A stretch of DNA of 64,000 nt from assembly GCA_033297075.1 (NCBI GenBank), contig MU858140.1:86708-150707 (forward strand), read 5' to 3'. This DNA is from Rhypophila decipiens (taxonomy: Eukaryota > Ascomycota > Sordariomycetes > Sordariales > Naviculisporaceae). A program made the translations under genes and the position numbers. The notes below the pieces were generated by a model. It ran no database searches. It had not been told where the DNA came from and worked only from the letters and a program-made list of their open reading frames with translations. This document shows positions 1 through 64,000 of this stretch, one piece after another; the stretch's first letter is position 1, and every line of letters begins with the position of its first letter.

Positions 1-1849
1 TGAGGTTTCATCATGGGCTCAATGACATCCTTCGACTTCTCACAAAGAGGAATCGTCATTGCATTAGGCTCCTTCTTGGTGTACAGGCCAAGTTTGGTGA
101 GTTCTTGTACGACAGTATAGCGAGCGTCAAACCGCCTCTGTCCCTTGAAAGGGCCAGCATTGTCGTTCAGGGTTCCGTCTTCGTTAAGGATATTGATGAA
201 CTCGAGTCCGTGACGGGTACCCAGCTGGTAGTCGTTGAAGTCGTGAGCAGGGGTGAGCTTGACAGCTCCAGTACCGAATTCCGGGTCGACATAGGTATCA
301 GCCACGATAGGCATGAGGCTGGACGGCGTGTCAGTCAAGAAATCTCATAGGCTGGGCACGTCAACTCACCGGTCAGTGAACGGATGACGGGCAAATTTGC
401 CCACGAGATGGGTATATCGTGAATCTTCGGGGTTGACGGCAACACCGCTGTCGCCGAGCATGGTCTCGGGACGTGTTGTGGCAACCTCGATGAACTGATC
501 CGTGCCGTCGATGGGATATTTGAAGTAGGTAAGAACACCAAACTCAACCTTCTTGTCATAGCCAGGGACGTCGAGCAAAGTTCGACCAGGGATTTCCTTG
601 TTTTCCACTTCCAAGCCGCTCAGAGCAGTGTTGAGCTTTCCACATGATTAGTTCTAGGTCCCGCTGGGCGAACAAAGGGCATCCGCATACCTGAGTACAC
701 CAGTTCACCAAACGGTTGGACCGATAGATGAGGCCCTCATCATGGAGCCGGCAGAAAGTCTCCATGGTCGCAGCTGAGAGTTTGTCATTGAGAGTAAATG
801 CTTCGCGGGACCAATCCATTGATCCTCCCATGAGACGCTGGGCATTGTTGATTCTTTGGTGCTGTTCAATGTTGTGAGCGCTTTTTCAAATCCGAGGAGA
901 CGTCGACTTGGTCACGGTATGGCTTACGTATTCATCCTTCCAGTCCCAAACGAGGCTCACAAACTTCTCGCGGCCAAGTTCGATTCGGGTCTTCTTCTCC
1001 TTCTTCCACAGCATCTTCTCGACGACGGACTGAGTCGAGATTCCGGCATGATCGCAGCCAGGGACCCAAAGCGCGTCATAGCCCCTACACATTGTCAGAC
1101 GAACCCAGCAAGCAGCCTGTGCGGAATCACCCACTTCATACGATACCATCTGATCAAGGTATCCTGCAACGAGTTGGCCAAAGCATGGCCGCAATGAAGA
1201 GCGCCAGTGACGTTGGGAGGCGGGAGAGGAATAACGAATCGGCCAGCCTTGCTTTTCCCCTCGTGCTGAGGCTTGAAGAATCCGCTCTTTTCCCACCACG
1301 AGTACCAGGCTGCTTCGACGGCTTTCGGGTTATACTGAGCCAGTATTAGCAACCATTGCTTCGAACATGTGCGCCTTCCAGATCCGAAGAGAACTCACCG
1401 CTTGGAAGTGAGGGTGGTCAAAAGACTGAAGTTTCTTCTTCTCGCCTTCGGGGGTCTCGTCCTGGTACGGGGGGAGAGCCGGAGCTTCCGCCTTCTTGGG
1501 AGCGGGCGCCGACTTTTGCTGCTGGGGTTGCTTCAACTTGGCGGCTTGCTGCTTTGCTGCGAATTTGGCCGCCTTCTCAGCTGCCTTGTCGGCTTTGGCC
1601 TTTTCTTTCTGCTCTGTCCATCACAACACATATTAGGTAACCATCCTGAACCGTCCGGCTTCCTTGGGTATCGAGCTAACCCTTAGTCTTGGCTGGAGGT
1701 TGCACGCCAGGTGCACCGGCAGGCGCCTCCATCTTGTATTTGGTTTGCGACGAGAATGGTCGGTTCGAAGGGTGGACGAGATAGACGAACGAGGCTCGGA
1801 GCAATGCTGGGTGTTTTGGTATTGCAAGACGGCGCACCGGGAACAGCAT
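1..1849 (-). CDS. VAS1: Valyl-tRNA synthetase, cytosolic and mitochondrial (N-terminal part, cut by window edge)
   Basis: This enzyme charges tRNA-Val with valine. Exons on the minus strand are 1849-1681, 1613-1399, 1334-1135, 1084-928, 861-691, 635-370 and 318-<1. Visible class I landmarks are the HIGH-type motif [12 protein letters not shown], the stretch [19 protein letters not shown] and the editing-domain motif [11 protein letters not shown]; the KMSKS region lies outside the window. There are two in-frame starts. The ATG at 1849 adds 39 residues rich in Arg, Leu and Ser with almost no acidic residue, ending near RPFSSQ, which looks like a mitochondrial presequence. The ATG at 1732 gives the cytosolic form starting MEAPAGAPG, followed by a Lys/Ala-rich fungal N-terminal extension. 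Yeast VAS1 is known to make both forms from one gene; the same is inferred here. The gene is divergent from the RING gene at 2949. Confidence 0.95.
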
Positions 1850-2948
1850 TCAGAACTCGATTAGGGGCCAATTGGCAAAAGAATGACTCTACTCGACGGG
1901 TACCACTTAATGGGCCTCAGAATTTCTCTGGAGGGGTTGATGCATGAGTCAACCTTAGCTGCAGAGTGGGAGCCGCCCAGTGTGCAAAACATTGAACCTC
2001 GCACGGACCTGGTGCTACATTCTCCTCCCCAAGTCCCCTCATTTGGTGATGTATCACTCTCCGTCTCCCCACGTTGGGTACAGTTGACCTTTGAATTTGC
2101 CGGCGCTTGACTTTTACAAAACTTTTTTCTTATCGTGCACAGTTCATTCCATACTCAGCATCACTTCAGAGCCATCTATCTACCTTCCGCTGGCTGTATC
2201 CCCCGGTGAGTACCGATACTGTACACTGTGTACGATACCGAACCATACACGTGCGAGAGAGACCGCTCTTGGTAAGGCACCGGACAGCCTCCGAGTCTCG
2301 TCTGGGTTTGCACATTATTCATGATTTCAGCCAATTTGGGAAAGATAAGAATGGTGTCAGAAGACACGGTCTCAACCCAAGGACACCTAATACCGTAGTC
2401 TAGGTCTCTATCTGAGGGCACGTGGGACAGTTGATAAACCCAACTGTCACTGTTCAGCCTCCATTTCAGAGTCGTATTTGGTGCCCATTTATGCAGTGCT
2501 AATCACCCGCCTAAAAACACTCTTGTCCAGCTGTTTCAGGCGTCCCAGCACATGCCCGGCAGAGGTGTAAGGACAGGGGAGGCACATCAGATGCTCCAGA
2601 ACTCTTGTCCCACAACAACCCCAGTCACTGTGCAGTTCATCCTGGTCTCTTCCTCAATCGTATCGTCATCTTCATGTTGGCGTTGCGCCCAACGTCGACG
2701 ACACTCCACCTCTTCTGATGATTTTACTTGTCACCTTTTTGTTTAAGCTTTGATACCACTTTTTCTTCTTTTCTTCCGTCGCGCAGATTACCTTCTACGA
2801 ATGCCGAGGCCGAATACGACGTGCAGCTCACGCAGCAGCTCGTCCCTGTGTTTCCCGAGGCTGCCAACAACCATCACTTGATCGCATTGCACGACACAAC
2901 ACAACCAGCGCAGAGGTGTCCCGCGGTGCGCGCCGCTGATTCTCTACA
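1850..2948. promoter_or_regulatory. Divergent intergenic region between VAS1 and the RING gene
   Basis: About 1.1 kb lies between two divergently transcribed start codons. I see no convincing coding sequence, RNA gene or repeat. The part just before 2949 is rich in C and T (about 2640-2790), as is common ahead of fungal start codons. Both promoters must lie here, but I cannot place individual sites. Confidence 0.5.
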
Positions 2949-5578
2949 ATGCGGCCTCCGCGCATCGCCATTCTCGTGCTTTTCTTCTCCGCATCCTTAT
3001 TCCTTTTGTGCCGGTCCCTCACATCGGTCCGTCGCTCGACAACGCTCGTCACTCCCTTGACCCCGCCGAAAAGATCATTCCGAGGGTGGCTCTCTTTCGG
3101 CTCCCCGTTTACGCTCTTCCCAGCAAACGCTGCCATCAGCCTCACAGACGATAACAGCACGTCCTTCCCGGCTCGGCCCGCTGCGTTTGGACCGCCGCTG
3201 CCTGCTGGTGGATTGAGCGGGCAGTTGTGGGTGGGAAGCGGCTTCGGCGAGGATAGCCTCCAAGAAGGAGAAGGGGAAGGAGAGCTCGGGTGCAGTGATG
3301 TCCCTGGATGGGAGGACAGGAAATCAGAAACCCTTACAAAGACCACCGAGCAGTTAGCCGCCGGTGAGAACTCGCCGAGCCTTGGTGGAAAGTCGACCAA
3401 CTCGAAGCGGGACATTGGAAAGGGACCGGCTGCGAATGGGAACCCTGTCTCTGAATCACAGAGCCCAGCGGAAGTAGTTCACGCAGACGATGGTACGGAT
3501 GACTACCTTCACCGGGGTCTCCAGCGAGCTCAAGATTCGTTCAGCGAATCCTCCACCACGGGCTCGAACCATGCCGATATCCAGTCAATTCAAGAAACCG
3601 CAGAGATAACAGGAAAAGTAGCCTTGCTAAGCCGTGGCGGCTGTGGCTTTTTAGAAAAGGTTAAGTGGGCTCAGCGGAGAGGGGCTGTCGCCCTAATTGT
3701 TGGCGACAACCAGAGGGGCGGCCCATTAATACAAATGTATGCGCACGGCAACGTTCAGAACGTCACCATCCCCTCGGTCTTCACCTCCCGCACGACAGCA
3801 CATATCCTGTCGTCGCTGATGCAACCGGGAAGCTTCATAGAGGACATTCTTGATGATAAGGGACACCCGATTTTGAAAGTCCAGCAGTCGGGAAAACCCA
3901 GGAAGAACAAGAAGCCGGTCGAGACAGCAACCCCGTCCAGCCAAATGGGCAACACGGATACAAAGCCAAACTTCCCAAAGATGGGCAATTCCCAAAACCG
4001 AGCGAAATCAGCGCCAGAAAAGTCGCACTCTACGCGAAGAGGCTGGTTTTCGAGATTATTCAACTGGGGAGGTGGAGATGGCAGTATTTCGGACCGAAGC
4101 CGACCTCCCAGCAGTGGGCGCTTGGATTGGGTTTTGGTGGAAGACTGGAGTGACGAGAAGGATAAGCTTATCAAGACTGGGCTGGACAAGGCGTCAAAGG
4201 GCAATAAAGGCGGTGCCGCTGGTGACTCGGGGAAATTCCCGGTCGGGGACAGCTTCCAGATCGGGGTCGAAGATTGGCGAGATCCAGACCTAGTTGGATC
4301 TCCAACAAATACCAAAGGTGTCGCTGGCGAGGGAGGCAAAGCAACAGACGGTGAAGTTCAGCCCAGCATTCCTGGCGCCGCGGTGAAGCAGGCGAATGGG
4401 CCAAAAGGAGGCAGTATTACTCCTGGTAGCGGTGAATATGCTCCTGGAGTAGGAGTGACCTCAAAGGCAACAGGGCCTGGTACGGGCGAAGTCGGCTCCG
4501 GGGCAGCCGGTGGATTGATGTCCAAGATCTTTGGCGATGACGATGACGCAGATTCCACCCGCGATCAGGTCGCGGCTACCATCTCGCAGACACCCACGGC
4601 AACTCCCTTTTCAGCAGCAAGTGGGAGTGGCCCTGGGGATCGTGAAGGACTGTGGATCACCATCACACCAACGAGCAGCGCAAGTCCATTTTTCGACACT
4701 CTCCTCGTTCTTGTTGTCAGTCCGCTTATCACTCTGACGGTCGTATATGCCCTCCTCATATTGAGGGCCAAGATACGGAGGCGTAGATGGAGGGCCCCAA
4801 AGTCGGTTGTTGAAAGGTTGCCCGTTCGAACTTACCACACAGTCGCGCCATCACCCAGCGCGTCATCCAAGGACCCGTCTCCTACCAGCTCATCTCCAAC
4901 GACACCATTGTTACAAGGCTCGTCAAGATCTCGCCCAAGATCTCGCACCACGACCGGTGTACCAGATTCCAATGATCTGCTGAGGGTCGATGGTGCGCTG
5001 GAAAGCTCCAGGTCACCGTCTCACGAGAAGAATGGGCCGCATACATCCAGCCAGTGGAAAAAGTACATGGGACGGCAGGTCGAATGTGTTGTCTGCTTGG
5101 AGGAGTATGTTGATGGTGTCAGCAAGGTCATGAGTCTGCCCTGTGGACACGAGTTTCACGTTGAGTGCATGTAAGGATCTCTAACTGCATTTTCACTTTC
5201 CACGTCACGGTCCAAATAGGTCACTAACATGGTTCCAGAACTCCATGGCTCACCACCAGACGACGTACCTGCCCCATATGCAAAGGAGACGTAGTTAGAT
5301 CACTGGCGCGTGGGTCACCCTCAAGCCCTCGGTATGAGCCGTATCATGATGACAGTGACGAGGATGTGCCGGAGGCTTCAGGTTCAGGAAGTGGTAGACA
5401 ACGTACACCAGACGTTGAGCAAGGGATTTTCTCAACTGTCCCGCAAAGAGGATATTCTGGGTCCTCCACCGCATGGTACAACCTGTTTTCTAATCGTCTC
5501 TCTGGTGGTGGTCCGGCAGTAACCACCATTCACCAGCAGGTCATAGATCAACAACGTGAGATCGACCGACGGAGATGA
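2949..5578 (+). CDS. PA-domain, single-pass membrane RING-H2 finger protein (probable E3 ubiquitin ligase)
   Basis: Exons 2949-5170 and 5239-5578 give 853 aa; the intron has a CTAAC branch point at about 5224. The N-terminus has a hydrophobic signal or anchor segment (residues about 6-24). A protease-associated domain follows (about 220-295, LLSRGGCGFLEKVKWAQRRG to the IPSVFTSR region). Next come a long low-complexity Gly/Ser/Lys linker, a membrane helix (about 583-606, TLLVLVVSPLITLTVVYALL) and a cytosolic basic and Ser-rich stretch. A RING-H2 finger (about 713-758) reads CVVC, then C-GH-EFH-VEC, then CPIC, with the intron splitting the Ile codon after the VEC cysteine. PA-TM-RING proteins are membrane ubiquitin ligases of the endosome/vacuole system; the substrate here is unknown. 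The start is the first ATG in frame and immediately precedes the signal-like segment. Confidence 0.85.
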
Positions 5579-6511
5579 TGGATTGCCACATGGAGCTATG
5601 AGTAGCTTGGGGAATCACTGGCGGGATACTTCTGCATGTGACAAATATGTCTTTTGGGGCCCATGATCAAACATTCGTTTTCATTTCGTTTTTCTTTGCT
5701 CACACATACCCCGTCTAGATACCTCTTTCTATCCTTTCCTAGCCTGGAAACCTCATTCCGAAGCTCTATTCTGTAGCTCGACGTCCTTGACCTTATCTAC
5801 ATTTCATTCGTACGAGCCAGAGGAGGTCTTGCTGGGACCGTTATCAGGTCAGCTTCATGTATGATACGACATATCATGAGTGGTCGACAACTACTATACC
5901 CATCTTTCATTTAGTTTCAATGACCAAATAATTCCATTCTTAAGAACCTAGTACCTCTACAGTGTAATCCGTTCACATGTGATAAATATGAACGTTCCAG
6001 GACATGAACTCGAGCCTTATATTTGGAATTCCTAAAAATGTGTTGTTTCTATACATGGCTCACCGCGGTGAAGGAGCCCCGCCATTCTTCACACCTTCCC
6101 CAAACATCCCCACACCGAAGATCCCAACGCGTTCATCGCAACTCCTTGCATCAAATTCATTGTGATGGTAATACTGTCTGAAAGAATAACTGGTGCACTG
6201 AGCTTTCCTGCTCGTATGGTTACTTCATGACAGGAAATCGGTTGTTCTTTCTGACTTTATTTCCGGCTTGATTGTCCTCCAGCTCTGTCATTTTCATTCG
6301 GACCTGACTTCCCTGGGCTCTCTTACTCCATGCACAACTGAACCTCAATTCCAGCAACGTTGCTGCCTCATACTTTTTCAGCCCAAGTTTCGGATGACCG
6401 AATCAACCGAACGTTTTATTAAACTCATCATTGCGACGTCAAGAACGGAACCTATTGCGATTCCGTTTATCGTGAGCTCGATCCCCGATGCAGGACATGT
6501 AACAGAAGACC
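5579..6511. other. Intergenic region, no gene seen
   Basis: About 930 bases hold the 3' end of the RING gene and the promoter and leader of APC5. Short open frames here lack codon bias and family resemblance. No RNA gene or repeat was recognised. Confidence 0.5.
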
Positions 6512-9053
6512 ATGTCTCGATATCTCACTCCCGCCAAGATCGGCTTGTTGGCTCTCATTGAGCTGTACATTCAGCAGTCTGTTCCGAACGATGCCATAAT
6601 TCCCATCATCAACTTCATCTCTTCACACCTCCTCGACTGCGATCTGACCCACAACTCTCAAACCCAAGCTGACCGCTGGAAGAAAGCCGAGCGCATCATT
6701 AGTCTGGTGGTTTCCATTAGGGATTTCGAGCAGGTATTGGATCCCTTTGCTGCTGTAGACCGTCTTCCCGGCCGTAGACTGTGGGATCGTTTCTTGGAGA
6801 CGCTCTGGGGGATCGATTCTCTCCACGCCTTGCAGGAATTCTTCGACCGCCTTCCAAGTTTGCTCGCCAGGACAAAGGAGGAGCTCCGGCAACTGGCAGA
6901 GAACGGGGTAGAACCTCCAAGTGGCCCTCTGCTCTCGCGCAACTCACCGTTTGGTGTTTTTGTCAGAAGATCGATCATCGAGTTCGCGAGGCTGCAATTT
7001 CACCACACGACCGAGTTATGGAAGGCGTTTGTCAAGTATCGACAGCCCACGGCTGGCCATTGGAGAAGGCGCAACCCCCAACATGGCAGACTCAGTTTTG
7101 ACTCGGTCCTCATGACGGGCGAACATGAATGGGGAGAGAACACGGACGAGATCGCAGTGGTGGCATATGGCAACATGCTCCTACAAGGCGATTACGATAC
7201 GGCGTTACCCGTGAGCACAGATGACATAGAGAGCTTGCTGGAATTCCAGATTCAGCAAATACAAAGTGAGTTGACTCTGTTCCTCGAAGTGGCAGGCTAC
7301 TGAATCATCTTTTGCTCACATCTTTCCAAGATTATGGCAACCGGATACCGCCAGACATCAAGGCAAAGTTTGAACGACTTCTGAAGGACAGCCGTGTGAT
7401 TCCTAGTCTCTCACATTATCTCAAGTATGATCCCCTTCACTCCATGCGCATTAAAACCCTCTCGGTTGGCAGGCAAGTCTTCTAACAGAGTCCAGCTACT
7501 CCGATGCCTGGAAATCAGGCGACTATCCCACGTCGTTTGACTACTTGCACCAATACTTCGACTACACCATGCAAAACCGAGATCGACTGTTTTATCAGTA
7601 CGCCTTGATGAACCTGGCAATTGTGCAGTCCGACTTTGGCTGCCACAAAGAAGCCATCGCAACAATGCTCGAAACCGTAGCCACCGCCCGCGAAAACAAG
7701 GACATGACCTGCCTCAACTTTGCCTTGAACTGGTTATTTCAATTTGGAAGGGCTCATCCAGAGCTAACACGGGAGCTGGAGCACAACAATATGCTTGGCG
7801 CGGGTAAAGAGAGTCTCTCGTTTCTTCGAGTAAAAGCCAAAGAGTCAGGAATGTGGTATCTCTGGAGTGCCGCATTGCAGAGCGAGGCCAAAATGAGTTT
7901 GGCAACCGGTGACAGCATCTCCACCGCCCTGGAGCACATGGTGCGCAGCTCCCAGCTGGTTGTCGAGCGGAACCTCAAGACCATGCTGGGCTCGCAAATG
8001 TCGCTGAGCATCTCGCTCTGGGACCGACTAGGGATATCCTTCATGTCGGCCATGACGTCCGAGGTGTTCCTCCGCTGCCACGCACAGCACGGACAATTCG
8101 AAGACGAACTCAAGATCAAATGCCGCCTTGCCAGCTTGCTCGCCGGCAGGGGCAAGTACGAAGAGGCATTCGAGAAACTCGAGAGCACAGACCAGAATTA
8201 TCTCCGCTCCGCCAAAGCAGACCAGTACTGGCACGTCTATCGCGGGCTGCTCAAGCTCCGCCGGGACCTCCACCGCGATAACCTCCAGGCGGCAGAATCC
8301 CTCCTCTCGCAGTTACTCCAGACTGGCGCTAACGATCTCGAGCCTGACCTTGTTTTTATTATCGACACCTTGCACATTGAGTACCTCATCCGCCGGGGCG
8401 AATTCGACGAAGCGTTTTCCAAGATCGAGCGGCTGATTACAGAATTGCGAGATGATAACAGGGACTTGGCGCTGAGAATCCGTCTCCTCCTTCTCAAAGC
8501 ACACTTGTTCGATGTCGTCGGCCGCCCGGAAAAGGGCTTCACCATCGTCATGCGAGCAACTAGCCTGGCGCGGCGAGCCCGTCTTCTTTCTCTCTTGTGG
8601 CAGGGAATAGGTGCCCTAGCCAATATCCTCAACTCGCTGGGAGAATTCGCCGCAGCCGCTCAAATGGTGACCGTTGTTCTGCCTCGATGTCTCGAGACAG
8701 ACACCGCTTACCAAGCCGGGACTTTGTACAACCTCCTGGCGGACTCACGAATGGGCCAGGCAGGTGAGATAGTCACCGCCGAGGGGGGATACGGCCAGCA
8801 TGGGAGGTTTGGGGGCACGTCACAGGGCAACAAGCGAGCGACCGAGTTTTTCACCAAGGCGGATAACGCCCTTGAGGATGCGTTGAGGTATTTTTCTATG
8901 GTGGAGGATGTCAAGAAGCAGTGTGAAGTTTTGGCCAAGAAGGCTACGCTCAAGAGGGCTATGGGGGACTATGTCATGGCTGAGAATTGTGCTGCGAGGT
9001 ATTTGGCGCTTAAGAATGGGCAGACTTCGGCCACTGTGGGGAGAGCTGTGTAA
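6512..9053 (+). CDS. APC5: Anaphase-promoting complex subunit 5
   Basis: APC5 is a TPR scaffold subunit of the APC/C ubiquitin ligase that drives anaphase and mitotic exit. My exon model is 6512-7265, 7331-7424 and 7478-9053 (807 aa). The second intron's 3' site at 7477 was chosen because it alone keeps frame with the following exon. The start MSRYLTPAKIGLLALIELYI is the conserved N-terminus of fungal APC5. The hallmark APC5 segment follows the second intron (YFDYTMQNRDRLFYQYALM, then the DFGCHKEA and ARENKDMTCL stretches), with TPR-like helical repeats to the end. APC5 next to COX13 and APN2 is the standard left flank of the MAT locus in many Pezizomycotina. It is convergent with COX13. Confidence 0.93.
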
Positions 9054-9720
9054 GTGAGAGGAAATGGAGTGAATGGATTTGTTGCGGCGCTTGTGATGTA
9101 TTTCTCTGGTTCAAGCTGTGAATAAAGAGAACCCATGCATTGTAGTTATGCATTAGGTGGATGCTGTGTAGCCATTGAGAATGCCCGTAGCTGGTGAACG
9201 AGAACATAAGACATGAATAGGCTGAGGGGAGTGAACGTCTGAATGAAGCAGACCAGATCTAGCTTTGGCAATGTCTGCCAAAATTAATTGATTGTCCATC
9301 TTCATTTTGTTCCTGTTCCTCCTCATGGATTTGGCCGCTGAGTGCTTTCACCGTGACTCTTCTCCGGGCCCAACCACAGCTGCCGGCACTCCTGGTGGGA
9401 AAAGGCCTACCTATCCTAGCTCTCATACATCATTGAGCCTGATTACATCACAGGTGACAAGATAGATAGACCACACCGATTGGCAGTTCATGGTCGGGGG
9501 AGCACATTGCTATCCAATTGACAACGGCTCCGTTGATTTTATTGGGCTTCAAACTCAAGGAAACATGTACATGTGTAGGTTCGTCCCGGTTCCACCACCC
9601 GCCCTCTTCTCACCTCTCCTAATATACACCGATCCATCTCTATCCCTCCCGTCAGATAATCAGCCAGGAGTGTCTATAAAAGCTCATTTCTGGAAATCAG
9701 GAAAGTAGAAGATCCTCCAT
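9054..9720. other. Convergent intergenic region between APC5 and COX13
   Basis: This interval of about 670 bases holds the two 3' ends. I see no coding sequence, RNA gene or repeat. Confidence 0.5.
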
Positions 9721-10556
9721 TTAGTCCTTCTTGTTGTAGTTGACGGAGTCGTTCCAGCTGTTTTGTGTTAGCAAATTCGTGGCCAATGCTGAGCATGCGA
9801 AGAGCAAGAGGGGAGCTCTGTCGAAATAGTTCAAGGTACGTACAAAAGAGTCTATCCATTAGAAATCGGACGTTAGCAAGTTTCATACGCAAAGATTCAA
9901 AGGCCATTGTGCAACATACCTTGTCTCCGTCACCCCATTGGTAGTTCTTGGTGCGGATGTTCTGGTAGGGGTACTGGACACGCTCCTCAAGGGGAGGCAT
10001 GTGAGACCAATGCTCCCAATGCTCGTTCCAAAGGCTGTAGGCGTTGAGACCAGCGAGGATCATGGCCGGGACAACCGCACTATACCAATTGTTTCCCGTG
10101 GTTAGCATACGCAGCTCTTTTCCTTCCGCATCCGCCCTGCAGCATATCAATTCCCCACTTCCTTCTCCGGGCCGGGACGAGCTGATGTGTGCATCCGGGT
10201 TCCAGTTCCGCGCACCAAGCTTCCGCGGGGCCCTCTCCTTCTTGTAAAGCAATTCGCGATGGCAGGAGGAAAACAACGCAGCTCGGGGGGAAGTGAATGA
10301 GGGGCGGGTGTTGCGTACTAGACGGAAATCTTGCGCCACAAGTCTAGATCACAAAAGTTCGTCAGACAAATACGCCTCAGATCTTAATTTCTCAGCAATT
10401 GAACTCACCGGTGGTCTGGTGGGCGTGGTGCTTGACCTCCTGGCGCTCCTTGACAAAGGCATTCTCGGTGGAGCTCGCAAAGCGACGCTGGACGGGGGCC
10501 CGAATCTGCGCAGCGAAGCGCGGGGCGGCGCGGAGACCGAGGCGTTGGGCGATCAT
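9721..10556 (-). CDS. COX13: Cytochrome c oxidase subunit VIa
   Basis: This is a small inner-membrane subunit of mitochondrial complex IV. Five exons on the minus strand (10556-10409, 10343-10319, 10079-9920, 9851-9844, 9757-9721) give 125 aa. Exons 2 and 4 are only 25 and 8 nt. They are required to restore the family sequence: the 25-nt exon encodes DLWRKISVY, and the 8-nt exon completes KTLFWNDS. Each is bounded by AG and GT (donors GTACGC and GTACGT). The N-terminus is Arg/Ala-rich with no early acidic residue, a mitochondrial presequence. The membrane helix is PAMILAGLNAYSLW, followed by the conserved EHWEHWSHMPP and YPYQNIRTKNYQWGDGDK segments. Its partner APN2 is divergent, 687 bp away. 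Confidence 0.95.
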
Positions 10557-11242
10557 TGTGTTCTTATTCGGTGTCTTGAATGGGCGGGATTCAAGATGGT
10601 GGTGGTGGTGTTGCTCAATTGACGTAAAAGTATGGTTTGTTCGGAACCCACAATTGAAGCTCAAGTGAGGTCAGTCAACCTGAATCAGCTCATTTTCGGT
10701 CCAACCTCGGGTGAGTGCAGAAGGAGTGGTCAGAGCTTCTCAGAGGGTGATGAAAGATAACGTAAGCCACATGATGTCTGAGAGGGTTTGCACCAAGCGA
10801 GGGGTTCGAGTGACAATCACATGACTTCGTGATCGCTTTCGTGTGCAACACTGCCCCACTTCAGACGACAGAGACACGCTTTTGGCGTTGTGACGGCGAC
10901 AATACGAAGAACAGCGCTCTCAAGCAAAATAATCAGCCAGTAAGTCTCATGCAGAGAGATACAGAGTATAATCATGGAATAACGCTGTGATGCCGCTTTA
11001 GAACTTCGAGCCCCAATTGTCCTCCTGCAAGATCGGGCTTTCCCTTGTAAATCTGTGTTCTTGACTTAATTCAAGATTTCTCACTGCGTACATCCAATCT
11101 AATGAAATACCCCGCGGCTCGTCTTCTTTCTAAACCGCCCCTTCCACCTAGCCCGAGTAGTTGGCGGTGAGAAAGCTGTATCTTTTTGTCGCGCAAGCGA
11201 CCTGGACGACTGAGCCATCTGAAGCCGTGAACTGTGGCCACG
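10557..11242. promoter_or_regulatory. Divergent promoter region of COX13 and APN2
   Basis: The 686 bases between the two start codons hold both promoters. No gene, RNA or repeat was recognised, and no individual site can be assigned with confidence. Confidence 0.45.
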
Positions 11243-13984
11243 ATGGGGCTGAGAATCACGACTTGGAACGGTGAGAACTCTCCCTTGCTTGAACCGTGCT
11301 CACCAGTGTAGCTGACTTTGGGTAGTGAATGGCATAAGGTTCGCTTCAGTTCAGATTCATTCCTCTCGCTCTGGAATCAGAAACTCGGGTTGCTCACCAC
11401 TTCGCAGGAATCCGTTCAACTACCAGCCATGGCGAGAGACTCGCACGTTTCAGGTGAGAAATTGTTGGCTATCTTCTATTTGTATCAAGATCCTAACATC
11501 TCAAAGGCAATGTTCGATACTCTCGAGGCAGACATCGTCGTCATGCAAGAGACAAAGATTCAGCGAAAAGATCTTCAAGATGACATGGTCCTTGTGCCTG
11601 GTTGGGATGTCTACTTTAGTCTTCCTAGATACAAGAAAGGTACAACTTTGCGGTCTGTCTCCCACTCTATTTCGCGATCTAACTTCTTCCCGTTTGGCAG
11701 GTTACTCTGGAGTCGCCATTTATACCCGTTCTTCCAAATGCTGCCCCATTCGCGCCGAAGAGGGCATCACCGGAGTATTATGCCCACCTCGTTCATCCAC
11801 GAAATATCGAGATCTTCCACCTGAGCGACAGATTGGCGGGTATCCGAAAGAAGATCAACTCTCCTCGGAGCTGGACGAGGCGGTCTTGGACTCGGAGGGG
11901 CGCTGTGTTGTTCTCGAGTTTCCAGCTTTCGTCTTGATCGGCGTTTACTGTCCTGCTGCCAGGGATGATACTAGAACCGAGTTTCGCGAAAGTTTCCAAG
12001 AAGCACTCGACTTTCGCGTTCGAAACCTAGTCGCAATGGGCAAACAGGTCTTTCTCTGCGGTGATCTCAACATCATACGCTCTGGGTTGGACACCGCTGG
12101 CCTGCTCGAGAGCCTCCGCAAGGAAGGGATGTCACTCGACGACTACTTCTCCATGCCTTCACGTCGATTCCTCAACCAGCTGGTATTTGGGGGCGATGTG
12201 TTTGGGGACAGAGACGAAGGACGAGAGCAGCCTGTGATGTGGGATTTGTGCAGAGAATTCCACCCAGACCGCACTGGCATGTACACTTGTTGGGAGGTCA
12301 AGAAGAATGCCAGGCCAGGGAACTATGGCAGTCGAATTGACTATGTTCTGTGCACCTCTGGCATCAAAGACTGGTTCATTGACGCCAACATCCAGGAAGG
12401 CCTTCTCGGTTCTGACCATTGCCCAGTTTACGCTACCCTTTCTGACAACGTCACCAAAGATGGAGCGCCAATACCCATCACAGACCTGATGAACCCTGAG
12501 GGGATGTTTAAAGACGGTGTGCGCCAGCGCGAGTGGACGAACAAAGACTTACTTCCTCTCTCTGCAAAGCTTATTCCAGAATTCAACAACCGCCGAAGCA
12601 TTCGTGACATGTTTTCCAGAGCCTCTTCGATTTCCCAAACCAAGTTTCCTTCGACGCCCACAGGTAGCGAGGCGCAAAGCGGCGCCGCTGCTAAGGATGA
12701 GTTCTTGAGCGCTTCTTCGCTTGGAGATCAGTCGCAAGATACTGTCATCTCAGTACCACAGTCAACAAATCCAACTCCGCTAATCTCGGCCAGCTCGCAA
12801 TCCCAAAAAGCCAGCATACCCAAGCGGCAAGCCGAGGCAAGCACATCTTCCAACCGCCCCCAGAAGAAGACCAAAGCCTCACTCAGCAAAGAACCCTCGG
12901 GTAAATCAGGACCTGGGAATGGCCAGCGCACCCTGATGGGCTTCTTCAAGCCCAAGAATCCTCCGCCCAGTCCCAGTTCTGCCAAAGGACCAGAAAGCAC
13001 AAACAATGCGGCAGATCTTTCCGAACCGGCTTCTACACAAGTTTCCGTCCCCGGTAGTCTGGAAACAACACAATCCAACAACCAGGCATCCTCAGCGTCA
13101 GATAACACATTCGGGGACCTGTCTGGAGAGAGCAGCACCATAATCTCGCCGCAGAAGGAGAAAGCTTTCGTTGACCCGATTCAAAGCAAGGAGTCCTGGG
13201 CCAAGCTCCTTGGAAAGAGGATTCTTCCCAAATGCGAACATGGCGACGACTGCCAGACCATGACCACCAAGAAGCGTGGTGTTAACAGCGGTAAGTTAGC
13301 TGCTCTCCTCCCTTTGCTTTTTCTGTTCCCTCCTGCTCTTGCCTACGCTTGCGCTCTTCGCCGGCGCGTCTCGTGGGTCGGGCGGCTTCTCTGCTCCTCA
13401 AGCCCATAACAGCCTCCGTCTGCCCTCGCGCGCAAGACATACCGCACCCAACAATCTTGTGCCCACTCCCTCCATGGCAAGTTGTCTCTTCCAGAGGTGG
13501 TTATCCCTACCCTTCGCGCAGATTACCGCACCCAACATCTCCTACCCATTCTCTCCATGACAAGTTGTCTCTTTCAAAAGGCAGGCAGGCTACCCCTGCC
13601 CTTCTAACTCCCTTCCTCCACATCCCAAGCCCAAGCACAAAAGCACTATACCATTCTAGGTTGGCCCCATAACCTAGCCTCAAGCTAATGTCCCCCATCT
13701 CCACCACCGTTCCACAAAACCCGAAGCCGCAAGCGGCGGGCCGTTGATCCCCACACAAGTGTAACCTTCTCCAAGAACAAGACCAAGGATCCCCCAACCA
13801 AGCTTATTCCAACGACAAACAACAAACAAAGCTGACTCATCTTGCCCCTTTTTCTTCTCTTCCAGGCCGATCCTTCTACGTATGTCCCCGCCCGCTAGGT
13901 CCATCAGGCGACAAAGAAGTAGGCACAGAGTTTCGCTGTCGGACATTTATATGGAGCAGTGATTGGAGTGGTCGGCAGACATAG
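11243..13984 (+). CDS. APN2: AP endonuclease 2 (DNA base-excision repair)
   Basis: APN2 cleaves DNA at abasic sites and trims 3' blocks. Exons 11243-11270, 11326-11338, 11408-11453, 11507-11639, 11701-13290 and 13866-13984 give 642 aa. Exon 2 is a 13-nt microexon that rebuilds the conserved start (TTWNVNGIRNPFNYQPW). Exonuclease-endonuclease-phosphatase residues are visible: the Mg-binding Glu in VMQETKIQ, the DLNI, IDYVLC and SDHCPVY motifs. A PIP box, QRTLMGFF, lies in the linker at about 12925 and would bind PCNA. The C-terminus is a zf-GRF finger (KCEHGDDC, then FYVCPRP, then FRCRTFIWSSDW). Its codons are split by a 575-nt intron (13291-13865) holding a tandem duplication. APN2 is the standard MAT neighbour. 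Confidence 0.94.
13429..13604 (+). repeat. Tandem duplication inside the last APN2 intron
   Basis: Two imperfect copies, 13429-13514 and 13515-13604, both run from CGCGCA through TACCGCACCCAACA, then TCTCCATG.CAAGTTGTCTCT-like sequence, to CCCTGCCCTTC or CCCTACCCTTC. They differ by substitutions and small gaps. The duplication largely explains why this intron is far longer than the others in the gene. Confidence 0.75.
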
Positions 13985-15012
13985 CCAGAGTCAGAGAAGC
14001 GGCCAGGTTGGACTTGCTTCTCTCCCTCAAGGGATATATACATATATACAGTCTCATATATACATATATACAGTCTCATATATACATATATACAGTCTTG
14101 AGCGCTGTTATTGTGGGTTCATGGCTGATAAGAAGCACAAGATACAATACTCAGGTAGAGAAAGCCGTCTGCCTGCTTTCCAATGCATGGCGTATCTGTC
14201 TATCCATCTTTACTGTCCGACCTAGTATTGTCTCCCTGGGATGTGGTGTTCTTCGTGCGTTGAAACGCTGCCTCCATGAAATAGAAAATTGTCTCGATGG
14301 AGCATGCGTTCATCTCTTCCCATTCACCCCGTCCACCCATCGTCCCTGTAGTATTCCGTTGCGATATTGTCAACAACCAGTGGGTCCAGGGGGCGGCGCG
14401 GTGCTCAATTGACCTCAAATCTCTGGGCATTGGTGGAGAACGTCTTTCACAGTACGGCCCAGGTCTGGGATACCTGAAGCTGTCTATATCTCGGTCGGGG
14501 AAAACTGGGAAGCTGGAAAAGATAAAGGATAACTCTTCGTATAGTGTGCCCCCTGATGAAACGTGGACTGGTAGGAGGAACAGCTGGTGTAAGGCGGGTG
14601 AACACGGTGATTATATCCAGGTTAGGGAGAAGAGTTATGTTATATGCATTCATTGATTTACGGTATTCTGCTAGTCAGGGTTGTCCCTTTGAATGCCATT
14701 GATCTCTCTCATCTTATCAAATAAACCCCTAAAAGCTGCAATCCACCCAGAGGACTCCATTCTGGCAAGCGATAAAACATAGACCCCGATATCTAATGTT
14801 GTAACTAGGTCATGTTGGTGATTGTTTGTCGAGATTCCTAAGTTTTCCAACTGCATCATGCAGATAGGCACGACCACACTTTCCCTATCTGTAATGGAAA
14901 GACATGATCCTAGAAGCCAGCTATCCAGGATTGCTTGGTTGACATGAACTCCCTGTCTCCAAACATCAACCAAAGTCATTCGTCACACGGAAAGTTGAAT
15001 TCGACGGAAGTC
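13985..15012. other. Intergenic region between APN2 and MAT1-1-3
   Basis: About 1.0 kb is convergent between APN2 (+) and MAT1-1-3 (-). It holds the 22-bp tandem repeat at 14034-14099 and one 102-codon minus-strand open frame at 14979-14671 that I cannot assign to any family. Nothing else is seen. Confidence 0.4.
14034..14099 (+). repeat. Three tandem copies of a 22-bp A/T-rich unit
   Basis: The unit ATATATACATATATACAGTC + TC occurs at 14034-14055, 14056-14077 and 14078-14099. The first two are identical and the third ends TT instead of TC. It lies 50 bp after the APN2 stop, in its likely 3' untranslated or downstream region. Confidence 0.9.
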
Positions 15013-15719
15013 TTAGTGGCCCGAAAGAATGAGGCGCTCGGCGATATGCATTCCGCGGAGAATAGGACGGGGCCTGGCACCAGTGGGCTCGTGGACGCGT
15101 CGGGCTTCGTAACGGTATTCCGGATGCTTCTTTCGGTGACGCTCTTCCTCAACCCTGGAAAGTTGTTGGAAATGGGCCTTGACACGGGCCGACTCAGTGC
15201 GCCAAAGGCTCCCGACAATTTGGGCTGAGAAAAGTTAGCTGACGTATCTCGAGGGAGAGTTAGGGAACCTACAAATGCTTCCAGCAGTGAGGCTTGGGTT
15301 CTCAGTACGCAACTTCTTGCTCATCCACTGACGGTAAAGAATGAAGGAGTTTCGGGGTCTAGGGACACGAATGCCGACATCTGAATGGGTTAGATTATTG
15401 CACGAAGGTTTAGAGGAGAGGAAAGTCTTACCGTTGGCATCGTCCTCCAGAGGGATGGCATTGAAGTCCTCATTGTAGACACCGACATTGGCCATGTTGT
15501 CTCCGAGTATGTTGAATTGAGTGCCACTAGATATCGTCAGCTCAAGGTTGGAACTGTTAGAGAGGAATGGAGTTCTTACAAAGGGTCAAAGTTCTCAATG
15601 GCAAGTGGATCGGCGAAAGTGCTACCGATAGTGAACTCGAATGGGGCCGCAGTGACCTCGGGAACCGTCATTGGGACAGAGGAAATGTCGACAATAGCGG
15701 GTGACTGATTGGTATTCAT
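15013..15719 (-). CDS. MAT1-1-3: Mating-type protein MAT1-1-3 (HMG box)
   Basis: This is an HMG-box transcription factor of the MAT1-1 idiomorph, acting in sexual development. Exons 15719-15580, 15526-15432, 15380-15273 and 15224-15013 give 184 aa with all splice sites GT-AG. The MATA-type HMG box spans about residues 83-158. It begins [20 protein letters not shown], continues through [19 protein letters not shown], and ends in the basic [16 protein letters not shown]. The third intron splits the Ser codon after GSI with one base before the intron, the position typical of MAT HMG genes and shared with MAT1-2-1 here. The start at 15719 requires the first exon, which has no in-frame stop and joins cleanly. 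It is divergent from MAT1-1-2, with 543 bp between starts. Confidence 0.92.
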
Positions 15720-16262
15720 GGTGAAGATCAAGAAAGGAATGCAATTGAGGTGCAAAGAATATTTATTGTGCTGCGGGTTGCGAATTAATTGGCTGTGTTG
15801 TCGACTGTTGCGTTGCTCGAGGTGGAAATGTGTGGGAATTTAGGAAGAGAGTTGGTTTGTGGTTTGGGAAAAGGTTTTTGAGGGGTGACGACACAGAGAG
15901 GAAGGGACGGAAAAGTTTTTGCGGTTGGTGCAGAAACGTGAGGGTTGCCATCAGCGAACAATCGGAAGGTGCGACTGGTCTGATGAAGGAGCTGCCCCGC
16001 TGGTGGGAAGCAATTGTGAGGTTGAGATGACAGATGCTGCTTAGCATTGTTCTCATTACACCGCCCGCCCAACTGAAGAACAATCATAACGGAAACTGAC
16101 TTTGGTGGAGACTGCTGCCTTGTACTCCGTATGAGCTCTTTAAATATCTCGTTCCTCCTATGCTGATCCAATTCCTTACCGATAAACCATCTCTAACCTC
16201 ACCGTCTACTTGTCAGAACCAAATCTGAAAGATAAACGACAAATAGCAGAGTGGCCTCCATC
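15720..16262. promoter_or_regulatory. Shared divergent promoter of MAT1-1-3 and MAT1-1-2
   Basis: 543 bp separate the start codons of the two divergent MAT1-1 genes. No coding exon is supported. Both genes therefore probably share upstream control. I see no site I can name with confidence. Confidence 0.45.
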
Positions 16263-17732
16263 ATGGAAAACCAAAACCAATCAACCCCTACTGGACCGGC
16301 ATCTCATGCTTCTTCGAGTGTCACCAATACGCAGAACAAGGAAACTCTCGACAGGGTATGTTCAAATTCTCCCGGACATAGAAATGCTTGAGAGCCTGCT
16401 ACTGACAAATAAACAACCCAATAGATGCTGAGTCGTTTTACCGCCGCTATAGTCCGAAAGCCAATCGAGAATAATATCGAGGAGTTCCAAGCTGCTCTGG
16501 CGGAATTCTTCCAGAAAACGGCAGTGTTCTTGCACAGCTCCAAGATCATCAACATCTATGGTGCGTCGACGATCATGGATGACCATACTATTGTTGATGC
16601 TGCCAACCGCTTGATCCAATCTTCTGAATTTATAATCTATTATCTCACATTTATGGGTGAGAAAACCGGTTTGCCATCAGGAGGTGATCCGCCCTTGGAA
16701 TCGGAGGTGACCGCCGCTCGCGAGTGGGCAAAGATTCTTCTCAACGCATTCAAAGCCTTGAAGAAGGTAGAGAGATCTGCAGGTGGTCTTCAAGGACTCA
16801 AGCCAAGTTACTGGGTCTCGGTCAAGGACGGCAAGATCATGTATCACAAACGTTCAGGCGAGTGGGTTGATCTCACTGTCGAACACCCAGCTCTTCGGAA
16901 CCCAGGAACACAGTGGCACAAGTGGTTTACAGGCAGCAATCAAGCCATCAACGATCGGTGCCAATTTTCTAACCAATTCCGGCCCAACTTTTCGGTCCTC
17001 TTTCCCAGCACAGCGAATTTTGTTCCTCAGTATTTGGCCACACATTTTCGTCACTTCGATGCCGCCTTCAACCATGTAAGTAAATCGAACTCGATTTAGT
17101 TTCCAAGCTAACATCTTCTACAGACCAATTGCAAAGTTATCGATGAAGGACTGAGACTCGTAAGTGACCGAATCCCTCTTTCTCGTGGACGTGTACTTAC
17201 AAGTTTAGGCCGACGTTTCCGCCCTCTTTGCCATAGCCGTTGATAATTGGATGGACCCTGAGCATAATGGGTTCACCAGCCGGCCATCATTTAACCCGCG
17301 CCAAAACTCCTTGGTGAGTTTCTCTCTGAGAACCTGAGCGTCAAACATTCCACTGACCGCTTCTCTTTATAGAGCATTCGTCCTCAGTCCACCACGTCTG
17401 GTCAACTGCCCTTCGAAGAGCTGAACTTCACTATCAACCAGAGCGCAATGGACGGCACTTTTATCTGGGCCAATGAGTACCCTCAGATACGCAGGGAGGT
17501 CCGCATCACTGCATATCATTATTACTCTGACTGTTGCGACTACGACACGAATTACGACGATAACTGGCGGGGTAGCCGCGAATGGAATGAGGCCCAGAGC
17601 CTTCGTGGTCTTCAAGTCTATATGAGTGATTCTGACGCCGATGCCCTTGTGGAGCAGCAGGAGGAGGAGGACTTGTACGGAGAGGACGATGATGATGATA
17701 TCTGTGACGGTGAAGACATGGATGCGCTCTAG
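16263..17732 (+). CDS. MAT1-1-2: Mating-type protein MAT1-1-2
   Basis: This is a MAT1-1 idiomorph protein of Sordariomycete type, needed for fruiting-body development in the species studied; its biochemical function is not known. Five exons (16263-16355, 16425-17075, 17124-17159, 17209-17313, 17373-17732) join in phase 0 throughout and give 414 aa. Visible family-like features are the helical N-terminal half, the central KPSYWVSVKDGK and HPALRNPG stretch (the His-Pro-Gly region that names the HPG domain), and aromatic conserved blocks. The C-terminus is a strongly acidic tail (EQQEEEDLYGEDDDDD). Assignment rests on this resemblance, its length and its place between MAT1-1-3 and MAT1-1-1, which is the usual order. 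The short third exon (36 nt) encodes TNCKVIDEGLRL. Confidence 0.88.
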
Positions 17733-18630
17733 ATGCGCAGCAAGGGCAGAAACATTTCAAATGGTTGAGTAAGATCTGGGAACTCCGAGGGAGGATGAGT
17801 TAGATGCTTAAAAACATTAACTGCCCGTTAAACACCGAAATGAGAATCCATGCTATAACCAAAGTAATGATAACTGGCATTGTGGACATGATAGCGTGAC
17901 CTTACGCACGATGCAGCCTTATCAGCCCTTCCATTCGTATACCGTCAATTTGACGAAATAATATAATAAGCGGACTGGCCTTTCGAAAGATGTTGGACAC
18001 TACCAAAGAGCACACCAGTGAAATTCGGAGTATCTTATATTAAGATAAGTTAAGATAAGAAGCTTGGATACAAATGCATTTCGTCACTTGCGGTTTCTTG
18101 TGTACAAACCGCAATGCCATATAACTATTTTATGTACATGTATCGTGCGGCCCACATTTCTGGTGGCAAATGTGTGACACTACCTTGAATGGTGGCGCCC
18201 AGGAGACCAAAGGCAACAGGAATTCTGAAAGCAATGACAATTTAATAGATATGATTGGAAGAATGTCTCACTGGGCAGAATAAAACTTAGTTCTCCTCGA
18301 AATATTTCTACATGCAACAGTTTTAAATTCTAGGTATGCAAAGGATTGGAAGGTCAGTTTTGGATGCCAGAAGTATTAAATGTACGCAAAGGTGACGGAT
18401 GACAAGGAGGTTACAGGGATAAATTTATGAGGGGTGGCTTTAGTGGGCTTCCATTGGTCAAAGGAGAGGTTGTCGAAGAGGTTCTTTGTTGGAATGAGGA
18501 ATTTCGGTACAAAAGCACAACCTTACTCCTAATCATCTAACGCCGTCCCCTACCTTTATCCATATACTGATTTCTTGGAAGGGAACTCATCCACTGACCT
18601 TAGGAACCTGAAGTGCTTCAGACCTAGGAA
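17733..18630. other. Intergenic region between MAT1-1-2 and MAT1-1-1
   Basis: About 900 bp hold the 3' end of MAT1-1-2 and the promoter of MAT1-1-1. A short TAAGATAAG-type repetition is seen near 18040-18060. No gene or RNA is recognised. Confidence 0.4.
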
Positions 18631-19741
18631 ATGAATTCCTTGATCACCACTTCTTCCAGGAACGAGATTTCAATGGTTGGCGTGGATACTCGAACGGCGG
18701 TTCAAGGTCAAGGTCAAGTCGGGCAAGTCACAGCGAAGAAAAAAGTGAACGGGTTTATGGGATTTCGAAGTAGGTCAGGTATCACGTTGTTTGCACTGTC
18801 TCCAAGCTAATTTTGTCTAGCATACTATTCGTCCATCTTCTCGCAATTTCCTCAGAGGGGACGGTCTCCATTATTGACCCAGCTATGGAGGCAAGATCCG
18901 TTTCATAACGAATGGGATTTCCTGTGTGCCGTCTACTCTGCTATCCGGTCGTTTCTAGATGAAGAGAACCTCTCGTTCAAAGACTGGATCAATTCCGCTG
19001 CCACTCACCTGGGCATCATCTCCAGAGACAAGTACATGGAGGCACTTGGCTGGCAACTCGAACGCTGCGACGACGGAACGAACAAACTACTGCGTACGAT
19101 GACATCTCCTATCAAGAATTGTATTCAGCCCACGAACGGACTGGGACTCTTTAACAGCTGCCTGTCTGCCGGTCTTCAGGTCAACAATGCGAGGCCAATC
19201 ATCTCTAAGTTATCGGATCTAAGCTTCGATGTTATTTGCATGACAACGCAGCCCGCTCATATACCAACTCGATCTCGCTTCGCAACTAGCCCCTGTAAGA
19301 CCAATAGGAAGAAGGCTGGAACGCCCAGCCACGCTATCCCGGCATTCTTACCAGGTACACAGTGCCTTCCCATTGTTGAAAGCGATGGGGTTGGAATCGA
19401 TGAGATCAATGGATTTTTCTACCCGGACTATTCGCAACCCTACGAAGCTCTTGACACTGAGACTTTTTTCGCAATGCATGGCTCCAATATCGATGCAATG
19501 CTCGGCACCATTCTGAACGACGAGAATGTTGGGCATCCAGATATCAGTGGTTCGAATGACGGTAGTTTCTTCGATATGAGCCTTCACATCGACTGCTCGG
19601 CTCTAGGTAAGAAGATATGTTCAACCAAAGACAAGAATAAGTTAACCATGCATGTTAGGCTATGAAAGTGGACATCTACTGCAGGATGTTGAGGTGGAAT
19701 ATCCGTATAGCCACGGCTATACTGGGCCGAATGGGCATTAG
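18631..19741 (+). CDS. MAT1-1-1: Mating-type protein MAT1-1-1 (alpha-box transcription factor)
   Basis: This is the alpha-box regulator that defines MAT1-1 identity, controlling pheromone and receptor genes and fertilisation. Exons 18631-18769, 18821-19606 and 19659-19741 give 335 aa. The alpha box starts at about residue 36 with KKKVNGFMGFRTYYS. It continues through LLTQLWRQDPFHNEWDFLC, then LGIISRDKYMEALGW, with the trailing ARPIISKLSDLSFDVICM motif. The first intron (51 nt) splits the codon after GFR, a position known for alpha-box genes. The final 52-nt intron was placed because reading through would replace the C-terminus with an unrelated tail. No frameshift or premature stop is seen. 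It is convergent with MAT1-2-1, with direct repeat copy A between them. Confidence 0.95.
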
Positions 19742-21274
19742 ACGTGTCAACCCACAGAACACCCCTTTTAGTACTCCCTGACGGCGAGGAGAAGCTATCA
19801 ACGTTTCACACGGCACTACGGATAGAATAAGCGGTGCAACAAATACCGAAATTAATGATTTCTGAGAATGGGTAAGATGGCTTGTACCACAGGTCAGGTG
19901 CAAGAATAGCTTAAGATTCAAGTTTAAGTTTCTCCTTTCAAAATCTATTATAGCGGAGATGCTTCTCATTATTCAGTACGCGAATAATACCAACCAGATT
20001 CGTTGACTGTCATACGGTAAATGTTCAGTCACCTCTGAATGTGACCTGTCGTCTGGATAAACAACATCCGGGCGCAAACCCCTGCAATATGCATGCAGCT
20101 GAAGCAAAGTAGTCCAGCCGCCGCTACCAGGGTAGGGTTTAGCTAGCTAGTACATATTGGGCTACCTGCAGTGTGGCGCACCGATTTTCATGTCGATCTC
20201 TGTGTGGGGCACCTTGGAAGTGCGCGCACAGGCAGCCGAACAACTCCACAACTTACCAACTCCGTCCAGGTAAACGGGTAACCCGTACCTAGTGTACGGA
20301 TACCGGTACTCCCACAGTCCACATTTCAAGATAGGTGATCAAGTGTCATCAAGTGATTCATACCCGTGCACGTGCCATGAACCGAAGTTTCCGCACAATC
20401 TGATCGCTTGGTTTTATCATCGGCTTGCTTCCTCACTTTGCATGCTCGGAATTGACCACATATCCTGACTCAACCAAGAAACTTCACCAGTGAGGATGGC
20501 GAATGATCTCTAAAGCTTTCGTCACCAACAGACACCAAACCCAGCTCCGGGCGTGTGAGCAATTCCAGGGTTTCTGGCCCATGCAGTCATTTGATCCCTG
20601 TACGTACATCACTTATCGACCGGTAGTAAACAAAGATCCCTTTTCGGATAGCATTCCCGTAACTTAGTCTACGCTTAACTAGTGAGGTAAGAGCAATCTT
20701 CCCTGTGGTTGCTAGAAGGGGAAGGTTTGGTGGGGTTGGCCCAGCTGGGCCAGCTCCTTCTTTCAGCCACGTACTAGGGCGAGATGGATGTTTTGATAGT
20801 TGTTTCAAGGCTTTCTGCCGTTGTCTGGCTCTTATTACACAGCATGCCCGGGGGAGTATGTCGATTTGATTCGTTGAAGACGAGAATTTTAGCAAACAAC
20901 ATTTTTTGTTTTATTCGTATAGCTTTCCTGAACGGCAAATAGTAAAGCACTTGGACTTAATTAGCCAATGCTGCCGAGAACCCTTTGGACCGGTCCGACG
21001 ATGCATACCCCCGTCTACGCACTGAAGCGTATCCTGACGACGGTCTACTTCAAGCCCATGGAAAAGTTAGGGCACGTATTGTTAGACTTAGGAAATTCGT
21101 TCACTCATACATCACTAAACAGAAAGGTTTGAGTGTTAGTATGATCATGAGGATAGTCTCATTGGGAACCAGCAGACACTCACCATTATTCATAAAGACA
21201 CATGGCTAGCTTCTTCTTGAGCTCAAGCACAGACAGCCATAAGAGTCCAAAGTCGTCAAGTCGTTGTGTGCATT
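19742..21274. other. Convergent MAT1-1-1 / MAT1-2-1 intergenic region
   Basis: Besides direct repeat copy A (20041-21028), the flanks 19742-20040 and 21029-21274 hold the 3' regions of the two convergent genes. No gene or RNA is recognised. Confidence 0.5.
20041..21028 (+). repeat. Direct repeat copy A, between MAT1-1-1 and MAT1-2-1
   Basis: This segment matches 24191-25370 in the same orientation. It opens with GTGACCTGTCGTCTGGATAA and the next six bases, identical in both copies. Other matching landmarks, in order, are TGCAGTGTGGCGCAC, GTACCTAGTGTACG, CGTCACCAACAGACA, GAGCAATCTTCCCTGT, AGAAGGGGAAGGTTT, CAGCCACGTACT, AGTATGTCGAT, GACGAGAATTTTAGCAAA, GGCAAATAGTAAAGCACT and ACCGGTCCGACGAT. 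In one 55-base stretch (from TAACTAGT, near 20676) I count 49 matches, with five of six differences being transitions. Copy A lacks about 190 bp present in copy B. No coding sequence is seen. Confidence 0.9.
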
Positions 21275-22672
21275 TTAGTTGCCGGCATTGAAGTCGAAGA
21301 AATCGTCAAGACGAGCCTGGGGGTAATCCCAGTTTGTCTCGAGAGCGTTTTGCGGCTGCTCATTGGTGCCAAAGGTCATCGGCATATCGTTGAATGACAT
21401 TGCGGTAGGCAGAGTCTCATTGTGAATCTGAGAAAGTTGAGCAGCGTGAAAGTCATGGTGGGATGCAACAACAGACTGGAGGTTCTCATTGCGGATAACA
21501 GTCGTGACCGGGGTCGGAAAGTAGGGCAAGTCCTGGATGACCGTGGTCTCGACGGGACCCTGATGGACATTTGTCACACCTGGGAATTGAGTGATGATGG
21601 CATTCTCAACATCCCGGGGAAGCGAATGAGGAACCGGGACATCGGTGGACGACATCTGGATCGAGGACGCCAGCTGAGCGCGGCGGCGAAGTTGAGTCGG
21701 GATGCGGCCAGGTCGGGCTCTTCCAAGGACAGCCTGGTTACGTGCACGGCGCTGAATTTCAGACGGACGACGAGGGTTGTAACGATAGCCAGGGTGCATC
21801 TCCAGGAAACGTTTCTTCAGGAGAGTCGCAGCCAGATTGTAGGCTTGACGAACTTCAGGAATCTCGTTGTGCCAGAGAGCGCCCACCATAACAGCTAGAG
21901 AATTATTAGTGAGTGACCAATTGCAAATTTAGAAGGGGGGTACTTGAGGGGGTGACTTACAGATCTCGTTGTTATGAATATTGGGGTAAACTTCCTTAAC
22001 CTGAGTCGCTTTGTCCTTGCGGTACAGGATGAAGGGATTAGGAGGACGGCGTGGTCCACGATTAGTGGTACCTTGCTGGCCATCATCAATCTGGTACTGA
22101 GCGAGAAAGTCCGGTCCAAGATAATGGGCAATGTAGTTCTCATCGCTGTTGTCCTTAGCCGGTGCCGTGTCCTGAACAGTTGATTGAACAGGTGGGTTGT
22201 TGCTGAGAAGCTGGTCGAAAACGTTCGGAGTGACAGGAATCATTTCCCCGGTCTCACCAAGCTCAAACCTAGCATCGGCAACGGAATCGTCGTCCAATCT
22301 GTTGAAATCCAAGAGGAACGATCCAGCAAACCGCGCGGACTCAATGACGCGCTTCGGGCCAAAAACGACCATGTCATTGAACTCAACGTGAATGACACTG
22401 GAAACAGGCTCTCCAAGGAATTTCCTACATACAGCATTAGCAAACGATAGGTCAAAATGAATGGGAATGGACACTTACGAAAATTCGGCCAGCACAAGAG
22501 CTTTGGCCTCATCATCAATGTCGCGGAAATCGCAGGCATCAATTGCGGCAATTTTCTCCTTGTTCCATATGCGGAATTGGGTGACAAGAATGTTCCAGGT
22601 CTTGTTGGCCTGAGCGCGAATGATTGCAGATCTGTCGACAGTCGACATGGTCATTGCCTCGATTTGGGCCAT
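21275..22672 (-). CDS. MAT1-2-1: Mating-type protein MAT1-2-1 (HMG box)
   Basis: This is the HMG-box regulator that defines MAT1-2 identity. Exons 22672-22479, 22424-21961 and 21894-21275 give 425 aa. The HMG box spans about residues 188-259. It begins GPRRPPNPFILYRKDKATQV, continues NIHNNEISVMVGALWHNE, and ends FLEMHPGYRYNPRRPSE with a basic run. The second intron splits the Ser codon of NNEIS after one base, the hallmark MAT1-2-1 intron position. The N-terminal region of about 187 residues and a C-terminal tail of about 165 make this longer than the usual Fusarium-type protein. The start at 22672 was chosen as the first of the clustered Met codons after a low-complexity Ser/Phe/Thr leader, but the frame stays open upstream to an ATG at 23059. 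The gene is intact. Confidence 0.94.
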
Positions 22673-23012
22673 CTTGACAGAGTCGTGAGGGATGGGAAAA
22701 TCGATGTTGCAGGATAAGCGAGGTAAAAATTTCCAATAATTGAAATTGAGAACAAATGAAAAGGAGTGCGGTGGTGAGAAATTTGTTTGCTCGTCGGTTG
22801 TTGGCTGTCGAGAAGAATTGGTGGTTGAGGTTGTGCAGAAGTTGGAAAAGTTGTGGGTTGGAATTGAGAAAAGTTTTGGGGTTAAGAATTTGAGGGAGAG
22901 TGTTGGAGGGGTAGGGCACAAGAAATTCTTTTGCTGCCTATTATCTTCTTTGTCGCTTCCCAGGTGAGAAAGGAACGCAGTTGCCAGGATGGATTGCAAG
23001 AAACGGCGGGGG

Positions 23013-23020
23013 AGTTTATA
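23013..23020 (-). promoter_or_regulatory. Possible TATA box of MAT1-2-1
   Basis: On the minus strand the sequence reads CTATAAAC here, followed by a long pyrimidine-rich stretch before the ATG at 22672. Position and composition fit a promoter with a leader of about 300 nt. This is pattern only; no transcript start is known. Confidence 0.25.
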
Positions 23021-24190
23021 GGCGGACAATTGAGAGAGGAGATCCACCAAGCAGAACAACAGCTATTGAGCGGACTTGAGATGACACAATAGTTCAATAG
23101 CCCATTTTCGCAGGGTCAATGTTTTTTTCGTAGAGCTTCTGCTTTGCCTCCAAGTTCGACCCAATTCTCACTTTCTCTAGGTTGGCTGACCAGCCCCAGT
23201 TTTTCGTGATTAGACATCCGATGACATTGGGTGCCAGAGCTCCCATATTCTATGCCAGTATTATGTTTTAGCATATACAAAACACTCCGTATGATCTGAG
23301 ATCTCGTGTGAATATCACTCCCCCTTCATGGGGTATACTGTTCTTGTTCGTTGACAGCAACTGTAATGCTGAAGTCCCGTGCATCGCCCAGGAGCACTAC
23401 GACTCGTCTAATACACGAGGATCCGGACTCGGAGGCTTCAACCGCACCAGGAAAAAGAGTTTGTCTAAAGTAACATGAAGCATGTTCTTTGGGAAGTGGC
23501 TGATGATAATGTAACATCTAGCACCTGGTCACCAAAGTCCAGCTGTTTACGAGACAGGGTTCTTGCTGAGATGAGAAATCGATATATTATGGGGAAAATA
23601 TACTTGATAATGTGAGTGATAGAAGCGGGTTTAGATGAGCCCCTGTGCTGCGGACTTTAAGAATCCCTGTTAGGAGTCGCAGAAGATAATAGCTGGACAT
23701 GTTGAGTGATAGACTGACCATCATGGATATCTGGTGAGCCAGCTAAGCATAACACACACTTAAAGAAGAACTGCAATGAAGTTTTGAGAAAATCGGCAGA
23801 AAATTGTAAGAGATGGACTCGAAGGGATCAGCACAGCACGTTGATAAGGGCTACCTTGGGCTGAAACGAAAAGGAAAATAACAGCAAAACTCAGTTATGC
23901 TATTCTGTTTACCGTGCTTTGTCGGAGCATTTTAATCGCTAGCCAGCGGCACCTCTCATGAGGTCCTATAAGATGAAGTAGTAAGTAGAATTGAGGAACT
24001 GGAGAAGCGCGATAGAAGCCTATATCAAACATATATGGCCATTGGGGAAGATGAGAGGCAGAATAGACTATACCCCATTGGAATGTGAGATAGCTTCTCC
24101 ATGGTGTAGAGAGCATCCGTGAGTGAGACATCCATAGGACGTTGTACACACCACACTATTCGAATTCCTAAAATGAAATTCGAAGCTGGT

Positions 24191-25370
24191 GTGACCTGTC
24201 GTCTGGATAAACAACACCTGCCCCTGCAATATGCAACCAATATGCCAAGTCGGTAGTTCAGCCGCAAGGATTACTGGTATCTGCAGTGTGGCGCACTGAC
24301 TATGGGACTTTCCAGGTTGCCGATCTTTGTGTGGGGCACTTGGAAGTACCGTCGCGCTTAGCCATTTCTTCATACAGTCCCTGCTAGATTTCACAATAAC
24401 ACCAGGATTGAATTACCTGCCATACGAGGATAATGATACCATCAAGCAATCCTTAAAGTCACTGCTGCTTTGACCAGCTAAGACGATTACCCATGCACAG
24501 CACTTCACAAATACGTACGTGTACCTAGTGTACGAACCGTGTCGGTGGATTTGGACCCTGTTCCCGTTGAATCAGCAATGGGTGGGTCCCGCACTGGCAA
24601 CCCGAACGGCTCCACACTGGCCAGTGCCGTTCCTCCTGTTTTAGGGCTGATCCTTTGACATGTGCCCCACATGACACTGGATACCAATCCTACCAGATCC
24701 CGCGATCCACATACGGAGTATCAAGTGATGGCATTTCGAAGAAGTTTCCGCAAGCCCAAACCCACTCGGTCGTTTATTAATTCAATTAGAGGCTTTCTCA
24801 CCCTGTATACTAGATATTTGGCCACATATCCGGCTCAACCCAAAAAACTTACCGGTGAGGATGGCGGATGATCTCGTCACCAACAGACAGCAAGCTCAGC
24901 TCCGGGTATGTAGGCAATTTCAGGCTTTCTACCCTTATCCGGTCATTTAATCCCTGCACGTGCATCGCTCACCGACCGGTAGCAAACAAAGATGCGTTTT
25001 CCGTCCTTCTTCTGGACATCGGATAGCACTCCCGTAACTCGGTCCACACCTAACTAGTAAGGGAAGAGCAATCTTCCCTGTAGTTGCCAGAAGGGGAAGG
25101 TTTAATAGGGTCGGCCCAGCTCCTCCTTTCAGCCACGTACTGGGGCGAGATGGATATTTTGTTTCAAAGCTCTTTGCTGGCTCTTGTTACGCGGCATACC
25201 CAGAGGAGTATGTCGATCTAATTCGTTAACGACGAGAATTTTAGCAAATACTTTTATTCTATAGCTTTCCTGAGCGGCAAATAGTAAAGCACTCGGACTT
25301 GATTAGTTAATACCGCCGAGAACTCTTTAGACCGGTCCGACGATATATACCCCCGTCCACACACTAAAGC
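24191..25370 (+). repeat. Direct repeat copy B, on the SLA2 side of MAT1-2-1
   Basis: This is the partner of copy A (20041-21028) in the same orientation. Left ends are 4150 bp apart and right ends 4342 bp apart, so the pair encloses all of MAT1-2-1 and its promoter. Sequence immediately outside both ends (AGCTGGT before, AGGGAGTGACG after) does not match copy A, which sets the boundaries. Copy B has about 190 bp more, mainly between the GGGGCACTTGGAAGT and GTACCTAGTGTACG landmarks and near ATACGGAGTATCAAGTGATG. Confidence 0.9.
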
Positions 25371-28300
25371 AGGGAGTGACGAGATTGAACCCGTTCCAGG
25401 TGCAGATACACCAACTGGCACACTATCGATAAATGATGCCTGTTCGATGCCCACAAATTGTTTGGTGAGAACCACAGACAGGTGTCGGTATCCGTGGCCC
25501 ACCAATCGATCATGCATGTTGGCGGCTGAACCACCCCCACGGAAGATTGCATGCGGGACCTTGCACCAACAACGGTGACGAAGCTTCCCCATGTGCATTG
25601 GCGCTGCTGTGAGTTGCAAATGTTTGTCAAACTTGCGATGAATTCAGCGCCTATTCCCGCGACCTCGATCTGATGATAACCAAACATGCCGCTCACAGTG
25701 TGCAGGTGGTATGATGGTTGAGAACGGAGGGAAATGCTTTGTAGGTTGACACACGGCAGGGCCCAGATCCAAGTTTGTGAGCCCATCCCGGTCGAATCTC
25801 AGGATCTTGAGGCCCTTTCCAGGTTGATGGTTTGACGGGCTGACGGCAGCTCTATCAGACCGGCTGGTTCTTTGTTTCTCGGATCTTCCCCCTTCTTGCC
25901 CATCCCGTCGTACACGTTGGCTACCACTCTTTCTTTGAACATAACCATGCCGCTATGCGTAATCTCACCTATCAAGAAGCCTTGAATTGAAGAGCAGGCA
26001 AGTTCCGACAGCTCTTTCTATGGTTAGTTGTGGCTGATTTTTTAAGGGAAATTTTTGACAAGTCGGAAGCGATGCGAAACTGGGCTGAATATTTAGCAAT
26101 TTCATATTGGCATTCCAGCTCTTGTATCGACTCGCATTCCTCTGAGCTCAACTCGCACATGCCTTAATTGGTAGACGAGATCCCCCGAATTCTTCAAGAA
26201 TAGAGATTCATGGAATGCCAAAGTTGCCATCATTACAGTAGGACTGAACCATAAATAAATGAGGAGCTCCGCCTGAGGAAAACGTGCAAGAGTCGACAAT
26301 GACTGCTCACCAGGCCAGGTAAGACGTAAACCAACTAAAGCGACAAGAGATGAGAACCTAGACCCAAAAAAACACTCCACCGGCGATGAACGTTGCACCC
26401 TCCGGTTGGAGAGACATGTCTTGATCGAGATAAGGTCTCGAAATCCTCGTCCTTGCTCGCTGCCGAACATCATCGGGCCGCAATGCCTCACAAAAAGAGG
26501 TGACATGAGCCAGGCCCGGGCTTTCCTTTCCAGCCCACAACCTTGCGGTTGTAAATCTCCAGAAGTGAAGACACCATGTTTAGATACCGTACAGCACGTG
26601 GCGGAGATAGAGCCGGTAGGTAGATAGACATATGTAAGGTGTCGTGCAGTAGCCAGTAGTGTAGTGTAAAAAGTCCATTCTTCTTTCCCGATCTGGAAGA
26701 TATTCCAATCCGGCCCGGCCCCGCCCTCACATATCAAAGAAACGGAACTGCGGCGGCGGAACCCATACTGAGACATCAAAGTGGCCGACCGAGCGAATGC
26801 CGATCACGGGTACCAGTCTGTCTGATAAGATTGAACTGGTTCCAAGCTGGAAGATATCCTCCCTGGAATCAAATCGGCGGGAGCCCCCGATTTGGGGGAA
26901 GGGACCAAGTTCAGATCACAGCTATATAAGCCCCTTTTTCGGGTCCCCTCTCAACCAATCGTGATGATATCCCTCCAATTCGAAAAGCTCGAATGGCTCA
27001 ATTGGGGGAAGGAGCGCTCTTGGCCACTAGAACTGGGTGGGCGGATCTAATGAGAAATCCGATCAGCTCTAGCGTTGAAGAAGGTCATCCTTTCGAAACG
27101 GGTTGGGAACGGTAAGCGAGAAAAGTCAGCGAGAGCTTTCTTTTTTGCTCTCTTTCCTTCATTCATTCATTGCGAATTATATTTTCACTCCATGCCTTTT
27201 TATCATCTACCCAGGCAATGAATAAAATAATGGCCAGTTTTTAGTAAGGATTTGCACTAAAAAGCCCACATTCTCTTTTGTTCACCACCGCTACAATGAC
27301 CATGAAGGAGGCAATCCAGCCAGGAAAGAAACGTCGGCCGTTGTTTGTTTTCAGCCATTCTCAAGCCCACGATCGCCACAGCATGACAACAAAACCTCAT
27401 CATGTGGCTTGAACACTTGTCAGTGCTAACAAAAGAGCCACGCCAGGTCCAAGTCCGGACAAAGAAAAAGATGCGACATCTCCGCCGCCGCCTGCCGCCG
27501 CCGATGAACAAAACGGACCGACACATCGGCGTACGCCTTACCTAATAGCCCAAGAAGTAAGACGGCACGGGACCGAGACAAGTTCGGGACAGAGCGATGA
27601 ACCCACGCGGCGCGGCAAGAAACAAAGAAAAAGGTGATCCGCCAAGGAGACGACCAGAAACAAAATCTTTGGTTTAAAACCACACCTCTTTCTCCGTTTG
27701 CAAAACTCCGGACCGTCCAGACGGGTAAAATTTATGTCATCATCACGTACGTCAAGACAAAACATGGAAACAGAGACAAGGAGGAGGAAGGGGGCAATGG
27801 CTTGGTATGGTAAAGTCTAAGAAAGAACATGGGACAGCAGACAGACGATCTTCGGGCCAGACCTGATATCAAACTGGCTAGGCTTCTCTTCGTTACGGCG
27901 GAATTTCCCGATGGAGATCAAAGTGAAATGGATACAGCATGAGTCTTTGCACAAGCAAGTCTCGCCAAGATGTGCGGTTCCCCAAGACTCAATCTTGTTA
28001 CGAGTTGGCGGAAAGATCAAGCAAGGTAAGACGATGAGAAAAAAAAGGTATAGTTTTTGGGTGATATGTAATTATGTACAAACTAAAATGAACAAAGGAA
28101 TAGCTTGGCCAAGCGTAGGATAGATAAGACAAATAGGTGTCGAGAAAGAAAAGGGGGAAAGAAAACTATGCCGTAGAAGCTAAGCTAAATTTGGCAATAA
28201 GTAAACAAATTGGAGCCGCATGAAGCTATGCGACCAAGGAAGTGACACCGGAAGGCTGGCGGGTTGAGCAAAAGTATTAAGCCGGAATTGTGAGGCGGAA

Positions 28301-28530
28301 ATGATCGAATTTGTCTGTCCCCTGCTGGGAGAAGCCAAGTCCATATCCTCAGAGTGAAGAACAAGACGTTTGTGACCTCATGGCACGGCGAAGTGAGCCA
28401 CGTATCATGACGAGACACTCGGTGGCAGATTAACATCGAATGTACGGGAGCAGCGTCCGAAAAGTCAAGGGCTAGCTGTCGGCGAATCTGAATATCACCC
28501 AGCGACAGAAGTAAACATATCGAGTTCCCT

Positions 28531-31500
28531 CTACTCCTCCTGGTAGGAGATCTTGCGCATCTCGCCGAGCCTTGTGCGGGCGTCCTGCAATGCTCTCTCG
28601 AGCTTGACGATCTCGACCTAATAGCAGAAGCCAGTGTTAGTCATTCAAATTGGACCATGTAGATGTGCGATACGAAAGGAAAGGCTGCAGAGAGGGAAAG
28701 ATGGAAAAGACAAGACGTACCTGCTGCTCCATCTCCTTGACCTTGAACTCGTACTGGCCCAACTTGGAGTAATCCACCTGTTCCTCATCATTGCTGCGCT
28801 CCTTGAGCAGGGCCTCCACCTGCCGGACAAGTGCACGGCATGCGGCATTGACTGCCTTGCTGGCCTGCTCCAGAGTCTCCTGGCTCTTGCTCATGAAGCC
28901 GGCCTTGACACGGCTGGCTGCCACGAGTTGAGCAGTCGAGGCCGCCACGTTATTGGAGGCCACAATGAGCTGCTCTGGGCTCGCACGGCCAGAGATGATA
29001 CCGTCGGCAGTCTCAATAAGTGTGTTGGTCGACGACGCGACTGCCTTGGCGGCGGAAATAAGACCTTCGGTCCACCTGTTGTTTTTCTTGTAGAAAGCTG
29101 TCCTTGACGAGGTGCCTCGGCCAGCCTGGACGATTTCTTGCTGCGTCACGGTGGCGGCCTTGATAAGCTGCGCAATTGCATTGGTAATCGCCATAGCAGC
29201 ATCCAGGATGGAATCGTTGACCTTCAGCTCGTATGTAGTATACCCATCGCGCGGCTTGTTCTTGAGCTTGGCAAGACGAGCGGCGGCGGCGGCGATGGCA
29301 TCGGCGGCCTTGCTGAGTTCATTGTCAACAAGCTCGCCCAGATCACCCTTGTTGGCCAACTTGCCGAAGCCTGGTGCGAATGCTTCGACGAGCTTGTTCA
29401 ACGACTGCAGCTTCATCTGGACATCATTGTTGCAGTTGATGACGACATCAGTCTTCTCAATGGGATCCATGCCTTCAAGTCGGAAGCTCAGCAAGCTTCT
29501 GAAGAACTTGACGGTCGCGTGCGCGGACTGACGGGTGCCGTTGATCAAAGAGTCTCCCCTTCTCTCGTCCGTGGCGAGACGGGTCAAGCCCTTGGTGTTG
29601 ATGCACACATCAGCGATGGCACCCGCAAACACGTTCACGTTCTTGATAAGATCCGCGTGTGTGCTATTGGGCCCATCAGCAATGTAGTTGTTGAATGATG
29701 TCGCAAATTCCATAGCACTGGCAGTCGCCTTCTCGATTTGCGAAAGCACATAAGAAGGCGAGGCGTTCTGGTTTCCGGCCTGCATGGTTGAGTCAAGCTC
29801 ATACATGGCATCGTCAACACGTTGAACTCCAGCCTGGAGCACCGAATCAATGATCTCGTTGAACTTCTCCAGCTGGGCAAGGATCAATGCATCTAGCTGG
29901 CCATCCAAAGCTTCATCGGTGGTTCCCTGGTTGTTCTTGAGCTCATTAAGCTCAATCAGAGTTTGGTCCATACCGGCCTTGTAGACCTCTAGCTCTTCTT
30001 CTTTATCGCGGAGCAGCTGCTCAAGATCGGTGCTGCCGTCACGGAGCTTAGCCTGCGCCTCCTCGAGCGCTCTCGACTTGTTACGCAGCGCCTCTTCGAG
30101 GTCGGCGACCTCACGATTGTACTTGTGCAGCATGGTAGATAGCTCGTTGCCCTTGCTTCTCTCCATGTTATCGATTTGATCACGAGCCATCCGAAGCTCC
30201 CGTTTCAGCTTCTCTACCTCGTCTTTCTGGGATCCCTGCAGCCTATCCTTCTCATGAAGAGCACGGTCACGCTCGCGGATCATATCGGCGAGTTCAAGGT
30301 TCTTGGTCTTGATCTCGCGCTCGAGCTTCTCTCGTCGGTCAATCGCTTCCTGGGCGGAGGCGGCCTTGAGTTGCACAGCCTTGAACTTTTGAAGCAGATC
30401 GAGATGTTCATGGCGCAGCTGAGAATAAAGCTTCGCCAAAGCTTCGTATTTGGTCCTCCAGGTGTTCACTTGCTCCTGTAATGCCCTGATCTGGTCGTCC
30501 CTGCTAGAGATCTGCTGACCATAGTTGTTCTGGAGGTTCTGGAGTTCACCTTCGAGCCCCTTCACACGCTGGTCAAACTGCTGAAGCATAAGCTGGTCTC
30601 GCTCGTATTGAGCTCGGGCGTTCAGGTTTTCTTGTTCCAGCTCGGCAAGTCTTCCCTGCGTCTGCCACTGCGCTTGCCGGGCCAGCAACGCCTCCTGTTC
30701 CCGCTGCTGCTCCTCCATGAGGCGACGCTGCTGTTCATCAAAGTCACGTTGCGCCTGAAGCTGAGCTTGCTGCTGTGCGAGAAGGGCGGCTTGCTGTTGA
30801 GCTTGCAAGACCCGTTGCTGCTCGGCATACTCACGGTCTTGCCTGTCCAGCTCGCTCTTCCAAAACTCGTTGATCTCATCCGGTTCTTCCGATTTGGGCG
30901 GCACAGGAACAGGGGTGGGCGGCTTCTCGATCTCCTGTTTAGGGCGGGCGGGAAGAGCGGGGGCAGATTCGTCCTCTGATAGCAGATTCGGGGGATCCTG
31001 CGGCAGCTTTGGAATCGTGATCAAACTTGTGAGATAGCGAAGATTTGAGCATTCGTAGTAATATTTGACGAGCCGGTAATGCTGGGCATCGTATCTCTGC
31101 CGGAGAGGCTCCAAGGCATCGTTGTCACCGGTCGTCGAATGCATTGCTCGAAGCATGCTGGTGATGAACTTGTAGATGCCGTAGCTCTCGGTGACGAGCG
31201 GGACCAGGGCTGAAATCCTGCATTCATTGTTGCCAACATTGCGGAAATGCGAAAAAATGAGCTTCTGAAACTGGTCAATTTTGTCCTGTAGGGTCATGAG
31301 ATCTGTAATGGTCTCATAGCCTTCATTGGGGTCGTTGATTGCCTTGAGGCTGATGTATTCCTCATACTCAAAGGTTCCGTTGAACTCTGGATGTTGCTGG
31401 TGGAAGGAAAGCTTCGCGAGCAAGTAGTAGACGTATTCCTTGATCAGGGGGGCATATCCTCGCATGCCCTCGCCGGCCATCCCGCGATTCAAGCTGTCGA

Positions 31501-31876
31501 TCCATCCCCTGTTCGCCATTGCCTCCTTCAGTGTTATCGGGTGACCCTCTTGCAGAACCTTGTGAATCGTGATCAAAGCCTTGAAGGTCTGAACCTCGTC
31601 GGCGAGGATGGGCTGGACCTTCATGCCCGCCCAGAAGGACTGGGAGGACTTGTGGTCCCATGTGTAGACAATACAGCTCCTCACATGTTTCCGCTTCGGG
31701 GCAGTCTCCTCGACGCTGGTGGCCTTCCGAATGTTGATGGCGAGCTCGGCCTCGGATCTGCGCGGCATTTTGGGTCAGTCGCTGGACATGAGAAGAACAC
31801 GGGAGGCGCATTCCTGGTCGGCCAGAGAGCCGGGAAAGACGTACTTTGTATGGTCGAGGCTGCGGACGGTAGCCAT
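28531..31876 (-). CDS. SLA2: Endocytic adaptor SLA2 (ANTH and THATCH domains)
   Basis: SLA2/Hip1R couples PI(4,5)P2 membrane and clathrin coats to actin during endocytosis at the cell cortex. Exons 31876-31845, 31757-28721 and 28617-28531 give 1051 aa. The first exon (MATVRSLDHTK) was found by joining its donor at 31844 to the acceptor before SEAELAINIRKATS. The ANTH domain (about 12-285) includes PKRKHVRSCIVYTWDHKSS and LADEVQTFKALITIHKVLQEG. A Gln-rich linker and a long coiled coil (about 300-640) follow. The C-terminal THATCH/I-LWEQ actin-binding module ends in TRLGEMRKISYQEE. SLA2 is the standard right-hand MAT neighbour, with its 3' end facing the locus. I see no truncation. Confidence 0.96.
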
Positions 31877-32753
31877 GTTGGGCACCTATGAAGCCGAGCA
31901 CTTCTTTTCGACGATCGTGCGAATCAGGAGGCGACAACAAGTCAAGATATCTGGGTCAAGTCGCAAAGCCCCTGACTTGGTCAATGGATTCACGGAAAGC
32001 ACTGCGCGCACCGGGACGGAACACGATAAAGCGACCGGGAGCTACTGAAAGGGTTCGTGAGCCGTTAAATAACGGAAAGTGTATATATCTGCCTTTAGGT
32101 CGTCGTCAGCCTTTCGCGGCGGCCCTTCAGAAGTCCCAACAGTATGATGAGCGGTTCCTTGTGGCCTGGCAGTATCAAGCTTTGGCCAATCAGATCAACT
32201 GGGGTCGGAAGACTGACGCGTGCCCAAGGCAATTTCGGGATTACCTAACCAAAGATTAAGTATCCGTACTGTACATTACACGTGTGGATACCGGCGGGGA
32301 ACAAGCCCCTTTCAACTCCCCACCTGCCCCGCTAACAGTGACGCTCGGAAGCCTGGGCAGGCAGTGGGGTGGCTCGGCTAGGTTCCAAACTCACACAGGC
32401 TTCCACCATCTCACAACCTTTGGGTTCATGTACCGTGACAAGTATTGTGTCATTTGACATCCTGTAACTCACTCACTTGACCTCTATTTGATAGCTCCTC
32501 TGTCATTTCTCGTAGATCCATGAAACATCTTCCTTTATTTCCGTGGTTTGTGATCATATAGGTGCCTTAAGGTGTCGAATATTTTACGAATACACTTTCC
32601 GGCCCAGAAGTTTACAGACATCGACCCCGCGCTTGCGAAGCTACAGGTACCCAGCTCGCTCACGACTTCCCACGCAATCATACCCCCTTCGTCGTCTGGA
32701 CAAACATCTGCCACCGATACACGCAAGCGCGCAAACGCTCATAGAAGCACACG
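31877..32753. promoter_or_regulatory. Divergent region between SLA2 and ATG3
   Basis: These 877 bases hold the promoters and leaders of two divergent genes. Open frames here have no family resemblance. No repeat or RNA is seen. Confidence 0.45.
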
Positions 32754-33929
32754 ATGAATCCTTGGTACTCGATAATCAATAATCTTAAGGAGAGGTACAC
32801 ACCGGCCTCCCATACGTCCACATTCCGGAGGACGGGTGAAATCACACCTCAAGAGTTCGTCGCTGCGGGCGACTACCTCGTCTTCAAGTTCCCATCGTGG
32901 TCCTGGGCCGATGCCGACTCGGCGAGTCTGCGCAATCCCCACCTGCCTCCAGGGAAACAGTTCCTCGTAACGCGCCATGTCCCCTGCCACCGCCGACTGA
33001 ACGACGACTTTGCCGGTGACGCCGGTCACGAGGAAGCTGTCGTGGAAGGAGGCAAAGGTGGTGATGACGATGGGTGGTTGCGAACCGGCGGCCTCAGCAG
33101 TTCCCAGCCGCTAAAAGCTCGGGAGGTGCGAACGGTAGATGATGCCGGAAACGTCGGTGAGCGGGAACCTGAAGACGACGACGATATTCCCGACATGGAG
33201 GATGAAGACGACGACGAGGCCATCATTCGTGATGTCGACAGCGACAGCAAGAACAGGTGAGCAGATCTAGCCAAACCATTCCTCTCCTCAAACCTCTAAC
33301 TCGCTAACCACCTCGACCGTTGTAGTGGAAAACGCACCTACTCGCTCTACATCATGTACTCGCTAGCATACAGGACGCCCCGGATCTACCTCTCAGGCTA
33401 CCTGCCCAACGGCCAACCGCTCCCGCCACACCTGATGATGGAGGACATCGTAGGCGACTACAAGGACAAGACAGTCACGCTCGAAGACTTTCCCATGTTC
33501 GCCAACAACGTCAAGATGGCCAGCGTACACCCCTGCAAGCACGCGCCCGTGATGAAGACGCTTCTCGATCGGGCCGACGCCGCCCTCAAGCTTCGTAAGG
33601 AGAGGATGAAGGCCGGACAAGCCACGGGCAGCAGCCAGGGCATGGAGGGGCTCGTGGACGAGATCAAGAAGCTGGATGTGAGCGGTGTTGCGGCGGAATC
33701 CTCTTCGGCGCCGACGAGTGACAGCAATGAAGAATGGGAGGAGATAGATCACGACATTGCCGATCAAGACGTCGCGATCCGGGTGGACCAGTATTTGGTT
33801 GTATTTCTCAAGGTATGTGTTATCTCCGCCCTCAACTGGTTTAGCAAGACGCCAAATGCTAACGACTCCTTATAGTTCATCGCCAGCGTAACACCAGGCA
33901 TCGAGCATGACTTTACAATGGGAATTTGA
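32754..33929 (+). CDS. ATG3: Autophagy E2-like enzyme ATG3
   Basis: ATG3 transfers Atg8 to phosphatidylethanolamine during autophagosome growth. Exons 32754-33256, 33326-33812 and 33876-33929 give 347 aa. The N-terminus has the family stretch [19 protein letters not shown] and the segment [20 protein letters not shown]. An acidic disordered insert follows ([18 protein letters not shown]), the usual flexible region. The catalytic E2-like core has [12 protein letters not shown] and the active-site motif HPCKHAPVM, with the catalytic Cys at residue 238. The end [12 protein letters not shown] is the conserved C-terminus. An additional low-complexity insert ([20 protein letters not shown]) lies near the end. 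A G-rich run follows in the 3' untranslated region. Confidence 0.95.
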
Positions 33930-33977
33930 ACTTTCGCTGTTGTCTAAGGGGTTATGGGGTTATGGTGTTCTGGTATT

Positions 33978-34002
33978 GGGGCGGGGGGCGGGGGGCGGGG
34001 GC
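33978..34002 (+). other. G-rich run with G-quadruplex potential
   Basis: Several runs of four to six G separated by single C lie on the coding strand about 50 nt after the ATG3 stop. Such a sequence could form a quadruplex in DNA or in the 3' untranslated RNA. This is inferred from composition only. Confidence 0.4.
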
Positions 34003-34218
34003 GTCTGTTTTTTGATTGTTGATTTGCTGGGGCAACAGGCTCATTCAGGACAGGGCAGTCAGGATTGCTGACATAGACTCACTCTGATCCATAGCGGAAA
34101 GACTTGGCTGGGTATCATGAAATGGGTATTGGTTTTAATTTCCCTTTTGATATCACAAGGGGATGTGAATGCGTCCTTGCGATCTAATTCTTACCTCTTG
34201 TTTAACTACTGTGCTGAA

Positions 34219-35476
34219 TCAACCATCATCTTCATCCTCACCACCACCCTCCTCATCACTAACCTCCTCCCCATTCTCAATCGCCTCCTGTCTTCTCTTC
34301 TCCGCCCGTTCCTTCTTCCTCTCCAGCAATTTATTCAACTTTTTCGCAGCATTAAACACCCCGTTCGTACCAGATCCACACGCCGCACACCCCGGATCCC
34401 GCCTATACCGCCTCAACGCACACGCCTCGCAAAAGTAATGCCCGCACCTGGTAACAATGGGCGATTTATACGGTCCCTTGCAAATGATGCACGCAAATGG
34501 TATATTCTGTAGCATCTCCTCCTCCGCCGCGTCCTTGTCGTCTTCGTCGGGATCTGCTGCTCCGGTCGTCTTCTTTTTGCGTTCCGCGCTGGCGATGGTT
34601 GTTCCCGAGATGACTTTTTTCCCCTTGGTGACGTTCTCCCATTCCTTGTCTAATTGCCAGCCATGCGCGTAATCTTCGCGTACGTGGGCGAATTTGCAGT
34701 TGTCGCCGAAACCGCACCATCCTGTTAGTTTGTACTGTATGATTGATTGCATGTTAGTATCTGACACTCGTATTTTGAGATGGTAAAAGAGCATCACCTA
34801 CATCCTTGCAGACGTCCGGAGCCATGTCTGTGATTGTACTGTATTGTTGATTGTCATTAGCATCTAGATCTTGGGATTCAAGTGGTTTGGAGATGGTGAG
34901 AGAAAGAATAACCTACATAGTTCGTATGTTGGAAGGTGCTTTGATCGGACCGACTGTCCTGTTCGGAGCGTCGGGGTTCTTCTGGATATACGACTTTTGG
35001 TTTGCTAATCCCTTGTAGAGGCCGTCTTCTGTTGCGTTTTCTATGCTGCTCTCAGCTCCTCCTTTCTTGCGCGCGACTGAGCCAAGGAGGTTTTGCGCCG
35101 AGAGGTCATCGGGTTGGGACTCGTCGAACCAGTTACTTGTTTTTGTGGCGTCGTTGGAGGCTTTCAAGTCTCGATTTCGATCTGCTTCGAAGATAGTTTC
35201 GCGGGCTATGTCTGCGTCTGTATCTTTGGCCTTGTTTCGTGAGGAGGCTGCTACGACTGCTGATTTGGGATTCTTTTTGCGGCGCTTTATTCGAAATCCT
35301 GCCTCGTCTTCGGAAGAGGAAAAGTCGCTGTCGCTGTCATCGTCGCTGTCTTTTGCTGCTGGGGGTGGTGTTGCTGCTCTCTTGCGGAGATTTGCCTGGC
35401 CTTTTGCGCCGCGCTTCTTGAAGATTGCTACTGGTGCTGGCGCTGGGGGGGCAGCAGTGGCGTCGGTGTCGGCCAT
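34219..35476 (-). CDS. CWC24: Pre-mRNA splicing factor CWC24 (CCCH and RING fingers)
   Basis: CWC24 (human RNF113A) is a spliceosome factor that binds the 5' splice site at activation. Exons 35476-34917, 34838-34802 and 34734-34219 give 370 aa. The N-terminus carries Ala/Pro-rich sequence and a basic KRRKKNPKS patch. The CCCH finger is C-x8-C-x5-C-x3-H (DVCKD...WCGFGDNCKFAH); the second intron falls between its first and second Cys. After YAHGWQLDKEWE comes a C3HC4 RING (CIIC, CGHYFC, CAACG) and a Lys/Glu-rich tail ending in an acidic run. The arrangement and spacing match the family across its length. Confidence 0.92.
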
Positions 35477-36696
35477 GGTGGTAATCTGTGGAAGTTGTTG
35501 TGAGCTCTGAATGGTAAAACGAAAGAGATGTCGAGCTGATGGACTTTCTGTAGATGTTGATGCTGGAGGGCCTTGAAGGCTGGGAGAATTGGTCAGCTAG
35601 GCAAATTATGTCATCAACGCCACCAACGCTTCTAGAACTTCCAACCATGTGCTGACTAAAGCTTGTACTGCTTCCCTTTGAGAGCGGTAAGGCGTTGCTA
35701 GTCTTTTGAGGTATTGATAACTTGTTAACGACTTGACAATCGTCTTTTCAGTGTTCATTCAGATTACGGATACTACTGGTAGGATTTTCAACCCAGTTTT
35801 TACACCTACGCGCTGGGGAAAGCTCGATGTCACAGCAACAAAACCACTGCGACTTCAACAGCCGTATCACCCCAGAAAGGTCAAAAACAAATATGCCCAT
35901 CACAGAGAATCAAAAATGAAAGCGACATGTCAATATGACCACCAAGATAAGTAATAATTATGTACTAGATACAAGCATCCCCTTCGCAGTCTTTATCTCT
36001 CCATGTAAGGAAAGTTACCTGATATATGGCATCAAAACCCATTTCAAGCCGAAACAAGGCAAGAAACATACAAAGACAGGGTTTTTATAAAGACATGAGG
36101 CAAAAAGGCCAAGCGAACACACACAAGGAAATATGAGATAACCTAGGTTGCACAAAAGATTGGAATAGAGCAAGAAAACCCCTTCTTCTCAAAAGGCTCC
36201 TTCTTTACTGCCAAAGCCTGTGACGACAACAAACTTGTCAGGAATCTGCAAATCAACCAAGCCCAGCCGAGACACAGACGGTCCTCCCAGATGCCCATCC
36301 TTGCCTTCTTCCTTTGCTAGCGCCCTAGAATGCAGGGAAAGTGCTGCTGACAGGATGAAAGCAACCAGTGGTGGATGTGTCTGGGGGATGAGAATGATGG
36401 CCGAAGCCAGTTTTTTTGTTGACCGTTCGGTTGATTAATGCAAAGAGAGGAGAGTTTTCCTGCCTGCTACAACTGGTTATAGGGAGGCAAGAGTTGACGG
36501 AAAATCATCAAAGTCGTAAAGAAATGCATAGCGTATAGCCGGTGGTGGATTCATGACAACGAGGTTCCGATGCAGAGGTATCGTGGATAGCGACCGACGA
36601 GAAACGACGGACAAAGAGCCCATCAAGTATCGTTTGGAACCTTATTCAAGGAAAAGTGAAAAGAGTGTATTAGGTAGGTTGTGGTGATTGAAAGGG
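35477..36696. other. Intergenic region between CWC24 and ApsA
   Basis: About 1.2 kb hold the CWC24 promoter and the ApsA 3' region. I see no gene, RNA or repeat that I can support. Confidence 0.45.
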
Positions 36697-39600
36697 TTAC
36701 GCCCGAGGCTGGGTTGACCCCGCTGGTGCTTTTGTCGGCGTGCTCGAGGCCGAGGGGCCTGCATGGTTGTGAGGTCCACGGTGGTGCTTATGACCCTTGG
36801 AACTACTAGTCAAGGTGCCAACGTCGTGTTTACCTGTTCACCGGTTAGGACATGTTCCCGAGATAATGTTCATCAGTGCTTCAACTTACCATCACAGCAT
36901 GCCCGCACGTTTTCTAGTCTATCAGACTCACGATCTTGCCTCTCAATCATCTCCCTAAGATCTTCGGCGCTATCTTGGACTTCACTGGCTTCGTAGATCG
37001 AATCGCTCACAGGATCTCGGCCGGAAACGCTCCTGCTCCTGATGCTGCCGAACGTTCCAGATAGAACCTTGCTGTCTTTCCAGTAGCCGCTGATCCTCCC
37101 CATCGTGCTAAGAGATGGACGAATCTGTGAGCCCTGCTTCTTTGGTGTTGGGGTAAGAGTAGGGATATTCATCGACATGTCAATAGCCGGCGACGCGGTC
37201 CGAACGGTGCGGGAATTGTAGGAAGACAAAGAGGCGGCTGTACGATTTCCATTGGGAATCGGCTTCCCATAAGACGGGTTGAATTCATCAACATCTTCTC
37301 TGGTGATGTGACCGGCCATCTCTTCCGCATCTGACTGCCCCTCGTTATTAGTTCGGAGAAGCAGATACGAAAGCGCATTGAACCATGTCTCGTGTCTTTG
37401 CCCTGTTGTGCAGGTAAACTTGATGGTCCTGTTCGGAGAGACAATCACCAAGCTCTTGCGATGCAGTCCGGGCGGCATAGGGTTGTCATCTGTGACCACT
37501 CGCACTGCCTCAATGGGGACACTCTTGGCTCTCAGCTCGGCGCGTCCAGCATTGGGATCCGACGGATCCCGATCACTCCAGTACAAGGTGCGCGTATAAG
37601 GGTGCACCCAAAAGTACCGGCGATGGCGATTTCCGGAGAGTTCTTCTCGGCCTGTTTTGCGGGTGTATTTCCAGAGATACTCGCCAATCATTGTCTGGGT
37701 GATTGCCTGGATCATGCGAGGATCAGTGTTGGGGCCGAATCCATGGGTGTCAAAGCCCCCCTCACGCTGCATGTTGAATCGGGTCTCGAGTTCAGATGCA
37801 AAGGACGAGACAGACGACTTTCGGCTGTGATGAGTCATGCGAGACGGGGAGTGCACCTCGGCAGTCGAACCAGCTTTGGCAGCCGCACGAGGAGTAGGCG
37901 TACCACGTCCAGAGTTGATCGAGATGGGTGACATCGGTCTCCTAGTTCCGTTGGGTGTTCTTGGCCGGAGAGCTGGGTTCTGGCTGCGGAGAGCGGACGC
38001 GGGGAAGAGCGGAGGACCCATTGTACCAATAGCCGGCTGACCACCGTTCGAAGAGCCGCTCCTGGCCGCCTCGATAACCTCCTTGTGGTTGGGAGGAAGT
38101 GGCGGGGCATTATGGAGAGAGGTCCGGCCGCTTGCAGAGCTACCAGGTCTCCGAGGATGGCCAGCTTCAGCTGCATCAACTCCTGCATCGACCATCTTGC
38201 CCTTGGGTCTGGTTGTGCTGTCAACACTTCCTTCCCGAGGGCGATGGATGCGAACAGTAGATGGGGTACCCATGCTAGCAACTGAACTGGACCTGTAGAG
38301 TCCGCCAGTTTCGGTCTGGTGAGATCTTGCCTTCAAAATCTGGTCGATCGCCTCGGATGTCAGTGATGTCTGAGCCTCCTGATCAATTGTAACTACCACA
38401 GGAGCTTGTTTCTTGGCCAGTGTGCTTGGTACCGTGTCCAGCGACGACCGGGGCTGCAGCTCTGGGTTATTGTCAAGCGCCTTTGCTCCGTCCTCCGGCT
38501 TGGGACGCCAGTCAGCATCTCGGGGGATAATGAAATCATTCCTCTTTGGACTGCGGGCCTCAACCGGCTCACTGGCAAGGGCGTGGATTGAGGAGAGACT
38601 GAGAGGCAGCGGGAGAGGCGCGGAAGAAACTGGGCTAATCGGTTCGATCCCTTGAGATTGGATGTGTGAAAGGGAGAGCTCGGGTGCAGGTGTATCTGGA
38701 AGCTCCAGAGGAATCACATCAACAGACTTGATGGATGACAGAGACAGGGGAGCCGGTTCATCATCGGGAATCAAATCGGGCTCGATATTGAGCGACTCTT
38801 GATAAGAAAGAGTGAGTGGCGCAGGCGGCTCTTCTGCTTCCTCTTGTGGCTCAATGTCCTTTGCAACAAGGGAAGAGAGTGTCAGTTCAACAGGCTCAGG
38901 GGCTGCGGCCTCGGGAATTGCTATCTCGACGGGTTCAACATCCTCGGAGCGAACTTCAGAAACGGACAAAGTCGCCGGAACCACGGCTGGTGCCAAAGCC
39001 GGTAACACGGCGGGCACCACGGCGGGCACCACGACCGCTTTCTCCTCTGGTACAGGGTCCTCAGCAACTGGCTCAACAGACTGTGAAAGGATCTCGGTGA
39101 TGCTGAGTGCCTGGGGGGTTGGCAGAGGCGGCTCTGGGTCGGGTCTGGGCTCGACGTCTTGATAACTGAGAGAGCTCAAGCTGAGAACTGGCGGTGGTGG
39201 AGGCGGAGCTTCCACCTCAGCTTGCGGTTCAACATGTTCAGAGACAAGGGATGAAAGGCTCAGTGATGGAAGTGGCACTTCTGGCTCGGATACCGGTTCG
39301 ATGTATTCCGCAACGACGGAGGACAAGGCGAGCAGAGGCGGTGTTACAGGCTCCACGGCTTCCTCTCTCGGCTCCACCTGCTCGGATACAAGTGAAGAAA
39401 TACCCAATTCTTCTGGAATCTCGACCTCAGCAACAGGCTCAATGTGCTCAGATATGAGCGAAGAAATGCCCAATTCGCGTGGAATCTCGACCTCAGCAAC
39501 AGGCTCAATGTCCTCCGACTGAACAGAAGAGATCCCCAGTGTCTGCACAGGAGCAATTGGTGATGGCATCAGCCCCAGCTTGGGTGGGGAGGTTGGTGGG

Positions 39601-42153
39601 GATGGGAACTGGGCCAACTTGGCGTCCATATCAATGTCGTGTTGAACGCTAGCATCGCTGTAGGAAAATGAGGATAGGGGCCTCGAGAACTCGCCGTCTC
39701 TCAGCCCATCTCCAAGCCAGTGAGCGCCAGCTTCTGCACGAACAACAGACTCCATCGACATTGGACGGTCAGGGTACACGTCACTGCGCGACGCGGACCG
39801 GGCTTCCTCATCCGTGCTCCCGCTAGTTGACGTGAGAGACGGGATTCCGAAAAGACCTGGCGTTGAGCGGATTTCGACAGGATCCGTCATGCAACCACTG
39901 TCAACCATGATCAGTCTCGGTAGCGGAGGCACATGAGGGCGTGGCGAAGCGCGACCCCGCGTAGCGCTGCCAGGAGTGAATGACCGGATGCTCCGTCGGC
40001 TTGGGGTTTGGGCACCGACGTAGGAATCTTCGTCACTGCCTTCGAGGTCGCCGAGCTCGGCAAACAGACTCTGACCACCTTGCTCCGGCATGTTGGGTGG
40101 TTGATGGGCAACGAAGCTCATGGGGCTGCTGCGGAGTTGGGGTTGAGGTTCCTCGCTCACGTGGCGAGGTCGGTGTGTCAAGGTGCTACGACTTGAGCGC
40201 AGGCGCATTTTCTGGGATTGGCTAGTCGGTGTGTTGAGAATGTAATCATCCTCGTCTGCCGAGGTGGAGGCAGTGCTCTCGAACGAGTACCGGCTGTTGG
40301 CTTGGTACATGGGCAAGACGGGAGGGCGCTTCATACGGCCAGCTCCCTTAGATGGGCTTGCCTCGGTCTCTGTCGCGGTATCGTCATCTGACAGCTCCTC
40401 GGCACCAGTCTGGAAGTCCTCCGTCTCGGTCGCTCCGAGTTGCTCGCGCGCAGTCTCGAAGGCATCGCTTGTTTCGTTGGCAGTGTCGAAATGATCGCTG
40501 CTCGACTCGACAATGGGTGCAAAGCTGGAAACAGGGCGCAGGTTCGGCGGTGAGAAGGTAAGGGAGCGGCGTGCCGAGACGTCTTCGTGATCCTCCCACT
40601 CCGGGTCGTCCTCCACGGATTGCACGAGTTCCGTCTTGCTTGTGCGTGGTCCTCCGAGTTGATTCAGTCGCATTGGCTTCTTGAACTCTCTCGAGTCGAC
40701 CTTCCGGCTTCTCCTATTGCCGGGGCCGTTCATGTCAGATCTTGCCTTTTCGAGCTCGTCGCGCAAATCTTGAAGCATGCGGCGCAGCTCGAGCTTCTCG
40801 GTCTTTTCGCGATGGATATTAGTCCTAAGCGTCTGGATCGTCCGTTGAGCGTGTCCCAAGGATGTTTTTAGCGTCTCGGACTCTAGCATGGAGTGTCTCG
40901 GGGTGCCCTTGATAGGCGACGGCGGTGGAGAGTGTTCGGGGGTGCCATTGTCATGGGCGGCCTGGAGATCCTCGTCACTTGTTCCCAAGCTGGACTCGCG
41001 CTCCAAGGCCCTTCCGCGCTGGATGGAGAATGCCTTGGCCAACTCCTGGTTCTGGCTCGTCAGCTCTTCAACCTTCTTCTGCATGGTGGACCGTTCGGTT
41101 TCGGAGATGGCAGCGTTTCGTCGAATCGTGCCGAGCTCGATTTCGAGATTCTTGATAGTAGCGGCATGTTTCTCGTCCTGCTTCGTTAGGTTGTCCTTGA
41201 CTTCCTCCAGTTCCCGTTGCGTGGTGTTTTTCTCGGACTGCAGCACAGCCAGAGTCTGTGTGAGCTTTTTCTCTCGGTCGGCGGCTTCCTTCTGAGCAGC
41301 GAGCAGCTCGTGGATTTGGGTCTCAAGATTCCAGTTCTCATCTTTGTATCGGCTCTCACTCTCGTCAAGTGTCTTCATACGCTGCTGAAACCCTTCGGCC
41401 TCGAGTTCGAGTCTGGCCCTGTCCACTTTGATATCCCTCAACTCCTCGTCCCGCTCGGCCAAGAGGGCCTGCAGGTTGCGTACTTGAGCAATGAGAGACT
41501 GGCTGATTTCGGCGGCGAACTCGATATCGTGGATTCGATTGGCTGGTTGATTACGAAGTTTGCGGTTGGGAACATTTAGTTTTGTCGGCGAGCCTGTAGC
41601 AAGGCTCTCAAACTTTGACGGACTCACGGAGCGCTGCAAAATGTTAGCATTATCCATTGGTATGGTCTAAAATCGGCCAAGGCATTACCCTCCCGCCTTT
41701 GCCCTCGGGCGCAAATGGAGATCCTTGAGCGGCCTCATTGCTTGGTATCCTCTGCTTGGGGAGAAAGGCGCGGGCACTCTCTCTTGCGACCTCGTTGTAG
41801 TCCTTCTCGATCTCGGCAAGGCGTTGTCGGAGCTCCGGGTTGAGATCGGCCTCTGCTTGGAGCTGTTCCACCTCTCGTAGCTTCTCCTGGAGTTCTTTCT
41901 GCTGCTGGACTAGGGCAGTGCCTAGCTTTCCGGCTTCCTCCATGCGCCGCTGGGTGTCTCTCAGATGGGCCTCGATGGCGCGTTTGACTTGGCCAGCAGA
42001 GGCGGCGGGATTCAGGGCGAGAAACTGGCTGTCGAAGTTTGAGTGTCGCAGATGCGGAGAGCTCAAGGGGTTGGCGACGAAGGGGTCATCGGAAGCCGCG
42101 ATGGGCTGGTCAGACGCAACTGACGTGGCCATATTGAAAGTAGCAAGCGGCAT
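36697..42153 (-). CDS. apsA: Nuclear migration protein ApsA/Num1 (coiled coil, repeats, PH domain)
   Basis: ApsA/Num1 is a cortical anchor for dynein and organelles, placing nuclei in hyphae. Exons 42153-41689, 41633-36890 and 36833-36697 give 1781 aa. The N-terminal coiled coil (about 60-450) is the membrane-binding and dimerising region of Num1. The middle (about residues 880-1220) carries many degenerate repeats of the form LGISSLxSExxEPVAE. A PH domain (about 1468-1588) begins MIGEYLWKYTRKTGREELSG and includes NRHRRYFWVHPYTRTLYWSD and IKFTCTTGQRHETWFNALSY. The last exon was added because the frame otherwise ends in a nonsense tail: CCDG joins KHDVGTL with a His-rich end. The start could instead be the second Met (42132), which follows seven residues later. 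Confidence 0.92.
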
Positions 42154-44311
42154 TCACTACAGGTTGTTGTGCGCCTCCCGTCCGCACCAGCTGCGGGTGT
42201 TGATTGAGATTGTCAAAGTGCGACAATCTAAGCACCCTTTCCCCGCCTTGTGCCTTGTTCAACCCAGACCAGGAAGGAGCGGAGATGACAGGCAGGCCCG
42301 GCTGCCAGGCGAAAGGGGAAAGGGGTTAATACAGGTCAGAAAATATGATGTAACAAAAAAAAAAAGGAAAAAGGCGATTTGTTGTTAAGATTTGAAATGA
42401 ACGGCGGATCCTGGAGAAACGAAAAGAACAGAGACTAAAAAATTATAATGATAAAGGCAAGGAAGTAGACAGCAAAGAGGAGGGCAAACGGCCGAGATAA
42501 TGCCTGCCAGTCGGGGGCGTGTTAAGTTGTTGTTGACTGCGAGGCTTTACGCGACGACAGGGAGGCCGTCTCTGTTGACTTGAAAATGCTGACCAAAACG
42601 GGCGGGGGTTGCAAGGAAGTTGCAATTGATTCGGGACGCGCCGCCACGGCTCGTTTGTTGGTTGGGCAAGTTCAGCAAATCACACGTCGCCGCACACTGC
42701 TTTGCCGCCAAAGTACCAGAACGAAGAAAAAATAAAATAAAAAGAGAGTCGGGTTCGCAAATGGATTGGTCTTGTTTGTTTTCTCGCTGCTGTTCTCGCC
42801 GTAGGTTCGAATAGTAGACCGTAACAAGAGGGAAGGGGGAAAAAGTCGACCTCCAGCAGCGCGGAGATCAGGAAACTGCTGGATGTCTCGACTCAATGGG
42901 ATTGAAGGGCCAGGACTGATTTGTGTGGATGGGGAGAATTGGACAAGTTCCCGCGTCCTGATTTCGACGCATGTCTTCTTGCCTGAGGCCAAAACAAAAC
43001 ATGTTTGCTGGAGACCGCGATATGTGCTCCACCTACTGGATCGGGAAAGGCGTCAGGAATCACCGCCTGAATGGATCTGGACGGTAGCGACAGGGTGCAG
43101 TGTGCATCGTTAACAGCTGCATGAAATGAAGTCTATGGGGCTGCAAGGAAGAATGACATGTGTAACCCCTGACGTGTGTCAACGAGGGCGACTCTTGCGT
43201 CCACTTGGGTCCGTTATTTCTTCTTTCTCGTTTCCAGGAATCCACCAAGGAACAGCAGATACCCATATAGCTAATTATATCCCGCAGTCTTAACGGCATT
43301 GACTTTTCAAGCTTGGAAATGAATTACTTACGATCCTAGGTGAGGCGAAGACCTCCGGAGAAAGTACGGAATACAGTAATCCCTCCCTGTTTTGTACCAA
43401 GTCTGTGTATCGGGACACTCGACAGTGGAAGACGCCATGATCTCGTTTTAGCATCGAAATGATAAGGGAATGTTTACCTTTTCAAGTTTCAACTCGTATC
43501 ATGTACATGTACAACGCTGGAGCGTATACTTGTGCTACGAACTACCGGCGGTTGCGTGTTTAAAATGGAGATGAGGTTCCTCGTCCTTGTTTCAAGTGGT
43601 TCACATATCATAATGTAACCTGCTAGTCAACAAACCACCATGTCTTTGACCAGGGAATCATGACAGAAAGAGACAAGACGTGACTCATTATTGGATTCAC
43701 AGCAACAACAATCAAAACAAGGATAACAGGGAGCCAAAACATATACTCTTCACAGTAATAACAGAACGCTGATATATGTCTCAGCACAGCTGTTACTCCA
43801 TCAAAGAAAGTCTGTGACCAGCCAGCCATATACGAGTCCAGGAAGACACCGGAAGCTTAAATCCAAAGAATATGCTTCAAGTTTTCCACCTCTCGGCAGA
43901 GAAGTAACCTAGGTAAACTGATGAACTTTGCGGCCTCTTCCCGGTCCGAATGGCAAGACCGGGACCTAGGTTCATGTCACGTTCTGTCAAGCTACCGAGC
44001 TCCGATCCACGCGGAAGAAAAGGCACGATCGGGTATCACGAGGCGTGTGCCCTAATATGTTGCCAGATGCCGCAATCTCATCGACGTGGAGAAACCGTTT
44101 CATTTGGACGTTGGAGTTTGATGAGACTATTGATTGACAAGTGAGAACTAAGGGATTATCCGCCCTGTATATGAGTGAACACCTACGTCCAAACAGCGCA
44201 GCAGAAAACGAAACACAATCTCACGGAGGTTTATAGCTGTGGTGAACAGAGTTCAGTCTCAACCGACGAACGAACGCAGCTACCGCGGATGTCCACACTC
44301 GCCGCAAAAGA
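42154..44311. other. Intergenic region upstream of ApsA to the tRNA gene
   Basis: About 2.2 kb hold the ApsA promoter and leader. One hydrophobic 68-codon minus-strand frame at 43829-43623 has no supporting features. No repeat was recognised. Confidence 0.4.
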
Positions 44312-44423
44312 TCTTCCGTAGTATAGTGGTCAGTATGTGAGCTTGTCACTTTCGCTTTGTACCCGGCGGTATAAAGCGTAAATAACTTCGCTCGAGACCC
44401 GGGTTCAATTCCCGGCGGGGGAG
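44312..44423 (+). tRNA. tRNA-Asp (GTC anticodon) with a 40-nt intron
   Basis: The mature sequence folds as a cloverleaf. Acceptor strand TCTTCCG pairs with CGGGGGA (including two G-T pairs), discriminator G. The D-arm is TAGTATAGTGGTCAGTAT, the anticodon loop TTGTCAC, and the T-arm CCCGGGTTCAATTCCCGG. The anticodon GTC is at 44345-44347. The intron, 44349-44388, sits after the base 3' to the anticodon, the canonical position. Internal promoter boxes A (44318-44329) and B (44402-44412, GGTTCAATTCC) are intact. Confidence 0.93.
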
Positions 44424-44455
44424 TAGAGAACCGCCCCCTTTAAGCAAGAGGTTTG

Positions 44456-44471
44456 TTTTATTTATTTATTT
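44456..44471 (+). terminator. T-rich RNA polymerase III terminator
   Basis: The run TTTTATTTATTTATTTT starts 33 nt after the tRNA-Asp 3' end and is the first run of four T on the coding strand. Confidence 0.55.
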
Positions 44472-44778
44472 TGCTGCAATACGGATGGGATACATTGACA
44501 CTCCATGCGGAAGAACATCACGATAAATAGCTCCTGACATTTTGAACAAGCAAGGTAGAAGGTGTAGGCAAAACAAAGCCAATATCCTGTAAGTCGTTCT
44601 ACAAAGCTGTTCCACCAACTCAAACAAATGCTGCTATCCATGTCATATATCATTGAACTCATTATTTACATGCGTATTCTGTCAAGAGCAAAAAGTCCCA
44701 TAATCCCGATGCAATGCAATGACCGCCAAAGCAAACCCACCTCTTCCAATATAAATATAATGACCAAACCCTCTAATA

Positions 44779-47700
44779 TCACCAATTCAGCCCCTCCTCC
44801 CCGGTTGCCCCTTGCTCCTGCCCAAACCGGGATTCCACTTGGGCGTGGTATTCCCGTTCTTCCTTCTCACGCCGAGCCATATCCAACTCCCCCAACATCT
44901 CAACCAACGGCTCCAACAAAGCCTTATCGGCAGCCAACTTAGCCCCTTGCTTGACCCGTGTATAAAATACCGGACAATCCTTGCTATCACACGCGACCTC
45001 ATCGAGCGGCGACAAGACCGCGCAGCTCTGACACACCTTCATGATATCCGCGAGCCCTCGTTCCTGGGCATTCAGCTTGGTCCGGAGCTGAATCATCGAC
45101 TGCGAAGCGTCAGCCGCACAGGCCCTACACAAAGGCATAGCCAGCCCTGTATCGTCCGAGGTGGTGGTGCCGAATCTAGAACTGCCCGTCTTGATCTTGA
45201 CCCCACACACAGCACACGATGACGAGCGCAAGAATCCCTCCAGAGTTTTCTTGCCCCCGCCGGCCACAACAGCACCTGCCGCCGCAACCACCTCATCCTC
45301 GGCTCCTCCTGCCCCCGTGGTGTCAAGATCCGCAAAACCCCCCAAAGGAAGCACCGTATTCTCCACCTGCCTAACCATCTGAATCTTGGGCATCTCATCA
45401 TACCAAGCCCTAACATTCGCCCCCACCAGATTAAATATCCTCTCCAGCGGCGGAATCAAGTTCTTGGTGATATAATATTCCGCATCCAACGTTGCAGAAG
45501 GATCATTAAGCAGCTCCTCAGGCGGGATACAGCGATCCACGAGCGTGGCCCCGGGAGCACCAGCCGCCACCACATACGGAACCCTCTCCCCATGCTGCGG
45601 TTCCGCCCTGGCATCGTCCTGCATCCTCTTGGCGCTGATCTGCGCGCCCGGAGGTAACGGTCCCTTCTCGCTATACGTCCCCAGCTTGACTTCCCTTGCG
45701 AAACAAAAATCCTGGACAGAGACATGTCCTTTCATGATCTTGCTGCATTGTTGTTGGAAATAAGCCTTTACCTGGCTGAGATCGGCCGTTTCAAACAGGA
45801 TACGGAGGGCCTTCTCCTCGACTTTTTGTTCGGCGGGCGTGCCGTCTCGACGGACCGTCTCTATCCCCTTGGCGTCGAACTCGGGGACGGTTTGGTCTTT
45901 GCTCTCGTATTTGTATCCCACGTAGCGCTTTTTGGCGAGCAACACGCAGGGGTGGTAGACTTTTTCAAACTTGAGCTTGATAGGTCGAGGGTTGAGGTTT
46001 GTGATGGCTTTGGCCATTTCTGCGCCAATGTCAAATGCCTGCTGCCTGGTTCGTCCCTTGAGGTAGATGAAGAGACTGTCTGTGTCGCCGTAGACTACCT
46101 CGGCGTCCCACCGTTTAACTGAGTGTATGTAGGCGATTGCACGCTCGAGGGTTTCACGCCCCGTTTGGACGATGCTGTCTGCTATCTCGGAGCAGGGCAT
46201 CCTTCCCGAGAAGGAGGCTGAAGTGTAGCCGTACGTGACGTTGGCGAGGAGTTTCAGAGCAAGCTGTCGGTTGTGGAGGAGTTGTTGCAGGGTCTTGTCG
46301 TCCTTGTCCTGCTTCATGCCGCTTTTTACCATGACGCGCGCCTCGAGGATTTCAGTGAGCATTTTGGCCAGCAGAGATTTGCGGACAGACGCCTTGGAGT
46401 ACATGACCCCGTTGGGCGCAATGTTGATGTAGTCTTTGAGAAGGCGGAGTAGACCTTCTCGTCTTTTATACTCTGTGAATCCCATCTTGTTCGTCCCGCG
46501 CCAGTTGACGATGCGGCCGAGAAAGGTAGAGTAGCAATAGTTGTAGGCGATCATCACGCTTGGGTAAAGACTCTGAAAGTCCAGAACCAGCAGCGGGCTG
46601 TTGTAGAATGCACTCTGCGGTTCCATCACGAGGGGGAGACACTCGAGCGCGTTTTGCCCGCCTACTTGTTTTCTGCTTGGCGAGACGAGCATGAAGTTCT
46701 CGGGTTTTGCGATCCTAAACATGATCGATTCGACCTTGAACTGCGAGCCACGAGAAAAGATGGAGAAAAAGTCAACGCCGAGCACTCTCGCTTGCTCGCT
46801 TGTTCGAGGGATGAGCTCATTCTTCTCCAGGATTTCAAGGTCCATCCGGGTGCGGGTCAAGTAATACCGCAGGACGTTATCCAGGTCTTTCGGCCGCCCG
46901 CTCTGGTACCAGTCGGTTAGAGTGCGCCACGAGTAGTGCGGTATTCGCCGGTGCAGCAGATGCCAGACGACATTTTCCATCGAGTACTGAAGGAGGTTCA
47001 GCTCCCCGCGCATGGCCCTCCAGATATTGATCATATGCCTTCCCGTGACACGAATGGTAGACGTCGTGTTGAAGCCCCATTTATCGGCATCTCTCCCAAT
47101 TCTCCCGTTTGACTGGGACTTCATACGTGAAAACTCATCGCACAGATCAAAGTCGTACTTGAACCTCGCCCGCTCAATCAAATAGCCCCATGAGCCCCCG
47201 TGGACTTCGTATCCAGTCATTATATCCGGATCGCGGGTCCTCACAATCTCGACCATCCGGACAAATAGATCGAGCTCCGACGACTCCTCGGCAATATCCA
47301 CGCCTGACCGGTACCGTATCTTGCCACGCATGGTCTGACCCTCTGAGAGAACAACCATTCCAGATTCAGTACAGTCGGGTGATTGACTCCCACGAAGGGC
47401 ATTTTCATCCGGGGAAAAGCACCAGAAAATGCACTGCACCTCGTCCTCCTCTGGGTTCGGTACCAGCTTGCCGCGGGTGTTGACATGTACCTCGAGACTC
47501 ATCGTACTCATGTACTGCGCTTCATGCTGGACACTTGTCGACTTCCGCTTCTGGGAATACTTGAAGCCATGCTTGTTCCTGGGAGTTGGCCCTGCGATCT
47601 GAGACATGTCTGCCCTCGCCGTCTGGGTTGGTGTGGTGAGAGCTTTTGTCGATCCAGCATGTTGATGCCGAGCCTGCTTCTTCGCCTTCTTTTCGGTCCA

Positions 47701-50197
47701 CCACTTTGTCACTTCGCTCAACGATGGAGGCGGTTCGGCAATTTCCCAGCTCTTCAGAGTGCACTTGTCCTGCTGGTGCTTGTATGTGGTCTCGATGTTT
47801 GAGAAATCTGGTCCAAGATCTGGTTTGATGCCATATGTTGCCGCAGATGTCCCGGTAGCATCGAAATCCGGGAGATACGGAAGCGAGTTGCCATCGATCC
47901 GGAACTCTCTTCCCGCATACTCCCTCGGCCGCGGAGGAACATCCTTGTCCTCGCTGTAAAAGGCATCCTGGTAGATGACTTCGGGCAGTTTGTATCTCTT
48001 CATTGACGAGCGTACCCGGGCAGAACTCGGCGGCAGGCGGGCGATGGTGAACATTGTAGATGAGCCCTGCCACAAGAGCCTGCGAGAGAATGCTGTGTCT
48101 TGCTGAACATAGTTCGACGGTGCTCTTTTAGGGAGAAGGGCGACAGGAGTAGGATCACTGCTGGGTAGGGTTGGGGTCTCGGGAGTCGATATTTGCGCAT
48201 CAAACGACACATGCTTCACCTTAGGATCGGTGCCTGCTGGCTGTGAGCCCTGGGAACAAGATTGCTGGCTAAGCCTCATTTTTGTGTTGACATTTTGCGG
48301 ATCCTTGACAACAGGAAACTTGAGCGTCCCTGACTGTCTTGCCGAAGAGATCCTGATCTTTGGCTTTGAACTAGGCTTTGAATCTGTCTTTAAATTTCGC
48401 GAGGGCTGAGTCCCTGGAGGAGACAAGTTCTTTGCAGAGACATTGCCTTTTATTCGCTTCGTTGACATGGTGTCCACTGCAGTGGAAGGAAGGCGCTTCA
48501 ACGGAGGGTCCAATTCTTTTTGGGAATGCAAAGGCGATGCATTTTGCCCAATCAAATCCCTCTGGACCGCATCAATGACCAAGGCACTGTACAAGGGCAT
48601 TTCTGGACGACTGCGGGAGCGAAGAGCGCTGGCAGTCACTCCATACCCAAAGTCCTTTTCCGCCTGGGCAGGGAGTTCGTTGCATCCTGGCCCGGAAGAG
48701 CGTTCGCTCATACCATTCTGGACGCGTTGTAGCAGTGTTTGTTTTGAAATGTCAAGTCTGTCGAGGGCACTGCTCGCATCTTTTGCAGGTTTTCCACCAT
48801 CCGCATTCCCTTCAACAGCCTGTTCAGCAACTGGCTCAGGGGATGTCGCATCTTCGTCAACGTCATCCGTAAGCAGACATTCACCATTTTCACCAGTTTC
48901 CAGGTCAAGCAGTGCTTCCTCATTAACATCGACCGCGTCTGCCGAGATGGTGTTCATTTCTAGAAGCTGGCTCTCCAATCCCAGGGCCGGCAACAAGTTC
49001 TCTGGATACAAATCTTCCACAGACTGCAGCGCGGTCTTGACGGTCTCTTCCAGGGGAATAGGCCGAACGAAGTTTGAGAACGAGACTTCTGCATGGTTCA
49101 TGGAAGTGTCCTCTTCCTCGAGCAAGACTTGGATTTGCTTCCGGTATTCTTCCTCATGGATCCAGCTCGCGGGCTGGCTGTGGCGAGGATCCGCAGACAT
49201 GGATACCAAAACCTCAGGAGGAAAGGGAATGGTCCCAGGAGCCAAATCCCGCAATCGCCTTCTCCTGCGCTCAGTTTCATCTTTCCAGAGACCGGCCATG
49301 CTGTGTACGAGTTTGAGACCAGGCGGAAGAGGATGCTCCCGCTCAACGAAAGCATGGTGAAGCGATCGCTCCTCTATTGCCTTTCTGTTGATGATGTCTT
49401 GAGCGCAGATATCCACTTCGAGTGAGCAGTGACTAACTCGTGGAAGAGTAAAGTCATCGATAATTGACGATGGAGGTATCGATTCCTCGTCCCACACACC
49501 AGCTTGGTCCACCTCTCGGTCGTGTTTGGGAATAGGAGAACGAAAGAACACATTCGCTACATCGACGTACCCACAGCCGTAAAGATTGTAGTCCGTCATG
49601 AACTGAAGCAAGTATTGCAGATGTGCTTCGTACGGTTGGAATACCCTGCTCATGATGACTCCTTTGTGAAGCAGATCAGCCAAACGGGTCATGACAGCCG
49701 GGTTCAACATGTATATCTTCAAGTAGAACCGGTAGCCGACATGGAACCCGTAGAACGGAGTCCCTTTGACCAGAGTGATCCGAGCAACATATCTAGCTTG
49801 CTCACGCTGGCCCGCGTTCCGATAGAAGAGAGCCAAGGCATGATCAATGGATCGATGAAATTGATAGATGTATTCACCGACTAGAAAATATTGAAGACTT
49901 TAGTAAGTGACTATTTACACAGGTACACAAGGGTTCTGGCGCAACAAGGACCAACTCACCTTCAGATTTTCCCAGCCCACGACCTCCGTAGTCAACATAC
50001 AGGTAAGGAAAGACGCCATGAATATGAGCGCAGACCTTTTGTCCTGTCTCTGTTGAGCCAAAAATGCGAATAACCGGAACGCGGGGCTCCTTGGAGGATT
50101 GAGAGGCACGAAACGATTTGTGTAGTTGAGGGTCGTAGCGAGTGGGCGTAGATTGATAATGATCGATGCAATTGAGACGAACGCGAAATTTATCCAT
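44779..50197 (-). CDS. REV3: DNA polymerase zeta catalytic subunit
   Basis: REV3 is the B-family polymerase that extends past DNA lesions in error-prone translesion synthesis, with REV7. Exons 50197-49960 and 49880-44779 give 1779 aa. The N-terminal domain (DKFRVRLNCIDHYQSTPTRY, then PYLYVDYGG and GTPFYGFHVGYRFYLKIYML) is the conserved REV3 start. A long disordered middle follows. Polymerase motifs are intact: motif A DFQSLYPSVMIAYN (about residue 1177), motif B with KLLANVTYGYTSASFSGRMP, motif C VYGDTDSLFIYL (about 1343). The C-terminus has CysA (CAVC ... CRAC) and CysB (CQSC ... CDSKDC), the latter the 4Fe-4S site binding the accessory subunits. No defect is seen. Confidence 0.96.
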
Positions 50198-50536
50198 TGT
50201 AGCCTGACAGCTGGAAATGATTCAAAACCAGAATAACGAATGTGATGCTACCCCTGCACCCAGGCGCGCTCTTGATCTCGAATCGCACAGGTTCGAAGTC
50301 GAGAGATCCGAGTTTCTCATTTTTCCACTCACGAAATATGAGATGAATGACATCCAAAAGTGTACTTTCCAAGCGGAAGACGGTGCATTTTCTTTCATTC
50401 ACCTCTTTCGAATGTGAGACGCGTCACATTTAGGGTTCGGGGTTGAGTGAGCTGTAGATTCGTACAGCATTGGTGTTTGGCCCGCGAGCTCACGTGCTAA
50501 AAATGCATGTCGGGTTGTTAGAGTGGGGCATAACAG

Positions 50537-50737
50537 CGCCGCCGCTAAAACTACCGTATGCCAGGTTAAAACCACCGTATGGCCTTCAATCTAGGCATTT
50601 ATTCGAGCCAGTTAAGGCATTTATTCGAGCTAGTCAAAGCATTTATTCAAGCCAGTCAAGGTATTTATTCGAGTTAGTTAAGGGATTTATTAAAGATAGT
50701 CAAGACGGTGGTATATATGGTGGTTTTAGCTGCGGCA
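50537..50737. mobile_element. MITE-like element 1 (hAT-type features)
   Basis: The left end CGCCGCCGCTAAAACTACCG and the reverse complement of the right end (TGCCGCAGCTAAAACCACCA) form imperfect terminal inverted repeats of about 24 bp. An 8-bp direct repeat CATAACAG flanks the element at 50529-50536 and 50738-50745, the target duplication size of hAT elements. Inside are five tandem 22-bp units. There is no transposase, so it would need one from elsewhere. Confidence 0.75.
50594..50703 (+). repeat. Five tandem copies of a 22-bp unit
   Basis: Five consecutive 22-bp copies fill this interval exactly. The unit is GGCATTTATTCGAGCCAGTT + AA, with each later copy differing by a few bases. It is the core of MITE-like element 1 and recurs in element 2. 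Confidence 0.9.
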
Positions 50738-50880
50738 CATAACAGTGGGGCAACGGCCAGTATTTATTACCAAAAGTGGTCTAGGCTAGATTTCTTCCCT
50801 CCTACAACATCGTTTGGAGCTGTATGAATAGTCAAAGTCACCTCCGACTTCAAAACTCAACAACAGCTCCTTTTCCAACC

Positions 50881-52170
50881 ATGCCGCCTCCTCGAAGACC
50901 AGAGCAACAAGCAGCAGCAGCAGCAGCAGCAGCAGCGCCACCTGCTGATGCCGGCAGGGCGGAATCAGCCCATGGCGCCGGTGCCGCTCCCAAAGAAGAC
51001 AACATCTACATCCCCTCCTACATCAGCAAACAGCCTTTCTATGTCACCGGCCTCGACGACCAAGACTACCTCCAGCATCAACGTTCACGAGTTAGCGTAG
51101 CAGATGAAGACAAAGCAAAGGCAGCGGCCCTCATCGACAGGGGAAAGAAGGCGGGACCGGCGCGAACAAAATGGGTCAAAGGCGCCTGCGAGAACTGCGG
51201 TGCCATGGGCCACAAGAAGAAAGAATGCCTGGAGAAGCCGCGAAAAATGGGCGCAAAGTACACCGGCAAGGACATTCAAGCGGACCGCATAATACGAGAT
51301 GTCAACCTGGGGTACGAGGCCAAGCGCGATGTCTACCAGACCTACGATCCCAAACAATACACCGAAGTAATAGAGGAGTACAACCTCCTCGAGGAGGCCC
51401 GGCGTCAGCTCCAATTACAAGAAGCCAAGAATGGCAGCGGCGAACAACAGGACAATGGTGAAGGCGGCGATGCGAATAAAGAATACGAGCACGGCTTCAA
51501 ATATGCCGACGAGTCCGACATTGGCCGAGCCACGACGAAACAGTCGATCCGTATCCGAGAGGACACAGCCAAGTATCTACTCAACCTGGACTCCGACTCA
51601 GCCAAATACAACCCGAAAAAGCGTGCCCTCGTAGACCCAGGCGCCATCGCCGACAAGTCGGCCCAACTGTTCGCCGAAGAAAGCTTTCTCCGTGCATCTG
51701 GCGAGGCAGCAGAATTCGAAAAGGCGCAGAGATATGCCTGGGAGGTACAAGAGAAGATGGGCAACACAAGTTTGCATCTGCAGGCCAACCCCACGGCGGG
51801 TGAGGTTCTCCGCAAGAAAGAGACCGAGGAGCGCGAAGCCAAACGTCAGAAGCGCGCCGAGCTGCTGGCGAGCCAGTACGGCGAACAACCTGATGTACCC
51901 GAGGCACTGAAGGGAGTAGGCGCCATCACGGAGTCCGAGACATATGTCGAGTATGACGAGGCTGGACTGATTAAAGGCGCGCCGAGAAAGGCGGCAAAAT
52001 CAAAGTATGCCGAAGACGTCCTGGTCAACAACCACACGTCGGTCTGGGGAAGCTGGTGGTCTGACTTCAAATGGGGATATGCATGTTGTCATTCTCATAC
52101 CAAGAACAGCTACTGCACTGGGGAGACTGGCAGGACTGTAGGTAACGAGACGGAGTTATGGGACAAGTAG
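50881..52170 (+). CDS. SLU7: Pre-mRNA splicing factor SLU7
   Basis: SLU7 acts at the second step of splicing, in 3' splice-site choice. A single open frame of 429 codons plus stop runs from the ATG at 50881; an in-frame ATG at 50824 would add 19 residues. Hallmarks are YIPSYISKQPFYV, the CCHC zinc knuckle CENCGAMGHKKKEC, KYTGKDIQADRIIRDVNLGY, and the C-terminal NNHTSVWGSWWSDFKWGYAC with NSYCTGE. An encoded poly-Ala run near the start comes from a GCA repeat (50913-50936). The protein stops 15 residues after CTGE (GETGRTVGNETELWDK), somewhat shorter than I expect for the family, so a missed 3' intron or a changed tail is possible. Confidence 0.92.
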   Translation: MPPPRRPEQQAAAAAAAAAPPADAGRAESAHGAGAAPKEDNIYIPSYISKQPFYVTGLDDQDYLQHQRSRVSVADEDKAKAAALIDRGKKAGPARTKWVKGACENCGAMGHKKKECLEKPRKMGAKYTGKDIQADRIIRDVNLGYEAKRDVYQTYDPKQYTEVIEEYNLLEEARRQLQLQEAKNGSGEQQDNGEGGDANKEYEHGFKYADESDIGRATTKQSIRIREDTAKYLLNLDSDSAKYNPKKRALVDPGAIADKSAQLFAEESFLRASGEAAEFEKAQRYAWEVQEKMGNTSLHLQANPTAGEVLRKKETEEREAKRQKRAELLASQYGEQPDVPEALKGVGAITESETYVEYDEAGLIKGAPRKAAKSKYAEDVLVNNHTSVWGSWWSDFKWGYACCHSHTKNSYCTGETGRTVGNETELWDK

Positions 52171-52750
52171 GATGTATCTTGCTATGCAGCTCGCTTTGCA
52201 CATTATCGTTATACCCAGCGTTCTTAAAACTGCGTAGCACATAATAAAGGGGCACCACTACTTTCATATACAGGCGCCAGTCCAATTTGACTTTCCAGCC
52301 TCGTCGAGGCATTTATTCCAGCCAGTTAGGACATCTATTCCACAAGAATAGCGCGCTTGTGTAAGAAGACCCGTGCCTGTATATGAGAGTAGTGGTGTCT
52401 GTTATTAAGCCCCTTTATCATAATGATACCCACATCTGGAGTCCTAAGAACTCGGTAACATGTAATGAATTTCAAGTTACAAACAATTCACATTTGGGGA
52501 CTTCGAGTTTATAGGAGGCCAAATCAAATCTCTATTACGATGATTAGACCCTGGTGGCAATGGACTCGGGGGTATTTTGACTTCTTAGCACGACCGTGCT
52601 CTTTTGATGCATTTTACTCCGTAACTACAAACGCCGGGTAATAGCAAGATGTAGACGCAAAATGTAACCCGCCGAGATCCAGTTTTCATAACCCATGCCG
52701 TAACCTCCCAAGTGATATCATGACGTGATGGCCAACCCAATTTTTGAGAT
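52171..52750. other. Convergent region between SLU7 and RPS9, holding a second MITE
   Basis: It contains the MITE-like element 2 (52244-52418) and otherwise the two 3' regions. No gene is seen. Confidence 0.5.
52244..52418. mobile_element. MITE-like element 2
   Basis: The left end ATAAAGGGGC and the right end GCCCCTTTAT are perfect inverted repeats of 10 bp. They extend imperfectly through ACCACTACTTTCATATACAG on the left against ACCACTACTCTCATATACAG on the opposite strand at the right, with a 12-14 base insertion in the right arm. CATA flanks both ends (52240-52243, 52419-52422). The inside holds two copies of the same 22-bp unit found in element 1 (52308-52329 clear, 52330-52351 degenerate). 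There is no coding capacity. Confidence 0.7.
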
Positions 52751-53565
52751 TTACTCGTCATCCTCCTCCTCATCACCAGCATCACCCTTCTCGGCGGCCT
52801 TGGCCTTCTTTCTCCTGACACGGCCGGGACGTCCACCACCGAAGGGCGAGGTCAGGGCGAAGTCGATGTGCTTCTGGGAGTCGAGACGGACGATGAACGA
52901 GGGAACGTTGACGATCTGCTTGCCGACGCGGATGTGACGCTGACGAATGAGGACACGAGCGTGGTGGATGGACTTGGCGAGACCGAGCTTGTAGACGCAG
53001 GTCTGGAGGCGACGCTCCAAGAAATCCTCAGCCTTGAGGGCAAGGACGTAATCGAGCTTCATGCGGGACTCATCGAGCACACCGACGCGGACGAGACGGC
53101 GAATGAGGGCATTGCCTTCGAAGAGACGCTTGGGGTCCTTCTCGTCGAGGGTAAGAAGCTGACTGTTCGGGTGTCAGAATATCCAATTGGTGTATTTTTC
53201 GCGACTCTCGTCTGATGGGAGGATCTTACCGAGCAGCACGACGGATCTTGGAGAGGGTGAGGAGCACACGCCAAACCTCACGCTTGTTGCGGAGACCGTA
53301 CTCGCCAACGAGCTTCAATTCGGAGTCCCTGGAAGCGAGACAGTCAGTCTTAGATCACAATCGACATAAGCAGAGGCAAGCTCGTGCTCAGTGGCCGGTG
53401 ATTTTTGGGCATGTGCAGTGTCGCGAACTGAAAAACAGTCCATTTGACATTGCTGCACAGAGGCGCCTGGAGGACAAATCGAGAAATGGTTCAAACGCAC
53501 AAACGAGCGGCCTCGAAGGGACGACGCGGGACCTTAGCGGTCTTGGAGTAAGAGAGCGGCGCCAT
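52751..53565 (-). CDS. RPS9: 40S ribosomal protein S9 (uS4)
   Basis: A small-subunit ribosomal protein that binds 18S rRNA early in assembly. Exons 53565-53501, 53328-53230 and 53162-52751 give 191 aa, the usual length. The start is [20 protein letters not shown]. The body includes [19 protein letters not shown] and the S4 domain region ([20 protein letters not shown], then [20 protein letters not shown]). The tail is basic then acidic. It is divergent from RPL21 with 322 bp between starts. Confidence 0.97.
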
Positions 53566-53887
53566 CGTTGTTGTTGAGGCTTCCCAGAAGTTCGACGAGA
53601 CGGGGAAGAGAAAATCGAGAAGTGGTTTTGCCTGGTGATAAAAATTGGGGTTGAGCTGGAAGGGATGTGTGGAGGCCCGTGCTTGCCTAAAAACCCCCGC
53701 TTGCCCTAACAACCCACAGTCCCGCACTTCGCTGGCAGAGCGCACAAGCCACCTCTGCTTAGTCACCTGCCCACGCCCAGACTTCCAGACCTAGTTTTGC
53801 ATCCCACACAACTCCTCCAAATTTTGCGAACGCCGCAGCACATCGACAACCTCACTTTTTCCGGCGTCACCATTCACCAACTTCACA
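53566..53887. promoter_or_regulatory. Bidirectional ribosomal-protein promoter (RPS9 and RPL21)
   Basis: 322 bp separate the divergent starts of two ribosomal protein genes. It contains CCCTAA (53704-53709), the core of the telomere-repeat-like box bound by Tbf1-type factors in fungal ribosomal protein promoters, and pyrimidine-rich stretches on each side. The arrangement would let one element set both genes. Confidence 0.55.
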
Positions 53888-54582
53888 ATGGGTCACCCAG
53901 CAGGTCTTCGCGCCGGTACGAGATATGCCTTCTCCCGGAAATTCCGGGAGAAGGGTATGATCAGACTCTCGACCTACCTCAAGCAATACAGGTGCGTGAT
54001 CTAGAACGAATTCCCGAAACGAGCAATTGCGAACATTGGGCTAATTTTTCAATAACAGGGTCGGAGACATCGTCGACATCAAGGTTAATGGTGCTGTCCA
54101 ACAGGGGTGAGCAAATTCCCGATTTTTCGCAGCTTCGACGCTTTTTCCAATCTTGGGAATTGTGACTGTTAGCAGTCGCAACTCTTCAAGTTTCTGCGGT
54201 CTGGTGTAACCGGGACGGCAAGCAGGCGACTAACTTTTACCCCCAACACAGTATGGCCCACAAGGTCTACCACGGAAAGACCGGTGTCATCTACAACGTC
54301 ACCAAGTCCGCGGTCGGTATCATCATCTACAAGAAGGTCAAGCACCGTTACATCGAGAAGCGCCTGAACGTCCGCGTGGAACACATCTCGCCCTCCCGTT
54401 CCCGCGAGGATTTCCTTCGTCGCGTCAAGACCAACGCCGAGCTCAAGAAGCAGGCCAAGGCTGATGGCAAGGCCGTTCAGCTCAAGAGACAACCCGCCAT
54501 GCCCCGGGACGCACGGACAATTTCCCTCAAGGACAACAAGCCCGAGACTGTTGCTCCTGTCGCCTACGAGACCACGATCTAA
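53888..54582 (+). CDS. RPL21: 60S ribosomal protein L21 (eL21)
   Basis: A large-subunit ribosomal protein. Exons 53888-53991, 54059-54106 and 54252-54582 give 160 aa, the family length. The sequence reads MGHPAGLRAGTRYAFSRKF, then GMIRLSTYLKQYR across the first intron to VGDIVDIKVNGAVQQG. It continues HKVYHGKTGVIYNVTKSAVG, HRYIEKRLNVRVEHI and SRSREDFLRRVK. The second intron interrupts the Gly codon just before the MAHKVYHGKTG block; an open frame starting at that Met is not the true start. Confidence 0.97.
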
Positions 54583-55855
54583 AAGAAAGAAGCATGGGGT
54601 TCTGGGAAGGCGGTAAATATGGCTTACTTGGTTTGTCTTTGCATGGGGTTCATCGCGTTTGGCACGGAAAGACTACCCACGTGGATTGGGTCTGGGACAC
54701 GGAAATGCCCATAGGAATAAGATTACCAATGGCATTCACACCACAATAACGGCTCTGTTTGTCCTTTCTCGTGTGATCAGCTTCACATCAAAGCGTCAGT
54801 GACGAACGGTGCAGCCATCCTCTGCAAGACTGTCAGCTTTGAGATCGACGAATCTCGGGAAGGGCGGCTGGGACTCCTGGGCGAGGCAACGCTCAGCTTT
54901 ACTGCGAGAAATCGGGACAGCTGGGCATAATGAACAACACCTTGAGGCGTGTATCAGTGGAGCCGCTTTCATGAATAGATCCCACCAAGATACCTGCAAC
55001 TCTCTTCCCCGTGCACAATCCATAAGGCTTCGAGTCACCTTGCTCTTCTGACATGCTATAACGAGTGCTTCTTTGCCTTTTTTATCAACATGGGATGTGT
55101 GGTGCACAATATCACTATTCGCAAGGAGACCGAGATTTGGTTATAAAGGTTTATGCATCTAAGCGAGTTCTGCCTTGACCCCCTAGGTAACTTCCCCCAT
55201 GACTGCCCAGCTGACCAGATTGCATTACCACAAGGCGGGATATTTCTCCACTTGCTTATCTGCATGTGCAGCAGCTGACCTTTCTCGAAATTCAAGTTCA
55301 AGCCAAAAAAGTAGTACTCTGTACTCGTAAACGTATCATTCAGACATAGAAATTGCATAATATACCACATGCGAAGAAAGAGGCACAGGTTGCTTGCTTC
55401 TTTCTGATTGAATGGGGCCGGGATGCCTGGTCTTCATTGGATGAAACCTTGTCCCCGCCCCCGCCCTGTCCTGGCAGGCAAGGTCCAGCTGGCCTTGGCC
55501 CTGGCTGACACACTAAAAGAGCGATGCTGTCATCAACAGAGTTCCCTGCAGGCTGAAACTCAGCAGCTTCTTGTTTCATTGTTGGCTTTCACTTGTCCAC
55601 CTCGTGTCCTGGTATCCGCATTCACGTTGCTTTGAGAAATGAAACGGTCGCGGCCGTCTCATCATTCGAATCGATGCAATCCAACAGCAATTGTAGGCGA
55701 CCACTGAGTAGGTAGCCCGGGGCTCGTTTCTCATTTCACAGCAGCAGGTCCCCATTGGAAGCTCGCTGGACTCGGCTGCTTCTTTGCTGCTGGACCTGCA
55801 CTCTGTAACTATCGCACGTAGCGAGCTCTCGTCAGGCCACGAGCCTTCCGCAAAC
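54583..55855. other. Intergenic region between RPL21 and the NVJ2-like gene
   Basis: About 1.27 kb hold the RPL21 3' region and the promoter and leader of the next gene. No gene, RNA or repeat is seen that I can support. Confidence 0.45.
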
Positions 55856-58800
55856 ATGGGCTGGGCTCTCCTTTTCCTTACTTACCTTCTTGGAGGCATT
55901 ACCTTTCTGCCGTTACTTGTTGCTGCGGGTCTGTTATATGCCCACCTCACGTTTCCTTATCGCCAAGATGTTTCTCAGCAGCTCGACGACGCCGAAGATG
56001 TTATCGTCCAACCTGGTGACGATCTTGACGCCCTGAAGAAAGCGCAGAAGGAGGAGGCGAAGCTCCGAGGCTCTCAAGCAGAGTCTGATGTTGCGGCCAG
56101 TTACTTTGCCGTTTGCCGAGAATACACGCCGATGGGAATCAATGCAAAGCCTATAGAGAGGACAACACCTGTTGGATCTGCCACCGTTGCAGCCCCGAGC
56201 CCAAGCGTCTATCAAACCATGTACCGGAGCATATTTGACAGAAAATCCGTCCCCGGTCCCCTGGATCACAAGAATGGGACCATTCAAAGGCCGAAGAGAA
56301 CTGGAAATGTCTTCTTCGTGGTGTTGAGGTAGGTTGGCATATATTCTCCCTTCTTCTCGTAAAAAGCAGTTTGAAGCAACATGGGCTGACGCTATACGTC
56401 AGACATGGGCACTTGCTCCTCTTTGACGATGACGAGCAACTGGAGGTGCGGCATGTAGTGTCGTTGGCCCATCACGATATCAGCATATATTCCGGCGAAC
56501 CCACAACCCCGGAAGGGGAGCTGTTCATCAAGAGGAACGCCATTTGCCTCTCCCGGAGAACTGACGGTCCGGAACTCGGGCCCGATGGCCAGCTCTCGAA
56601 ACCATTCTACTTGTTCTCCGAAAACTGCTCTGCCAAGGAGGATTTCTACTTCGCTTTACTTCGTAACCAACGGCAGACCTTTGCCGGCGATACACGAGCA
56701 CCATCACCACTACAGTTTGATGTTAAGCACATCATATCGTTGGTGCAAAGGCTCCACTCCTCTGAGGACCATATACCTACTCGCTGGCTCAATGCCATGA
56801 TTGGGAGGATGTTCCTGGCAGTTTACAAGACAAAGGACATGGAACATTTTATAAGAGAGAAGCTTATGAAGAAGATATCGCGAGTGAACAAACCATCCTT
56901 CTTGTCCAACATTGAGATCAGGGGAATTGATACGGGTGAATCAGCACCTTATATCACAAACCCGCGTCTCAAGGATCTAACCGTTGAAGGAGAGTGGGGA
57001 ATGGAGGCCGACGTGCGCTATACAGGCAATTTTCGCCTTGAGGTTGCCACGACGGTCCTGTTCGATTTCGGCTCTCGCTTTAAGCAAAGGGAAATCAACG
57101 TTGTGCTCGCCGTTGTCATTCGGAAATTGGAAGGACACGCACTCATCAAGATCAAGCCTCCACCAAGTAATCGGCTGTGGTTCTCCTTCCAACAAATGCC
57201 CAAAATCGAAATGACGGTAGAGCCGATTATAAGCTCTCGTCAGATAACTTGGAATCTCATTCTTCGACAGATAGAGAACAGAATCAAGGAGGTCATTGCG
57301 GAAACACTCGTTCTGCCGTTCTGGGATGACACGCCCTTCTTCAAGACCGAGCACAAGCTGTGGAGAGGAGGCATATTCCACGACGATAGAGTCGAGTCCT
57401 CCCTTGACTTGGAGAATCTCAACACGCACGAGATTGAATCTGCCGAGGTAGATCGAGTCGAGGACGACATAATCATACCAGAGTCTTCCTTGCCCCCGAT
57501 GGAGAAGAGCCACAGCATGCCTGTCATCGATCATAAGTCCTCAACGGGGCTGTTTGGGCGGAAGATATCGACCAAAAGCAAACTCGACTCGTCCTCCCTT
57601 GCTTCTGCGTCTTCGACAAGTATTGACTTGAAGAATGACCCCAAGAGCGAGGGAAGGATTGAGGCGCCTCCTGCCCCACGACCTGTCCGGGCTTCATCGT
57701 TTGTGCAGCCGGCATCTCCGGTTGTAGAAACTGATGCCACGAACGCTGACATGTTCAAACCATCATCTTCTCCTCCGAACCAAAGTTCAGCCGTTTCGGC
57801 CATGGCGACACTGTCGGCACAAACCATGTCGAACCCTGCTTCGCCAGCACCCTACAAACCATATATAACATCCAAGTCATCTAGCCAGTCTTCGACCTCT
57901 TCGAGAGAAGTTACTGACACAGAAAGGGATCTGGATGTAACCCCTCAACCACGCCGGAATACACAGTCGTCAACCGGAAGTCAAGAAGACTCGGCACCCA
58001 AGTCGCCGTCCTTATCCTCCAGAGGGACTATCCGGAGTCAAACTGGATCTATCAGAAGCCTCTTCGGTCGAAGAGATACATCATCTTCACCTAGCCCGGT
58101 TCTACCGGGTTCCGCTCACGACTCAAATAACAAACGCACAGCTTTGGCCGCCGTTGCCAACGCGGCTGCATCCGCTAAACGATGGGGTCTTGGTGCTTTA
58201 CAAAGAAGTAGCGATGGGAGCGGGTCTCCAGCCGAGAGTGAACCCCAGTTAGATCTCAAGCAACCGATGGGCCGGGGCCGTCCACTCCCACCACCCGGGA
58301 CTCCTCTTCCGATGCCCGATCGAAAAACCAAAACTGCGCCAATAGCTGTCCCCAGGCGCAAACCGGCGGCTCCTCCGCCATTGCCCGGTCAATCGAGCGA
58401 GATCGAAGAACACCACAAAGCTGAGCGTCGACCAGTACCTCCCCCTCCACTGCCTAAAAGAAGACACTTTCAAAGCGAGTCACAGGAGGGTGCTGGTGAT
58501 GATATGCTGGTTGTTGCTGCTCCTGCCGAATCAGAACCGACCACACCACGAAGTGTCTCACATAGCCCTTCCTACGTCCAGCCTTGGGTTGAGGATGTTG
58601 AGGATAATGGGAAGGATATCCTAGCAACAGATAACAAGAATATTCATGTGGCTCCTACTGAAGACCTAGCCCAAGCAGATCAGCTCTCTGCTGCGAAGCC
58701 ACTAGCTTCTTCAGGGGATAGCCATGTCCAGGCCAAAGAACCCGAGGCCAAGGTCATACCGGGTCGTTTGACGGAAGGACAAGCAGATAACGACGAAGAT

Positions 58801-58926
58801 GATAATGAATACGAAGCTTGGATGGATAATACCGGAATGGAGGACGACAAAGAAACAGAGGCGGAGGCACACGCAGCTGCCTCGGTTATTGGTAGTGCAG
58901 ACAAGCCACCAAGCTTGACAACATAA
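55856..58926 (+). CDS. SMP-domain lipid-transfer protein, NVJ2/TEX2-like
   Basis: An ER membrane protein of the tubular-lipid-binding family acting at membrane contact sites; yeast Nvj2 moves ceramide from the ER. Exons 55856-56328 and 56403-58926 give 998 aa. The N-terminal membrane anchor is LLFLTYLLGGITFLPLLVAA (about residues 5-25). A PH-like region follows (about 145-265, VLRHGHLLLFDDDEQLEVRH across the intron). The SMP domain spans about 280-467 (WLNAMIGRMFLAVYKTKDME, VEGEWGMEADVRYTGNFRLE, ETLVLPFWDD). The C-terminal half is disordered and Ser/Pro-rich with proline clusters (PPPLP, RRPVPPPPLPKRR) that could bind SH3 domains. Whether it sits at the nucleus-vacuole junction here is not known. 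Confidence 0.88.
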
Positions 58927-59714
58927 TATAGTTGGTGTTGGAAATATTTAATAACTTAGAGGCCTTATCTCAATGTATTCCTCTGTGGTTATGGTATTCA
59001 CAAATAGCGTGAGAATAGCAAGTGTACTAGATGCATACACAAAATTCAGGTATTGGTTATAGACTACATGGAGTCGTGAAGCTAAAACAACGACGTCTTT
59101 ATTATCAACAAGAGAGCTCTATGCCAAATGGGCGGCGTCTGAGTGTATCTGATGTCTAACTTGAGTAAGTAGGTAGGTAGCCCCCTTTTTATCTCTAAAA
59201 GGTCTTCTTTTCGTTGGTCTGAATTGAAAGAGAAATCCCCAGCCAGTCCAGTTACAGATTTATAATAGAACGAACGCGAAAGGAAACCGCAACCAACGAA
59301 CTTGAAGTAAGTAAAACTATAATATGAACAGCAAGGAATAGAAGCCCAATTAAAATCCAACGCAAGAAAACAAACCATCCTTCAGGGTTTGTTTAAACCA
59401 TTCTCATTTCTGCGCCATACTCCGTTAAAGAGACTCGCTAAACACCGGAAAACCCCCAGAGTAGGAATGTTGAAAACAAAAGCCTTTCTTGTTCTGAATT
59501 GACAAAAATTACCACCAACAAAGCGATCGGTTATACGGGTATAAAATAAAACAGTCTTCTCCAACGCGCATAACAATGATTAAGTACATTACTGGCCATC
59601 TGGCTGGTGTGTACCCCTATAGGGCTGACGCAAGACAACGAGCGTTAAGAAAAAAAGGGGGGGAGAAGCTATATAAACAAAGGGAAAGCTGCTTTGTACA
59701 CATAAAAAGGTTGA
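58927..59714. other. Convergent region between the NVJ2-like gene and SEC2
   Basis: About 790 bases of A+T-leaning sequence with the two 3' ends. No gene or repeat is seen. Confidence 0.45.
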
Positions 59715-61856
59715 TTACAGATCTTTTGGTCCGTCAGAGACTCCAGCTTGGGTGGCATTTCCAGTATCCGTGGGGATCGTCAGCGAGAGACGCTGCGGGA
59801 CAGCATGGGTCTCTTCCTTCTTTTCGGGGACGGATTCGGTAGAGGGTGGCGTTGGCGTCGTGGATGCTGACACAAACTCGGGCGAGGGTGGAGTTGCCTG
59901 CTCGGGTTCTACTTCTTGCCTGGCGGTCTCGACGGAGCTCTTCTCGTCTTTTGGAGGAACAGCTGGTGGCTCCTCCTTTCCGTCCTCGGGGCCGTCCTCG
60001 GGGTGGATTTGTATGTCCTTCAATACCTCTTCTTCGTTTGCTGGAGCTTCAGGCTGCTCGTGACTTGGCCGGGGACTTCTCTCCCCCAGAATACTCGGGG
60101 CGAGGTGGTGAGCGGAAGTGGGTACAACCCCGCCTCCGATCCGGCTCCAAAACATCTGCTCCCTCAGCCGAACACTTTCGGCCCAAGCAGCCTTCTCTGC
60201 GTCTTCGTCATCCGCCCGCCAATGTCCGTCCTTGACAATCCGGAGGAATCCCAGAAAGTCGCATGTTGAGCGGACTCGAACAAGACAATATCTGCAAAGG
60301 GGATACCCTGTCTGGGCGGAGCCTGTCTCGCTCGTGCGGAAGCGGTGCGCGCGCAGGTACTCTTCCTCTTTCCTCGATTCGCCACACAGAGAGCATGGGT
60401 AGAGCTCGGGTTTGATGATTTTGCCGAATCTACCCGTTGAAGTTGCCGGAACTGGTTCAACGACCAGCGAGCCATCTATCATGGCAGTCAGGACACTTCG
60501 GCGAGCGAGCCAGGAAAGCCCAGGCGCTATGTCCAGCCGAAGGGTGGGTTCAATATCTTCCGTGAGTGCCCTCTTGTAAAACTTGGTTTCTTTGAGTGAA
60601 GGAAGCGGGATCGGCGCAGCAGTTGAGCCAGTGCTGACAGACGAGGCGGGGGTGTTAGGCGTTTGGGGAGAGGTGGCAGGAGGTGTCCCAGCGGTGGACA
60701 GAGAGGAAGTAGACCCATTTGATACTACCTGTGAAGCAACAGAACCTAGGCCGAGGCCAAGGGATGCCAGGCCTGAAGCCGATGACGAAGCCGAGTGTTT
60801 CTGGCCCGAGAGTCGTTTCGACGTTCGGACCAGGTCCTTGAAATCGTCGTAGGCAGCAAGGTCAGTACGGAGAACAGGTTGTACAAGTTGTGTGAAACTG
60901 GTCGGGTATGACGGAGATATGGGTTCGGGTGGACCGCCGTGCTGTTGCTGCAGCAAGCTAGCGGAGCGGCGTCGATGCACTTCGGAGGTGTCGAATTTGG
61001 AGAGGCAGGGCGATGAAGGAATGGGAGGAAGAGACTGATCCTCCTGCTCTGCACTCATTTGTTCCATGACGTGCTTTAACTCGGCCAGTTGCTCTTGTTG
61101 TGACCTGAGAAGGCCCTCGGTATCGGCGATTTGCGCCTTGAGCTGATCGTTCTTCCGTTGCAGTGCCTCCTGTTCTATCCTTGCTTCCTCTTTCGCCGAG
61201 ATGACCATCTTGTTGGCCTCCTCAAACAAGGCCGCGGTGAGATTTTCCAACTCTTGTTCGATCTTCTTCTTCTGCTGTTCCACCTCAAGGCGCCCTTTTT
61301 TCTCTTCGGCAATCCGCGCAAGCAACTGCGTCTTCTCCAGCTCAACCGTTTTCCGCCTTATCCACACATCTCCGGCGAGCATCTCTCTTTGTTCTTCGAT
61401 CTGCTTCTCGAGCTGTCTTATCCTCTCAAAAGACGCCTCCAGCTCCATCTTGGTTGCGGATAAGTTATCATCCAGCGTCGTCTGATGATTGATGGCATTG
61501 ATCAACTTGGTGCTGAGAGTTGCGACCTCGTTGTCAAGATCGGGATGATGGGGGGTCGTCATTGCGTCTGAATCAGCAGGGCTCATAGCTCGACTCCTGG
61601 GGTCGGGTATGGTGCTTAGGTCGTTCGCATCGTCGTGGGATTGCGCCGAGAAATGACGCTTAGGAGGTGGGGTGAACCGATTCAAGGAGGCGAACTCAGC
61701 GGCCGTGGTCGGGGACTCGGAGCCTGAAGCCGTCCGAGGTGGCGTCTGAGCAGAACTGGGTGAAGCGGTCCGAAGAACAATACTGGACAGTGATCGGTGG
61801 TGACCTTTCGAAAGTCGTCCACTGGGCGGCATTTGATGCGCTGCCCAGCCGGTCAT
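59715..61856 (-). CDS. SEC2: Rab guanine-nucleotide exchange factor SEC2
   Basis: SEC2 activates the Rab SEC4 on secretory vesicles moving to the hyphal tip. A single open frame gives 713 aa. The N-terminal 100 residues are Ser/Thr/Pro-rich. The Sec2 coiled coil (about 103-268) includes the exchange-site stretch ELENLTAALFEEANKMVISA. A conserved C-terminal module follows (GLSWLARRSVLTAMIDGSLV, then KPELYPCSLCGE and YPLCRYCLVRVRSTCDFL, about residues 488-530), with paired Cys that probably bind zinc, and ending in MFWSRIGGG. A Pro/Glu-rich tail ends the protein. The ATG at 61856 is the first in frame; MPPSGRLSK eight residues later is an alternative start. Confidence 0.88.
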   Translation of the reverse strand: MTGWAAHQMPPSGRLSKGHHRSLSSIVLRTASPSSAQTPPRTASGSESPTTAAEFASLNRFTPPPKRHFSAQSHDDANDLSTIPDPRSRAMSPADSDAMTTPHHPDLDNEVATLSTKLINAINHQTTLDDNLSATKMELEASFERIRQLEKQIEEQREMLAGDVWIRRKTVELEKTQLLARIAEEKKGRLEVEQQKKKIEQELENLTAALFEEANKMVISAKEEARIEQEALQRKNDQLKAQIADTEGLLRSQQEQLAELKHVMEQMSAEQEDQSLPPIPSSPCLSKFDTSEVHRRRSASLLQQQHGGPPEPISPSYPTSFTQLVQPVLRTDLAAYDDFKDLVRTSKRLSGQKHSASSSASGLASLGLGLGSVASQVVSNGSTSSLSTAGTPPATSPQTPNTPASSVSTGSTAAPIPLPSLKETKFYKRALTEDIEPTLRLDIAPGLSWLARRSVLTAMIDGSLVVEPVPATSTGRFGKIIKPELYPCSLCGESRKEEEYLRAHRFRTSETGSAQTGYPLCRYCLVRVRSTCDFLGFLRIVKDGHWRADDEDAEKAAWAESVRLREQMFWSRIGGGVVPTSAHHLAPSILGERSPRPSHEQPEAPANEEEVLKDIQIHPEDGPEDGKEEPPAVPPKDEKSSVETARQEVEPEQATPPSPEFVSASTTPTPPSTESVPEKKEETHAVPQRLSLTIPTDTGNATQAGVSDGPKDL

Positions 61857-63289
61857 GGCAACGAACCTTCAACGGGGCGTCAGTAAGAGCCAGCCAATAT
61901 CGCCAACTAAAACACCGTTGACTCGTTTAAGGGGTACTGGTAGGTCTTGGAGCAGGCGAGACAGTGCTATTGTTTGCAGCTAATCTCCCATAACTGAGCA
62001 TTGGATGAAAGAAAAGGTACTGGACAGATTGACTCTACAGCAGATAACCTTATGTCCATATGAACAAGTAAAGACTGCTGCATCCATGTGACCACCATGT
62101 CTACCTGAGGTAGCAGTGGGGAGTTGTAGACATGCACCAGGCTCAGACGAATGAAGCAAGACGGAAACATACGAGTAATCCAGATTGGGCAATCAGCAAA
62201 GGACCACACCAGCAGCTGGCGGGTCCTTGGAAGAAAAATCCCCGCTTTGCTGGAGCTCCTTTCCAAAATTTTACCCACGTGGGTTGAAAGGGAATCCAAT
62301 TGAAATTTTGGTGAGCAAAGTGCAAGCAGAGAAGTAAGAGGCCGCTTCTCCGGTCGACTCGGGGCTCAGAAGCGAGGGAATGCGGCGGGCAGGTCCGATT
62401 GCTGAGCGCTTAAAATCCGATCCCGATAATTGAAAGCCGTGTTCGGATATAATGGAGGACAGAAAAGTCTGGCGGCGACTGGACAGTGAGAGTTGGGCGA
62501 AAGTCCTCGGATCGCGATGATATCAACAATAAACCATGTTGATGAGAGCAACACAACGACAACAACGTGGGATGAGGGCTGATTAAGATGAAGAAAGAGG
62601 AGAGCGGGCAGAATGGTGCGCCTGCAGTACGATGGACCCCGGAGGAGCAAAAGGTGTGTGCAACTCTGCATCTGTGCAGCGACATGGATGGGGCAGGCTT
62701 AACTGCGACGGGAAAGGCGTCCCCCAAGATTTGGACAGGGGTGCGGCACTTTATTGGGTCTGCCTCGACGTGACCTGCGCAACGGGTAACTACGCGATTG
62801 GATACGGATATGGAGAGAAGGCCATTTCCATTTCAGACCCATCTTGAAGTTCATGTGCGAGGGGCCAAAGAGGCAAGAATCACCGCAATTTTTTCAACAA
62901 AAAGCCAATTCCCCCGTTTTGACAGGCTTCACAGGCTCCAACGACAACAAACGCTTCGTTTCTAGCTACTAGACCGTGCTCAGTCACTAGTGTCACGGCT
63001 GGACGGGTCCATGGGCCATAGCTCCGCCTTGCCTTGCTCCACCCGAACTACGCCGCAGCCATTGGACCCGGGCAGCATATCAGTTCTCGTGTTGCAGGAC
63101 TGGGCAACTGGTGAGCTAAAAGGCGACAAGTCCTCCACAAGGACTGGGTCGCTTCCATTTGTTGTCTTTTGTGCAAACTTAGTCTCAGGTTCAGACCTTT
63201 TTCTCGTTCGCGCCCCTCGCTCCGCTCGGGAACCCTCACTGCACTTGGGGACGTACTACTATTTAGCCCTATTTCTACACAGCTACTAC
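61857..63289. other. Upstream region of SEC2, no gene seen
   Basis: It holds the SEC2 promoter and about 1 kb more of ordinary base composition. Short open frames here (for example 62588-62773) have no family resemblance. TGTCACG at 62991 resembles the start of some fungal LTRs, but no matching second LTR or TG...CA pair was found. Confidence 0.35.
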
Positions 63290-63905
63290 TACTATATTAA
63301 TATACTCTAGGTTATTCTTCTAGGTTCTTACGAGAAAAAGGTCTAAGTCTTATTCGCACTTTTTAACTACCTTTTTTATAGATTTTAAAAACTTATAAAT
63401 TAAAAATACTATTATTTTAATTTCTAATATTACTATATATTATATTAATAAGTAAAATATATACTAAAGATTATTATATTTATTTCTATCTTTTTATATT
63501 ATTGTTAGGTATTTTAGTTAGTTATATTCTTAAAGTCTTATTTATAAAGAGCCTATTCTATTATTTTATTATTAAACTTCAAGGATATTATATCTTAACT
63601 TTTGTATTTTTATCGAAAAAACTATTAAAATACTATACTATAATAAATAAGCCTAGTTTAACTTTAGAATATATTAATAAGCTAATTACTATACGAAGTA
63701 GTTATAAGGATCTAAAAAATAGAGTTATTTTAATTACTTCTATATAGTAAATAATTAATAATATATTATTATTTATATCCTAATTACTTTACAAAGAATA
63801 TTAAGTATTATTTATTAAGTCTATTATTACCTATATTCTAAATCTTAACTATTAGAATACTATATTTCTTTAAAAACTCTAAAATAAATAACTTTAGTCT
63901 AAGTA
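63290..63905. other. A+T-rich block, RIP-like
   Basis: From about 63290 the sequence changes abruptly to almost pure A and T with scattered C and G, dense in TA and stop codons, and returns to normal composition at about 63905. This is typical of repeats degraded by repeat-induced point mutation. No original element can be recognised. Confidence 0.7.
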
Positions 63906-64000
63906 ATGTCACGATCGTACTATTACGGCTGTTACATACACTATACATACCAATCCTAGAGCGGATTCTTCCGTTCTAGAATCGTGCCCTTTTGTGGGTT

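Follow-up and report, generated by a model that had tools for sequence, protein, structure and literature searches.

Two direct repeats that enclose MAT1-2-1 in the mating-type locus of Rhypophila decipiens raise the question of whether this gene can be looped out, as in fungi with one-way mating-type switching, or is a stable part of a primary homothallic locus. In the window analyzed here (a 64,000-nucleotide stretch of contig MU858140.1, assembly GCA_033297075.1), four MAT genes are found together at a single locus, with APN2 on one side and SLA2 on the other. The left anchor is an endonuclease/exonuclease/phosphatase exon (11316..13409, plus strand) that is denoted APN2-like on the basis of its domain and position, and the right anchor is the main exon of SLA2 (28637..31774, minus strand). 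Between the anchors are MAT1-1-3 (15013..15719, minus strand), an HMG-box gene spliced by hand, MAT1-1-2 (16263..17732, plus strand; several exons with approximate borders), which matches PF17043 at 25.9 bits, just below the cut-off of 26.3, MAT1-1-1 (18673..19741, plus strand) and MAT1-2-1 (21275..22672, minus strand). The latter two genes are intact, contain two introns each, with splice sites assigned in the present analysis, and encode, respectively, an alpha-box protein of 321 amino acids, with Pfam MATalpha_HMGbox matched on the main exon, and an HMG-box protein of 425 amino acids. Thus, intact MAT1-1-1 and MAT1-2-1 share one locus bordered by APN2 and SLA2, which is the organization expected of a primary homothallic fungus.

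Copy A of the repeat (20041..21028, plus strand) is located 300 bp past the stop codon of MAT1-1-1 and about 250 bp past the 3′ end of MAT1-2-1, whereas copy B (24191..25370, plus strand), on the side toward SLA2, lies upstream of MAT1-2-1, about 1.5 kb from its start. Comparison of the two copies using blastn, together with the intact 425-residue gene between them, bears out the coordinates, common orientation and enclosure of MAT1-2-1 reported in a first-pass annotation of this DNA. The size given there, about 1 kb, describes the full spans, but not the actual similarity: the middle parts of the copies (20222..20426, plus strand, 205 bp, in A; 24348-24791, 444 bp, in B) hardly resemble each other more than expected by chance (score reached by 1 of 200 shuffles), and approximately 150 bp beyond either end are unlike (13 and 15 of 200 shuffles), so that the shared sequence amounts to about 780 bp in two blocks. 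The left block, of about 180 bp (20041..20221, plus strand; partner 24191-24347), starts with a 26-bp exact tract and yields two blastn matches, 20041-20093 to 24191-24235 (83%, 53 columns) and 20163-20221 to 24278-24347 (75%, 71 columns). The right block, of about 600 bp (20427..21028, plus strand, and 24792..25370, plus strand), aligns at 76.4% over 624 columns (blastn, E 9e-132); its identity is 77% when gaps are counted and 86.5% at ungapped sites. The longest exact tract shared by the copies is 26 bp and the next longest 19 bp. Aligned locally, A and B score 542, compared with a best score of 31 among 36 random other stretches in the window.

A gene or RNA hidden inside the repeats is not supported, given that five ORFs within or adjoining the repeats gave no match in Pfam and a scan of 19600-28700 against Rfam gave nothing at gathering scores. 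A search of 13400-28700 for inverted repeats able to flip a segment produced 19 pairs, the longest of 33 nt at 73%.

The mode of divergence between the copies, a feature that is new relative to the first-pass annotation, is informative: the differences in the larger block are mostly transitions biased to CpA. In this block, 66 of the 75 substitutions (unpolarised) are transitions and 9 are transversions; the ratio is 62:4 away from gap edges, and the counts range from 66:9 to 69:13 under three alignment settings. Changes are found at 28 of 127 CpA sites versus 38 of 405 other C sites (p = 0.0003; p 0.00014-0.00076 over six alignment and edge settings), and the C-bearing sites are evenly split between the copies (33 and 33). 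None of 600 simulated context-free pairs, which were built without indels or mutation context, reached the observed CpA ratio of 2.37. The bias is driven mainly by the right half of the block, 20721-21028 (p 2e-5 to 1.6e-4), and is weak in 20427-20720 (p 0.11-0.41). The left block has no CpA bias, with a deficit in two of the six settings (0/55, p = 0.013). An initial test on a forced alignment of the whole copies also gave no bias (CpA 30/242 vs 59/625, p = 0.21); that test is superseded because forced alignments reach 71-74% ungapped identity even against shuffled sequence, and the right-block test re-examines data that had already given a negative result, and is to be weighed with that in mind. 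The combination characteristic of repeat-induced point mutation (RIP), namely, an excess of transitions and a preference for CpA in both copies, is therefore seen in the right block, chiefly in its right half, and neither in the left block nor in the forced whole alignment.

Of the two RIP index thresholds in common use, the right block of copy A passes only one, and that of copy B has TA/AT of 1.17 and (CA+TG)/(AC+GT) of 0.91; the end of the window, 63251-64000, is strongly RIP-like. The genome encompasses two cytosine methyltransferase genes, of which one, a 771-aa frame (L014), is presumably RID-like, judging by its length and a motif, and the other we take to be a DIM-2-like candidate by similar criteria. 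The 19 gaps in the right block count against RIP because RIP does not create gaps. All told, the divergence of the right block resembles RIP. As in the RIP of linked duplications in Neurospora, the copies are paired, CpA-preferred transitions are present in both and RID-like and DIM-2-like candidates are encoded; the difference is that here the mutation is light, is evident in just a portion of the repeat and lies within a mating-type locus.

These observations are best explained, with a probability that we put at about 0.62, if the locus is the scar of an idiomorph fusion that duplicated a flank, after which RIP mutated both copies, leaving a stable primary homothallic fungus in which loop-out is now very rare. 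In a heterothallic ancestor, unequal exchange, or else integration of a MAT1-2 circle, would have placed a MAT1-2 idiomorph, corresponding at most to 21029-24190 (about 3.16 kb), beside the MAT1-1 idiomorph, and the SLA2-side flank, duplicated in the fusion, would have become copies A and B. The fused arrangement would have been a cassette capable of looping out. During sexual cycles, the two copies would have shared one nucleus and been exposed to RIP, and C-to-T changes, most common at CpA, would have built up in both until few exact tracts were left, so that loop-out should be very rare. RIP thus probably ended the capacity of the copies to loop out MAT1-2-1, and with the repeats disarmed in this way, homothallism is probably stable and MAT1-2-1 fixed in place.

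The topology of the locus is consistent with such a fusion. Toward SLA2, each mating-type region is followed by a copy of the duplicated segment, as fusion predicts, and the DNA immediately outside the copies is unlike. In a search near MAT1-2-1 for pieces of the MAT1-1 genes or of the flank toward APN2, that flank was not found a second time, which fits a single break located within the left end of MAT1-2. Apart from the expected similarity between the HMG boxes of MAT1-1-3 and MAT1-2-1, that search returned a single weak match, to part of MAT1-1-2 at 21937-21827 (E 0.41). For several fungi, linked MAT genes are stated to have arisen by unequal crossing-over, and the same source lists the primary homothallics Clonostachys rosea, Fusarium graminearum, Neurospora pannonica, N. 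terricola and Cochliobolus luttrellii, all with MAT1-1 and MAT1-2 genes arranged in tandem at a single locus (PMC13401452). C. rosea resembles the present case in that apn2 and sla2 flank the locus, but AT-rich repetitive DNA lies between its MAT genes (PMC13401452), whereas here an apparently RIP-decayed duplicated flank is still readable around MAT1-2-1. Among the Chrysoporthe MAT loci in the part of another published account that the analysis covered, none matches the present locus (PMC10298223).

The same topology would also be produced if the repeats were once more alike, actually excised MAT1-2-1 and were disarmed by RIP only later. The identity of the right block is 98.4% when only transversions are counted, implying that, prior to the transitions, the copies would have resembled each other far more closely. 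Nevertheless, fusion alone yields this topology with no period of switching, MAT1-1-1 requires no repair by excision, and nothing indicates that excision ever served reproduction, so we consider a switching past unlikely, though not negligibly so. Less likely still is a local duplication of an intergenic segment, perhaps one with a regulatory or boundary role, once the mating types had already become linked: both copies reside in DNA without a recognized gene beside the MAT genes (in line with the empty Pfam and Rfam scans), but fusion predicts one copy per mating-type region, on its SLA2 side, and RIP-like change in both copies is unlike conserved function.

Active one-way switching, in which exchange between A and B would excise MAT1-2-1 as a working system, was raised by the first-pass annotation and is not supported by the present analysis; we regard it as very improbable. 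The geometry proposed there is sound. The repeats are in direct orientation, bracket MAT1-2-1 and no other MAT gene in a locus shared with MAT1-1, and upon recombination would drop MAT1-2-1 and keep all MAT1-1 genes; the A/B offsets of 4150 and 4342 bp agree with the predicted excision of 4.15-4.34 kb, and a deletion of about 4.2 kb is comparable to the 2.9-3.6 kb of known cases. In the four direct-repeat switchers compared here, Chromocrea spinulosa (115 bp repeats), Ceratocystis fimbriata (260 bp), Sclerotinia trifoliorum (146 bp) and Ceratocystis albifundus (84 bp), MAT1-1 and MAT1-2 are likewise linked, with MAT1-2-1 between direct repeats. Of the examples cited in the first-pass annotation, Ceratocystis and Chromocrea are represented among these four, whereas Huntiella is doubtful, one title referring to unisexual reproduction in H. 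moniliformis. However, the repeats of R. decipiens are longer, diverged, RIP-like and downstream of an intact MAT1-1-1. Copies that are 77% alike with gaps, with exact tracts of at most 26 bp, differ from the repeats of C. spinulosa, C. fimbriata and S. trifoliorum, which are reported to be identical (leaving aside the 84-bp pair of C. albifundus), and regular exchange would be expected to keep the copies alike; the first-pass annotation's caution that exchange may be rare, or a thing of the past, is supported. In known switchers, MAT1-2 typically sits in MAT1-1-1 or severs it, splitting the gene or parting it from its promoter until deletion restores it, whereas here MAT1-1-1 is whole and the repeats only start past its stop codon. 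This distinction is not absolute: according to the 2014 paper on C. fimbriata, the one repeat that remains lies between MAT1-1-1 and MAT1-1-2. Finally, searches with either flank and with the enclosed DNA located one place each in the assembly, where a minor form could be hidden, and a search of the assembly for a contig with the deletion junction found none, leaving a single form of the locus.

That the copies belong to a transposon or some other dispersed repeat, in which RIP-like mutation is usual and which the first-pass annotation would have recognized by many copies elsewhere, is extremely unlikely because searches of the 45.7 Mb assembly with each copy found just two places (a lower bound), and the ORFs tried gave no coding match.

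The fusion scar disarmed by RIP suggests a broader, tentative idea, which we consider possible but doubtful, namely that the fate of a fused mating-type locus, as a switch or as a lock, is set by RIP. The premise is that any fusion that duplicates a flank creates a loop-out cassette; repeats above the RIP length limit would be mutated, locking MAT1-2 in, and only shorter repeats that escape RIP would stay identical and could support one-way switching. In Neurospora, the length limit for linked copies is about 400 bp; RIP also has an identity limit, and sequence divergence penalizes recombination. The repeats of the four switchers all fall below this limit of about 400 bp, and the block of about 600 bp in R. 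decipiens looks RIP-scarred, a comparison of n = 4 in which RIP is assumed to be present in the four species and to which further switchers could be added.

RIP inside a mating-type locus would alter whether MAT1-2-1 can be lost. If our reading is right, a genome defence active during sexual reproduction would have taken away the means of losing MAT1-2-1, and the repeats record both the assembly of a self-fertile locus and the reason it stayed put. Because RIP requires both copies within one nucleus before meiosis, its marks would reveal past sexual cycles of strains with the present locus, no cross being needed. The simple and testable rule suggested is that repeat length relative to RIP would determine which fused loci become switches.

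The mating-type region of R. decipiens begins with exons of COX6A (9.7-10.3 kb) and an APN2-like gene (11.3-13.4 kb), followed by MAT1-1-3 (15013-15719, minus strand), MAT1-1-2 (16263-17732, plus strand; its Pfam match, at 25.9 bits, lies slightly below the cut-off of 26.3) and MAT1-1-1 (18673-19741, plus strand). Next come repeat copy A (20041-21028), MAT1-2-1 (21275-22672, minus strand), the directly oriented copy B (24191-25370) and, beyond it, SLA2 (28637-31774, minus strand), which matches solved SLA2 structures. The products of MAT1-1-1 (321 aa) and MAT1-2-1 (425 aa) are open throughout, each with two introns that we placed, and the alpha-box, HMG-box, ANTH and I/LWEQ domains of the locus genes were confirmed with Pfam. 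This complement of genes points to a sordariomycete. A second copy of MAT1-1-1 was not found in the assembly, and searches for MAT1-2-1 gave only two further matches there, both weak and to HMG boxes on other contigs (frames L008 and L009). Right after APN2, at 13440-13576, lies a short direct repeat of two ~54 bp units that are 85% alike.

The first-pass annotation had described direct repeats of about 1 kb bracketing MAT1-2-1, and this is borne out by the blastn matches between the two copies and the placement of the genes. The larger homologous part, or right block, aligns 20427-21028 of A with 24792-25370 of B (76.4% over 624 columns), and two further short matches lie at the left ends of the copies; the middle parts (205 bp versus 444 bp) show little likeness and the DNA immediately beyond the outer ends none. 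Identity in the right block is 77% with gaps and 86.5% without, and the longest exact tracts common to the copies are 26 bp and 19 bp. Many copies elsewhere would have pointed to an ordinary transposon, but searches with each copy against the 45.7 Mb assembly found these two places only, a lower bound on the copy number. Searches with the DNA between the copies and with the flanks beyond them gave one place each, and hence no contig of a deletion form lacking MAT1-2-1 was found in the assembly, which could hide a minor form. The 5.8S rRNA, sought by its Rfam family and a conserved stretch, was not found in the assembly, so that the rDNA may be absent from it or may have been missed by the search.

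Judged by its substitutions, the divergence of the right block resembles repeat-induced point mutation (RIP). Transitions account for 66 of the 75 substitutions, and for 62 of 66 away from gap edges; two alternative alignment settings yield transition:transversion counts of 68:12 and 69:13. Unpolarised C-to-T differences affect 28 of 127 cytosines in CpA and 38 of 405 others (Fisher p = 0.0003), in a test that pools both strands and both copies and gives p = 0.00014 to 0.00076 over six alignment and edge settings. The C-bearing copy at these transitions is A in 33 cases and B in 33. None of 600 pairs simulated without mutation context attained the observed CpA ratio, and a single one of 400 simulated with 2:1 or 3:1 transitions attained the observed transition share. 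Within the right block, 20721-21028 shows the CpA bias clearly, and in 20427-20720 it is non-significant; the left block (20041-20221 and 24191-24347) has no such bias, with a deficit in two of six settings, and an earlier RIP test on the whole forced alignment of the copies was negative. Ordinary decay has also been at work, since RIP does not produce the 19 gaps of the right block.

The RIP indices TA/AT and (CA+TG)/(AC+GT), read against the customary thresholds, are 1.17 and 0.91 in the right block of copy B, which passes both, and 0.91 and 1.16 in that of copy A, which passes one. When the difference between the two indices is used to order 1268 windows of 600 bp, the windows closest to B and A come 16th and 58th, respectively. 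The 300 bp from the MAT1-1-1 stop to copy A (19741-20040) are mildly RIP-like (0.96 and 0.95), which may reflect spill-over or small-sample noise. The final 750 bp of the window (63251-64000) are strongly RIP-like (GC 18-25%, TA/AT 1.3-1.5, (CA+TG)/(AC+GT) 0.13-0.42) and are probably the margin of a repeat region mutated by RIP. The genome encodes two cytosine methyltransferases (loci L014 and L015, on contigs C185 and C9). One is near PDB 9bap (1207.6 bits; entry named DNA (cytosine-5-)-methyltransferase) and is taken here to be of the DIM-2 kind; that of L014, a 771-aa frame, is presumably RID-like.

The first-pass annotation had also related the repeats to one-way mating-type switching. An active switch is probably not what they form: the copies have diverged, MAT1-1-1 is intact and no deletion contig was found. 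Regular exchange between A and B would be expected to keep the copies alike. In the cited sections of the respective papers, the repeats are identical in Chromocrea spinulosa (115 bp; PMC5608430), Ceratocystis fimbriata (260 bp; PMC3961304) and Sclerotinia trifoliorum (146 bp; PMC4891775), and those of C. albifundus measure 84 bp (PMC13334188). Typically, according to the section cited, the MAT1-2 genes of switchers sit inside MAT1-1-1, which is restored by the deletion, and in C. albifundus they stand between an intact MAT1-1-1 and its promoter (PMC13334188). Interruption of MAT1-1-1 is not universal: the cited part of the 2014 work on C. fimbriata places the single leftover repeat between MAT1-1-1 and MAT1-1-2 (PMC3961304). 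Identical repeats and/or MAT1-1-1 fragments are named, in the part cited, as the genetic signals of switching (PMC10569646); the R. decipiens locus has neither.

Copies A and B each lie on the SLA2 side of one mating-type region, and no second occurrence of the APN2-side flank was found beside MAT1-2-1. Several homothallic loci are stated to have arisen by unequal crossing-over (PMC13401452), and related unequal recombination is described for heterothallic loci (PMC3583454, PMC5386874), in the sections cited. For R. decipiens, the most likely source of the observed order of genes and repeats would be unequal recombination of a MAT1-1 chromosome with a MAT1-2 chromosome. The homothallic locus so produced would at the same time have been a loop-out cassette, and mutations would then have taken away the long exact tracts required for exchange between A and B. 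RIP requires both copies within one nucleus before meiosis, so that its marks would imply past sexual cycles in the strains that carry this locus.

RIP in Neurospora has a length limit for repeats. The repeats of the four direct-repeat switchers, at 84 to 260 bp in the sections cited, fall below this limit, unlike the repeat of R. decipiens, with its block of ~600 bp that looks scarred. The main texts of three switcher papers (PMC3961304, PMC5608430, PMC13334188), as distinct from the literature overall, mention neither RIP nor point mutation, and that of PMC4891775 contains neither 'RIP' nor 'point mutation'. RIP may sort fused MAT loci into switches, in which MAT1-2-1 is able to loop out by repeat exchange, and locks, in which it is fixed in place.
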